Assembly (NCBI GenBank): GCA_016748015.1
Contig: JAAOMT010000708.1
Span: 261,440 to 325,439, forward strand
DNA: 64,000 bases
From: Geosiphon pyriformis
Taxonomy: Eukaryota > Glomeromycota > Glomeromycetes > Archaeosporales > Geosiphonaceae
Direction of reading: 5' to 3'
Shown here: in pieces, positions 1-64,000 of the stretch
Position numbering within the stretch: position 1 is the stretch's first letter
Layout: every line of letters starts with the position of its first letter
Made by a program: the position numbers and the translations under genes
Notes under the pieces: model-generated
What the model was told of the DNA's origin: nothing
Seen by the model: the letters and a program-made list of their open reading frames with translations, nothing else
The model's database searches: none

Positions 1-201
1 ATAGATATTGCTGTGTTTGAAGGGCTTGACAACATAACATTGTGCTATCTTTTATGTAATTATGCAAGTATATGGAAGATCAAATTAACAGTCTTCATTA
101 TTGATTATCAGTTGGGGGTAAAAGACAAAAAGTGTCACAGATGTATTATCGAAATTAGGTTTCTTTTTACCAAGAATCTATTACTTGTACTTAAAATCCT
201 A
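1..201. other. Left flank of the pogo-like element, unassigned
   Basis: An open stretch of 66 codons exists here (13-213), but it runs into the transposon end at about 202 and has no recognisable domain. I see no gene that I can support. The flank ends in a TA dinucleotide at 200-201, which fits the usual TA target of pogo/Tc1 elements. Confidence 0.3.
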
Positions 202-230
202 CAGTTGAATTAAACCCTTCATTTTTATAA
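202..230 (+). repeat. Probable left terminal inverted repeat of the pogo-like element
   Basis: Begins CAGTTGAATT after a TA dinucleotide and shares a CAGT..AATT..TTATAA pattern with the reverse complement of the right end (CAGTAAATTCTCTTTATAA). The match is imperfect and gapped. Confidence 0.4.
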
Positions 231-381
231 TTTGGCTGCTTTTTATAATCTAAGACACCTCATATAATATAAAACACCTCACATGTCCAATTAGATTTAA
301 GACAAAATAATGTTTAAGACATAACAGATACATTAATGTGTTATAAAAGCAAAATGCAATAAAAAGTGTGTTCTTATTAAC

Positions 382-867
382 ATGCCAAAAAATGCAAACC
401 AAAAGTGAACAGCAATCTCCTTGGAGACTAAAAAGACTCTCTGTTAGTACAAATTAGAGCATCCTGACTACTCAATAAATAGACTTATTGAAATATTTAA
501 TTTAAAGGTTGACTGCTCTACTGTAACAAAGATACTCGCAAAATCAGACTAATGAATTGAAAAAAATGTATCTGGCAACTCTGGTCAATTGACAAAGAAC
601 AGGAAAGAGATGTTTCCAAAAATAAATGATGCACTGAGAGAATAGATGCTTGAAGCACTAGCTACCAACTGCATTTTTACTAGAAAAATTTTACAAACAA
701 AAGCCCTCAAGTTTGCTGAAAAGTTTCTGGAAAAAAATAACTTTAAAGCATTAGATAGTTGGTTAGAAAAGTTCAAAAAACATCATAATTTACACCACAT
801 TAAGATGCATGGTGAAGCAAACAGTGCCTCCTTAGAAATTTTACTAGAGGAATGAGAGAAACTGCAT
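382..867 (+). pseudogene. pogo/Tigger transposase, N-terminal DNA-binding half
   Basis: From the ATG at 382 one frame runs to the insertion point at 867 (162 codons). The first part resembles a psq-type helix-turn-helix (HPDYSINRLIEIF, then CSTVTKILAKS). The second resembles a CENP-B/Tc5-type helix-turn-helix: ALKFAEKFLEKNNFKA, SWLEKFKKHHN, then KMHGEANS. Stops interrupt it at 406, 445, 550, 553, 643 and 853. The frame continues exactly at 21223 once the gypsy element and one 4-bp target copy are removed (codons cat | aag). The family moves its own element by binding its ends. This copy cannot. Confidence 0.75.
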
Positions 868-1674
868 TGTTATTTATAAAATATAAGAAAAATATTAGTA
901 TATAGATTAGCCAATTAGAAGTAGCTGTAATAAATGTGGAATTTCAGAATTTTTCTCAAGAAGAATTGCAGGATTTCAGGAATTTCAGGATTCTCATACA
1001 AGGAATCACAGGATTCCTGGCCTGAAGAATCAAGGAATTGAGGAATCTCAATTATATATATATAGCAGTAGTGTTAAAAGTAAAAAAGACAGACTTTTTA
1101 GTTTAGATTTAATCTAAGCAATCTTCCACATTTGCAAATATCAATAAATAATTATTCAATATTTCAATATCCACTCTTCACTATCAACACTTTATGTTAA
1201 TAGTTATTGACACTTAACCACACTGGAACAATAATTCTTGATTATGGCTATTGATGGAATACTAACTTGCACATTGCCTTGGCTCATTTTTTTATTTCTT
1301 TTATTTTTTTTTTTTTTCTTTAATTTTATTGTTATATACTAATTGATTAGGGATTAAAGCACTGAATTATTAACATCACAAATAGCCTGGTAAAAGACCC
1401 AGAAATAAGAGTAGAATCATATATATTAATAGATAGCTTACCAAAAGGGCATGACTGCCAGAATAAACCGGCCACCACACTGAAGACAAAAATTGGAAAA
1501 CCAACTTACCAACCAACTATATTGTCATTGAACCTCTGTCCATTATACAAAAAACTCAACTCTAAAACCTTTAGATACAACTACATACCAGTATTACCAG
1601 CATCAGCAAGATATTGAGCACCAAGTTATGGATTTGTTATTTGATTTGAGACACCAAATAATCATCCTGTAACA
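868..1674 (+). repeat. 5' LTR of element A
   Basis: Starts TGTTATTTATAAAATA and ends CCTGTAACA. The U3 part (about 930-1050) is made of degenerate GGAATT/CAGGATT repeat units and is followed by a TATA run at 1052-1064. It aligns along its length with 20352-21218 but lacks about one U3 repeat unit. Confidence 0.9.
1052..1064 (+). promoter_or_regulatory. TATA-like element in the LTR of A
   Basis: An alternating TATATATATATA run followed by the block GCAGTAGTGTTA. The same TATA plus GCAGTAG block sits downstream of the U3 repeats in the LTRs of B and D, which makes it the likely core promoter. Confidence 0.5.
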
Positions 1675-1676
1675 TT

Positions 1677-1694
1677 TGGTGCTCCCTGTAAGGT
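1677..1694 (+). promoter_or_regulatory. Primer binding site-like sequence of element A
   Basis: TGGTGCTCCCTGTAAGG starts two bases after the LTR end. The same block follows the 5' LTRs of B (8781), C (57617) and, with changes, D (63555). TGG complements a tRNA CCA end. The tRNA is not identified. Confidence 0.55.
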
Positions 1695-1736
1695 ATAATC
1701 CTACAAAGAACAGCACCAACAACACCCACCCAAACA

Positions 1737-3480
1737 GTGGCAGAATCCAAAAAAACAGGAACAAACCATTTAGAATTTGCAAAATCCTTATTCCAACATT
1801 ACTGTCAACATTTAGGATTAACCAATAATCACTTATTAGCAAAATCAGCTTTCAATTTCTATGTCAACAAGAGAATCTCATATTTGCTAGGAGTACCAGT
1901 AGAAACTGACTCAGCCAGAAAAAACTTCTACAACAAATTAATCCAGAATACCAACCTACCAGCAAATTATAATTTTACAGCAATCCTTACTGAAATCAAT
2001 AGAGAAATTGAAATTCACACTCAACAAAGATATCCAATTACCTATGCAAACAAAGACAAAGAAAAACTACAAACACCAACAGTAACACCCCAAAGAATAC
2101 AACCACCCACTAGAAAGAAAACAAGAGTTGAATCATCAACTAATTCATTATATTATTATACACCCAAAAGTGCCATCAATATTACATTAACAGGTGCATC
2201 CACATCAAACGTAACATCAATCTTTGGATGATTTTTATTTTAAAGTAAACAAAGGAAAGAAGATATTCTAGAACCATATGGCATGTATTTTGAAAGATTT
2301 AAGTCATAATCACTAACACCATCAGGACTTCAATCTCCATTATCCCAACCAGATTTTGGAACCACAAGTCCCTAGAAAGTAATGGAATTAAAAAAAGAAC
2401 AGAAAGAAGAGGAAGAAAAATCTGAAGATCAAAAATTTATTTATCAGAACCTGATCCCAGAAAACCCAGACATCGAAACCCCAAACTTTCAGACTCAGCA
2501 AGATCCAAATTTAGAAAATCTGGAAATAAAAACTCCAAATATTCAACAGTCACCAAATCAGAACAATCAAAACCCCGATCTAATCAATTACCTGAACTTA
2601 TCTCCAGTTATCATTGTTAACCCATCACAACAACTACTGTCACAACCTCAAAACCAGTTACTATTTCAATAACAACTCCAAAACTTAGATCCAATGGCTT
2701 ATGCCCCAATAGCAAAACTTGAGAAATTTACCAGCGAAGAGGATGACACTCAAATATGGCTCAACAACATAAAAAAAACCATCACGGCTAATGGATAGAA
2801 TAATGCCAGAGTTATGCAAGCCATCTCATATTTTCTTTAGGATACTGCCAATTTATGGTACCAAAATCTGGTCAACAAACTCCAAGATTTCAATGCATTT
2901 AAAATTAAGTTCTTAAGATACTTCAGTAATAATAACAGCATTAACAGGCTAGTAAACACCTTCACTACCATTAAACAAGGAGAAACCAAAGCAGTCACTA
3001 CTTACTTAGGATGGTTCTACAGAAATTTATGTCAAATCCAAGCAATTCAAGCTGACTATTTTACAGCGCCACAAATCTTAAATCAATTTATTAGAGGTCT
3101 GCACAGTAACATCCTCCAGCACATACGTCCAATGCATTCCATTAATCTGCAAGCTGTCATTACAAACACCAGAGATTTTGAAGCCACTGAATTAGAAGCC
3201 AACTACACCCAAGCAGTAAAATCTAGTAATGAATGGATCATCTGACTTGGATTCCAAATTGAAACAGTTCAGCAAATTAATAAATCAGAAATTAAAGAGA
3301 TACTTAGCTGACAATCGTGCAATCTATCAACCTCCACAATGACACAATAATCAAGAAAATACAAATTATTTCCAAAATCAATTGCATCCATTATCATCAA
3401 CCAATCAACAGTGACAACAGAAAACACATGTTTGCCACTATTGTGATAAACAAAGACATCTACAAATTGACTGCCACCAT
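1737..3480 (+). pseudogene. gag of element A (N-terminal ORF, capsid, CCHC nucleocapsid)
   Basis: Gag packages the element RNA. The first open block (1737-2231) encodes a family-specific N-terminal region and begins at GTG, with no ATG near it. A charged, Gln/Asn/Pro-rich linker (2382-2672) follows. A retrotransposon-gag capsid region (about 2694-3225) has the usual landmarks: W at TQIW, a NLWYQNL block and LRYFSNN. A knuckle of the form C-x2-C-x4-H-x4-C lies at 3433-3474. A +1 shift between capsid and knuckle and several stops break it. Element B keeps the same domains in better order, which supports the assignment. Confidence 0.75.
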
Positions 3481-3864
3481 CGCTTAAATAACTAACAATC
3501 AGGAAATCAATATCAAAACTCTAATTGCTGGTTTCAAATTCCAAATAACCTACCAAACTCAGAGCCATATTATCAAAATTACCTACCTATAATACAGCAG
3601 CCACTGTATCAACCACCAGTATATCAAGTGCCAATTTATTAACCAACAATACCAGCAATTTATCAGCTGCAGTCACAATTCATTTATTAGCTGCAGTCTC
3701 AGGAAATTTATCAGCCCCAACAAATTCAAACACTGCCACAGAACTTATCTCAAAACAGAACCCAAAGGCCAAAATTAATCCAACAAAGCTAGAGATCATC
3801 AATGGTAGTTTACCAACTGATTCTTAGTTCTTCCACACAACCAGTAGAATCTTGACAACAAAAA

Positions 3865-4430
3865 TTGGGCACTGAGTACACCCAACACCCAAATTCTCAG
3901 AACTATTTAAGTCTCCTGGTTACCTCAGAAGACACCCAACCCAATAATCTGGAAACCAACCAACAATCAACACTTACCAGCAATATTCTCCCAGCTGTCA
4001 TCATGGAGAACAAATTACTGGATGCCATCTTCCTATTTAAACTCGAAGAACCATCAATTACACTGTTGTTTAGTGGAGCCACTCTGGAAGAAAAATCTAT
4101 TACTGCCATGTACACTGATGCCAAAGTTAATGGCCACTTCATCAAACTGATCCTAGACAATGGATCAGCTGGCAGCATCATCACAAAACAACTCATGGAT
4201 CAATTAGGTTGTTGAGTTGATCACACTGTCAGCACTAGGATCATAACCACTGATGGAGCAACTAGAATGTTCATTGGTGAGATTAATAACTTTTTCATTG
4301 AAGTCAATGGCATAATCATATCAATCAAGGTACTAGTCATTGAAGCCACCCAATACCAAGCACTGATTGGTAACAATTGGCTGTTCAAAGTTAATGTGAT
4401 GCTTGATTGGAACACACAAGAGCTTTAACT
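3865..4430 (+). pseudogene. Retropepsin-like aspartic protease of element A
   Basis: The aspartic protease that matures Gag-Pol. The active-site region reads KLILDNGSAGSIIT, where B and C read LILDSGSAG, so the catalytic triplet is DNG instead of DSG. A second conserved block (QALIGNNWL) lies about 70 residues later. A stop at about 4213 separates the two. The domain lies downstream of a proline/Gln-rich linker and upstream of the Cys-rich region, in the pol frame. Confidence 0.75.
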
Positions 4431-4799
4431 TAGCCAAAATGGTTGACATACACACGTACCTGCCACATGTAGACACTTTAAACCCACCATCATGCCACCA
4501 GCCCTATTTATTGAATTTGAGAAAGAAAAAAAAAAACCTACCTGAGAAGCCTACCAAGTTTCCTGGGCTAACACAGAACACAACAAGCTGCCGCCAATAC
4601 CTTTGTGGGACAACAACAGCAAAAGAAAGCAGAGAGAAAAACTTACTTGGAACGTTGACCAAAACTGGGAAACCAACCATAATTCAGAAGAACCGACAAC
4701 TTGGAAATAAGATAAGAGGGAGAAAGAAAAAGGAAAAGCAAAGGAAATAGAGCCACTACCAACTGCTATTTACACTCCTTACACATATACACCATCACA

Positions 4800-5460
4800 A
4801 TGAGCAAGCTATTGTCAACCAAAGCTAATATGCATCAATTGTGATAAGAAATTGTCGTTAATAGGCACATGCTGTAACAACAATGAGGAATACCAAATGG
4901 TGACCAAATTCTACTGCTGTGCATGTGTTATAGAATGCTTTGAATGACCAAAACGGCAAGAAAAATGGAACAATAAACCTTGTTTAGCTTGTGGAGAAAC
5001 CTTACTCAACAAAAGAATGTGGAATGACATTCCTGGTTGAGGAGCAATGTGTAACACATCATGTCAGTACATGATTCTCATTAGTGACTAGATTAAGAAA
5101 GAAACACCAATAAAAACTACCTGGAGAAGAGCTGTACAGTAATTAGACAATTGTCCACATAACGATGACAAGATATGGAGAATGGCAATAGTCAAGATAG
5201 AAGGAGCATTACCTAAAGAAATCAGAGAAATCAAAAACAACCCACCAGAATCCATAGAACTTAACTGGGACCCAGAACCAGTCATAAATCTTCTAGATTT
5301 AAAACAATTTCATGAACACTACCAGGAATTAGCATCCACTAGAGAAGAACAAGAACAATGCCTAAAACAGTTGAATATTTGATTATGTCAATATTGTTTA
5401 ATTCTCTGTGACTTTCAATATTGTAATAAGTATGACCTCATTTACAATTCACCCATCCGC
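4800..5460 (+). pseudogene. Cys-rich zinc-finger-like region of element A
   Basis: Between protease and dUTPase, the pol frame holds spaced Cys pairs: CINCDKK, CCNN, YCCAC, PCLACGE, CNTSCQY, and later LCQYC...YCNK. The same order occurs in B, C, C-prime and E, so this is a conserved part of the polyprotein and not a chance reading. Pairs with C-x2-C spacing suggest metal binding. I do not recognise a named family, and the function is unknown. Several stops are present. Confidence 0.55.
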
Positions 5461-6486
5461 ATGATCTACACAATCCCAGAGGAGGAGGAACCAATCAGCA
5501 GCTGTGCATCGGAATTGGAATCAATTTTCAATCCCGATTCAAACTCTGACAACAATAATGACAAAAATAATGGTTCCAGCTCTGCTCAAAATGACAATAA
5601 AAATAACAATGATTCAGATTCTGATTCAAACCCCAAAACATTTATCACACTTCCTGACCTCACCAAGGAGCAGAAACCAAAATGGTTCAGTAATAACAAT
5701 AAAAAAATCATGCCAGAATGTGTGCACAATACTGATACAGGGTTTGATCTGAGATATTCAGGAAAGAATGCCATAATATTAGAACTTCATTTGCACATCT
5801 GCATTGATCTCAAAATAGCACTGAAAATTCCAGCAACAATAATGATTTAACTAGCATCTAGGAGTAGCTTAGCAAAGAAAGAAATCAACATCAAAGAAGA
5901 AATAATTGATACAGGATATGTAGGAAATATCATTGCTATGCTACAAAATAACTCTGAAAAGACTTATATTATAGAGCAAAATGAAAAGATAGCACAGACA
6001 ATATTCCTGCTTCTGGTTAAAATAGCTCAATTAGTGTCAATGAGAAACAGGGAAGAATTAGGGATTACAGCCAGAAAGATATAGGAATTCAGATTCATGA
6101 GCAAAATAGATATACTAGTCAATACAGCAGAGAAAGAAATTGTTGACAAAGAAGAAATTATCTCAATATGTCAAACAATTTCTATTTCACCATATGACCA
6201 GTATATGTTAGTCATAAAAAGAGAAGTAAAAAATCAAGCTCAGTTGTTTAAAGCAGAAGCCACTATTTGTGAATTAGGAGAGATTGGACTCACTAATTTC
6301 TACATATTAGCCAAAAACATCAAAATTCCCATCTACAATACAACTGGAAAGGTCATCAAAATACCAAAAGAAACTATTATTGGAAATTTAACCACGGAAG
6401 TTGAGAATCAACAGCCAAACCACATTCCAGATTTTCTACAGCTTTGTGAATATGTGGACATCATATCACAAACTATCTATGGATAA
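5461..6486 (+). pseudogene. dUTPase-like domain and pre-RT region of element A
   Basis: dUTPases hydrolyse dUTP to dUMP and limit uracil in newly made DNA. After a Ser/Asp/Asn-rich linker (5461-5640), the trimeric dUTPase motifs appear in order: GFDLRYSGKNAI (motif 1), SRSSLAKK (2), EIIDTGYVGNI with catalytic-type D and Y (3) and QNEKIAQTIF (4). Motif 5 is damaged next to a stop at about 6082. The rest (6097-6486) has the IPIYNTTGKVIKIPKETIIG block common just before gypsy RT. Element B preserves all five motifs. Confidence 0.7.
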
Positions 6487-6516
6487 AGTAAATGTTATCT
6501 GCTCCAACCAGAACAA

Positions 6517-7861
6517 TTGGAACAGATGAACATGAGAAATTTAAACCCACTTCAACAGATGCAACTAAAGATGTTACTTAGCAATTTCAATGACATTTTT
6601 GCTAGTAAAAATGAACTTGGCCACACCAATATCATCCAGCATCAAATCAAAACTGAAGATGCAATGCCAATTAAACAAAGAGCATATCGAGTACTACCAG
6701 CTAGTCATGAAATTATTTGTCAAGAAATCAATCAGATGTTTGACAATGAGCTAATTCAGCCATCAATAAGTCCATGGTTGTCATCAGTAGTACTAGTCCA
6801 GAAGAAAAATAAAAAGATTTGCTTTTGTGTAGATTATAGAAAACTCAACAGTATCATTCATGGAGACAGCTATTTAACTCCACAAATTCAGGAATTATTT
6901 GATGCTTTTAGTGGAAATAAATGGTTCTCAATACTGGATCTGAATAGTGATTACTGGCAAGTAGCCATGAATTCAGCTAACAAAGAAAAGACTGCATTTA
7001 CAACTAGAAAAGAAAATTTTGAATTTGAAGTTATGCCATTTGAATTAATGAATACACCAGCCACATTCCAAAAGCTAATAAAAATTGTTTACACAGGACT
7101 ATTATGGAAATCAGTAGTAATATACTTAGACAACACCAATGTATTCTCAAGAACATTTGATGATTATATCCATCATCTACAGCAAGTGTTTGAAAGACTC
7201 AAAAGAGCAGGATTGAAGTTAAATGTGAACAAATGCTTCTTCAAAAAGACGAAATTAAAATTTTTGGGACATGTTGTGAGCAAAGATAGCATCAAAACAG
7301 ATCCAGACAAGATTAAAGTCGTCAAGAACTTTCCAGTACCAAATAATCTCACAGAACTAAGAGTGTTCTTGGGATTTGCAGGGTACTATTGCTGTTTTAT
7401 CAAGGACTTTTCTAAACTGGCTCAGCCATTACACCAACTCCAAAACAAAAATGTGAAATATGAATGGACAGAAAGCCAGCAAAAAGTTTTTAATACACTA
7501 AGAAAAAAGCCCATTCAAGCTCCAATGTTAATTTATTTAGATTACAGCAAACCATTTATTATTACAACTAACACATCAGATCAAGCTTTGGAAGCAGTAC
7601 TATCACAGAGAGGATCAGATAGAAGAGAACACCCAGTAGCATATACCAGCTGAAGTCTGAGTCCAACAGAAAAGAACTATGGAATACCAGTATTAGAACA
7701 CTTAGCAATATACTGAGCAGTCATGAAATGGAAGAAATACTTGAGCCAGAAATTTAACATCTACATAGATCACAAAGGATTGACTTCAATTCAGAAGCAA
7801 GAATTTAGAGACAATTGCCATGCTTGATGGAAAATAAAACTTTCATCATTCAATTATACAG
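6517..7861 (+). pseudogene. Reverse transcriptase and RNase H of element A, cut by element B
   Basis: Copies element RNA into DNA. A 378-codon open block (6517-7653) covers RT fingers and palm: KQRAYRVLPASHE, VVLVQKKNKKICFCVDYRKLN, FSILDLNSDYWQ (first catalytic Asp kept), FLGHVVSKD and FLGFAGYY. The active-site loop reads YLDN where YLDD is expected, so one catalytic Asp is lost. The RNase H start reads TTNTSD where a TDAS is expected. After a stop at 7651 the RNase H region continues to 7861, where element B sits. It resumes at 18163. Confidence 0.85.
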
Positions 7862-8778
7862 TGTTACTCATAGAATATAGGAAATATAGTATTATTAGTC
7901 AGTAGATATTAGCCAATCAGATGTAGATATAATAAATATGGAATTCCAAGATTTCTCTTAGAGGAATTACAGAATTTCAGAAATTTCAGGATTCTTCAAC
8001 AAGGAATCACAGAATTTCAGAATTCCAGGATTCCTCTCATCAGGAATCGCAGGATTCTAGAAATTCCAGGATTCTTGTCACAAGGAATTAAGGAATCTCA
8101 AATATGTATATATAGCAGTAGTGTTAGAAGCAGAAAAGACAGAATTAACACTAGGAATTCTTAGCTTAGTTACCACAATCCTCAAATAAATAATTATTCA
8201 CTATATCAAATTCATTCTTTACTATTAACACTTCATGTTGATAATAACTGATACTTAACCATACTGGAACAATAGCTCTTGATCATGGCTATTGATAAGA
8301 TACTAACTTGTAAATTACCTTGGCTTATTTCTTATTTTTTCTTTTATCTTTCTTTATTTCTTGGTTGTCTACTAACTTGATTAAAAGATTTACTCTTGGA
8401 GGACTTATGGAGGAATAAAACTTACTTAAAAATACTTACTCTTGGAGGACTTATGGAGAAATAAACTTGCTTAAACAATACTTATTCTTGAAGGACTTAC
8501 AGAGGAACTGACATCAGAAAACAGCACTGGTATACACTTATGGAAGATATCGTACTATGAGGATCATCAACCATCCAGCTGAGCCAGCAATTGACGAAAC
8601 TATGGTTTCAGGAAACTACTGATAAACTGTTACCATTGAATCTCTGTCCATTATACAAAGAACTCAATTGGAAAATCTTTAGATAAAATACCTTCAGATT
8701 ATCATCATCACCAATTGCTTTGCGCACCAAGTTACAGGTTTGTTATTTACTCAACACCCCAAAGATTCACCTGTAACA
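7862..8778 (+). repeat. 5' LTR of element B
   Basis: Starts TGTTACTCATAGAATA and ends CACCTGTAACA. It carries U3 GGAATT/CAGGATT units (about 7940-8095), a TATA run at 8101-8114 and an ACTCTTGGAGGACTTA block repeated three times in diverged form (about 8390-8510). Closely similar to 17234-18158. Confidence 0.92.
8101..8114 (+). promoter_or_regulatory. TATA-like element in the LTR of B
   Basis: The run AATATGTATATATAG is followed by CAGTAGTGTTAG, directly after the U3 repeat units and at the same relative place as in A and D. Confidence 0.5.
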
Positions 8779-8780
8779 TT

Positions 8781-8798
8781 TGGTGCTCCCTGTAAGGT
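8781..8798 (+). promoter_or_regulatory. Primer binding site-like sequence of element B
   Basis: TGGTGCTCCCTGTAAGG, two bases after the LTR and identical to the site in element A. Confidence 0.55.
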
Positions 8799-8840
8799 AT
8801 AATCCTACAGAGAACTAGCACCAACAAGAACAAACCAAAA

Positions 8841-9206
8841 GTGGCAGAATCAGAAAATATAGGAGCAAACCATTTAGGATTCACGAAATCTTTGTTTCAA
8901 CAATACAGCCAACAATTAGGATTAAACAGTAATCATTATCCAGCTAAATTAGCTTTCAACTTCTATGTCAACAACAAAATTACTGAATGCTTAGGAGGAA
9001 CAGTTAATATTAAAGCAGCAAGAGAAAACTTTTACACAGAATTATTCCAACATACCAACTTACCAAGGAACTATAGTTTTACACCAATAATCAGAGAAAT
9101 CAACCAAATTATTGAAAGGTACACTCAACAACAATTTCCTATCACCTATGCAAATAAAGACAAAGAAAGGTTACAAACACCAGCAGTAATGCCTAAAAAG
9201 ATATAA
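8841..9206 (+). pseudogene. N-terminal gag region of element B
   Basis: A 121-codon open block starting GTG-GCA-GAA. Its homologues are in A (1737) and D (63612), with a shorter relative in C (57676). It has an alpha-helical look, with AFNFYVNNKITECLGG and RENFYTELFQHTNLP blocks. I recognise no named domain. It is likely the N-terminal (matrix-like) part of Gag, by position only. None of the copies has an ATG at or just upstream of the conserved start. In B this block is out of frame with the capsid because of an indel; in C the equivalent block is in frame with the rest. Confidence 0.6.
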
Positions 9207-9483
9207 CTACCAACCTGGAAGAAACAAAAAATTGAATTTCCACTATATCCATCATATCATCGCATACCTGGAAGCACTATCAATATTTCATCTGCAGGTG
9301 CGTTCACACCAAACACAACATTAACATTTGAATGATTCTCATTCCAAAGTAAACAAAAAAAGCGGAGTTATTAGGACCATATGATGAATATTTCGAGGGA
9401 TTTAAATCCCAATCACCAATGCCATCAGAAATTTGATTACCACCACCTCCACCAGATTTTGGAATCTCTGATTCGTGGAAGGT

Positions 9484-10630
9484 AATGGAATCAGAAGAAA
9501 AAAAAGAAAAAGAAACTGAGGATCAAAAATTCACTTACCAGAACCCAATCACTGAAAACCCGGAATTTGAAACTCCAAATCTTCAGAACCAGCAAAATTT
9601 AAATTCAGTAAATTCAGAAGTTGAAACTCCAAATATTCAAACACTGTCAACTTAGAATAATTGAAACTCTGATCTAATTAATCAATCAAACTTACCTTCA
9701 GTAATCATTATCAATCAACCACCAATTGATCCAATAGCCAAACCCATACAGCAGCCACTTCAACTACCACCTCAACAAAATCAACAACTGCTTCAACAGT
9801 CACCACAACCATCCAACTTAGATCCAATGACCTACCCACCAATTGCAAAACTGGATAATTTTACCAGTGAAAAGAACGACACTCAAGTATGACTGAATGA
9901 TGTGGAAAAAGCCATTGCAGCCAACAGATGGAATGATGTTCGAACAATGCAAGCCATTCCCTATTTTCTCAAAGATACTGCCAATTCATGGTATTAGAGC
10001 TTGATCAATAAACCACAAGACTTCAATGCCTTCAAAGTGGAAGTTTTAAGATACTTCAGCAACAATAACAGTATCAACTGTCTAGTTAATACATTCACCA
10101 CCATGAAGCAAAGAGAAACTGAAACAGTCACCACTTACCTGGGACGCTTCCATAGAAATCTGTGCCAGATCCAGGCAATTGACGCCAACTATTTCACAGT
10201 GCCACAGATCCTCAACCAGTTTATCTGTGGCCTGTGCAACAGTATCTTGCAACATGTATGCTCGTTGTATCCAAGCATCCTTCAAGATACAGTCACACAT
10301 GCCAGAGATTTTGAATCAGCTGAGTCCGAGGCCAATCATGCCCAAGCTGTTAATCTAGTAATAAAAAGATCATCTGAATTAGACTCCAAATTGAAACAAT
10401 TCAGTAATTCAATTAATCAGAAATTAGAAGGATACTTAGCTGACAATTGCACAATTTATCAACCACCTTAATGACGCAGCAATTCAGGAAACTATAATCA
10501 TTCCCAAAATCAAGTGTGTCCCTCAACATCGGCCAATCAACAATGGCAATCAGAGACACGTGTTTGCCACAATTGTGGTAAACAAGGGCATATTGGAGCA
10601 AACTGCAACGCTTATAACCACCAGTAATCG
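9484..10630 (+). pseudogene. gag linker, capsid and CCHC nucleocapsid of element B
   Basis: An acidic, Gln/Pro-rich linker is followed by capsid sequence (from about 9827) with AKLDNFTSEKNDTQV, DTANSWY and a long open block 10001-10471 (LRYFSNNNSINC, TTYLGRFHRNLCQIQ, QILNQFICGL). A canonical zinc knuckle lies at 10565-10606: C-H-N-C-GKQG-H-IGAN-C. Several stops occur, including TAG at a Trp position next to DTANSWY. The capsid assembles particles and the knuckle binds RNA. The frame is shared with the downstream protease. Confidence 0.78.
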
Positions 10631-11039
10631 GGAAATCAATATAGAAACTCTGATTGCCAATTTCAAACTCCGAGATATTAACAAAATCAGGAACAATATC
10701 AAAACACTTACCTACCAATAACACAGCAGCCAATTTACCAAGCACCAGTATATCAGATGCCAGTTTATCAATCACAGCTACCAGCAATATATCAACCACA
10801 GCCATCTGTAATATATCAGCCACAACCACAAGTAATCTATCAACCCCAATCAATTCAGACATCGCCCCAAAATTCAGTTAATATGACATCAAGCTACTCC
10901 AGACCTAGAAGCACACAAAACTAGAGATCGGCGATAGTTGTCCACCAACCAATCTCTAGTTCTTCCAATTCATCATCAGAATCACATTCTTGGAATTCAG
11001 GTACTAGTGCCACCCAAAATCTGAATTCCCAGAACTATT

Positions 11040-11680
11040 TAAGTCTTCTGGTTACCCCAAAAGACACCACCACCAACAATTCAGAATCCAACCAACAACA
11101 AGCACTTATCAACAACATTCTACCAACAACTGTCACCAATGACAAATTGCTCGTAGTCATCTTTCCCTTTAACTTGGAAGAAATGATTAAAATTCCATTA
11201 TTTAGTAGAGCAGCTCTGAAAGAGAAGCCAATCACTGCCATGTATACAGATGCCAAAATTAATGGCCATGTTATCAAACTGATCTTAGATAGTGGATCAG
11301 CTGGCAGTATTATAATAAGGCAACTCATGGATTAATTAGGTTGCCGAGTTGACCAAGCTGCCAGTGCAAGGATCATTACAGCTGATGAAATGATCAAAAC
11401 TTCAATAGACAAAATAAACAATCTACCTATTGAAATTAATGACATCATAATACTCATCAAAATCCTTGTAATAGAAGCCACTCAAGCTCTTGTTGGAAAT
11501 AATTGGCTATCCAAAACAAACACTGTACTTGATTGGATGATGCAAGAGCTCCAACTGAACCAAAACAGTCAACATACTCAAGCACCAGCAGTATGCGGCT
11601 ACTTTAAACCAACCAACTTGCAACCACTGATTGAACTTGAGAAAGAAACAAAGAAACCAACATAAGAAGCATATTAGGTT
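11040..11680 (+). pseudogene. Retropepsin-like protease of element B
   Basis: The active-site block IKLILDSGSAGSIIIRQL keeps the DSG triplet, and a flap-side block (QALVGNNWLSK) follows. There is one stop between them (about 11335). The domain sits in the same frame as capsid and RT and is preceded by a long Gln/Pro/Tyr-rich spacer with YQPQ-type repeats (about 10690-10860). Confidence 0.78.
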
Positions 11681-11689
11681 TTGTGGGCC

Positions 11690-12553
11690 AATGTCGACCA
11701 CAATGAACTGCTGCCCATATTTGCCTGGAATGAAAATAACCATGGAAAAGGAAAACAGAAAAAAGAACATACCTGAGAAACCACTATTGGTGCTTGGATT
11801 GATAACAACCAAAATGAGTTGCCACCTACACTAAGTTGGGAAGAAAAAGGAAAGAGAAAAGAAAGAGAAAACAACCTACCAAAGGATACTGAATCAACAA
11901 AAAACACCACTAGTGGCTGAACAAGTTTGTACTCTGTCCATGAGCCACTGCCACAACCACCACACATACCACTCAAATACAAAGATTGTGAGAAGAAACT
12001 TTCTTTCATGGGAGCTTAGGTTGCACCAAATGAAAATCACTGGATGTGAACCCACTATTATTGTAAGCCTTGCCATTGCAAACAGTATGGCTATCCAAAA
12101 AGACAGGGCAAGTAGGACAACAAACTATGTCTCACTTGTGGCAAACAGTTGCTCAACAAAGAAATATGAAATGACATTCCTGGTCGAGAAGAAACATGCA
12201 ACACTTTATGCCAGTACATGATCCTCATCAATGACTGGGTGAGTCATGATACACCAATAACTGCTGCTTGGCACTGAGCAATCTTTCACCTGGACAGATA
12301 CTCACACGATGAAGACGAGATCTGGCAGATGGCGAACACCAAAGTAGAAAGTGTCATGCCCAGCAAAATCTTAGAAATTAAGAACAATCCTCCAGAACCA
12401 GTCAACATTATCCTAGTCTCCAACCCAGATGCTTTCTTCAACATTGAGACCAACCCAGAAGACTTTCACGAACATTATCAAAATTTAGCACTGACCAGAA
12501 AGGAACAGGAAGAGTGGTTAGCACAGCTAAATACTTAATTATGTGACCACTGT
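11690..12553 (+). pseudogene. Cys-rich zinc-finger-like region of element B
   Basis: In the pol frame, about 12060-12240 contains YYCKPCHC, LCLTCGKQL and TCNTLCQY, that is C-x2-C, C-x2-C and C-x3-C clusters. A further cluster follows at the start of the next open block (LCDHCLILCDFKYCNK). The same arrangement occurs in A and C. Many stops interrupt it. The region is about 250 codons and has no counterpart that I know in standard gypsy pol. Metal binding is inferred from Cys spacing only. Confidence 0.55.
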
Positions 12554-13663
12554 TTGATCCTATGTGACTTTAAATATTGTAATAAGTATGACTTCATTTA
12601 CAATCCACCAATCTGCATGATTTACACAATCCCAGAGGAAGAAAAACCAATCAGCAGCTGCACATCGGAATCAGAATCACTGTTTGATCTTGATTCAAAC
12701 TCCAACAATGACAACAATGAAAACACCAGTTCCAGTTCCATTCAAATTAGTGATAACAATGATGACGATTCCAACTCAGATTCAAACTCTGACCCAAAAT
12801 ATAAACAATACATTGTACTGCCAGACCTCTTCAAAGAACAGGAGTTGAAATGGTATAGTGACAATAATGAAAGTATTATGTCAGAATGTGCACACAATAA
12901 TAATGCTGAATTTGATCTGAGATATTCAGAAAAAGATGCCATCAAATTGGAACCACATTCATGTATCTGCATTGATTTGAAAATAGCACTGGAAATTCTA
13001 GCAACAACAATAGTTCAACTAGCATCTAGAAATAGTTTAGCAAAAAGAGGAATTAATATAAGAGGAGGAATAATTGACACAAGATATGTAGGAAATATCA
13101 TCACTATACTACAAAATAACTCAGAAGAGGCCTATATAATAAAGCCCAATGAAAAAATAGCACAGGCAATATTTCTGCCTCTGGTTAGAGTAGCTCAGTT
13201 AGTATCAGTAGGAAAGAGAGAGAAATTAGGAATAACAGCGAGAGGAATACAGAGATTTGGATCAACAGGTAGAGTAGATGTACCAGTCAATATGGCAGAA
13301 GAAGAAATTGTTTACCAAGGGAAAATTATCTCAATGAGTCAAACAATTTCCATTCCACCATATGGCCAGTACTTGATAAGGATAAAGTGTGAGGTAAAAA
13401 AACAGAATCAAATTTTTGAAGCAGAACCAACCCTTTGTGAATCAGGAGAGATTGGACTCATCAATCTCCATATACCAATCAAAGATTACAGTCACATCAA
13501 AATACCCATCTACAATAATACAGGAAATGTCATAGTAATACCAGCTGGAACCACTATTGGATACTTAAGCACTAAAATAGAGGATCAACCACTAAGCATC
13601 ATTCTGGACTTTCCACAGCTTTGTGGATATGTTGATATCACATCACAAACAATATATGGATGA
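12554..13663 (+). pseudogene. dUTPase-like domain and pre-RT region of element B (best copy)
   Basis: A 369-codon open block. After the last Cys cluster and a Ser/Asp/Asn-rich linker (residues about 30-85), all five trimeric dUTPase motifs can be read: FDLRYSEKDAI (1), SRNSLAKRG (2), GGIIDTRYVGNI with the D-x-x-Y pair of the active site (3), NEKIAQAIF (4) and RGIQRFGSTG (5, the nucleotide-closing tail). The C-terminal 120 residues carry IPIYNNTGNVIVIPAGTTIG, the usual segment before gypsy RT. In known enzymes this domain removes dUTP. Whether this copy was active is unknown, but no catalytic residue is obviously lost. Confidence 0.8.
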
Positions 13664-13693
13664 AGTGAATATTATTTGTTCTAACCAGAACAA

Positions 13694-15075
13694 TTGGAAC
13701 AAATGAACATGGGAAACTTAGATCCACTCCAATGTATGCAACTTAAGATGTTGCTCAACAATTTCAATGCCATTTTTGCCAGTGAAAACAAGTTTGGCCA
13801 AACTGACATCATCCAGCATCAGATCAAGACTGAAGATGCAATGCCAATTAAACAAAGAGCATACAGAGTACTACCAGCTAGCCATGAGATTATCTGTCAA
13901 GAGATAAACCAAATGCTTGATAACAGGCTAATTCAGCTATCAATAAGTCCATGGTCATCACCAGTAGTACTCATTCAAAAAAAGAATGAGAAAATCTGTT
14001 TTTGTGTGAATTATAGAAAACTCAATAAAATAACTTGTAAAGATAGCTACTCCACTTTACGGATCCAAGAATTATTTGACACTTTCAGTGAAAACAAATG
14101 GTTTTTAACATTAGATCTGAACAGTGGTTACTGGCAAATAGCCATAAATTCAGCCAACAAAAAAAAGACAGCATTCACCACCAAAGAAGAGAATTTTGAA
14201 TTTGAAGTAATGCCATTTGGCTTAACCAATGCACCAGCCACTTTCCAACAGCTAATGGAAATTGTTTATACTGGCTTATTGTGGAAATCAGTAGTTGTAT
14301 ACTTGAACAACACCAATGTATTCTCAAAAACATTTGATGATTATTTTCATTATCTTCAACAAGTGTTCGAAAGACTAAGAAAAGCAGGACTAAAGTTAAA
14401 TGCAACAAAGTGTTTTTTCAGCAAGACAGAACTAAAATTCTTGGAACACATAATCAGCAAAGACGGCATCAAAATGGATCCAGAGAAAATAGAGATAGTA
14501 AAAAACTTTTCAGTGCTGACCAATATGACAGAACTGAAATCATTCTTGGGATTCACCAGCTACTATCAACATTTCATCAAGAACTTTTCCAAGATAGTGC
14601 AGCCACTCAACCAACTACAAACCAAGAATACAAAATATGAATGAACAGAAAATCAACAAGAAGCTTTTAATATTCTGAAAAGAAAGCTCATTCAAGCTCT
14701 AGTACTGATCTATTCAGATCACAGCAAACCATTCATCATTACCATTGATGCATCTGGCCAAGCATTGGGAGTGGTACTATCTTAGAAAGGACCAGATAGC
14801 AGAGAACATCCAGTAGCATATGCCAGCAGAGGTTTAACACCAGCCAAAAAGAACTATGGAATACCAGAATAAGAACACTTAGCGATATACTAGACAGTCA
14901 TAAAATGGAAAGAATACTTGAGCCAGAAGTTTGAAGTATACACAGATCACAAAGGATTAACATCACTTTAAAAACAAGAATTTGGAGATAGAAGACAGTC
15001 AAGATAGAAAATGGCACTTATATCATATAATTATACTATACATTATAAAAAGGGAAAAGACAATGGAAATGCTAA
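13694..15075 (+). pseudogene. Reverse transcriptase and RNase H of element B
   Basis: An open block of 316 codons (13694-14644) holds RT: KQRAYRVLPASHE, PWSSPVVLIQKKN, CVNYRKLNK, LTLDLNSGYWQ with the first Asp kept, and FEVMPFGLTNAPATFQ. The active-site loop reads YLNN where YLDD is expected, so both loop aspartates are Asn. RNase H follows (TIDASGQALG, then YTDHKGLTSL) with stops at 14641, 14785, 14869 and beyond. Element A shows the same domain order, and its interruption point falls at the equivalent of about 15043. Confidence 0.85.
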
Positions 15076-16440
15076 CAGTTTGTCACAAATGAGACAAATC
15101 TAAGAACATTTCAACCCAAAAATATAACAAAACCAGAACAATACCAATGAAAAATATAACAAAAAATAAACATACAAAAAATATCAACAACTGCAACATT
15201 ATATAAACACTCAACAGTTCAAGGAGAATTTATCTCAAATGGAATAAAAGAGTATCAAACAACAATCAAAATATTTTATCACTCACCAAAATATACTTTA
15301 TCAGAAAAATAGAAAAGATCTAGAGCAACCAACCAGAGTAATTACAGAGCCAGAAAAAGAAACAATATTATTTAACATGTACTCAAATCCAACAGCAGAA
15401 CACTTTCACAAAGAAGCAACTATGGAAAAAACCAAAAAAAAATATTATTGGCCATCAATGTATCCAGACATCATCTAATATGTTCAAAATTGTGATGCTT
15501 ATCAGTAAAGAAGAGGTACGAAACCCAGTGAATCATTAAGACCAATCAAAGTGGGACAATTATTTGACCGTATTGAAATTGATTTAGTCAGACTATTAAC
15601 AATTACCAGTGGAGAAAACAGATACATAGCAGTAGCCATGGACTATCTTACTAAATGGCCAGAGGCAAAAGCAATTCAAAAAGTGGATGCAGAATCTATT
15701 GCCAAATTTGTTCATCAAGATTTAATTTGTCAACATGAATGTCCAAAAGAATTATTATCAGACCAAGAAACTCATTTTGTGAACAGAACATTAACAGAAT
15801 TGAGCCAAAGATTCGGAATTAAGAGACCACTATCATTACCATACTATCCACAAACCAACAAATTAGTTGAAAGATTCAACAGAACATTGTGTAAAGCAAT
15901 AGCTAAGCTCAACCAAGAAAACCAGAATGATTGGGATTTGTTGATACTATCAGTACTATTTGCTTATCAGACAATAAAACAAGATACTACACAAGCAACA
16001 CCATTTGAATTAGTATATAGTAGAACAGCAACACTACCAGTAGAAATAGAAGTCAGCACATACCTAACCGAACCAATAACGGAAGAGAATTTCAAAAACA
16101 CATTGTTAAGAAGAACATATAACTTAATGGAAACATTAGAAAACAAACGATAAAGAGCAGCTGATAATATACAAAAGTTACAAGAGAAACAAAAAAAAAG
16201 ACATGATAACCAACTACCAGATAAACCAGTTAAATTCAAGATTAGAGACAAAGTACTACTATATTGTACCAAAGTGGAAAAACAATAGAGTAGAAAATTT
16301 GACCCCAAATGGGACGGACCATTTTACATAGAAGAAATTCTAAGAAATAGAACTTACAAATTAAGATTGAATAACAAAATCTTGACCAAAGCAGCATATG
16401 GAGATTGACTAAAACCATATCACCATATAGCATCATCATC
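15076..16440 (+). pseudogene. Integrase of element B
   Basis: Inserts element DNA into the host. The N-terminal HHCC zinc site is damaged: the first His is Tyr (NMYSNPTAEHFH) and the last Cys is Tyr (CDAY). The catalytic core is open for 200 codons (15551-16153) and keeps the D, D, E set: EIDLV, LLSDQETHF, KLVERFNR. The C-terminal part has the GPFYIEEIL and YKLR blocks typical of gypsy integrases, with stops. The frame is shared with the upstream RT. No chromodomain is apparent. Confidence 0.85.
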
Positions 16441-16568
16441 TACCAGTAATATTCCACAATTAGGAGTACAGAGAATACTAGTCCAACCAGATAAGATTCC
16501 ACAAGATCTGAAACCAATTATTATTATTGACAACAACATGTCCAATTGATTGACAAAAGAATATATAA

Positions 16569-17217
16569 GAACATGATTGACGCAACAGAAGAAATCAGAA
16601 AAATAGAAATTACGGACAATATTTATTCACTAGCCCAACAAATTTTTCAATTAATTCAACACCAAGAAATAGAAATTACAATTAATTAACAAATCATTTG
16701 TTACAAAAAATACCACAAAACAAAGCACAAAAAAGACTTGAAAATGTTGTTGACAAGATCATGACCAAGATAAAATTGACCATAAAAGAACAACAAATAG
16801 TCGGATTACACCAAAAACTTACCAGAGAAACTTGGACTTGGTGGATGCAACAATTTCCAAAAAACTATTGTCATTTCCACTTGGAACAACATGTAAATAT
16901 CCAGAATTTATACACTGACAAAACAAAATGGTTATTCAACACAACAATACTGAGACAACTGGAACAATTTGTGGGAAAAAACAATCTAACCACACAAGCT
17001 CAAGCCATTTACCAGCTATATATGGAATTTCAAGACTAACCAGAATCTTACTCAACACAGCAATGGATACAGTTATGAGTAATCAATTGGGAAAAATGAC
17101 CAACACCCAATTTGAAGAACTACAAACTAAATAACACAAATAATACTCAAAAAAGAAGTTCAAGAAATAATTCAAGAAGGGAAATTAAAGGAATTAGATT
17201 TCAATGAAGCTCAATAT
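16569..17217 (+). pseudogene. Post-integrase ORF of element B, unknown function
   Basis: A short open stretch (from about 16569; EITDNIYSLAQQIF) and a longer one (16698-17039) encode a conserved sequence: TWTWWMQQFPKNY, LEQHVNIQNLY, LEQFVGKNNLTTQA and AIYQLYMEFQD. The same order follows integrase in A (19671-20337) and, decayed, in C-prime (27600-28330). I see no signal peptide, membrane segment or Env feature. It could be a C-terminal extension of Pol or a separate accessory protein, and I do not recognise the family. Confidence 0.55.
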
Positions 17218-17233
17218 TAAAAGAAGAGAATAA
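17218..17233 (+). promoter_or_regulatory. Polypurine tract of element B
   Basis: TAAAAGAAGAGAATAA directly precedes the 3' LTR. The same kind of tract precedes the 3' LTR of A. It primes plus-strand DNA in this class of elements. Confidence 0.7.
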
Positions 17234-18158
17234 TGTTACTCATAGAATATAGGAAATATAGTATTATTAGTCAGTAGATATTAGCCAATCAGATGTAGAT
17301 GTAATAAATATGAAATTTCAAGATTTCTCTCAAAGGAATTACAGGATTCTAGGAATTTCAGGATTCTCCAACAAGGAATCGCAGGATTTCAGAATTTCAG
17401 GATTCCTCTCATCAGGAATTGCAGGATTCCAGGAATTCCAAGATTTCTGTTACAAAGAATTGAGGAATTAAGGAATCTCAAATATATATATATAGCAGTA
17501 GCATTAGAAACAGAAAAGACAGAATTGACACTAGGAATTCTTAGCTTAGTTATCACAATCCTCAAATAAATAATTATTCACTATATCAAATTCATTCTTT
17601 ACTATCAACCCTTCATGTTGATAATAACTGATACTTAACCATACTGGAACAATAGCTCTTGATCATGGCTATTGACAGGATACTAACTTGCAAATCGCTT
17701 TGGCTTATTTCTTATTTTTTCTTTTATCTTTCTTTATTTTTTGGTTGTCTACTAACTTGATTAAAAGATTTACTTTTGGAGGACTTACAGAGGAATAAAA
17801 CTTACTTAAAAATACTTACTCTTGAAGGACTTATGGAGGAATAAACTTGCTTAAACAATACTTACTCTTGGAGGACTTACAGAGGAACTGATGTCAAGAA
17901 ACAGTACTAGTATACACTTACAGAGGATATCGTACTATGAGGATCATCAACCATCCAGCTGAGCTAGCAATTGACAAAACTACAGTTTCAGGAAACTACT
18001 AATAAACTGTTATCATTGAATCTCTGTCCATTATACAAAGAACTTGATTGGAAAACCTTCAGATAAAATACCTTCAGATTATTATTGTCACCAATCACTT
18101 TGCACACCAAGTTACAGATTTGTTATTCACTCAACATCCCAAAGATTCACCTGTAACA
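17234..18158 (+). repeat. 3' LTR of element B
   Basis: TGTTACTCATAG...CACCTGTAACA, matching 7862-8778 apart from scattered, mostly C/T and G/A differences. Followed directly by the ACAG target copy, after which element A resumes. Confidence 0.92.
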
Positions 18159-18162
18159 ACAG

Positions 18163-19640
18163 TACATTATAAAAAAGGAAAAGACAATGGAAATATCAAT
18201 GAATTGTCGTGAATGAGACAAATCTAAAAACATTTCAACCCAAAAATATAGAAAAAAAAAAGATGAATATACAAAAATACCAACAACTCCAACATTATAT
18301 AAATACTCACTTGTTTAAGGAGAAATTATCTCAAAAAAAACAAAACAACATAAAACAGCAATCAAAATATTTTATCAATCATCAAAATATACTTTACTGG
18401 AAAAACAAAAGAAACTCAGACCAGCCAACCAGAGTAATTACAGAACCAAAAAAAGAAACAATATTGTTCAACATGCACTCAAATCCAACAGCAGGACATT
18501 TTCATAAAGAAACAACCATAGAAAGAACCAGAAAGAAATATTATTGGCCATTTATATATCCAGACATTATCTAATATGTTCAAAATTGTGATGCTTGTCA
18601 AAGAAGAAATGGAACAAAACCCAGTAAACCATTGAGACCAATCAAAGTGGGACAATTATTTAACCACATTAGAATTGATTTAGTCAAACCATTAACAATT
18701 ACCAGCAGAGGCAACAGATATATTGCAGTAGCCATGGATTATCTTACAAAATGGCCAGAAGCAAAAGCCATTCAAAGAGCAGATGCAGAATCCGTTGCCG
18801 AATTTGTCCACTAAGATTTAATCTGTCAACATAAATGTTCAAAAAAATTATTATCTGATCAAGAAACTCACTTTGTGAACAGAACATTAACAGAATTAAG
18901 TTAAAGATTTGGAATCAAAAGACCATTATTATCACCATACCATTCACAAACAAATGGGTTAGTTGAAAGGTTTAACAGAATATTGTGTGAAACAATTATC
19001 CAGATCAGTCAAAAAAACCAGAACAAATGGAATTTGTTCATATCATCAGTACTATTTGCTTATCAGACAATAAAGCAAGATACTACACAAACAACACCAT
19101 TTGAATTGATATACAGTAGAACAGCAACATTATCAGTTGAGATAGAAGTCAACACTTATCCAACAGAACCAATAACTGAAGACAATTTTCAGAAAATATT
19201 GCTAAAAAGAACATATGACTTAATGGAAACACTAGAAAACAAATGACGAAAAGCAGCTGATAACATTCAAAAGTCACAAGAAAAACAAAAAGAAAAACAT
19301 GATAACCAACTATCAGACAAACCAGTTGAATTCAAGATTGGAGACAAAGTACTTTTACATTATATCAAAGTGGAAAAACAATAGAGTAGAAAATTTGATC
19401 CCAAATGGAACAGACCATTTTACATAGAAAAAATTCTTGGAAATAGAGCTTATAAACTAAGATAGAACAACAAAATCTTAGCCAAAGCAGCACATAGTAA
19501 TCGACTGAAACCATATCACCATATAGTGACATCATCTACCAGTAACATTCCACAATTAGAAGTACAGAGAATACTAGTCCAACCAGATGAGATTCCACAA
19601 AATCTGGAACCAATCATAATTATTAGACCAAACACATAAA
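18163..19640 (+). pseudogene. RNase H end and integrase of element A
   Basis: Continues the reading broken off at 7861: the joined region reads like the uninterrupted homologue in B at about 15043. The integrase zinc site is intact (NMHSNPTAGHFH, then CDACQRR). The core keeps RIDLVKPL, LLSDQETHF and GLVERFNR (D, D, E). Stops occur at 18572, 18812, 18901 and 19244, several of them TAA/TAG at codons that are CAA/CAG in B. The C-terminal blocks (PFYIEKILGNRAYKLR) run to about 19520. Confidence 0.85.
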
Positions 19641-19670
19641 ATTAATAATAGTAAAAAAGTATATAAAGAC

Positions 19671-20337
19671 ATGGTAGATGTGACAAAAGACATCAGAAAA
19701 ATGGAAATTACTGACAACATTTACTCACTAGCACAACAACTCTTTTAATTAATCCAATAACAAGAAATAAAAATCACAATCAATTGACAAACTATCAAAT
19801 ACACAAACACTAGAAAAAAACTACAAGATAAAGTATAGAGAAAAACAGAAAACACTGTTGACAAAATAATGGCAAAAGTGAAACTGACAATAGAAACACA
19901 ACCCAAAATCTCCCAATATTAAGAGTTGACTATAAAAACCTGGAATTGGTGGATACAACAATTTCCAAGAAATTTTTGTTACTTTTACTTGGAACAACAC
20001 GTAAATATTTAGAATCTATATATGGATAAGACAAAATGATTATTTGACATGACAATACTACAACAACTGAAACAATTTGTGGGAAAAAACAATTTAACCA
20101 CACAAGCAAGAGCCATTTATTGGCTATATACTGGATTTCAAGATTGACTAGAAATCTTGCTCAACACTGAAATGGACACTGTTACTGTCAACTAAATGAG
20201 AAAAATAACCAACATTCAATTTGAAGAATTACAAAACAAAATAACACAAGTAATTCTCGAAAAAAAGTTCAAGAAATACTCAAAGATAGAGAAATAGAGT
20301 TAAGAGATTTAGGAAATCTCGACAGAGCTCAATATTA
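19671..20337 (+). pseudogene. Post-integrase ORF of element A, unknown function
   Basis: The homologue of the post-integrase region of B: DIRKMEITDNIYSLAQQLF, TWNWWIQQFPRNF, LEQHVNI, LKQFVGKNNLTTQA and ITNIQFEELQNKI. It has many stops but the same block order and spacing. Conservation in a second, separately integrated element argues that it was a functional part of the family. Confidence 0.5.
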
Positions 20338-20351
20338 AAAGGAGAGAATAA
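20337..20351 (+). promoter_or_regulatory. Polypurine tract of element A
   Basis: AAAAGGAGAGAATAA immediately upstream of the 3' LTR. Confidence 0.7.
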
Positions 20352-21218
20352 TGTTATTTATAAAATATAAGAAAGATATTAGTATATAGATTAACCAATC
20401 AGAAGTAGCCATAGTAAATGTGAAATTCCAGGATTCCTCTTAAGAGGAATTACAGAATTCCAGGAATTTCAGAATTCTTGTACAAGAAATTGCAGGATTT
20501 CAGAATTCCAGGATTCTTCTTAAAAAAAATTGCAGGATTTTAGGAATTCCAGGATTTCTGGCATAAAGAATCAAGAAATTGAAGAATCTCAATTATGTAT
20601 ATATAGTGGTAGTGTTAAAAGTAAAAAAGACAGATCTCTCAGTTTAGATTTAATCTAAGCAACCTTCTATATTTGCAAATATTAATAAATAATTATTTAA
20701 TATTCTAATATTCACTCTCCACTATCAACACTTCATGTTAATAGTCATTAACACTTAACCACACTGGAACAATAGCTCTTGATCATGGTTATTGACAGAA
20801 TACTAACTTGTGTATTGCCTTGGCTTATTTTTTTATTTCTTTTATTTTTCTTTTATTTTCTTTGATTTTATTGTTGTATACTAATTGATTAGGAATTAAA
20901 GTGCTGAGTTATTGATGTCACAAATAGTCTGGTAAAAGACCCAAAAATAAAGATAGAATCATATATATATTAATAGATGGCTTATCAGAAGGACATGACT
21001 GTCAGAATAAACCAGCCATTACGCTGAAGACAAAAATTGGGAAACCAACTTACCAACCAACTATATTGTCATTAAATCTCTGTCTATTATACAAAGAACT
21101 CAACTCTAAAATCTTCAGATACAACTATGTACCAGTATTATTAGCATCAGCAAAATATTGAGCACCAAGTTATAGATTTGTTATTTGATTTGAGACTCCA
21201 AATAATTATCCTGTAACA
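20352..21218 (+). repeat. 3' LTR of element A
   Basis: TGTTATTTATAAAATA...CCTGTAACA, 867 bp against 807 bp for the 5' copy. The extra length lies in additional GGAATT/CAGGATT units. The following ACAT is the second target copy. Confidence 0.9.
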
Positions 21219-21222
21219 ACAT

Positions 21223-22296
21223 AAGATTATCAGTGAATATGATCTAAATGATGTTTACAATGCTGATAAAACAGCATTATTCTTTAGAATGCCACCAAAT
21301 GCAACTTTGGCAACAAGATCTACCTCTGGCACCAAGTGTGATAAGAGTCAAATTACTATACTTTTTATTTGTAATGCAATAGGCAGCATCAAGTTGCAGT
21401 CTTTAATTATCGGCAAAACTGCAAAGCCATGATGTTTTCGCAATATTAATATGAATACACTTCCAATCACTTATTGTTACAATACAAAAGCATGGATGCG
21501 AACCAATATTTTTAGTGAATGGCTTAATTTATTAAATAAAGAAATGCATCATAAGAAAAAAAAGATTTTGCTATTACTTAATAATGCTAGTTCTCATGGT
21601 AGAGAATTTTCCGTATTATCTAATATTATAATTAAATATCTATCATCAAATACAACATCCCATTTGCAACTATTAGATGCAGAAATTATTGTATTTTTTA
21701 AGGCACAATACTGAAAGTTGTTTCTTTTCCATCTTATTAATCAGTATGATGACAAGATTCTAATATCAACAATAATATTAAAGGATGCAGTTGACTTTCT
21801 AATTGATGCATGGTCAGCAGTAATAACAACTACAATCCAAAACTGTTGGCATCATATGGGAATTCTGAATAATAGTCAAATACTAGCCCATTCATTAGAT
21901 ATTAAACAAGAACTTCTACAAGAAGTACAAGTTTTTATTAAGCATGTTGATATTAATAAGCTATTGGCAATAGACTTTATTAATATTGACAAGTTTGAAT
22001 CATTATTTACTTATGTCTCAAAGGATGAAATTGTGAATCTTATTAACAACAAGTATAGTGAAAATTCTAATGCAAATAAAGATTTAGAAAGTAAAAATGA
22101 AGATGAATCTTTGTCTTTGTTATCTATACATCAAAGTAAAATTGCACTTGAAGATACATTGCACTATTGTAAAAAGCAGTATAGTAAAAAAGTTGATTCA
22201 GACTTTTTTAAAACTTTGAGAACATTAATTTATAATACTGTTCTCAAAGTTCAAAAAGAGAAAAAACAGTTGCAAATAAATAGCTTTTTTAAATAA
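21223..22296 (+). pseudogene. pogo/Tigger transposase, DDE catalytic half
   Basis: Continues the frame of 382-867. The DDE superfamily-endonuclease landmarks are present: DVYNADKTALFFRM (first Asp), LLLLNNASSH, where an Asp is expected at the first N (second catalytic Asp lost), and LQLLDAEIIVFFKAQY (third Asp). Stops at 21430 and 21715 are both TGA at positions where the family has Arg, consistent with CGA-to-TGA change. The last 192-codon block (21718-22296) is open to its natural end: a C-terminal region with W at CWHHMGIL and acidic low-complexity sequence. Confidence 0.8.
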
Positions 22297-22371
22297 AATA
22301 TATATAATTGGTTATTATATTATGCATGTAATATATAGATCATGTAATAAGATATTAATTATTTTTTATAG

Positions 22372-22437
22372 TTCTATCTCTCTATAGTTACCACAAATGT
22401 GCTAACCAAAAAGTGTAATTATAAAGAGAATTTACTG
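22372..22437 (-). repeat. Probable right terminal inverted repeat of the pogo-like element
   Basis: Read on the minus strand it starts CAGTAAATTCTC, then a GGTTAGCACA...GTGG...TATAGAGAGA stretch of the kind seen at Tigger ends. TA follows at 22438-22439, as expected for a TA target duplication. Confidence 0.5.
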
Positions 22438-22822
22438 TATGTCATAATTTTCTAATATTGTGCTCACTTATTAAGTTCTATTCTCCTATTGATCTATTTT
22501 TCTATTTGTTTTTCCTATTTTTTTTCTTGTACTTTTTTATAAGTAACAATAATATTGTTAGTTGTGATTTAAATCTTTTGAAAAAATTGCTGTAGGTTTC
22601 TAATAGTTTGGCTTCTTTTTGATTATTTTGGAATGTATTCTGAATAATAGTGTTTTTATTATTAATAATAATATAAATCCAGATAATATGTAAATAATAC
22701 TTTTTGGTATATGATAATATAATGGATAAATGGATAAAACAACTCTTAGTTTTTTTTAAGTAAATAGTTGTATTTTTCTTGGTGTTTCTGTTAAAGTTTG
22801 TAATTTTTTTTTATTTTTATGA
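22438..22822. other. AT-rich spacer between nests
   Basis: No open frame or recognisable repeat. It separates the pogo-like element's right end from the point where C-prime becomes alignable. Confidence 0.4.
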
Positions 22823-24480
22823 ATAATAATATCAATAAAAAAAATTAACAATTTTCTATTTGAAATTAATAAAATTAAAATTCCAATTAAAATACTTGTC
22901 ATAAAAGCCATTCAATATTAAGCTTTTATAGAAAATAATTAGTTATCAAAAGCTTATGTAATATTGGATTAGAACATATAAAAATTTTAGATTATTTTTA
23001 ATAAACAATATGCTAAAGTACCAGCTATCTGTAAATATTTTAAAAATACAGTTCCAAAACAATTTTTAATCAAATTTGAAAAACCCAACTTCCAATTAAC
23101 CTTAGAAACTTATCAAGTTTTTTGGACAGACAATTTTAGAACAGATTTATTACTATCTTTTACATAGAAAAAAAAAACAAAAAAAGAGTTAACAAAAAAT
23201 TTCAGACATAAATACCAGTTTACTTAACTCTAAATCAATAAAATCAACTATATTGACTCCTAAAATTAATTTTTATTAATTGTGAAAAGAAATTATTCTT
23301 AATGAATACTTGTATCAAAGACAATAAAATATGTCCAACTATTATCAAATACTATTGTTGTTTTTGTGTATTAAAACAATTTGAACAACCAAAACAACAA
23401 AGCAAATAAAAAAATATATTATGTTTTGTATATAATAAAATTCTATTCAATAAAAAACTATAGAATAATGTCTTTAACAAAAAAAAAATACAACAAATTT
23501 TGCCAATACATTATTCTAATTAATATTTAAGCTTAAAAAAACTGTTTGTTATAACTTATAGTTAAGCAATAAACTAATTAGATTTATATTCTTATAATGA
23601 AAAAAAAATTTGGAAAATGACCACAAAAAAGTAAAAAAATGTTACAATTGAAAAAATAAATACCATAAAAAATGTCCTAATAATCATTAAAAAAATGAAT
23701 AATTTATTTATTAATAACTTTAAAACATTTCAAGACTAATATCAAAAATTTGTTCTATTTAAGAAAAACAAATACAAAAATTAGCCAATCTTAATATAAA
23801 ACTATGTGACTATTATTTGATCTTTTGTTATTTCCAGTATTGTAATAAGTGTAATTTCTTGTTTAATCTATTCTTATAAATACTACACACTATTTTTAAA
23901 CTTAAAGAATTTAAGAAAGAGTATATATTAGTAATCAAGAACACAATATTTTAAGAATTAAATATAACTATTAAAATAAAACAATATTTACATATCTTGA
24001 CCTCTTCAAAGAATTAGAATTGAAATGATACAATAACAACAATAAAAAAATATGTTTTAAAAAAGCATATATAAATAATGTTGAATTTAATTTAAGATAT
24101 TTTAGACAATATTTTGATAGTTATAATATTTTATTTTCTTGTGAAAATAGATCTCAAATTAGCTTTAAAAATTTTTATTAGCACTATAGTCCAAATTACA
24201 TCTTAATTTAGTCTTGTAAACAAAAATATTAATGTTAAAAGAGAAATAATTAATATTAAATATATTGAGAATATAATCATAATGTTTTAAAACAATTCTG
24301 GTAAGTCATATATAATTGAATTACAAAAAAAGATTATACAGACTATTTTTCTATCTTTCATAAAGATCTTTCAACTAATTTTTATAATTATGTATAAAAA
24401 ATTAAGTTTTATTGCTTAAAAAATCCAAAAATTTAAAGTAAGTAGAAAAAGAAATATACAAATTAATTTTGTGAAAAACA
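22823..24480 (+). pseudogene. C-prime protease, Cys-rich and dUTPase remnants
   Basis: The protease end (about 22823-23170) aligns with the C sequence after the active site. The Cys cluster at about 23800-23870 still reads CDYYLIF...YCNKCNFLF, the counterpart of CDHCLISCH...CDKCDFMF in C. The dUTPase part (about 24000-24420) is recognisable only by alignment with C. Confidence 0.5.
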
Positions 24481-24829
24481 CTAATAATTAGATAAAATTT
24501 ATTTATACTAATATAATTATTTTCATTTTTTTATATTGACAATATATTCTGAAAATTGATTAAAAAATTTAAAACCAAGTTTTAATATTCAAAGCAGTCC
24601 TAAAAATTTGTTTTTTACCCAATATTTCTAATATGTATATACTTGTCAAAACTTACAAACATTTCAAATTTTTATTCACAACTTTACTAAAAATATTATT
24701 AAGATTTCTAAAGAAACTCTTATTGATTCTATTTTTACAAACATTTGAAATTCCAAAAAATCCCAATTTATCTCAGATTTTACATAACTGTTTTTATTTT
24801 GTAACATTACTTTGCAAGTATAAAATTTG

Positions 24830-26110
24830 ACAAAAAAAGTTACTTATTTACTACAGAAGAAATTAATAAACTAAACTTAAAAAACTTAAATACTTTATAA
24901 CAAATACAATTTAAGATTCTCTTAAACCAATATGGTGATATTTTTGCCAATAAAAATAAATTTGGATGTACCAATATTGTAAAACATAAGATTGATATTA
25001 ACAATACCAAACTTATTAAACAATAAGCCTATTGAGTAATCTTAGATAATAACAACTTAATTAAACAGAAAGTACAATAAATATTAAATAATAAATTAAT
25101 CAAAAAATTGTTATGTTTCTGGTTTTCACCTGTTATATTGGTTATTAAAAAGAATAAAAAAATTTATTTTTGTATAAATTATTAAAAACTTAATAGCATT
25201 ATTTAAAAGAATAACTATTTAACTTTCTTTATCTAGAAAATTTTGGATAATCTAAGAAATAAGAAATAATTCTTATTCTTAAATTTTGTTAATAAATATT
25301 GACAAGTCAAAATGAATTTTATGGACAAAAAAAAATGACATTTATCATTTGATATAAAAATTTCAAGCTCAATATAATGTTTTTCAGACTTTGTAATATT
25401 CTAGCTATCTTTTAATATCTGATGAATGTTGTATACAAAAAAATTCTTTGAAAATTAATTTTAGTATACTTGGATAATATTAATGTATTCTCTAAAATTT
25501 TTAATAACTATTTGTTTTATTTCTAACAAGTTTTTAATTATTTACAAAATACAGAACTAAAACTTAACTTTAATAAATATTTTTTTAGAAAAACTGAACT
25601 AAAATTTCTGGAACATATAATTGGCAAAAATAAAGCGAAACTAGACTTTAACAAAGTTCAAAAAGTAAAAAATTTTTTAGTCTCAACCAATTTGTGAGAA
25701 CCAAAAAAATTTCTAAAATTAGCAAAATATTATTGCTAAATTTTTTCATCACTTATTATTAAAACATGTTTCATATATATAGAAAACTAATCAACAAAAA
25801 ACTTTTGACTATCTTAAATAACAATTTATTGAAGCTCTAATCTTAATTTATCTAAATTTCAATAAACACTTTATCATAGCTACAGACATCTTAAAAAATA
25901 TACTAAAAACTATTTTATTACAAATTAGATTAAACAATTGAGAATATTTAATTACATATACTAACTACAGTACTAGTGTTGCTAAAAAAAATATACAGTA
26001 CTATTAATTTAAAATGTCTTGTTATTTATTGGATTATATAAAACTTAAAATATTATCTTTATTAATTATTCAATTTATATATAGATCATAAAAAACTAAT
26101 TTGATTACTT
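24830..26110 (+). pseudogene. C-prime RT and RNase H remnants
   Basis: The RT palm can be followed by alignment: FLNFVNKYWQV, where LDL.SGYWQ is expected, and YLDNINVFS at about 25465-25500, where YLDD is expected. Stops and frame changes are dense. The RNase H part continues to about 26110. Confidence 0.55.
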
Positions 26111-26399
26111 AGCAAACTATAACTTAAAAGAAAACATGTAAGATAAAATATTTATTTGCAATAATTTCTATACAAAGTATATTATAAAAAAGAAGCTAAA
26201 AACACCAATGTTAACAGTTTGTCAAAAATAACTCAAATCTAATTACAAACCAATAAATATAACTATCTACTAATAATTATATTAATATTTGTCAATATTT
26301 TAATTTAAAGAGAAACAAACTTAAAACTATCTTTTGTATAATAACTAATTATATTGCCAAGAATACTAAAACCACTATACATCTTAACAAGTTATAAAA

Positions 26400-27500
26400 G
26401 ATATTAAAAAAAAACTATTTTGTTCAACATATATTCTAATTTAACAGTAGAATATTTTAACAAAGATATTATCTTAAAAAGAATAATTAATCTATATTAT
26501 TAATCTATAATATATAAAAACATCTTTAAATACATTCTTAATTATAATTTTTGTCAAAGAAAAAGAGAGGCCAAAACAACAAAATTACTTTAATTTATTC
26601 TAGTTAAAACCTTATTTAATAAAATTGTAATTGATTTAGTTAGATCTTTTTTTATTACCTTTAAAAAAAATTGTTATATTGTTATAGCTGTAAATTATTT
26701 TATTAAATAACTAGAAGCTAAAGTTATTTAAATAGCAAATGTCAAAACAGTAGCCAAATTTGTACATTAAAATTTGATCTGCCAATATATATGTCCAAAA
26801 AAACTATTATTTGACCAAGAAACTTATTTTATTAATAGCATATTTACTAAATTGAGCTAACAATTTAAAATAAACAACTATTATTATTACTATATTATTC
26901 TTAAACAAATAGACTAGTAGAATAATTTTATTAAATATTGTGTAAAATATTAGTAAAAATAAGTTATAAAAATACACAAAAATAAGACTTATTTATATCT
27001 TTAATATTATTAGTATACTAAATATTAAAGCAAAATATTATCCAGTTTACATTAATCAAATTAGTTTATAAAAAAAAAGCTATACTATCTATTAAACAAG
27101 AACTACTTATTTTTTTGACTAAAATAATTACCAAAAAAAATTTTAAAGCTATTTTGTATTAAAAACATACCAACTTATAGAAATATTGAAAAACAATTAT
27201 AGAATAGCAGTTAATAATATTAGTAATATTTAAAAACAACAAAAAAAAAAACATAATAATTACTTATTTGACCAACCAATTAAATTTAAGATCAAAAACT
27301 AAATATTGTTATATTATATTAAAGCTAAAAAACAGTAGAATAAAAAATTTAATCTGAAGTAAAATAGATCTTTTTACATACATAAAATTTTGGGTAATGA
27401 AGTTTATAAATTATGATTGAAAAACAGAATTTTAAAAAAAGCCATACATAAAAATTGTCTAAAAATTTATTATACAATACAAGAATTATTATTATTTATA
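26400..27500 (+). pseudogene. C-prime integrase remnant
   Basis: Blocks matching the integrase core are visible (IVIDLVRS at about 26620, FDQETYF at about 26810), as is a C-terminal PFYIHKILGNEVYKL-like block (about 27370), all broken by stops. Confidence 0.5.
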
Positions 27501-27599
27501 TCTTAACTAGAAACACAAATTCTATTAATTAGATTACAAAATATATTATGAAATTTAAAACTAATTATTATCATTAAACACAATCTACATATAACAATT

Positions 27600-28330
27600 T
27601 AAATTATGTAAAATAAAAATATAAATACCAAAAAGATGAAAAAAAAGTTAATAATATTCTCAATATAGACTTTTTAAACAAAATCTTGAAACTTTTACAA
27701 CAACTATTTAAAACAATTTAATAATTTACAACACTAATAGAAATTACAATTGATAAAAAAAATATATAATACAAAAATACAAGCAAAAAAAAAGTAAGCA
27801 AAAATTTAACAAGAACTAAGTATTCTTATCCTTATAACTAATAAAAAAAAGATATATAATTGTATATACTTAACAAAATTAAGAAAGCTTTAAGCAAACT
27901 AATTATAAAACTAATAATAAAAAAGTAGATATTGGAAATTTTCAAAGAATGGAAAAAAAACTTTTACTAATATATTGGTTCTTTAAAATTGGCAAAAAAC
28001 TAAATCTACAAATACTATACTTAAATACTAATAAACAAATATTCAACAAAAAAACTTTCAAACAAGTAGAAAAATTTATTGAAAAAAACAACTTAACACT
28101 ATACTACAAAGCAATATATTGACTGTATTTAGTATTTAAATATTGTTTAGCTATACTATTAAATAATTTATTAAAGACTATTACAGTTAACAATATAGAA
28201 CAAATAACAAATTTACAGTTTAAAGACCTACAAAAAGCAATACTTGACACAATAATTAAACAGTATATTAAAAAACAATTTTTACAAATACATATAATTT
28301 TACAAAAGCTTAATTCTAAAAAAAAAAGAA
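27600..28330 (+). pseudogene. C-prime post-integrase ORF remnant
   Basis: VEKFIEKNNLTLYYKAIY and LQFKDLQKAI match the blocks of the post-integrase ORFs of A and B, so this region is conserved across both gypsy families in the window. Confidence 0.45.
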
Positions 28331-28333
28331 TAA

Positions 28334-29393
28334 TATTATTTAAGTAAAAAAGCCAATTTAAAAGCTATTAAAAAAATATAATTAAAATATGATTAAAATA
28401 TAATAATATAAAAAAAACATGTTAATGCAAAATAACACAGAATAATACATAATAACTTAAAATAATATAAAATAATATATAATAACTTAAAATAATACAA
28501 AATAATACACAATAATGTAAAATAGTACAGAATAATAAGTTATAATATAGGATAACTAATTATAGTGTAAAAAAATAAAACAATAACAAAAATAACAAGT
28601 AATAATTAGTAATAACAAACAATTAAAAGCAATTTTATAAAACTAGAAAATATATATAAAAATAAATAGTTTTAGCAAATAGAAAAAAATAAACAAAAGA
28701 TAAAAACTTATTTTCTTAAAAATATATTTTAACTTTAAAACTTAATAAATCCCTTTTATTTTATATTTTTATATTTTTATATTTATAATTAAATAAAAAT
28801 ATTATTTAATTTACTTGTATATAATTTTTGAATTTGTATTATTAAAATCAAATTAATTGTTTTTCTTATTTTTGTCTTAAGCTAAATATTATTAATATAA
28901 ACAACTTTAAAATTCTAACAACTTAAACTAATTACTTTTGATTATAGTAATTAAAAATATTAATTTCTTTTTTATTTTTTCTAATTTTTTTATTTTTATT
29001 TTTTTTAATAGAGCAGTAATATTAAGAAAATTGACTATCTGGAAATAAACTTTATAATAGTTTAATAAAAAAGAAAAGCTCTTTTTAGGTTTGAATATTA
29101 ACATTATTTTGTTAGCTTATCAGAAAAATAAAAAAACAATATCAGATTTTAGTAATTACACTTGATTAACTTAGAAAAAATAATTTATATATACCTAATT
29201 ACAAACAGTTAAATTATATTTCTGTGTTTATAACCAAAAAACTTTATAAATAAATTTACATTTATTAAAAATCTTTAAAAATTAATAATCTCAATTTGCC
29301 ATTTATGCAAACAAAAGAAATCTCTTAAGTTTTTTTACTCAAATATAAAGCATTAAATATTACTATTATATTTTACTAAATTTATTTGTAATA
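28334..29393 (+). repeat. 3' LTR of C-prime
   Basis: Follows a purine-rich tract. The ends are TA...TA where the family has TG...CA (single G-to-A and C-to-T changes). It aligns with the C 5' LTR, including the tandem AATAACA-type units (about 28425-28640) and the block TAAAATTGACTATCTG (about 29015). Its length (1060 bp) equals that of the C LTR without its 857-bp insert. Confidence 0.7.
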
Positions 29394-30960
29394 TTACTAG
29401 TTTTAGAAACAAAACAACAGTCTTTTGTTAAATTATTTGTTCTTGAAAATTAAACTGACTAAATAAAAACTGAAACATTTTTTTTGCTGATTTTTGGTGT
29501 TGCTGCTAATAGTACTTAAAAAATAATCTTTAGTAATTAAAAGTTTGCTGGATAAGTGGTCTTTATTTTGGTACTTAATGCTATCTTCAAAATTAAATTG
29601 GTTTATATTAAGACTGTTTTCTAATCTGTATATAATTTTCTGAATATAAAGTTAGTATTAAAAGACAATATAAAACTTTTCTGTATAAAATTTGCTTCTT
29701 AAAAGTCTTTAAAAACTGCTTTTTTGGTTGATAAGCTTTGTTTGTTTGATTACTTTTAAAATTGCCAAGTCTTTGTTAATTTTTAAAACTGATTTTTTTT
29801 TGTTGTTATTATGCTATATAATATGTCTTTATATCTGTTGCTAATATTAAAACAGCACTTAATAAGTTTGGTAAAATTATCTATATTGTGCTAAAATCTA
29901 CTAATATTTGGCAATATATTGTTGTTTATTTCAAAGAATTAAATATTGTTGTGTTTGTTTTGAATTATTGGTTAATATTAATAAGTAAAAATAATATTAA
30001 AATCTTTTTTTTGGTAAATCAAAATGAAATTATTTTGTTTTGTAATAAGTTTAAGACCAAGTTGGTTAATTTTTTTCTGCTGTATTGCTTTTGAAATTAG
30101 TAATATAATCTTTTAGGTTAGTAGTTAAATGTGTTTTATTCTTTGCTTTTCTGATTTTAGTTGTTATTTCTAATTTGCTCTGGTTATATTTAGATCTTAA
30201 ACTAATTTAAATATGATAATAATTAAAACTAAAACACTAAAAAAATGTTATATTTAATAAGAAATCTTTATTTATTAACATTGTTTTAAGTATTAAAAAA
30301 TAAACCATTTGACTGTAAACTATAAAATATCTCTACCTTTTTCTTTCAAAATTTCCAAAATATTTATATTATGTTTTATGAATACTAAGTCTTATATTAA
30401 AACTTTTGCTTCTTTAAATTTTTCTGAATTTTCACTTTTAATAACTTTTGTTTTCTCTTTTATAATTGTTAATAATTTTTTAATTCTTTGTAATTGATTT
30501 CTTTGGAAATTAATTTGCCAAATTAACTATATTAGTTGAATTTATTATTGGACTTGTTGGTTTTTTGGTTATTGTTTTTAAACAATTTATTAAAAAAAAC
30601 TTTATTTTTAGCAGTGTTTTAAGTTTTAAGATTAATAAAGTTTTGGTGTATATAGAAGCTTTTAGCAAGATTATTAATAAGTTAGAATAAAAGATAATTG
30701 CATTAAAAGTTAAGTATAACTATAATAATAATAATATATTCGGTTTTTACATAGATTTATTTGCTATTAATGATAATATGTTTTCTAATTTGCTATTATT
30801 TTAAGAACACAAATCTGTTAATATTAAAATTAATGTTTTTAAAACAGCTAATTAGTTGGTTGAATTGGTTTTTAATAATGTTATTTTATTTGAAATTGTT
30901 CAAAAAATGTCTTTTTTGGATAAGTTTTCTTTTAGAGTTTTAATATAGTATAGCTTAAAC
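29394..30960 (+). pseudogene. LINE-like ORF1 remnant (RRM-like part and CCHC knuckle)
   Basis: The open block 29888-30094 (LKSTNIWQYIVVYFKELN, ALNYW-like, FKTKLVNF) resembles an RRM-like region that, from memory, is common in ORF1 of LINE-like repeats of arbuscular mycorrhizal fungi. A degraded zinc knuckle (CFKY*KINHLTVNY, expected C-x2-C-x4-H-x4-C) lies at about 30275-30320 and leads into an open block to 30497. A second copy of this region lies at 42978-44300, so it is a repeat. No RT is visible here. Confidence 0.5.
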
Positions 30961-32250
30961 TGGCTTAAATAGCTAATTATATATAAAAAACATATAAACC
31001 ATATTTAATACTAGAATACTTAGTTTGTTTCTAATTTTTAAATAATGATTAAACTATATTTATTAAATATATAATAATAATAATAAAATATTATTTATTG
31101 TTTTAGTTTTTAAAATAAAAGCTTGTTAAAAAAAATTATAAAAGTAAACAAATAAAAAATAGCAAATAAAAACATATTTTTTAAAATTTTTTTTTTAATA
31201 ATATAAAAATAAAAAAAAAACCCCTCATTTGTTTTAAAACTATCAAAATTTAATACTTTAATTTAATTTAATTTAATAAAAAAAAATTATTAATATTTTA
31301 TTAATAACTATTTAATAAATTTTTTGGCTAAATTATTGTGTTAATATATAATTAATTAATTTAATAAATATTATTTTTTTTTTGGTAATTTTTAACTTAA
31401 ATACCAATAATAATTAGAATAAAAAAATTAAAAAATAAAACAAATTTGAATATTTACTTAAATAATTATTTTATTAATATTAAAAATTATATAATTATAA
31501 AAAAAATTAACCAATTTAATTTTAAAAACTTAAAAAAAACAATTATCTTTTTTTGGTTAAAAAAAATTAATTATTAATTTTTTATTAATATTAATTGAAA
31601 ATTAAAAGTTTTTAAATAAACAATAATATACTTTTACAAGCCAAAAATATTTAATTTAATACCAATAATTTTATTAAAAATTCAAAGTACATTTTTAATG
31701 TTATGTTCAAAAAAATATTATAAAAAAGTATTATATTAAGAACAAAAATAATAAAAAATCAAAAAATCAACAAGTTTAATTTTTAATAAAAATATTTAAA
31801 GAAATTTAAAATACAAACTTTATATATAAAAATTTAATATTGTTTTTGATAACCAATTTTATATTAATAAAACCATATAAAAAACAAAACACAATTTGAA
31901 CAATTATTTTTATCTTTACTTTATTTTAGTTTAGTCTTAAACAATAAAATTTCAAAATATAATAAAAATTTTCAATATTTAATTTTAAAATTATATAAAA
32001 TTCATCTTGAAACAATTATAAAAGTTATTTTTTAATTATTATTATTATTTAATAATTTAGTTATGGTAAAAATTTTTATTAAAAACAAAATTTTTTATTT
32101 TGTATGCATAAAATAAAATTATAAGATTTCAAAACTGATTTATTTACAGTATAATAAATAATTTATATTTTTAGAATTTAATAAATATTTATTAATTAAT
32201 TATAAAATAAACAATTCAAATCAATTTATAAAATTATATTATAATATATT
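30961..32250. other. AT-rich, featureless stretch
   Basis: Extremely AT-rich, with short A/T runs and almost no CpG. I see no gene, LTR or tRNA. It may be fully eroded repeat sequence, but nothing can be aligned by eye. Confidence 0.4.
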
Positions 32251-33831
32251 ATAATTTAACAATAAGACGAATAAAATGTTTAATTTTTGCAAAAAAAAAT
32301 AGAAACAAATTGTGCACAAAATACATTTAATTTATATCAAAAAAAGAAAAGTAATCATAATTGTTTAATTGAGCCAATGGCTAACGAGACACATTTTATT
32401 TATCTCAGGTCAAAAAAAATCATTTATTATTATTATTATTAACTATATACTACTTTATTGTATTATTCAGTGGATATAAAAAGAATGAGTTGATTTTTTA
32501 TTTGTCAACTAGCCTTCAAATTTAGTCAAGTTTCTTGGAGTGGGAATAAACAGATTTAGGATAAATGAAGAATAAAACTCTTTGCGTATGGTCAAAAATT
32601 CAGATTATCTAATAAATGATCCTCAATAATTCGTTGATAGTTCTCTCCGAAGAATGTTCCATGATTCAAAAGAAAGGTAGCTATTTTAGATTTTGAAGCG
32701 AAGGGGTAAAATTAGATGGTGACACAATCTATGGTTGAGCAAAGAATTCCGGCGTTGGTTTCTTGAATTCTACATTTGTCTGGGTAGGTTAGCTTGAAAT
32801 AAAATTTTAAGTTGTTTGTGATTGAGATGAAGTAATTCAAAACAACAGCCGTAATTTTTTTGAAACATGTCTACCGTTGGAAGCAAGTCATGCAAATTTT
32901 GGTAAAAAATTCAGGTCTCTTTCATATGAATGTTATGAATATCATGGGACTCATACCAGTTAAATCATGTTTAGTCCTTTCATGGGGTTTTCAAACACTA
33001 CCAAAAGTTGGTTTTTAAATTTAATTGAAATTAATGGCGTGATTTCAATTCACTTCAAAAACTTCAAAAATAAATGACAAAATATGCACGCCAAGGTTAC
33101 AAATTTTAATTTAATGCAGTTTCGTAATTGTGTTAAAGGTTCCAACTTCTCAGTGCATGTTTGTTTAAATTTTTCTATTTATCAGATCAAGCCTGTCCTC
33201 AGCTTCTTTGGGCCACGTGCGTCTTAAAAAGCTTGAATTTATTTTTAATATGTAACTTTTTAACCAATAGAATACGTCAAACTATCTATCCAACATGTGA
33301 TTTAGGTATTTATTCTTAGTTTTTGCCTTTTTCGATCGTATTGAGTTCTATTTTAAGTGTGCAATTTTGTTTCATGCACGGGGAATTACTGCATAACTCA
33401 CGCGTGGAATTTAGGAAAACTGGGGAAACTGGAGAAATTGAAGGGTTTTTAAATTTTTTAACAAATGATGTGTAAAAGAATAACGGTTAAATAACTTTTA
33501 AGGAACTTTTTATGATTTTAAAAAATTAAGGATATAAAATTTTTGCTACATAAATAATATATAGGAGTAAACAGTACGAATTTTTTAATTAGACGAACTT
33601 GTGACTTTTTATTTTTCTTCCATTCAAAAATATGGTTCTTTTTGGAAATTTTTATTCTCACTTATTGTAAATATGTAACTTGTCCCAATAATTTTTTATG
33701 TAAAAATTTCACAAAACTTTAAATTACAACTTGAATTGAACTCATTCTTATTAATCGCGGTAAAACTTATCACCTTTTGTATCTACTTATTTAGCAAACA
33801 CGCAAGAATAAATTTGAGGCTTTGAATTCAC

Positions 33832-33878
<47 letters not shown>
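33832..33878. repeat. (ATT)n microsatellite
   Basis: About 15 perfect TTA/ATT units directly followed by the (ATC)n array. Confidence 0.95.
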
Positions 33879-33880
33879 TT

Positions 33881-33962
<82 letters not shown>
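33881..33962. repeat. (ATC)n microsatellite
   Basis: About 27 perfect ATC/TCA units, the longest simple repeat in the window. Confidence 0.95.
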
Positions 33963-34250
33963 GTTTTTTTGGTGGTAGATTAACTGCCTAATTGTTTGGG
34001 AAAACACTTTTTCAAAGCTTTTTTCCCAATTTGGATTTTCACCAAACAAAAACTTTTAGTTCCATTTTTCGAACTTGGACAAATTCATAAAATTCTTTAA
34101 AAATGGTTTTCTAGGCTCTTTTTTGTAGCTTTGCTTTATCAAAAAATAAAAAAACTTTTAAATTTTGAACATTGAAAGTTTTATCAACTTTTAAAATTTC
34201 GTCATACAAATATGGTTTAATTAGTTTTTCGAAACGAAATACAAATTTAA

Positions 34251-34280
<30 letters not shown>
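34251..34280. repeat. (AAT)n microsatellite
   Basis: About 9-10 perfect AAT units. Confidence 0.9.
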
Positions 34281-34281
<1 letters not shown>

Positions 34282-35442
34282 CATTACTCATTTCTTTGAA
34301 TTTAATTTATTCATGCATTCCAACCTTCTTTTTTTCTTTTTGAATCGATATTCTTTTTATCGACTTCTAGAGAGAAGTTTTTTTATTGAATATATTTAAA
34401 TAATCGGTTAGCCTATGATTATTATTAGATAAAACAGATCATTGTTGATAGCCTTATTCATCGTAGCTTTAATTACATAAATTTCTATGTACAATAAGAA
34501 TCATATCAGAAAATAACTAAAGTACGTGAAAAAGGGTTTAAAAGATTATAAAACGATCGTTGATTCATTATCGAATCACCAATTACATAAAAATCATGGA
34601 AATCAAGAAATATTAGAAATTTAACCTTCGAGTTTAGGATCATGTTAATTTAAATCATTAAAAAAAATTCGATCCCTTTTTTGATATCAATTTAAAAATG
34701 ATCGGTATTTTACCGAAAATGGAAGTTATTTAAACTTACCAAATTTTTTACATAATTAGTAATTCCGAAATTGTTAATAAAGACTTTATATTGTGATTGG
34801 TTGAAAAAGTAAAATTAGAATATTAACTTCTTTCCTTTTTTTGTTTACACATTCATCTATCGATTTTTATCTTTCATTCTCATAATATAACTTCCTTTTT
34901 AATACCTGGCAATTCTACAATTCAAAATTAAATCATATCTAATGAACCCCTTGAACTACAAATTCTAGAAATTCCTTTAATACCCATTGTGTTCCCTTCA
35001 ATTTATTAAAAATCAATTAATATCATTTCTAAAACCGGTTCCCCAAATTATGTATTTATAGTTAATACTTAACCCTTATTTGATAATTACTACTAACCTT
35101 ACCTAAAAGACAGTGAACAAATAAAAATTCATCGAGGATCCCATCCCTAACATCTTCCATTGTTTCTAAGATTGGAATTCAAATAGAAAAATGGAAACAA
35201 ATTTTTTCATTCCTTTTTTTCCAAAATTTAGAACATCATTGTAGCTTAGTCAGATTTATTCCCATTTTAATATTTTCCATTTGATCTTTTTTTTAAAGCT
35301 GAACCGCTTAAAGGGGTTTAATTAATGAGACAATTGATGTTAAAATTAATCGAATAATCCTAGTTTTTTTTTGCATTCATGAATCTTCATTTTTAAATTG
35401 ATTAATGTTTTAAAAAGGAATCATTCTCTTTCAATAATCTTG

Positions 35443-35468
35443 ATTATTATTATTATTATTATTATTAC
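35443..35468. repeat. (ATT)n microsatellite
   Basis: About 8 ATT units. A CAT-rich run follows further on at about 35581-35612. Confidence 0.9.
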
Positions 35469-36577
35469 TATTAAAATTGGATTCAGTATTCACAATATGA
35501 AAAGGTTGGAATATAAAGAAAATTCTTTTAATCCTTTAAAACTTGAGAGAGCTTATCAACATATTTATCACTCACTTTCACATCATCATCATCATCATAA
35601 TCATCATAATTACCATTAGCATCACCATCACAAAATTCTCCTTTTCCTTCTTGTTGCGCTCAGACGTTGTTTACATTCCCGAAGGATTCTAACCGCTACA
35701 CAAAACAGTCTAAATAGCAATAACCATTCGGAGTATTACACCAATTTTATTTTTAGTTCAAATATCCTGACTTCTAGATACGCGTTCGGTCGTCTTCGGT
35801 TGCACATATCAATTATTCTGCTACTATTACCAATTAGGATTCGCCCTGAAGATCTATATTTCGACAACGAAGACGACAACGGTTTGATGATAAGCTGAAA
35901 TTTGTCGTAATAAGTAACCCGTTTGGCGGTTGTACCACAGTTTTACAAACATTTGAAACAATCAAACTTCTGATAAATAAAAATAATAGCAAATGGGAAC
36001 ATTGAAATAATCGCCGGATTTTCTATTCGGCTTTGGTGTCCGGAACAAGTTTTAGTCTAATTGGTTTTTTTTTGTCCACCGTTTTTTTAACAAGTGGTCC
36101 CGAAGAAAACCACGATCAAAACTTTAAAAAAAAAATCAAAAATCAAAGACATCATTCATACCACAGGAATATCGCAGAAACCATTAAATTTCATAATCAT
36201 AATCACAGATTCTAAAATATTGAGGGAAGAAATATTTTTGAAGGCCATTGAAAAGATATTATCATGATAATCCACCCGGATTTGCTGTCACTATATTATT
36301 GGATTAAGAATCTTTCAACCAATAACAAATTCCTCTTTTTGCTTTTTCCTTCTATTCTTTTCCCTTCTTTTATCCCGAATTTTCTCGACAAAAAAGATAC
36401 GAGATAATGGGGGCAACAAATCCACAAAACAATCGTAGATCTGTAAGTTGAATCCCGTTACTTTTCCTTTTCATCGGCAAAAACAACAGTGACAAACTTG
36501 AAAACATTAAACAAGAAAAAAATTGAAACTGTTTTTTTTTTAATTGTTTCTCTTCAAAATCTCGACTCTTTCTTCCG

Positions 36578-36619
36578 TTATTATTATTATTATTATTATT
36601 GTTGTTGTTGTTATTGTTG
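36578..36619. repeat. (TTA)n/(TTG)n compound microsatellite
   Basis: TTA units pass into GTT units. Confidence 0.9.
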
Positions 36620-37500
36620 CAATTCTTGCTGCTCTCCAAATTATTGGCATTTAACCATGGTTTGCAGATTTTGCTCAATCTTTTCCCTTTTGGGAAAATT
36701 TCGTCCGGAAATCAATCGGAATCTGTCGGTTTGATTGCAACCCCTCTGACTCAATAAAATAAACTTGCTCAAAATCTCTAAATAATTGAGAACAGTGGTG
36801 TCAAAGTTGCACAACACGTCGATGAAATCTCGCGTTTTTCTTGTTGGTGTCAAATAAGAGTTGCGGCTGGTAAATCTGCTTTGATAATGTTTGCCCTGAG
36901 GTATCAAGATAATCGTATTCAATAAGGCTGCGAAGAATTCTCCGCGTTGACAAAGCTTTTTTTTTTCTAGTTATGTCTCTCAGCGAGAAAAAGTTTATAG
37001 GACATCGTAATTTGTTGATGGTGGTGAACGAGAAACAGAGTAAAGTCTAAAGAACAAAAATTAGATCTTCAAATATTGTCATACATTCGGTGAAAATCTC
37101 TATTTTTATCAAAATTTTAACCCGAACACGACCGAATTCACACAATTACTGAAATTTTGATTTGTGACGAGTTATAATTGATTGGCCGAGATATAGATGT
37201 TGTGTAAGGGTTGTTAGGTGGAGTAATTTCTACTCCAACTTTTTAGGTAATTGGAGTAACATATAATTCAATTATTGTAGTCGTAGAAAAGAAGGATTGC
37301 TGTTTCACCATGGTGTCCGCATTCGGCCACCGCTAAACTTTCCGCTCACTCGTTTACTTGTTTACTCGTTCACTCTGTTCTCTTTCAAAGCTAAAAAAAA
37401 TTTCGTTATTTTTTCCTTTGTCGTTATCTGTTACCTTTCAAATTAAACCATTGCATCATATCACTTCATCCAACAAAAACTCGCGGGCAAAAAAAAATGC

Positions 37501-37570
37501 GCATTGAATAATGATAAGGGTTTTCAATGGTACTAAGTGATTTCAATATCAATATCAATATCAATATCAA

Positions 37571-37605
<35 letters not shown>

Positions 37606-38026
37606 CCAACTACTACTACCACTACTACTATTAGATAAAAATAATAATCACTCGACTAGAATACAACCTTTTAAAGAAAACTTAGACTCTTGATCATCAC
37701 CATTATCATCGACTTAGAGCTTTTGGTTTGCGTGTCACGAAAAATTTATAATAAGAGTGTTGTGCCCGCAGGTAGGGATGAACAGCAGCAGGATATTTCA
37801 CGGATAAAAAGCCTGGTACTTCCCACAAAAAAGCTGTTTGGCATTCTCTCTTATTCTATACATTCTTGTAAATTTTTCTCTTTCCTCTTTGGTTGTGTCA
37901 CTGGCTGAACCGGCCGGCCTTCGCACAGTTATACCAAGACTTCTTCTACAGGCATTCGGCGTTCTTTAGGCTTTCCTCTCTCTCTTTGCATGTTTCTGAA
38001 GCGATAAACAATCAGCCAAAAATAAA
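37501..38026 (+). promoter_or_regulatory. Upstream region of the bHLH gene with simple repeats
   Basis: Contains four to five ATCAAT units (37543-37571) running into a TAC/CTA array to about 37631, then mixed sequence with CpG up to the ATG at 38027. No clear TATA box can be assigned. A promoter role is inferred from position only. Confidence 0.35.
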
Positions 38027-39964
38027 ATGGGGACCGTCAACGGTGGAAAAATTATCAGCTTCACACCAAATCCTTCTTTAGGCGCCATAAACAGCCGAAT
38101 GCCTTCCCATCCGAATGGTTGCAACTTCACTTTCCAAATTCCTTCGAGTGAGTTTTTTACCGTTTTTTGGTCGCCTTTTCCGGGAGTTTACCTCTATGTT
38201 GTGTTTTTCTTCAGTCAGCCGTTTTCTATGAAAGTTACATGATATATTGGGTTTGGTATAGGCTTGTTTTGTTTCTCATACCCCCATCCAAGTTGTCCCT
38301 GTTTGGTAAAGGGATGGCTAGGGCCGGCTATATCTAATATATCTCTATCGACCTATGTATAAATATAAATATACACTACCAAACTACTATCCACCTGTTG
38401 CTTTATTTTTTTTCCTTTAACTTATAAATGACTTTTATCTTACCACCATTCTTAAAAGGAAATCATATAAACATGAATGCTAACCGAAGCTTTTTCTTTC
38501 CCTCCTCGACCACCTTGCCCACCACAATCACCAACTCTAACCCCGCCAACTCCTACTTACTCTCTCCTTCACTAGTAGCCAATGCTGCGAAGAAGTATGT
38601 ATTATTTAAATTTGGTTATGCCATTTAATTTTATTCAAAATTGAAATTTCACTACATATAGATTAAAAGGAAATGCCTCACAAAATTTTGCTATTCTCAT
38701 GAAAAAATTGCTAACATTTCTTTTCGCCTTAATCCTTTTACCACTTACTCTACTTGAATCTTTTAGGAATACCAACTCTGCGGAAAGAAGAGCAAACCAC
38801 AATGCCGTCGAACGTGCACGACGTGAATGTCTCAACACTAAATTTCAAGAGCTTGCCCATGCTCTCCCTTCATTAGCACAAGTACGCCGACCATCAAAAT
38901 CAATAATCGTGCAAAAATCCTTGGAATTTATTTGTCTTGCCCAACAAAAAGATAAATTACATGAAAAAGATTTATACGAGTTAAAAAGCGAAAATAACGC
39001 GCTAAGGGGAGAGATAAATCGACTCCGAGAGCAACTTGGTATGGAACCTTTACCACCGCGTGAAGAGTCAACTCAACAAAATGATGATGATGATGATGGT
39101 GCGAAAGAGGACGCAACATCAAACTGCAACCAATCAGAAACACAATGTGAAGCTGATAATAAAATTTCAAATAACCACAATCACAACAATAACGTGCAAG
39201 GTTCTGCTTTAAGCGAAGTTCAAATTAAATGCGAAGAATCTCGTTCAGAAGACGATGATCACAGTAACGGGATTTCTGATGAGGAATATGACTTGGAATC
39301 CACAGATATTATCTCTGGTAAGACAAACCAACAGCAAGCTATTGAAAGCCAACAACAATCATGTTTATACGATAGTATGTATACAGCTTCTTCTCTTTGT
39401 GTTCTCTAGTGTATACCTGTATACCACATTATAAACATTTTTAAGCTGTTTGGTTATCTTCAGTTCTTTTTCTGTTTAAGAGTTGTTTTCACCAATTTCC
39501 ACGTCTATTAAAATAACCTCATGCTTCTTCAATTGATTTTTTGACTAGATCCAGCTGGTATGACATATACCACCATGCTCGAACAAATGAATCAACATCC
39601 TGGGTTTCCAACCACTTTTGATTTCACCTCGTTGGATATGCAAGCATCTTTAGATCCAATGGTTGATGCTTTACCATTAAATTTTGATAGTTCAGGTAAA
39701 AATTATTTCTTTGCTCATAAAAGTTTATGATCACTGAATCAAATTTTTTCTGCAAAATAAATAATAATGTTTCATAAATTGACAATCATGGTTTGCTATT
39801 TTGATTGCTGAATTTTATTTTTAGTGCCTGACGATATGGGGAATCTTTATAGTGATCCATATGCTCTAACGCAAAAATTTTATCCATCCCCACCATATCA
39901 AGCCGCAATTTTGGACTACGGTCATATTCCATATTCCATGTCACCCGAATCTTCACACATTTAG
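38027..39964 (+). CDS. bHLH leucine-zipper transcription factor (5 exons)
   Basis: Model: exons 38027-38147, 38459-38594, 38767-39374, 39549-39695 and 39825-39964, giving 383 residues. Donors are GTGAGT, GTATGT, GTATGT and GTAAAA; each acceptor ends in AG, and the phases join without a stop. Residues about 93-140 form the bHLH: basic region RRANHNAVERARRECL with the H-x3-E-x3-R set (H97, E101, R105) that contacts E-boxes in class B proteins such as Max, then helix 1, a loop with RRPSKS, and helix 2 (IIVQKSLEFI). A heptad-rich coiled coil follows (LYELKSENNALRGEI). After it come an acidic Asp run, a Gln/Asn-rich region and a Tyr/Pro-rich C-terminus. It is likely a nuclear regulator binding CANNTG-type sites as a dimer. 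The closest named relative is not identified. No stop or frameshift interrupts it, unlike its surroundings. Confidence 0.85.
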
Positions 39965-41900
39965 AAAACATTTTGATTACACGAATGTTCATCCGCTCGC
40001 GCGCGATTCAATGTAATTCTGTGAATACATAATAATCTTAACAACAACAACAACCATCACCACCACCACCACCACCACCATAATAGCAGCATGATCAGAG
40101 TTCTGGCGAAAAAGGGCTAATCGCGGATGCTGGATCGCCGCATCTTTTTCTAATTCCGGAGCCAACATCTCGACATCGCGCGCAAAAGTATATTATATAA
40201 TTGCACCCTTGCCGTTTTTATCTTAATTTTTTTTAAAATACTTAATAGACTTTCACATTCCCCATTATTTTAAGAGAATAATAGAACACCCGGGACCCCA
40301 TTCCCATTAATTTTATATCCCTACTTTTTAAAGTTTCCCTTGTAAACTGGCTGATTGTTTATCCACCAAAGACAAAGCTTAAAACGATACACTTTGGTCC
40401 TACACCATCCCCATCAGTATCATTTCCTCACCAACTTACATAAAATCTTATATTCATTCTTTAATGTACTCATTTGGGTTGTTTGCAACATTTAAAGGTA
40501 ATAATGTTCGCATGCAAATTCCCATTACCCCCCCCCCTCCCCTTTCTACCGAATTCCCATGTGTTTTTGTCTTTTATTAAAGTTCAAAATTTTTATATAT
40601 TTTTCCTTCATGGTAAATGACTTTTTTAATTGCTAATTTTTTTATAACTTGGTTTTGTTTCATCGGCTAATCTTTATTCGAAATGACCAACATAAATAAT
40701 TATTGAGTTGGTTTTGTATTGTGGCGCGAACTTTATTAAACATACACATACACAACTTTTTTACATAATCAAACCACAAATCATTTCTTCATATAATCAT
40801 CATCCACAAACAACTCTCACCATCACCAATACCGCACTTTACATCTTAATTATTGACCGATTTTTCTGGGCAATTTGTAAAATGGTCGAGAATTTTTATT
40901 TTTGGCAAACAAAAAAAATACATAAAAGTATGTGTATAATATTGTTATTTCTCTGTGTGGAAAAGAGTATTCAAATATTATGATAATGATTCAATTTTGA
41001 GATGATGAGAAGGGAAGGTTGTTTTGGGTGGGTGTGTAAACGTTTGAGGAACCAAAAAGAATTCCAAAGAATATCTTTTATCTTAAAAGGTGATATTGGA
41101 TGTTTTTAACGAGGATACACTGAAAAAGCCAAAATAGGGCGATAAAAATGGCTGAGATATACACAAGGAGTAAGATTTTACTGTATTTTTTTTTCATTGA
41201 TTAATTACGTATATATTAATATATAAGGAAAAGGGCTTTATCACACATAGGAAACAATGATGCTAACCCTCTTTTAACTGTTAACGACTGAGAAGTAATA
41301 AAGTAGAGCTCGGAGCTAAATTTGGTTGGGAAAATTTAAGAATTGTTCCAATCAATGGTCTTTTCATAATTTTTGTTGCTTGTCAAGGGAAGATTGCCCG
41401 AGAAGTCGATGATGGTGAAGATTTTATGACAAATATTTTTTTAAGGTTTTCCTTTATTGGTACTATGTACTACTAGATTTGAGGCTTTAAATTTTCAAAA
41501 ACCCTTCCTCAGGAGAAACCATCGAAGTGACTTTCAACAAACACATCAAGGACTATTTCTTTTTTGCCAGTCCTTGGAAGATGATTAAACTTTAGATACC
41601 CTGATTTGCTTGATTTAGACAATGTGTTATATAATATTTGATCTTTGAAGTGATTTCACAGATATCGGTTCAGTTCAATGTGAAGACCTTGTATCCTAAA
41701 CGCGACTTTGTAAAAATAAGACCTTTAACCTCAGAGAGTTGACTTTTAGAATGACTCTGTTTGCTAATTTAATTGCTTTCGTCTTTTGTGCTTTAGCCTT
41801 CTCTTTTGGAAAATGTGTTTAAATTGCTTATTGAATAATTTACTTGATTGTGTGATATTCACCACTTCATATTCTCAATTATAAACGGTGCATGAACTCA
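39965..41900. other. 3' flank of the bHLH gene
   Basis: Probable 3' UTR followed by intergenic DNA. It contains an AAC/CAC array (40041-40081) and a C run (about 40528-40543). No convincing frame; the 91-codon block at 40708 is low-complexity. Composition shifts back to very AT-rich at about 41900. Confidence 0.4.
40041..40081. repeat. (AAC)n/(CAC)n compound microsatellite
   Basis: AAC units followed by CAC units just downstream of the bHLH stop codon. Confidence 0.9.
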
Positions 41901-42502
41901 AACCTCAATAAAAAGATGAATAATCAAATTTCTCTTGCACTTAAAAACAGTTATTGCTTAAATTACCCTTGTTTTATCATGACAAAGTTTATTGTTAAAG
42001 GTTTTTTGCATTCTTATAATCTTATTTTTTTGCTGTAAAAATTAAAAATCGTAAAAAGCAATTATTTAATTTTCAACAAATTTATAAATTGTTTACATTG
42101 TTGCATAATTTACATTTGTACAACTAAAAACAACAAAAACTAGTTTTTATATGTTTTACTAATAGTTAAAAGGCAAAGAATAACCTGAAAATAAAAATAT
42201 GGTTTTTTTATATTAAATATTAATGTTTTTTTTACTTGTTTTTTTTTGTTTATACTTTTTTTTGGGCATATTTAACAAATAATATTAAAAATTTTTATTG
42301 TTGTTATTTTTAATAGTTTATATTTATATGTTAATTATTAAAAATTTTATTAATTAGTATTTTTTTTATTTGATTTAATTTAACTATTATTTAATATGTA
42401 CATATTTATATTAAATACAAATTATGCACTTTTTACACTTAATTAATTATTTAAATTTATGTTAAAATTATATTAAGTTATAAACCAAAAACAATTATTT
42501 GA

Positions 42503-42549
<47 letters not shown>

Positions 42550-42977
42550 TAATAAGTAAAGTTCAATTGCTATTTAGTATACAGAAACAAACTAAATGGT
42601 TTAAGCTAAATGCAATTTACACTTTTATTATATGTAACTAACTACTTGGACCAAATAAGACAATACTATGTACTTATACAAATTTTAATCTTATTATTTA
42701 AATCAAAAAAAAAGAAATACAAACTGCATTTATCAAAATTAATTACAAAAAACTCAATAATACTTAGCATAATAATAAATATTATATATAAAAACTATTA
42801 TTATTGCTAAAAAGTTATTAAATTTGTGATTTTTGCATAATAATACCAAACTTTTTTGTAGTTTTAAATAAAATTTTGGATAAAATTTTCTTAATAGTAA
42901 TTAGTTTTTTCTTAATATAAACAACAATAATAATTATTAGTTATGTTATTAAATATGACATTTTTTATCAAATTATT
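41901..42977. other. AT-rich stretch with an (ATT)n array
   Basis: Marks the right edge of the gene island. It holds an (ATT)n microsatellite at about 42507-42549 and an open block at 42610-42810 (66 codons, Lys/Ile/Leu-rich) that I cannot assign and do not call a gene. Confidence 0.4.
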
Positions 42978-44300
42978 GCCAGTTTTGAAAGCAAAGCAAC
43001 TTATTAAATTATTTGATTTTAAAAATTAAGCAAATTAAATAAAAACTAAATCAATTTTTGTTTTTTTGTTTTCTAATGTTGCCTTTAGTGATACTTAAGA
43101 AATAATTTCTAATTATTAAAAATTTTCTGAATAAATAGTCTTTATTTTGGTATTTAATACTATTTTTAAGATTAAATTAATCTTAATTACTTTTTTGTTT
43201 GGTTTTATTAAACTCTAATTGGTTTCTAAAAACAATATTAAATTGTTCTATATAAATTTTGCTTTAAGTTTTTTTTGGTTATTGTTGTTAAAGTTTTTAT
43301 TAGTGGTTTTTTTTAATTATGTTTAAGATTGCAAAATATTTTATAGTAATTTTGGCTCTTTTTTTCTTATATTTATTGTATTCTATAATGTTTTTATTGA
43401 CATATCTTCTAATAATATTAAAAATACTCTTAATATTTTTGGTATTTTTATCTTTATTAAATTAAAGTTTGCTAATTTGTAATAATATGTTATTGTTAAT
43501 TTTAAAACTTTTTTTTTGCTATTATTATTTTTAGTAATTAGTCTGTATTAATAAAAAAAAACAGTATTTGGATCTTTTTTTTTTTAATTAAAAAAAGATT
43601 ATTATCTTAAGAAATTTTTTTAAAATTAAATTAGTTAAATTTTTTTGGATATATTGTCTTTAAAATTAGTAATATAATTTTTCAAATTAGTAGTTGTACT
43701 TGTTTTTTTAATTCTTATTATTATTAATGCTTTGTTGTTATTATTTTTAAGATTTATAAATTGTTAAAGCTTATTGTAATAAAAACTAATATTTTGTGCA
43801 AATATTGTATTTGATAAAAAACTTTTAGTTGTTGCTATTATTACAGATATCAAAATTTGGATTATTTGTTTATTAAATACAAAATGTTTCTATTTTTTTT
43901 TCTTAAGTTGTCTTTTAAGCTTGTTGTCAGTTCTAGGTTTTTCATGTTTTTTTTACAGATAAAAAGTTTTATGCTAAAGTTTTTGTTTTTTTGGCTTTTT
44001 TTGTTGTTGCTTTTTGGCTGTTTTTGCTGCTAATTTTACTATTAAGTCTAAGTTAAATTTTTTAAAATCTTAGATTTCAAATTTGGCTTTCTTAGTAAAG
44101 TTTGTTATTAAATCTATTAATTTTTTGATTGTTTTAATTATTTTCTTTGTGTTTAAGAATATGTGCAAAAATTACAAAGTTAAAAAAAATTTGCTTATTA
44201 TGTTTAATGTTTTTTAAAACTTTGCTTTTTTTTTAGCTAATGTGTTTAAAGATTTTATTAATTTTAAAATTAAGATTGAATTTAATAAGATAAATAATAA
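42978..44300 (+). pseudogene. LINE-like ORF1 remnant, second copy
   Basis: Aligns with 29395-30500 at the DNA level, starting at TGCCAGTTTTGAAAGCAAAG (29395 has TACTAGTTTTAGAAACAAAA). The RRM-like portion is at about 43370-43800. The part behind it (about 43880-44250) can be read only as broken Ser/Phe/Leu-rich and possible coiled-coil sequence. It is even more AT-decayed than the first copy, with no long frame. Confidence 0.45.
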
Positions 44301-45230
44301 TAACTTAAATATTGTTAAAACTTATTTATTAAATAAAGAAACATATAATTATATAATTGTTTTATAATAAATATGTAGTTTTAAAGTTAAAAATAATATT
44401 AAAAAAACCAGATTGTTTTTAAATAAGTTTATTTTTGATTTTAGAAATTTAAATAGTATTATCAAAAAACTAAATAAGCAAAATTTATTTTTAACTCTTT
44501 TTAATTTAGCTTAGTTAATGTTTTAACTAACTCAAATAATTAGTCATATGTAGAAAATACATAATTAATGTCTAATTTAAGTTATTTAGATTAGTATATT
44601 ATATTAAATAATTTTTGAAAATATTTTATTAAAATATTAATAATAATAAAAATAATATTAAAAAAAGCAATTTAAGTAATTTATTATAAAATATATTAGT
44701 ATATTTGTTTAAAACAACAACAATAATAATAAAATTAATATTATATTATCTATATTAATTTTTTGCTTACAATAAAAACACCAAAATTTGGAAAAATTAA
44801 GACTATTTTTACTTATTTTTTTTTCTGTTTTTTTTTTTAAACTATTTTTTTTGATATAAATCTATTTATAGTTATAAAATTAGTTAATAATTCAATTAAA
44901 GTTGTAAATATTGAAAAAAATAGTATAAAAACTTACTTTAATTAAAATAAAATTATGATATTTATGTTTATAATTTAAAAAGCTTTGCTAAATATTTCAA
45001 AAGTTGTTGCTAAATTTGATAATATAAATTTTTTAATTAGATCTTTAATAATAGATGTATTAAAAAGTAGTAGTATAATTAAACAATATTTTTAGAACAG
45101 CAAAATTGAAAATAAAAAAAGAGTTTTAATAAAATATCTAATCTAAAAAATTTAAAAAACATAATAGTAAAAAAAAAACTATATTGATTCTAATAATTCA
45201 AACAATAATAATAAACTTATAAATAAGATT

Positions 45231-45538
45231 ATGTCTAGAAAAACTTGTACTAAAACTTACAACTTAATTGTATTTTTTAAGAAAATATTATTTAATAAGA
45301 TAAATAACAATAAATCTTCTGATTTATCATTATTTATATCTGTTAGCAATAGTATATACACAATTATAAATGCCAAAAAAAACAAATGTTTTGTGTTAAT
45401 TAAGTTATTTACATTAAATATTGGTTTTATTGTAGTTTTTGACAAGTTTTTAAATAATAAAATGAGGTTTTTCAAAAAACTTTTTTACCAAATTAACAGT
45501 TTTAAAAAAATAATAACTTCTTCAAAATTCCAAAATAT
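45231..45538 (+). pseudogene. Open block left of a solo LTR, probably a LINE-like ORF1 fragment
   Basis: An open frame of 102 codons before the solo LTR begins at 45539 (CVLIKLFTLNIGFIVVFDKF...FKKLFYQINSFKKI). It has no recognised domain. By position and strand it may be the N-terminal part of the ORF1 that continues at 46434, which I infer only from the solo LTR being a later insertion. Confidence 0.35.
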
Positions 45539-46429
45539 TGTTACAGATAATTATTTGAGATGTTGAAATAAATAAAAAACCTATAACTTGGTGCTCAATA
45601 GCTAACTATGTTGTTAATTTCTAAAGGTTTTCTGATCTAAAAAGTTTAATTGAGTTTTTTATATAATAAACAGAGATTTAATTTGTGATTTTCCAAAAAA
45701 TTTTTTTAATATAAAAACTAATTTAATTTAGCAATTATGCTCTTTTGATAAGCTATTTTTAAGTTTTTACTTTTGTTTTATGAGTTTTTTATCAAATTAT
45801 TCTTAACATTAATATTTTAGTACTTAATTTCTTTAATTAATTAGAAAACAACAAAAAAATAAAAAATAAAATAATAAAATAATAAAATAAAAATAATAAA
45901 ATAAGTAAAAAATTAGTATCTTATTAATGACTAGAATCAAGAACTATTGTTTTAGTGTGGTTAGATATTGAGTATTATTAATATTAGTTATTAATAGAAT
46001 CAAATAATAAAGATTTTATTTTAATAAGAATGATAACCTAAATTGAATAATAACACAATAATTTTATTTAATATTTAAATAATTTTACTTTAAGATATAG
46101 AAAATTAACTTTTAAAAAAAAATATTTCTTAAAATATAGGTTTTTAATTACTAATCTCTAATTTTTGGTCTTTAAAAACTTGTTTTTTTTTATTTTTATT
46201 ACTATTTTTATATATACATAATTTTTATTATACAAAATTCTACATATTTTTACTTTTTTTATGTTATTTTTTGAAAATATGCTTATTTTTAAATATATGC
46301 TATAATTTTCTGAAAATATGCTTATTTTTAAAAATGTGTCATGATTTTCTAACTACTATTTTCTTATTGGTTTATTTTTATAATTTTTTTATTTTTTATT
46401 TTCTTTTGTACTTTTTTTTATAAATAATA
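45539..46429 (-). repeat. Solo LTR (A/B-type family), reverse orientation
   Basis: On the minus strand it runs from a TATTATTTA start (expected TGTTATTTA) to a CTGTAACA end at 45539. The LTR landmarks ACCAAGTTATAGGTTTTTTATT and the AATCTCTGTTTATTAT block match the A-family LTR. The flanks ATAT (45535-45538) and GTAT (46430-46433) are a 4-bp target duplication with one change. No internal sequence or second LTR adjoins it. Confidence 0.75.
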
Positions 46430-46433
46430 GTAT

Positions 46434-47337
46434 TATTAAAATGTTTTTTATATTTAAAATTAGTCTAAAAGCTATTAAGTAGCTGATTATAAATAAGAAA
46501 ATTTTTTTTAATATTAATCTAAAAAAAATCAATGCTAAATTACATTGAAAAATTGTTATTAAGAAAATTTCAGTAAATTTTCTAAATTGGTATTTAAAAT
46601 AATACTATCTAAATTTGGCAAAATTATTTCTATTAAGATACAGTTAATTAGTTTTTGGCAAAAAGCATTTGTTGAGTTTAAAAGTTCTAAAGTAATTGAT
46701 TTAGTGTTTTTTAAATAGTCAATTCTTTTAAACAAAAATTTAATACATATAGCAAAAGCTAATATTAACAAATAGTTGTGAAATAAAAAAGATCACTATT
46801 ATGTTTTTTTATATACACTGCTAATAAGCATAATTACTCATGATATTTTTGATCTAGTTTTGTCTTATAATAGAAAAACATATATTATTACTTCTAATTT
46901 AGTTTTATACATATAAACATATTGTGTTATTATATGTTTCAATTTTATTATATTTAAAAATACTGCTATTTTTTTAATTTTAGTTTTTAAGGATATTAAT
47001 TTGGCTTAAACTAAATTTTTTAATCCTATTTGTATTAAGTATAAAAAAATTAATTATATTTTCAGTATTTGTAAACTAAATTAAAAAATTTTTGGTTAAA
47101 ACTTAAAAAAAAAACTTGTTAATTTTAACAAAAACCATTTTTTCTTAATATATGCAAAAAAACAAGTTCTGGTGTCTCATTCAGTTTTTTTTAATAATAC
47201 AATATGGGTTTTTGTAGTAAATAGTAATTTAAAACATCTGTTTTTTATATTATCTGCTGGTATCTTTAATAAATATATTAATTTTATAGTTTAAAAAAAG
47301 TTTTTGTTGTTTTAATATTGGCTTTTAGACTAAATAC
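46434..47337 (+). pseudogene. LINE-like ORF1 remnant between two solo LTRs
   Basis: Broken frames read LAKLFLL/GKIISIKIQLISFWQKAFVEFKSSKVIDLVFFK, then YVFLYTLLISIITHDIFDLVLSYN, resembling the second RRM-like type that I recall from AM-fungal LINE-like ORFs. A degraded CCHC follows at about 47030-47080 (C-IK-Y-KKIN-Y-IFSI-C, His and one Cys replaced by Tyr). The domain is not the same subtype as at 29.4 and 43 kb. It is interrupted on both sides by solo LTRs. Confidence 0.45.
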
Positions 47338-48095
47338 TATTACAAGTGATTATTTAAGATGTTAAAACAAATAACAAATCTGTAATTTGGTGTTTAATAG
47401 CTGTAAATGCTGGTAGTTTCTAAAAATTTTGAAGTTTGAAGATTTTGGTTAAATTTTTTGTATAATAAACAGAGATTCTATTAATGGTTTTTTTTGTGAA
47501 TTTTTTTTTTAATATAGTAGCCAGTTTATTCTGATAGTTATACCTTTCTAATAAGCTATCCTTAAGTTTTTTACTTTTGTTTCTGTGTTTTTTACCAAGC
47601 TATCTTTAATATCAATAACTCAATACTTAATTTTTTTAATCAATTAATAAACAACAAAAAAATAAAAATAAAAAATTAGTATTTTGTCAATAGCTATAAT
47701 TAAAAGCTATTGGTCTAATATAGTTAAGTATTGGCTTCTATTAATATAGAGTATTGATAATGTAAAATTAATTAATATTTTTTAATCAAGTAATAATAAT
47801 ATAAATTGAATAATAATAAATAAATTTATTAATATTAATATAATTCTACTTTAAATTATAGAAACTATTTTTTAAAGAAAAAAGTATTGTTGTTCTGAAT
47901 TAATCTGTTTTTTTTGCTTCTAATACTCTTATTATATATACATAATTTTTGTTATACAAAATCTTACATATTTTTGAGCAATATGCTATAATTTTTTAAT
48001 AATATGCTTATTTGTTGAAAACTATTTTTTTATTAACTTATTTTTATTATTTGTTTTTTTTACTTTTTTTTTGTATTCTTTTTCTATAAATAACA
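47338..48095 (-). repeat. Solo LTR (A/B-type family), reverse orientation, perfect target duplication
   Basis: On the minus strand it starts TGTTATTTATAGAAAA and ends CTTGTAATA (expected CCTGTAACA). Flanks are ATAC (47334-47337) and ATAC (48096-48099). The presence of both target copies shows an insertion followed by LTR-LTR recombination. Confidence 0.82.
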
Positions 48096-48099
48096 ATAC

Positions 48100-49700
48100 T
48101 TTTAAGCACTTCTTAAAACCTTTGTTTGATTATATTGCAGATATTTTCTATGAATTAAATACATTTTTTTCTTAGTTGTCTTTGAATTGTATTGTAGAAA
48201 CATTTGTTTTTAATACTGTTTAGTATTAGATATGCTTATCAACAACTCATTGCTTATTTTTTCTGCTTTATGTATTAATTCTAATGTTTTTTGAAACATT
48301 TTTTTAGTAAATTCAAAGTTTTGACTGCTCAAATTAATAATCTAAAAGCTAATATAATAATATTAAAAGATTTAATCAAATCTATTATGAATAAACTAGA
48401 GTTTTTTAGTTTAAATAATAATGTAATATTCTTTTTTTATTTTCAATAAATAGTTTAATTTAGAAAATAGCTATGTGTAATATTAGAAAAATAAATATTT
48501 TTATCAAGCAAGACAATATTATTAAGTAATATAATAAATTAAAAAATAATATTTTAATTATTATTAAAACTAAGTTTTATTTTTACATCAAACCATAAAT
48601 TGTAAATAAGTTTTCAGATGTGAAAGTATTTACTTTTGGTTTAAATTCTGAGTATTTGGGTGCTAATATTGTTTTAATTGTAAATAAATATTTAACTAAG
48701 CATATTTCTAAAGTTTCAGAAATTTTTAGTAAGCTTTTAATAATCTATTTATTATTTAAAAACAAACAATCAGTTTTTGTGTTAAAGTTATATGTAAATA
48801 TATTTTTGAAAAAATATTTGAATTAAAACTGCTGTTATTAATTTTCTTATAGCTTATATATACAATAAAAGTTTTTTTGTTATTTTAGATAATGATTTTA
48901 ATAAAAATAATATTAAATATAGTGTTAGCTTTAAAAAATATGTAGATTTAGGTTTGGTTAATTTTTTAGTTAGTAGTTGATTTGTTAAGTTTTATATTTA
49001 GAAAAATTCTAAAGACATTAAGAAAACTATTAACTTTATTTTTATTTTGCCCAACTTGGTAAATACATTAATTAACAAAAAAGTCACATATATAAATAAA
49101 TTTTTTAATATTAATTACAATATAGTTTATATTATTGTTGGTTTTAGTGGACTTTTAAATCCAGTTTTGAGATTATTTTACATACAAGCCAATAAAAATT
49201 GATGGAAATTTAATATTAAGAATGTTGGTAATATAAAATAAAATTTGTTTAAAATTTTAATACTTAATAATATTATTATGTTTATTAATAATTTTGTTGT
49301 TGTAAAAAAATTTTAGAATATGAATAGAATATGAAATATTGTTTACAAAGTAGTTTGTTTTTTAGTAAATAAGATACTTTTTAAATCTTGGTTTAAAACC
49401 TATATTAGTGTTTTTACAAAATCTTTATTTTATTTTTACAAATTATAAATTTTGATATCTAAATTAATTAAAACATATTGTTTAGTATTATTAGAAGTTT
49501 TTGGTTTTTTTGTTAAAAGTTGTTGTTATTTTTTTACTATTAATTTTTAATTATTGAAAGCTATTAAACTTCTAATAACTGAATTTATTTTCAAATTATT
49601 TTTTATAATTTAAACTGTTAAATTTATAAATAGAATAACCAATTCTGTATTAATTACTTATATAATTACTTTGTAATAAAAGTCAACTTTTTTCCAGAAA
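48100..49700 (+). pseudogene. LINE-like ORF2 remnant, AP-endonuclease part
   Basis: The open block 48620-48826 (FTFGLNSEYLGANIVLIVNK, HISKVSEIFSKLLIIYLLF, VFVLKLYV) and, after a frame change near 48830, the frame from 48837 (FFVILDNDFNKNN, VDLGLVNFL, FFNINYNIVYIIVGFSGLLNPVLR) resemble the endonuclease of AM-fungal LINE-like elements. The GGDFN active block reads DNDFN, and the terminal SDH/TDH block reads NINY. In active elements this enzyme nicks target DNA for target-primed reverse transcription. Only stray stops separate the blocks to about 49680. No RT domain is recognised behind it. Confidence 0.5.
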
Positions 49701-50600
49701 TACTTGTCTAAAAGCTTATTAAAAGATGTAGTTACTTTGTTATAAAAATCAACTTTTCTACAGAAATTTTGTCTATAAACTATTCTAATGTATTTTTTTT
49801 AAAAAAAAAAAATGTAAAAAAAAAATTTTGTTAAGAAATTGTTTTCTGTTTAAACTTAAAATTACTAACAAATTACTGAAATTAGTAGCTAATTAATTTC
49901 AAAACATTGGTTAAAATTTGGAATATTTTAAGCAAAAATAATTATAAATTTGTTGTTTTCAATGTAGTTTTTATTAGAATGATTTGTATAAATACTAAAG
50001 AAGATATTTTTAATAAAGATAAATTCTAGCTAAAATATATTTTCTTAAAAAAAAAAGCTCTTTTTTTATATAACTTATTATAATACTAATCTATGAACTT
50101 ATACTTTTTTTTGCTATTATTTTATTAAATTAAAGATATATTTTGGCAAATTACAAGTTATTTTTATGAACCATTTGGTATTTTGATAAATTATTAATTA
50201 TTTTGACGAATTTTTACAAATTTCAGCAAATTATTTAAATATTATATAGTTTAAAGTATTATGTAATTTAATTATTATAATCTGTGTATTATACAAATTA
50301 GATTATTAATTAAATAGTAATTCAGACAATTTAATAAAATAATAAGTAATAAATTAAAATAATAATATATATTAATTAATGATAAAAATTATAAAAATAT
50401 TTTTATGCTAAATAATATTTTAAATTTTTATTAATAACATAATTTCCTCTTCAAAACTAAGCTTTATCGAAATTTAAATATTATTTATAATGTTTAGATA
50501 ATAATTCAAAATTATCAAAGTAATTTAGTTTGAAAATTATTGAAATTTCAGTTTTATAAGCTTGTTAATATATTGAATTTTTATTGATTAAAGTATTAAA
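49701..50600. other. AT-rich stretch between LINE remnant and element E
   Basis: No frame or repeat that I can assign. It may contain the eroded 3' end of element E (LTR not recognised) or more LINE sequence. Confidence 0.35.
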
Positions 50601-51879
50601 TTTTGTAAAACATTTTCACAAATATTAAATAGATTATGAAGTCTAAAAGCTGTTTTAAATCTATAGTAAATATTTGTTAATTTAGTTGTTGTCTTGAATT
50701 TGTTGTATATTTGTTTTTGTATAATTTTGGAAATAAGATCAGTTGCTTTGAATTTTAATTTTCATTAATAGAGTGTTTTCTTAATATGAAAATACTAATA
50801 AATAAAAGTATATTCACTGTTTTTATTAAAATATAGTTGAAGTTTTTTTTGTGTTGTGGTTTTTAAAAAAATGTCAATAGAAATAAACAATAAGTTTTTT
50901 TTAAAGCTTGTTTTTAAAGTTCTGATAAATAACTTTCAGAATAACTTCTTGTGTTTTTTCTATAAAAGTAATAACTCTAAGAATTGTTTACTACTAAAAC
51001 TGTAGTTTTTTTTAGAGTATAATTAATTTGACTTCCATTAATTGTTATAAATAAATCAAAAAATGTTTTTAAAGCTAATATTAATTTTTAAGATATTTAT
51101 TAAATATTTTAGGAAATAATCATTATAAAATTTTTAAATTAAAATATAAATTATAATATAAAATAAAATAATTTTTGGTATAATAGTTTTTATATATTTT
51201 TGTTAATTATTTTACTATTTTTGTTTAATGTTTTTGTGTTATTAACAAAAAATATAATTAATAAAATTAAATATTTAGATTTGATTGTTGTTTTATTACA
51301 ATTATTGGTTTTAAGTTTTGAAGAATATCTTTAAAGTTAATTAAAAAAATATATATATTAATTTGTGGAATTAATTTAAAATTGGTTTTAAAATAATAAT
51401 GTTTTAATTAATTTTTATATGCAATTTTTGTTAATATTTTGTTATCAAGTCTTAATTTATATAATCTATTGCCTAGAACTTTGTAAATATAGAATGATTT
51501 ATTTTATTTATAATCAAATTTTTTATTTTATTGTTTTTTAATCTTAATTTTGTATAAAAAAACTTTATTTTCAACTTTAAATTTATTGGTAATAAGTAGT
51601 AATTTGTTGTTATGTCATTTTTTTGTTAAGCTTAAGAGTATTTAATATAAATGGCTGTAATTTGGCATTTTTTTCTTAGTATGCTAAGAAAAATATAGAC
51701 TATTTATTAAAGTGTTTTTTAGAAGCTTTTTTCTGTAATTGGTTGTACTAGATATGTAAAATTAATTGGTAATATTGCTGTTTTTTTATAAATTAAATCA
51801 AATAATATGTGTTTTATAATATCCTGTTTTAGTGTTTTGTATACTAATAATATTAATAGAATAAAAATATTTTATTTTT

Positions 51880-52240
51880 ATTCAAAATTAGCTAAGACTT
51901 TGGTTAATGATTTACATAATGTTTAATTAAATTATTTTACAAACTTATTTGTTTATAAGTAATAAAATGAAAAAAATAGTCATTAAATATTGAATTATTC
52001 ACAAATTTTTTGTATTAAGTTGTTCACAAAATGTGTTATTTTATTAAATAAAAGTTTAATTAAACATTTGTGCTTATAAATAATGTTTTTATAAATAAAA
52101 TTTGCTACCAATTTTGCATTTGTTTTTTGAATAATTTTGGGTTTAGATTATTTGGTAAAATAATTTACTATAACTACAATATAACAGTTTTTTTGCTTAA
52201 GAGTAATATTTAAGTTTAAAAAAAAGATGTGTTTTATAAT
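51880..52240 (-). pseudogene. Integrase core remnant of element E
   Basis: The minus strand reads NCYIVVIVNYFTK, AKLVANFIYKNII, ITHFVNNLIQKI and YL*TNKFVK, matching RYIAVAMDYLTKWPEAK, AKFVHQDLI, ETHFVNRTLTEL and YPQTNKLVE of B. The second catalytic Asp block is degraded (LFNKITHF against LLSDQETHF). Confidence 0.65.
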
Positions 52241-52905
52241 TTTGATAAAATTAAAAACTGTTTATAAAGTTTTTTCTTGAAAAATATTGCTATATATAAT
52301 TCCAATTTCTAATTTATTTAATAAAATAATAAGATAATTATTAAGATTGTAAAATGTAATTTGAAACTTTTTTATTTTTTTAAAATATAAATATTTAGAA
52401 TCAAAATTTTATGCTTTAGACAGATTTGTTTACTTAATTCAAAAATTTGTTGTGTAATAGTAGGTTTTAGGCAAGTGTATATTTTATGATATTTTCCAAA
52501 AGATGAAATAGTAATTAGTTGAAAAAGTCAAAAAATCTGGTAAAATTTATTCTGTCTATTAAGAACTATATTTATTAAGACTATAAATCGTTTAATTAAA
52601 CCAAAATCTTGAGTTTTTTTGTTACATTTGCCTAATTGTTTTTTTTAATTAACTGATTATAAATTCAAAATATTGATTAAAAATAAATAAATAACTTAAA
52701 TAATTTTTTCAGCATGCTCAAATTTTATAGTTTATTGATTTTATTTTGTAACATAATTGAATATCTTTAATGTATTTTGTATTAATAACTTTTTCTTTAA
52801 TATTAATTTTTTTGCTTGTCAATAATAATTATAAAGCAATTTGTATTATTGTTCTAATAGAATTTTAAAAACAATTTTTAAATTGATTTTTGTTAAGAAC
52901 TTTAA

Positions 52906-53121
52906 TTAAAAAATTAAAGTATCTTTATTAGAATATTGTAAGTTATATCTTGTATTAATTTTATAAGTTTTTTTTGGTTTAATTCCTTGTTTATTGTTGT
53001 TAAAATATTTAAGTTGTAAAGTTAATTGGTTTTTGAGTAGGTAAATTGGTATTATTAATAATTTTTTTTCTAATTCAGGTTTTTCAAATTTAATTTTGTA
53101 TTTATTATTTTTAATGAGCAA
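52906..53121 (-). pseudogene. dUTPase motif 1 region of element E
   Basis: An open block of 71 codons. LQLKYFNNNKQGIKPKKTY matches LKLKWYSDNEEKICPKKAH of C, and YNLQYSNKDTLIF matches the motif-1 region FDL.YSGQSSII. The spacing from the Cys-rich region (about 690 bp) equals that in C. Confidence 0.6.
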
Positions 53122-53529
53122 TAATATGCTAAAAACATAACAATTTAGATACTATTAATTATTACAAGGCATAACATATTTTTTGTACAGTTAAATATTT
53201 ATTTGTTTTTATTATTAAATTTGAGTTTTTTTAATTAAGTAGATATAACTTGTGATTTAATAGTATACTTCTACTTTATTTTTATAGTTATATTCAGCAA
53301 TTTCAAAAGTATATTTAATGTATTCTGCTTTTTTTATTTGTTTAATATCTTCTTGGGTGGTTTTATTGATTAATATCATAGCTAAATTATAGATTATTTT
53401 GGTATTATATAAGTAATAATAAAGTTTATTAAAGCACTATTATATACTGTATTAAAAAGAGTTATTTTTTTTATTTTTTTAGAAATTAATAAAACATATT
53501 AATAGATTTAATAGCATATTTTTTTTTAT

Positions 53530-53760
53530 AGAAATGTTAATCCAGTTGTATTCTTCTGAAAGCAATTTTTCACATGTTAAACAGAGTGTTTAATCTTATT
53601 TTTTGCTTTTTTTGGGATATTTAAATCATTTTTTGTAGCAGGCTTTGCAGTAATAATAAGTGTGATGCTCATATTTTTTTGAATATAAATAAGCTTTCAT
53701 AAATAAAAGTTTTTTTTTGTAGTTTTTGTATTTAAGTAGAATATATACCACTTTTTTTTT
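53530..53760 (-). pseudogene. Cys-rich region of element E
   Basis: The minus strand reads YYYCKACYKK and LCLTCEKLLSEE, matching YYCRPCIMER and PCLACDKILPDKEF of C, so the Cys pairs outlast the decay of the surrounding sequence. Confidence 0.6.
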
Positions 53761-53949
53761 GGTTCTTGTTTAAAATAATTGGCAATATTCTAATTACTGG
53801 TCTTTTTGAAAATTTTTTGTTCAGGTTGTTAATTCAATTGAATAATAATTAAGTAACATATAAGTTTTAATAATAAATAGTTCTTTTTTCTTTTTAAATT
53901 CTAATAAAAAAACTTTTTCTAAATGTTTTTTGAAAATACTACAAATAGC

Positions 53950-54150
53950 AGATATTCAAATATATTGTTCTTGATATAAAATCTTTAATTCTTGAGGTTT
54001 TCAATTTAAATTTGCATTAGTTTTGAAAAACCAATTGTTTTTGATTAAAACTTAATATTAAAGTACATTAATAATTAAAACTTTGACTAAAATAATAATT
54101 CTATCAATTACAAATAAAAAATTGTCAATTTTTTTAATTAAATTTTTTTT
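53950..54150 (-). pseudogene. Protease C-terminal part of element E
   Basis: The minus strand reads KKIDNFLFVID, ILVKVLIINV and YQVLIKNNWFFKTNANL-like blocks, matching IDNFLFEINGIQIPIKVLVMEA and LIGNDWLAKAHATL of C. Confidence 0.6.
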
Positions 54151-55179
54151 ATATTATTAACAATAACAATGACTGTTTAAGCTAACTTGTTAATAGTTTA
54201 TTTAAACTATTGTATCAATTGGTAAATAATAATACTTTCAGAAAATCCACTATTTAAGATTAATCAAATTGTTTTTTTTTAACTTTGGCTTTAATATATA
54301 TAATTGTAATTGCTTTTTGTTCTGTAACTGTTGTATTGTTAAACAAAAATAATAATTTATTTGTTTTAAATTCAAATAAGAATATGTTTAATAGATTGGC
54401 ATTTTTAGCAATTTTGGCTAATAAAATAATATGGCTGTTGTTAAAAAAATTTGTCTTGTTATTGCAACTTTATTTTCAAAAAGTACAGTTTGTTAAAAAT
54501 TTTGTTCTTTGAATATTATTAGATAACTGGATTGAATATAATAGTGTATAAATTTTTGTTATGAATTGTTTCAAAAAATTAATTAATTATTAATTCTGTT
54601 ATTATTTATTAAAAAGCAGTTTTATTATATAAACTGGTTTTCTTGTAAGTATTTAGTACTATTAAATTGGTAGTAGCTGTTAATATTGTTGAATCTGTAA
54701 AAGTTGTTAGTATTATTGCTGTACTGGCTGTAAAACCAGTTAATATTATTTGTTTTAATATTAAAATTTAAGTGAATAATATACTAAAATCAGAAATTAA
54801 TAATAAAATTGCTATAGTTAAAAATAAAGTTAATTATTTTTTTGTTGCTAATCTCTTTATATCTTTCTGCAATTTTGTTTCTAATATCTTAAAATTTTAT
54901 AATAATAACAGTTTTAAGATTAATTGTTGAATAATAATAGATAGTTATTTTGGTTATATTGTTGAAATGACTGATATTTCTGTTAGTTAGTAAAATAATT
55001 TTTAATTTTTTTGGTAAGTTAATCAATTTTTTTTTTAGCTGCTGAATTGGTTTTTTTAATAGTAAAATTACAAATTTGGTTTGATTGGCTTCTTTTATAG
55101 TTATTTTATATGTTTTGATATATTAATTAATAATAACTAAATTTTTTAGAATATGTGGATAAATTTTCTTGATAAATTT

Positions 55180-55600
55180 ATTCTTTAATTCAGCATAAAT
55201 TAATCCAAAATTTGTGTATTAAAGTAATAATTATTAGTTTTTAATTGGTAAATTTATTGAAAAAGTTTGTTGAACTTTTCAAAATAGATTATAACAAATT
55301 TACTAGGTTTTGTTTAATGTTTTAAAACCAATTTTAAAGAGTAATCAAAATGTTGATATTTGTAAATTGCTTAAAAAAAGCATCTTTAAATGTTTGTCAA
55401 GTTTTTGGTAATATTTCTAAATTTCAAACTATTTATCAACAGTTTTTTATAGAAAATAAAAAATTACTTTTATTATTTTTATTAAAGCCTATCTATTTGT
55501 ATTTTCTGTTTTTTTAACTTTATTTATCCATTTTTATAGACTAGTTTTAGCATTTTTTCCAGTAAATTTAAAAATTTTTATGATATAAATAGTTGTTATT
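55180..55600 (-). pseudogene. Capsid part of gag of element E
   Basis: KFTGKNAKTS.YKWINKVKKT and a WFE..KYYQKL...LFLSNL block on the minus strand match the capsid of C (KFFGEEDDTYI.ITEAEKA, then SLAEKPTNFAIFKLVFPQYF). Element C interrupts it at its 5' side. Confidence 0.5.
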
Positions 55601-55686
55601 TTTTGTTAATTTATTTTTTTTACTTTTTAAGTCTTTTATATAATTACTTGGATTTTTTGTTAAATAATCAAAAAAATTAGTACTGA

Positions 55687-57614
55687 TGTTACTTGAGTAG
55701 AAAAACCGATCCAAAATTAGAAAAAATGTGACCAGAATGTGACATAATACAGAATAGCATGCAATAACATTGAATAATGTGTTATAACTTAGGATAGCAC
55801 AAGATAATGCATTATAATGTAGAATAACACAGAATAACATGTAATAACACTAGATAACATGTTATAATAGAGGACAACACAAAATAACATGTAATATCAC
55901 CAGATAATGTGTTATAACATAGGATAACTGAGAATAACGTAGAAGAACAAAGCAATAACAGAAATAACAAAAGCAATAGTTAGCAATAATGATGTTATGG
56001 TTTAAGAATTTAGCAAAAGAATCATAAAAATAATATAAACTATTCAATCATAATATAGTGCAATAATAATCTTAGAAAGGTAATAATTAACATAGTAGCA
56101 AAATACCATCTCGTGATAGTGGCAAGCACCAGTTCACAATAGTAGCAAACACCAGATTGAAATATTAAAAAGAAAGTATTACAATGTGTTTTTTTGTAGA
56201 ACTACAAACATATATATATACAGTAGCTTTAATCTTAAAAAAAGTCAATCAAGTAATAAAAATCATAACTTATCAAGCAATAGATATAATTTATCCAACA
56301 AACTCCACTTTAAATTGTACTTTTAAATTAAATATCCCAAGAAACTTTTAAATCAAAAAGAAATGAAAAAGAATATTTAAAACTGAATTATCACAATCCC
56401 AAAATAGTAAGAAACTCACTTGTGTTAATTATTAAATAAAACTATCATTCATCAGCTGAATCTCTTGAAAAAATAATCTCTGATCAAGATTATTCACATT
56501 GTTACTAATTAATAAAAGTTTTATTGTGAGAATTAAGAAAAGTGCTAAAGATCATTAACATTTTGTGTTTTTAGATTAGAAAAACACATCAAACAATTGC
56601 AAAGATAGCTTCAGAGAAGACTGCAGACAGTGGGTAGATTTCAGCTCAGCCTCTGAGAAGGAGTACATAAACACACACAACAATCAGAAATTGAGAAATA
56701 ACTTATATCACAACATTAAAGAAAAAGTCTTTAGTATAACAAGTAGCATTATTACACAAATAAAATTAAGAAACTCATGAGAGACTGATTGCAATTAAAA
56801 TGGAATATTGGCAATTAAATATACCAAGAAAACCATCTCATAACAACAAAACAATCAGAAGCAATCTTGTAAAACCAAAAGAATGTATAAAAGCAAGTAG
56901 TTGTAAAAGAAAAAAGATAGACAGATAGATATAAACCACTAAACAAGAAACAAATATCTATCACCCCTCCTCATTTATTATATTTCTATATTCATCTTCT
57001 GAAATAAATTAATTATCAAAGAAATCAGAATTATGAATTCATGTTCTCAAACTGTGTGGGATTTACATGAATTAACCATTGTTTCATACCTTTGTTTTAG
57101 GACAGATGCTTTTAGCATAACCATCTTAGACTATTAACAATTTGGACCAATCACTCTTGATCATGGCAATTGATAATACTAATTTATCTTTTTCTTTTCT
57201 TTCTTTTCCTTTCTTTCTTATTTTCTTTTGTGGAACAGCAACATAGTAAAATTGACTGTCTAAGAATAGACTTTGTGATAGCCTGGTAAAAGAGTAAGGC
57301 TCCTCCTAAGTTTTGGATATTAATGTTATCTTGTTAGCTTATCAGAAGGGCAAAAAGACACCACCAAATCCTAATGACTGCACTCATTAGCTCAAAGAAA
57401 AAAGCTCATATTTATGGAAGATGTTGCAATTAATAAAAAATGAACTCTGTGCCTTATAATCAAAAAACTCAATGGATAAATTCACATCTAAAAATAGACT
57501 TTTAGAGACTGATAATTGAGACTAAGCCAACAGAATTACGCAGAAGACACATCACTAATAATTGAGAGCACCAAATGTTACTATCTCCATTACCCACCAA
57601 GTTTATCCATAACA
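55687..57614 (+). repeat. 5' LTR of element C, with an inserted solo-LTR-like unit
   Basis: 1928 bp in total, of which 857 bp are an insert plus target copy. Own length about 1071 bp, like the C-prime LTR. It starts TGTTACTTGAGTAGA and ends TTATCCATAACA. U3 holds about 20 tandem-like units of AATAACAyrGAATAACATGTA type (55740-55940). Confidence 0.8.
55993..56845. mobile_element. 853-bp solo-LTR-like insert within the C LTR
   Basis: Begins TGTTATG and ends CATAACA (perfect 7-bp inverted ends with TG...CA). The segment is absent from the otherwise collinear C-prime LTR. The flanks are ATGA (55989-55992) and ACAA (56846-56849). These fit one ancestral ACGA target with a CpG change on each strand. 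It belongs to neither of the other LTR families here. It could instead be a short inverted-repeat DNA element. Confidence 0.6.
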
Positions 57615-57616
57615 TT

Positions 57617-57634
57617 TGGTGCTCCTTGTAAGAT
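57617..57634 (+). promoter_or_regulatory. Primer binding site-like sequence of element C
   Basis: TGGTGCTCCTTGTAAGAT, two bases after the LTR. It differs at a few positions from the site of A and B although the LTRs are unrelated, so the primer tRNA is probably the same. Confidence 0.55.
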
Positions 57635-57675
57635 TATAAATCCACAGAGACAAAGCACCCCAAAAATACACAAAA

Positions 57676-59330
57676 GTGGTGACTATTGGAACAGTAGGAA
57701 AAGACCATTCTCCATATGGAAGAGCACTATTTCAATACTTTTGAAAAGACTTAAGAATACCAGCAGAAACTGCTTATACAGAAAGTGATTTTTGTAACTA
57801 TATTAACACAAAAATTGACTGCTTATTAGGCTGCACAACCAACACAGGAAGACTGGGAAAACAAATCCATTAAAGCTTATTAGAGTATTCAACAGTCACA
57901 ACTACCCAAGCAATCACTGAAACTCTGTGCATAATCAATACAGACATTAAATATTACGTGGCAAAACAATTTCCTTAAGTACAACAATCAGTGGAATTTG
58001 ATCCTGAGGAATACGAAGACAAATCCAATAACCCTGGAACTGCCCAAGTCAAGTCCACAGTCAACAAGAAACTAAGATTTTTTTCTCCAACAACCCCATT
58101 ATACTATCAGACACCCCAAAGTAGAATTGTATTCAACCCACCTCTGGAAACCCAGTCAAAAACACCACACACTTCTGGAAATTCATACCTTTAGAATCAA
58201 CATAGTTGGACCAAATCATTAGGAAAATATGGATTGTTGTTTGGAAATCTCTCCCCAACACTTAACAAAACAGACGAAAATACATTAACATGGGAACTAC
58301 TGCCAACCCAACCATTGACCAAATCATCAACCACCCCCTCTAAAGAAACAGCTATCCTCCAGCCCATTGGGAAAATTAACAAAGAGAAACAACCAGAATT
58401 AGCACCAGAAGAACACTCTAGCACACAAACACTAAACCCCCTGGCATCAATTAGTAAGACTTCATCTACTCACCAAATTATGGCTTACTGAGATATCACC
58501 AAATTAGAGAAATTCTTTGGTGAAGAAGATGACACATATATATAGATCACAGAAGCTGAGAAAGCCATCACCACCAACAATTAGGATAATGATAGGACTA
58601 TTTAAATGTTGCCATTCTTTCTGACTAGAACCATAGACTCATAATATCAAAGCCTTGCAGAGAAACCAACCAACTTTGCCATCTTTAAACTTGTCTTTCC
58701 ACAATATTTTTGTGACCCCAACACTTTCATCAGATTACAAAATCAGTTCAGTATTATAAAACAAAAAGACCATGAAGCAGTAATCACTTATCTTGAACAA
58801 TTCAACCAAATTTTTTGTCAAATCCAGACCATTGAAAGGAATTACTACACTGTGGCACAAATTTTTAACCAATTCATCAAAGGATTAAAAAGCAGTCTCC
58901 TTTGATTTGTAAGACCCCACCATCCAACAAACCTACAAAAAGCAGTTACTTTTGCTCATGACTTTGAGTCAGCAAAACAAGAGACTAACCATACTCAAGC
59001 CATTAATCTGGCTATTAATAGAACATCTGATATCAACACAAAAATAATTCAATTAAGTGAGAAATTAATTCACAAAATTGAGAAATTTTTAGCTGGTACT
59101 GTAGGACCCTACCAACTACCACAACAAAAGGATAGTAATAATACCAGATACCAAAAACAACAGAATTGCCAACAACAACAACAACCTTGAAGATCCAATT
59201 CCCGCAATTGTTACTATTGCTAGAAACCTGAACACATCATCCAGAACTGCCATAAGAAAGTAATGAACCAAAACCAAAGAAATCAATATTAGCACCCAAG
59301 ATATTCTTAAAACATAATATTCCAATACCT
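57676..59330 (+). pseudogene. gag of element C (N-terminal region, capsid, CCHC)
   Basis: Starts at a GTG-GTG pair equivalent to the GTG of A, B and D. The nearest upstream in-frame stop is TAA at 57637-57639, with no ATG between. A family-specific N-terminal region and a Pro/Ser/Thr-rich linker (open 57991-58491 with one break) lead to the capsid (about 58495-59090): KLEKFFGEEDD, FAIFKLVFPQYF, VITYLEQFNQIFCQIQ, FNQFIKGL. The knuckle at 59209-59250 reads C-YY-C-*KPE-H-IIQN-C, with a TAG inside. All in one frame with the protease. Confidence 0.75.
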
Positions 59331-59838
59331 TATGTCTCAATATCAACCACCTCAATACTCACAACAAATGCAATATACCCAGCAATTACCTCAGACCTAC
59401 TACCAGTCTTCAAAGCCAATGACTCAAGCAGCACTCCAGCACCAAAGCCTTGTTAATAGCCAACTTAGACATCATGTGATTGATTACAACCAAGGATGAA
59501 AGAACTCTAACAACAATCAGAGGCCAACTAACAGTGTACTATTACAATCCCTAAATTGTAGTAATGCCCTGTCTTAACCAGCACCAACCAGATATCCTAA
59601 CCAAGCCTCATATTTTGGTCTCACTGAAAATCAGAATTTTTATAGTTCTACATCTTTAGAAAGGAAGGATGTAGAAGAGACTTCCACCCCTTTAAGGCGA
59701 AATCAAATCAACAATACTATTTTACTCACTATCATTACCAAAGACACCACCCTTGCTGCCATATTTTCCTTTAACATTGACTACCTGAACACCACTAGCC
59801 TTTTCAGTGGAGCTGCTATTAATCAAGATAAACCAATT

Positions 59839-60381
59839 ATGGCTTTGTACACCAATGCTAGAGTTGAGAACATAGATATTAAGTTAATTCTAGACAGTGG
59901 TTCAGCAGGCAGTATAATAACAAAACAACTCATGGATCAATTAGATTACCAAATAGATCATGCTGCAACTGCTCGAATTATCACTGCAGATGGCAATATC
60001 AAGATTCTTATTGGAGAAATCGATAATTTTCTTTTCGAGATCAATGGAATCCAAATTCCTATTAAAGTCCTGGTCATGGAAGCCACGCAATATCAAGCCC
60101 TCATTGGAAATGACTGGTTGGCCAAAGCCCATGCCACTCTTGACTGGAACACACAGGAATTACAGATCACCTTTAATGAACAACATGCCCAAGTCCCGGC
60201 TATGTGCAAACACTTTCAAGTTCAAAGCTCAAAGGAACCACTAATTGAATTTGAAGACACAACACTACCACCAACCATAGAAATTTATCAGGTTTTGTGG
60301 GCAGATGATTTCCGAACAGAGTTACTTCCACCACCAACTTGGGAAGAAAAAAAAAAGGGAAAAGCAGAAGAAAAACTATAA
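59839..60381 (+). pseudogene. Retropepsin-like protease of element C
   Basis: An open block of 180 codons. The active site IKLILDSGSAGSIITKQLMDQL has an intact DSG. Later blocks are IDNFLFEINGIQIP and QALIGNDWLAKAHATLDW. This is the best preserved protease in the window and shows no obvious lesion. It lies in the same frame as capsid and RT. Confidence 0.82.
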
Positions 60382-61059
60382 TCAGCACTTGCAGGCTATT
60401 TTACCTCAATTCAAGAAAGTCAATGTTATCAAATCCTGAAATTAAACTGTATCAACTATGGGAAAAAGTTATTCTTCATGAGTGTATGTATAGAAGATAA
60501 TGAAGAATGGCCAACCACCACAAAATACTATTGCAGACCATGCATAATGGAAAGATTTGGAAAACCGAAATGACAATGCAAATAGGACAGTACACCATGC
60601 CTTGCCTGTGACAAGATCCTGCCAGATAAAGAATTCTGAAATAATGTACCTGGCAGAGGAAGAACATGTGACAAAGTGTGTCAATATACCATCTTGATCA
60701 ATGATTGGATATGAAAAGGAAACCCAATCAAGGATGCCTGAAGATGAGCACTCAATCGATTGGATGGTTATTTGCATGATAAGCACAAAATATGGAGAAT
60801 GGTCAATGCCAAAGCCAGAGGTGCCACACTCAGCGAAATATGAGAAATCAAAGAAAATCTATTTGTACCTGAATATGATAGATCCAATTATCTTATTAAA
60901 GATTTCTTTATGGATGACTCAGATGCATTTCAGGACCATTACCAAGAATTGGTCCTGACTTGAGAAAAACAAGAACAAAGACTAGCTGACTTAAATACCA
61001 AACTGTGTGATCATTGTTTAATTTCTTGTCATTTCCAGTACTGCGACAAATGTGATTTC
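60382..61059 (+). pseudogene. Cys-rich zinc-finger-like region of element C
   Basis: In the pol frame: LNCINYGKK, YYCRPCIMERFGK, PCLACDKILPDKEF, RTCDKVCQYTILIND, then after about 90 codons LCDHCLISCHFQYCDKCDFMFNPP. This makes at least six Cys pairs with C-x2-C or C-x3-C spacing. Stops interrupt it at about 60379, 60571 and 60580, among others. Conservation with A, B, C-prime and E is strongest around the Cys residues. Function unknown. Confidence 0.6.
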
Positions 61060-62030
61060 ATGTTTAATCCACCTCCAAGAATACTGTTCTCAATCACTGA
61101 ACTACTTGAGCTTGAAGAAGAAAAGAAATTGATCATCAAGAACACATTATTTCAAAATCCAACTGAGGAGACCAAAACAGAACAGTATCTTACATATCCC
61201 GACCTATCCAAAGAACTAAAGCTAAAATGGTACAGTGACAATGAAGAAAAAATTTGCCCCAAAAAAGCACATGACACTAATGCTAGTTTTGACCTATAAT
61301 ACTCTGGACAATCATCCATCATTATAGCTTCACATTCCCTTGTAAAAATAAATCTTAAGATAATGTTAGAAATTCCTATTAGTACAATGGTACAAGTTGT
61401 TTTTCAATCTAGTCTACCCAAGAAAAGAATCGACATAAAAGAAGGAATTATCAATGCTGGTTACACAGGAAACATTATTGTAATGTTACAGAACAATTCA
61501 GACCAATCCTACAAAATAAAATTACAAGAAAAGATTGCCCAAGCTATCTTCCTACTCCTAGTCAAAATACTCCAATTAACTCTAGTAACAACTCAAGTAG
61601 AATTAGGTCTCACTGCCTGAGGAATTAACAAGTTTGAATCAAGTAAAAGAGGAAATATACCAATCAACTTCATGAAAAAAGACAGTGACCAGGTAGAACT
61701 TATCTACACTGACACAGTCATCTCTATTTGTCCTTACCAATAATATCTCCTCAAGGTGAATTGAAAGATCCAAGATCAAGCCCTGTTATTTGAAGTCAAT
61801 CCTGAAATCTGTTCTCTAGCTGATGTTGCTAACTTATATCTACCAGCCAAAGCCCATAAACACTTCAAAATCCCTATCCACAATCCCACAGAAGATGTGA
61901 TTGAAATCCCCAAAGGAATTCTCATTGGTTCCATCTCACCAAACATTCAACATCCTGAAAAACTCCAGTTCATTCCAGATTTCACACAGCTATTCCTATT
62001 TTGTAACATCACCTTACAAGTATAAAATTT
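61060..62030 (+). pseudogene. dUTPase-like domain and pre-RT region of element C
   Basis: A Glu/Lys-rich linker is followed by FDL*YSGQSSII (motif 1 with a TAA inside), FQSSLPKKRIDI (motif 2), EGIINAGYTGNI, where the Asp of motif 3 is Asn (active-site loss), LQEKIAQAIF (motif 4) and a GINKFESSKRG remnant of motif 5. The block IPIHNPTEDVIEIPKGILIGSI precedes RT. The domain is present in this second gypsy family as well as in A/B. Confidence 0.7.
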
Positions 62031-62035
62031 GCCAA

Positions 62036-62681
62036 AAGAAAGTTACTTGTTTACACCAGAGGAGATCCATAAATTAAATTTAGGAAACTTAAGTACCCTA
62101 TAACAAATGCAATTTAAAGTCCTTTTGAATCAGTATGCCAATGTCTTTGTCAGCAAAAATGAGTTTGGATATACTGACATCGTAAAGCATCAGATTGATA
62201 CAGGAGATGCTCGATCTATTAAACAACAAGCTTACTGAGTACTCTTATCTGGTGACAATCTTATCAAACAAAAAGTCCAATAAATGTTCAACAACGGCCT
62301 GATCAAAGAATCATTAAGCCCTTGGTCCTCCCCAGTAGTCTTGGTCATCAAGAAAAATAGAAAGATGCAATTCTGCATAGATTACCAAAAACTAAATAGT
62401 ATTATGCAAGGAGATAGTTATTCCATTTCTCTTATCTAAGAAATTCTGGACAATTTAGGGAAAAAAAAATGGTTCTCGTTATTAAATTTAGCAAGTGGTT
62501 ACTGGCAAGTTGAAATGAACCCCAAAGACAAAGAAAAAACAGTATTCACTACTCGAGATGGAAACTTTGAGTTTAACATAATGCCTTTTAGACTTTGTAA
62601 TATTCCTGCCACATTCCAGCACTTTATGGATATTGTATATAAAGAAATCCTATGGAAATCAGTTGTAATATATCTAGATGA
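62036..62681 (+). pseudogene. Reverse transcriptase of element C, cut at the active site
   Basis: RT fingers and palm: VKHQIDTGDARSIKQQAY, PWSSPVVLVIKKN, FCIDYQKLNSI, FSLLNLASGYWQVEM, where the LDL catalytic Asp is Asn, FNIMPFRLCNIPATFQ and SVVIYLDD. The last codons of the YLDD box directly abut the element D insertion at 62682. Stops at about 62234, 62279 and 62437. Confidence 0.85.
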
Positions 62682-63552
62682 TGTTACTCATAGAAATATA
62701 AGGAATATATATTAGCATAGTTATTAACCAATCAGAAATAGATGTAGTAAAATGTGGAATTCCAGGATTCCTCTCAGGAATTGCAGGATTCCAAGAATTA
62801 CAGAATTCTCACAAAGAATTGCAGAATTCCAGAATTCCAGGATTCTTCTCAAAAGAATTGCAAAATTCCAGGAATCTCAGGATTTCTGTTGTGAAGAATT
62901 GAGAAATTGAGGAATCTCAATTATGTATATATAGCAGTAGGATTAGAAGCTAAAAAAACAAACCTCTCAGTTTAGATTTCATCTAAACAACTTTCCAAAC
63001 CACAAATAAATAACTGTTTGTTATTTCAAATCTGCTGCCACTATCAACATAAAGTGTTGATAGTAATTGATACTTAACCACACTGGAACAATAGCTCTTG
63101 ATCACAGCTATTGACAGAATACTAACTTGCAAATTGCTTTGGCTTATTTATTTTCTTTCTTTATTTTCTTTTCTTTTCTTTATTTTTTGCTTTGATTTTA
63201 TTGTTGTTTACTAACTCTATTGAAAATTAACATGTGGGGTACTGACGTCTGGATAAACGTGACTGGTAAAAGACCCAAAAATAAGAGTAGAACACTCGAT
63301 TGAGGATAGCTTACCAGGAAGAATACTGGCCATCAAGCTGAGAAAGAAATTGACAAAACTGTGGTTTTGGGAAGCTACAGATAAAACTATTACCATTGAA
63401 TTTCTGTCCATTATACAAAAAACTCAACCAAACCCTTTGGATACAGACTTTTTAAACACCAACCTTCAGATCACTATCAACTGCAATTAGATTTGAGCAC
63501 CAAGTTACAGGTTTATTATTTAATCCAACACCAAAAATAGTCACTTGTAACA
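62682..63552 (+). repeat. 5' LTR of element D
   Basis: TGTTACTCATAG...CACTTGTAACA, 871 bp. U3 repeat units at about 62755-62905 and a TATA run with CAGTAG at 62921-62940. A TTGATTTTATTGTTGTTTAC block is shared with the A LTR, and the start is shared with B. Confidence 0.88.
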
Positions 63553-63554
63553 TT

Positions 63555-63572
63555 TGGTGCTTCCTGTAAGAT
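63555..63572 (+). promoter_or_regulatory. Primer binding site-like sequence of element D
   Basis: TGGTGCTTCCTGTAAGAT, the same site as in A and B with two changes. Confidence 0.5.
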
Positions 63573-63611
63573 ATAATTCTACAAAGAACCAACACCAACA
63601 CAAATCTAAAA

Positions 63612-64000
63612 GTGGCAGAATTAGAAAACATAGAAGCAAACCATCTAGAATTTGCAAAATTCTTATTTTAACACTACTGTCAACATTTGGGATTAAATCA
63701 CAACCACATATCAGTGAAATCAGCTTTCAATTTCTACATCAACGAAAGAATTGCCTATCTGTTAGGAACACCAGTAAATATTGAATTGGCAAGAGAAGTC
63801 TTTTATAGTGAATTAATTCAAAATACCAACCTGCCAACAAATCACAATTTTGCCTCCATCATCATGAAAATCAACAAAGAAATTGAACACCACAAACAGC
63901 AAAGATACATCATTACTTACACAAGCAAAGGCAAAGAAAAACTACAAACACCAGCAGTAATACTCAAAAGAATACAACTACCTACTTGGAAGAAAACAAG
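63612..64000 (+). pseudogene. N-terminal gag region of element D (partial)
   Basis: Starts GTG-GCA-GAA like A and B. FAKFLF*HYCQHLGLN, AFNFYINERIAYLLG and IQNTNLPTNHNFAS are clear homologues of the A and B N-terminal ORFs. One TAA at 63669 (CAA in A and B), then open to the window end. Matrix-like role inferred from position only. Confidence 0.65.

Follow-up and report, generated by a model that had tools for sequence, protein, structure and literature searches.

The stretch of DNA analysed here (the window) comprises 64,000 nucleotides of the genome of Geosiphon pyriformis, for which a published table lists 64.35% repeats and 29.25% G+C (table excerpted from PMC9453076). Genome-wide searches were run against an assembly of 124.7 Mb in 406 contigs. 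The features of the window are collected in Table 1. Two long terminal repeat (LTR) elements are nested at its left end. In a self-comparison of the window, homology to element A breaks off at 7859 and picks up at 18163, and element A is collinear with element B on either side of this insertion. Element B has the features of a Ty3/gypsy element. It begins with TG, ends with CA and is flanked by a 4-base target repeat (ACAG, 7858-7861 and 18159-18162). Its integrase lies downstream of the reverse transcriptase (RT), and its RT is nearest to that of Ty3 (4ol8, the top entry among the best 60 of 187 PDB matches). The LTRs of element B are 91.6% identical in the self-comparison, and those of element A are 82.5% identical in a blastn alignment. 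An LTR-like stretch at 62678-64000 breaks the RT of element E and reaches the end of the window; it is probably another nested insertion.

Table 1. Features of the 64,000-nt window, numbered from its first nucleotide except where a contig is named
Feature	Position	Strand	Details
Window	contig C299, 261440-325439		Geosiphon pyriformis (Glomeromycota)
Element A, split by element B	868..21218	+	pieces 868-7859 and 18163-21218; LTRs 868-1674 and 20352-21218
dUTPase domain, copy A, decayed	5686..6135	+	tblastn, 63% to copy B
RT and start of RNase H, copy A	6517..7650	+	PF00078 E 3.8e-23; PF17919 E 9.9e-16
Element B, Ty3/gypsy	7862..18158	+	LTRs 7862-8778 and 17234-18158; inside element A
Gag piece, copy B	9998..10468	+	PF03732 E 3e-7
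ORF of element B, dUTPase then barrel-like domain	12554..13663	+	ends in TGA
dUTPase domain, copy B	12884..13273	+	PF00692 E 8.5e-17; tblastn
Copy B motif AEFDL	12905-12919
Copy B motif SRNSLAKRG	13025-13051
Copy B motif GGIIDTRYVGNI	13064-13099
Copy B motif NEKIAQAIF	13148-13174
Copy B motif RGIQRFGSTG	13241-13270
Domain between dUTPase and RT, copy B	13319..13588	+	predicted strands
RT, copy B	13694..14641	+	PF00078 E 1.8e-25; Ty3 RT 4ol8 E 5.8e-48
Integrase core (rve), copy B	15551..16150	+	PF00665 E 7.3e-10
Integrase zinc-binding piece, right-hand part of element A	18209..18571	+	PF17921 E 4.2e-9
dUTPase copy, heavily decayed, AT-rich stretch	24117..24476	+	RT remnant 24904-25733
dUTPase copy, heavily decayed, nearest family 2	52558..53004	-	tblastn 40%, E 6e-26
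Aspartyl protease, upstream of element E dUTPase	59839..60378	+	PF13975 E 9.9e-10
dUTPase domain, copy E, decayed	61231..61680	+	internal stops
RT of element E	62065..62685	+	ends early; LTR-like stretch from ~62678

The initial annotation had proposed a dUTPase-like domain in element B, and the profile search bore this out. Residues 111-239 of the element B open reading frame (ORF) matched PF00692 with 61.6 bits, against a gathering cut-off of 22 bits. A phmmer search of the PDB with the same ORF returned 41 sequences at E <= 0.001 (best 2.3e-10). Nearly all of these are labelled dUTPase or dUTP pyrophosphatase, and a few are named otherwise ('Putative uncharacterized protein' and 'POL POLYPROTEIN', for example). 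Five ordered motifs, including the Asp and Tyr of motif 3, are found across the lineage, as in trimeric dUTPases, and the predicted model is a beta-barrel that agrees with trimeric dUTPase folds. A separate structure prediction, from a 26-row alignment, had a mean pLDDT of 27. The four motif strings quoted in the initial annotation are present in order in copy B, and AEFDL supplies motif 1, but the copy is not clean. At position 119 (motif 1) it has Glu where 69 of 119 relatives have Gly; position 160 (motif 2) is Asn, with Ser in 104 of 119; and position 234 (motif 5) is Arg, with Gly in 71 of 120 rows when the window's own row is counted. In-frame stops at 13661 (TGA) and 13682 both lie upstream of the RT. 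Given these motif changes and the stops ahead of the RT, copy B is probably dead. Inactivity is also likely for the window's copies in general.

The domain is not confined to element B. It was also confirmed in elements A and E, as had been claimed; two further elements said to carry it (C and C-prime) were not located. A tblastn search of the window (E up to 1) found no dUTPase match within 14.6-23 kb, so these two are unconfirmed if that is the stretch that was meant. The Geosiphon genome contains at least 150 dUTPase copies over the PF00692 cut-off, distributed over at least four element families, in agreement with the proposal that the domain is ancestral to more than one family. The count comes from 3181 first-look candidates, of which 150 were scored. 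Chance or low-complexity sequence is a vanishingly improbable source of these dispersed matches, and we rejected it: all 150 scored places exceeded the cut-off, the fold agrees and the motifs are ordered. We found 637 homologs of the copy B ORF, and the best 120 comprised 119 Geosiphon entries named 'hypothetical protein G9A89_...' plus the window's own. More than 200 Geosiphon 'hypothetical proteins' match this region of the element and are most likely element fragments. Annotators should be warned to keep such entries apart from the host dUTPase, which is a separate intron-bearing gene (see below).

We sampled 40 RT loci, hand-picked from the first two thirds of a score-ordered list of 150 places. 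A dUTPase lies within 1.9 kb upstream of the RT, at a near-constant distance, in 22 of them; the other 18 have no upstream dUTPase. L086, the sole locus of the latter kind that we read, has a different protease-RT linker with clustered cysteines.

Placement between protease and RT, as the initial annotation had it, was established on other copies and relatives because the protease frame of copy B is broken; its own protease gave only an RVP_2 match at E 0.15. Locus L055, scanned in pieces, has one frame with gag-type matches (below the Pfam cut-off), an aspartyl protease (above it) and the dUTPase, followed by one stop and then RT and RNase H. P0268 has the order gag, protease, dUTPase, with gag and dUTPase over the cut-off and the protease just under it. 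The 882-residue P0270, named dUTP nucleotidohydrolase in its JGI source, contains protease, dUTPase, RT and RNase H in a single protein. We looked for a chromodomain after the integrase, as in chromoviruses. A GPF-like stretch was read in L115, where the available sequence ends soon afterwards, and the Chromo profile had no match in the six pieces scanned. The stops in copy B and L055 suggested a programmed stop between dUTPase and RT. Of 120 listed proteins, which are predicted gene models and include the window's own, 46 run past the flanking motif, 36 end at it and 38 lack it, and the frame of L056 reads through the same place. We therefore dropped this idea and read the stops in copy B and L055 as copy decay. 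Very long open frames were likewise discarded as a mark of intact elements, several of them spanning runs of N.

We compared the phylogenies of the RT and dUTPase domains. A search restricted to long proteins had yielded 39. Of these, 36 carry the name Geosiphon; the other three are P0267, P0270 and P0279 (source marks lgn, jgi and ena), whose dUTPases share 55%, 54% and 39% identity with the Geosiphon family closest to each. The RT tree has 48 rows and is rooted on Ty3; its bootstrap did not converge completely, and long branches lead to P0267, P0270, P0279 and one decayed row from the window. This tree unites the 18 dUTPase-less loci in one clade (100/100) and the 26 Geosiphon rows with dUTPase in a second (100/98). 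P0267 joins the dUTPase-less clade (91/92), and P0270 and P0279 fall outside. With Ty3 rooting, the simplest reading is one old gain of the dUTPase and one loss; independent gains are conceivable. In the dUTPase tree (27 rows, 150 columns), P0267 and P0270 fall into a single clade with 12 Geosiphon element rows (100/99). A tree with cellular and viral dUTPases had been proposed as a check, and in this one the clade lies apart from the host gene. The split of family 2 from family 1, B and E is recovered in both the dUTPase tree (87/81) and the RT tree (95/84). Since the families branch alike in the two trees, the domain is old and was inherited with pol. The dUTPase of P0279 (residues 1289-1415 of a 1937-residue pol protein) lies outside the Geosiphon element clade, so this element may have taken up its own dUTPase separately.

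We considered where the domain came from. Family and yeast-protein searches for a host dUTPase gene were swamped by element copies, and a strict motif-5 pattern gave none. A short central query identified the gene at L120:1169-1916 (C262 near 402.6 kb), with five exons, as read by eye from the genomic sequence, and the C-terminal motif RGASGFGSTG. Loss of the host dUTPase was thus rejected. A recent capture from the Geosiphon cellular gene has a possible source in this five-exon gene, yet we judge it highly improbable. In the tree the host protein sits with the yeast and chlorovirus dUTPases (100/98), forcing host and element domains together costs 81.7 log units (p-AU 3.6e-14), and the spacing of motifs 2 and 3 is shorter by one residue in the element domain.

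A common, retroelement-specific origin with the lentiviral dUTPases has more in its favor, and we consider it unlikely rather than implausible. The best PDB matches of the family-2 domain are the FIV and EIAV dUTPases (E 3e-15), the two groups have in common a shorter motif 2-3 loop and GG[VI]IDxGY, and one clade with the FIV/EIAV domains is not rejected (p-AU 0.33). However, the window ORF is closer to chlorovirus, E. coli and yeast dUTPases (2.3e-10 to 8e-10) than to FIV (7.6e-6), the short loop also occurs in some phage dUTPases, and the best tree separates the two groups, with low support and from only 150 columns. The yeast structure among the PDB entries, 3p48, is Dut1. All 317 phage dUTPase records were below 60% identity, and a scan of viral contigs with P0270 gave no confirmed match.

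A second domain lies between the dUTPase and the RT. Its predicted strands follow the order of the dUTPase barrel. It is present in 19 of the 40 RT loci and, by eye, absent from P0270 and P0279. Foldseek matched the 272-residue model best to the Epstein-Barr virus (EBV) enzyme 2bsy (244 columns, TM-score 0.33, rmsd 11.4); the VIA-align rows hardly probe model residues beyond 217. The second domain is possibly a degenerate dUTPase fold. Speaking against this, HHalign gave it a probability of only 2.7% (E 0.017) when compared to cellular, phage and lentiviral dUTPases and of 0.7% when compared to the element dUTPases; 1 of 400 and 24 of 400 column shuffles reached the real scores. Herpesvirus dUTPases have their motifs distributed over two halves. 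The Geosiphon domains differ from the EBV type in that all five motifs lie in the first barrel rather than over both. We tentatively raise the possibility, which we hold to be somewhat doubtful, that pol in the Geosiphon clade carries a tandem dUTPase module resembling the herpesvirus enzyme with its two barrels. The first barrel would then be active and the second structural and degenerate, and this second barrel could take the place of contacts within the trimer or hold the enzyme to the RT.

The substitution pattern indicates purifying selection between families. The family-2 subfamilies L019 and L030 differ by a dS of 0.87 and a dN of 0.09, and the median pairwise ratio is 0.39 over 171 pairs of family 1 and 0.19 over 367 pairs of family 2. 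Between families, pN/pS is 0.31-0.52 for the dUTPase and 0.27-0.32 for the RT, with pS near saturation; by this comparison of sequences the dUTPase is evolving faster than the RT. Among the 119 closest annotated relatives of copy B, all 12 residues are kept in 14 and the 7 core residues in 59. The motif columns of these relatives are no better conserved than the rest (0.824 vs 0.823), and the living copies therefore drift. This pattern suggests that selection acted on replicating elements and that the present copies are drifting. All 12 positions are kept in 23 of 48 fetched copies, which were chosen by PF00692 score and are thus biased to intact ones. Purifying selection and the intact motifs of sister copies point to an active dUTPase in the progenitor elements.

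We consider it probable that the window preserves decayed members of a Ty3/gypsy lineage with a trimeric-type dUTPase encoded in pol between protease and RT, and that this domain predates the split of the Geosiphon families, was inherited with the RT and is predicted to keep uracil out of the cDNA. This explanation draws on the homology, the fold, the position, the congruent family order in two trees and the purifying selection between families documented above. Several observations count against it: the faster evolution of the dUTPase than of the RT between families, the drift of living copies at the motif columns, the dUTPase-less sister lineage, the position of the P0279 dUTPase outside the clade, the choice of the 48 copies by score, and the close pair L019/L027, which has a ratio of 1.22 at a dS of 0.04. 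A different task for the domain, in which the dUTPase fold is non-catalytic and retained for structure or binding (to assemble the particle or anchor the RT, for instance), seems to us quite unlikely. A dUTPase-related protein of bovine immunodeficiency virus was reported without activity (in the text excerpted from PMC4261571), a further barrel-like domain follows the dUTPase in those 19 loci, and selection is weaker than on the RT. Against this, P0267 and P0270, at about 54% identity, retain the motifs together with the Asp and Tyr of motif 3, and nearly half of the fetched copies are intact at the 12 positions. Motif 5 of P0267 and P0270 ends in GSS and not GST.

Enzymes of the dUTPase family convert dUTP to dUMP and pyrophosphate. 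Under the preferred explanation, that of a catalytic dUTPase inherited with pol, the protease of replicating progenitors would free the dUTPase, or the dUTPase would stay joined to the RT. Hydrolysis of dUTP to dUMP by the enzyme would then take place within the particle or close to it. Lowering dUTP at the time of cDNA synthesis would keep uracil out of the cDNA and spare it uracil excision. The benefit may be greatest in hyphal nuclei at rest, in which little host dUTPase is expected; for viruses, an advantage in non-dividing cells has been suggested (a passage of PMC2864245). The dUTPase-less sister lineage in the same genome offers a natural contrast with which uracil avoidance could be tested in a fungus.

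Novikova and Blinov (2008) and Riccioni et al. (2008) reportedly described dUTPase-bearing fungal Gypsy elements. We compared the Geosiphon elements to these and other known systems. PosPlaTy3-5 of Postia carries a dUTPase between protease and RT, and earlier reports concern Phanerochaete and Tuber elements (both as stated in sections of PMC2864245). These elements have the same Ty3/gypsy pol and the same protease-dUTPase-RT order as those of Geosiphon, a comparison based on their published descriptions. In these other fungal elements the place of the dUTPase varies and its uptake is described as independent (same sections of PMC2864245), whereas in Geosiphon one placement is found in at least four families. 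The bdelloid rotifer elements Juno, Vesta and TelKA also have this order in whole lineages, in an animal host; in Juno the dUTPase is followed by an additional zinc knuckle (text portions of PMC5408684), in the Geosiphon elements by the barrel-like domain. In Entomophthora muscae, another early-diverging fungus, the dUTPase Pfam family is enriched alongside retroelement proteases, which is a count of domains and not an element anatomy (from part of PMC11105155). The layout itself is not new, because it has been published for basidiomycete and bdelloid elements, and the suggestion that the lineage may be poorly described does not extend to it. For the Geosiphon lineage that suggestion is consistent with the openly licensed literature, in which we found no report of Glomeromycota elements of this layout. 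The present elements extend pol-encoded dUTPase to Glomeromycota, in a strongly multiplied lineage across several families. The dUTPases of FIV (1f7d) and EIAV (1duc) resemble those of Geosiphon in fold, motifs, short motif 2-3 loop and pol-encoding. Lentiviruses have the dUTPase after RT-RNase H, and the tree neither establishes nor rejects one clade of the two (the p-AU being that given above).

The repeats decay almost exclusively through transitions. Counted without polarity, 69 of 70 differences between the LTRs of element B and 93 of 95 between those of element A are transitions, as are 31 of 32 in the LTR pairs of L055, L056 and L057 (no pair was obtained for L053 or L054). Among the polarised changes confined to a single copy, C to T or G to A accounts for 203 of 218 in family 1 (7 of 9 loci used), 169 of 214 in family 2 (10 of 11) and 233 of 283 in the dUTPase-less loci (11 of 18). 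Outside CpG, the change rate per site is 0.027-0.061 for C, compared with 0.001-0.004 for A/T. Per copy-site it is 0.027-0.036 for CpA, 0.038-0.061 for CpC and 0.031-0.041 for CpT; CpG sites changed in 0 of 10, 9 of 70 and 1 of 11 cases. C to T change is raised in every context with enough sites, and we rejected CpG deamination as the sole cause. The polarised changes run from C:G to T:A on both strands of the repeats, as in repeat-induced point mutation (RIP). The polarised changes show no CpA preference in any of the three locus groups, unlike RIP as summarised in part of PMC12543289. RIP signatures were not detected in Gigaspora margarita, according to a portion of PMC8647823. Ten places in the Geosiphon genome match PF00145, several of them with stops, so cytosine methylase genes or their remnants exist. 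The decay resembles RIP and may be without precedent in Glomeromycota; deamination of methylcytosine is the simple alternative as its cause. The observed/expected ratio of CpG is 0.12-0.18 in the element-rich parts of the window (1-20000 and 57000-64000). It is 0.94 at 36000-40000, where a host gene candidate with a helix-loop-helix (bHLH) domain is located (38699-39409; PF00010 E 3.7e-12). Other stretches of the window have only 15-18% G+C and contain decayed element remnants.
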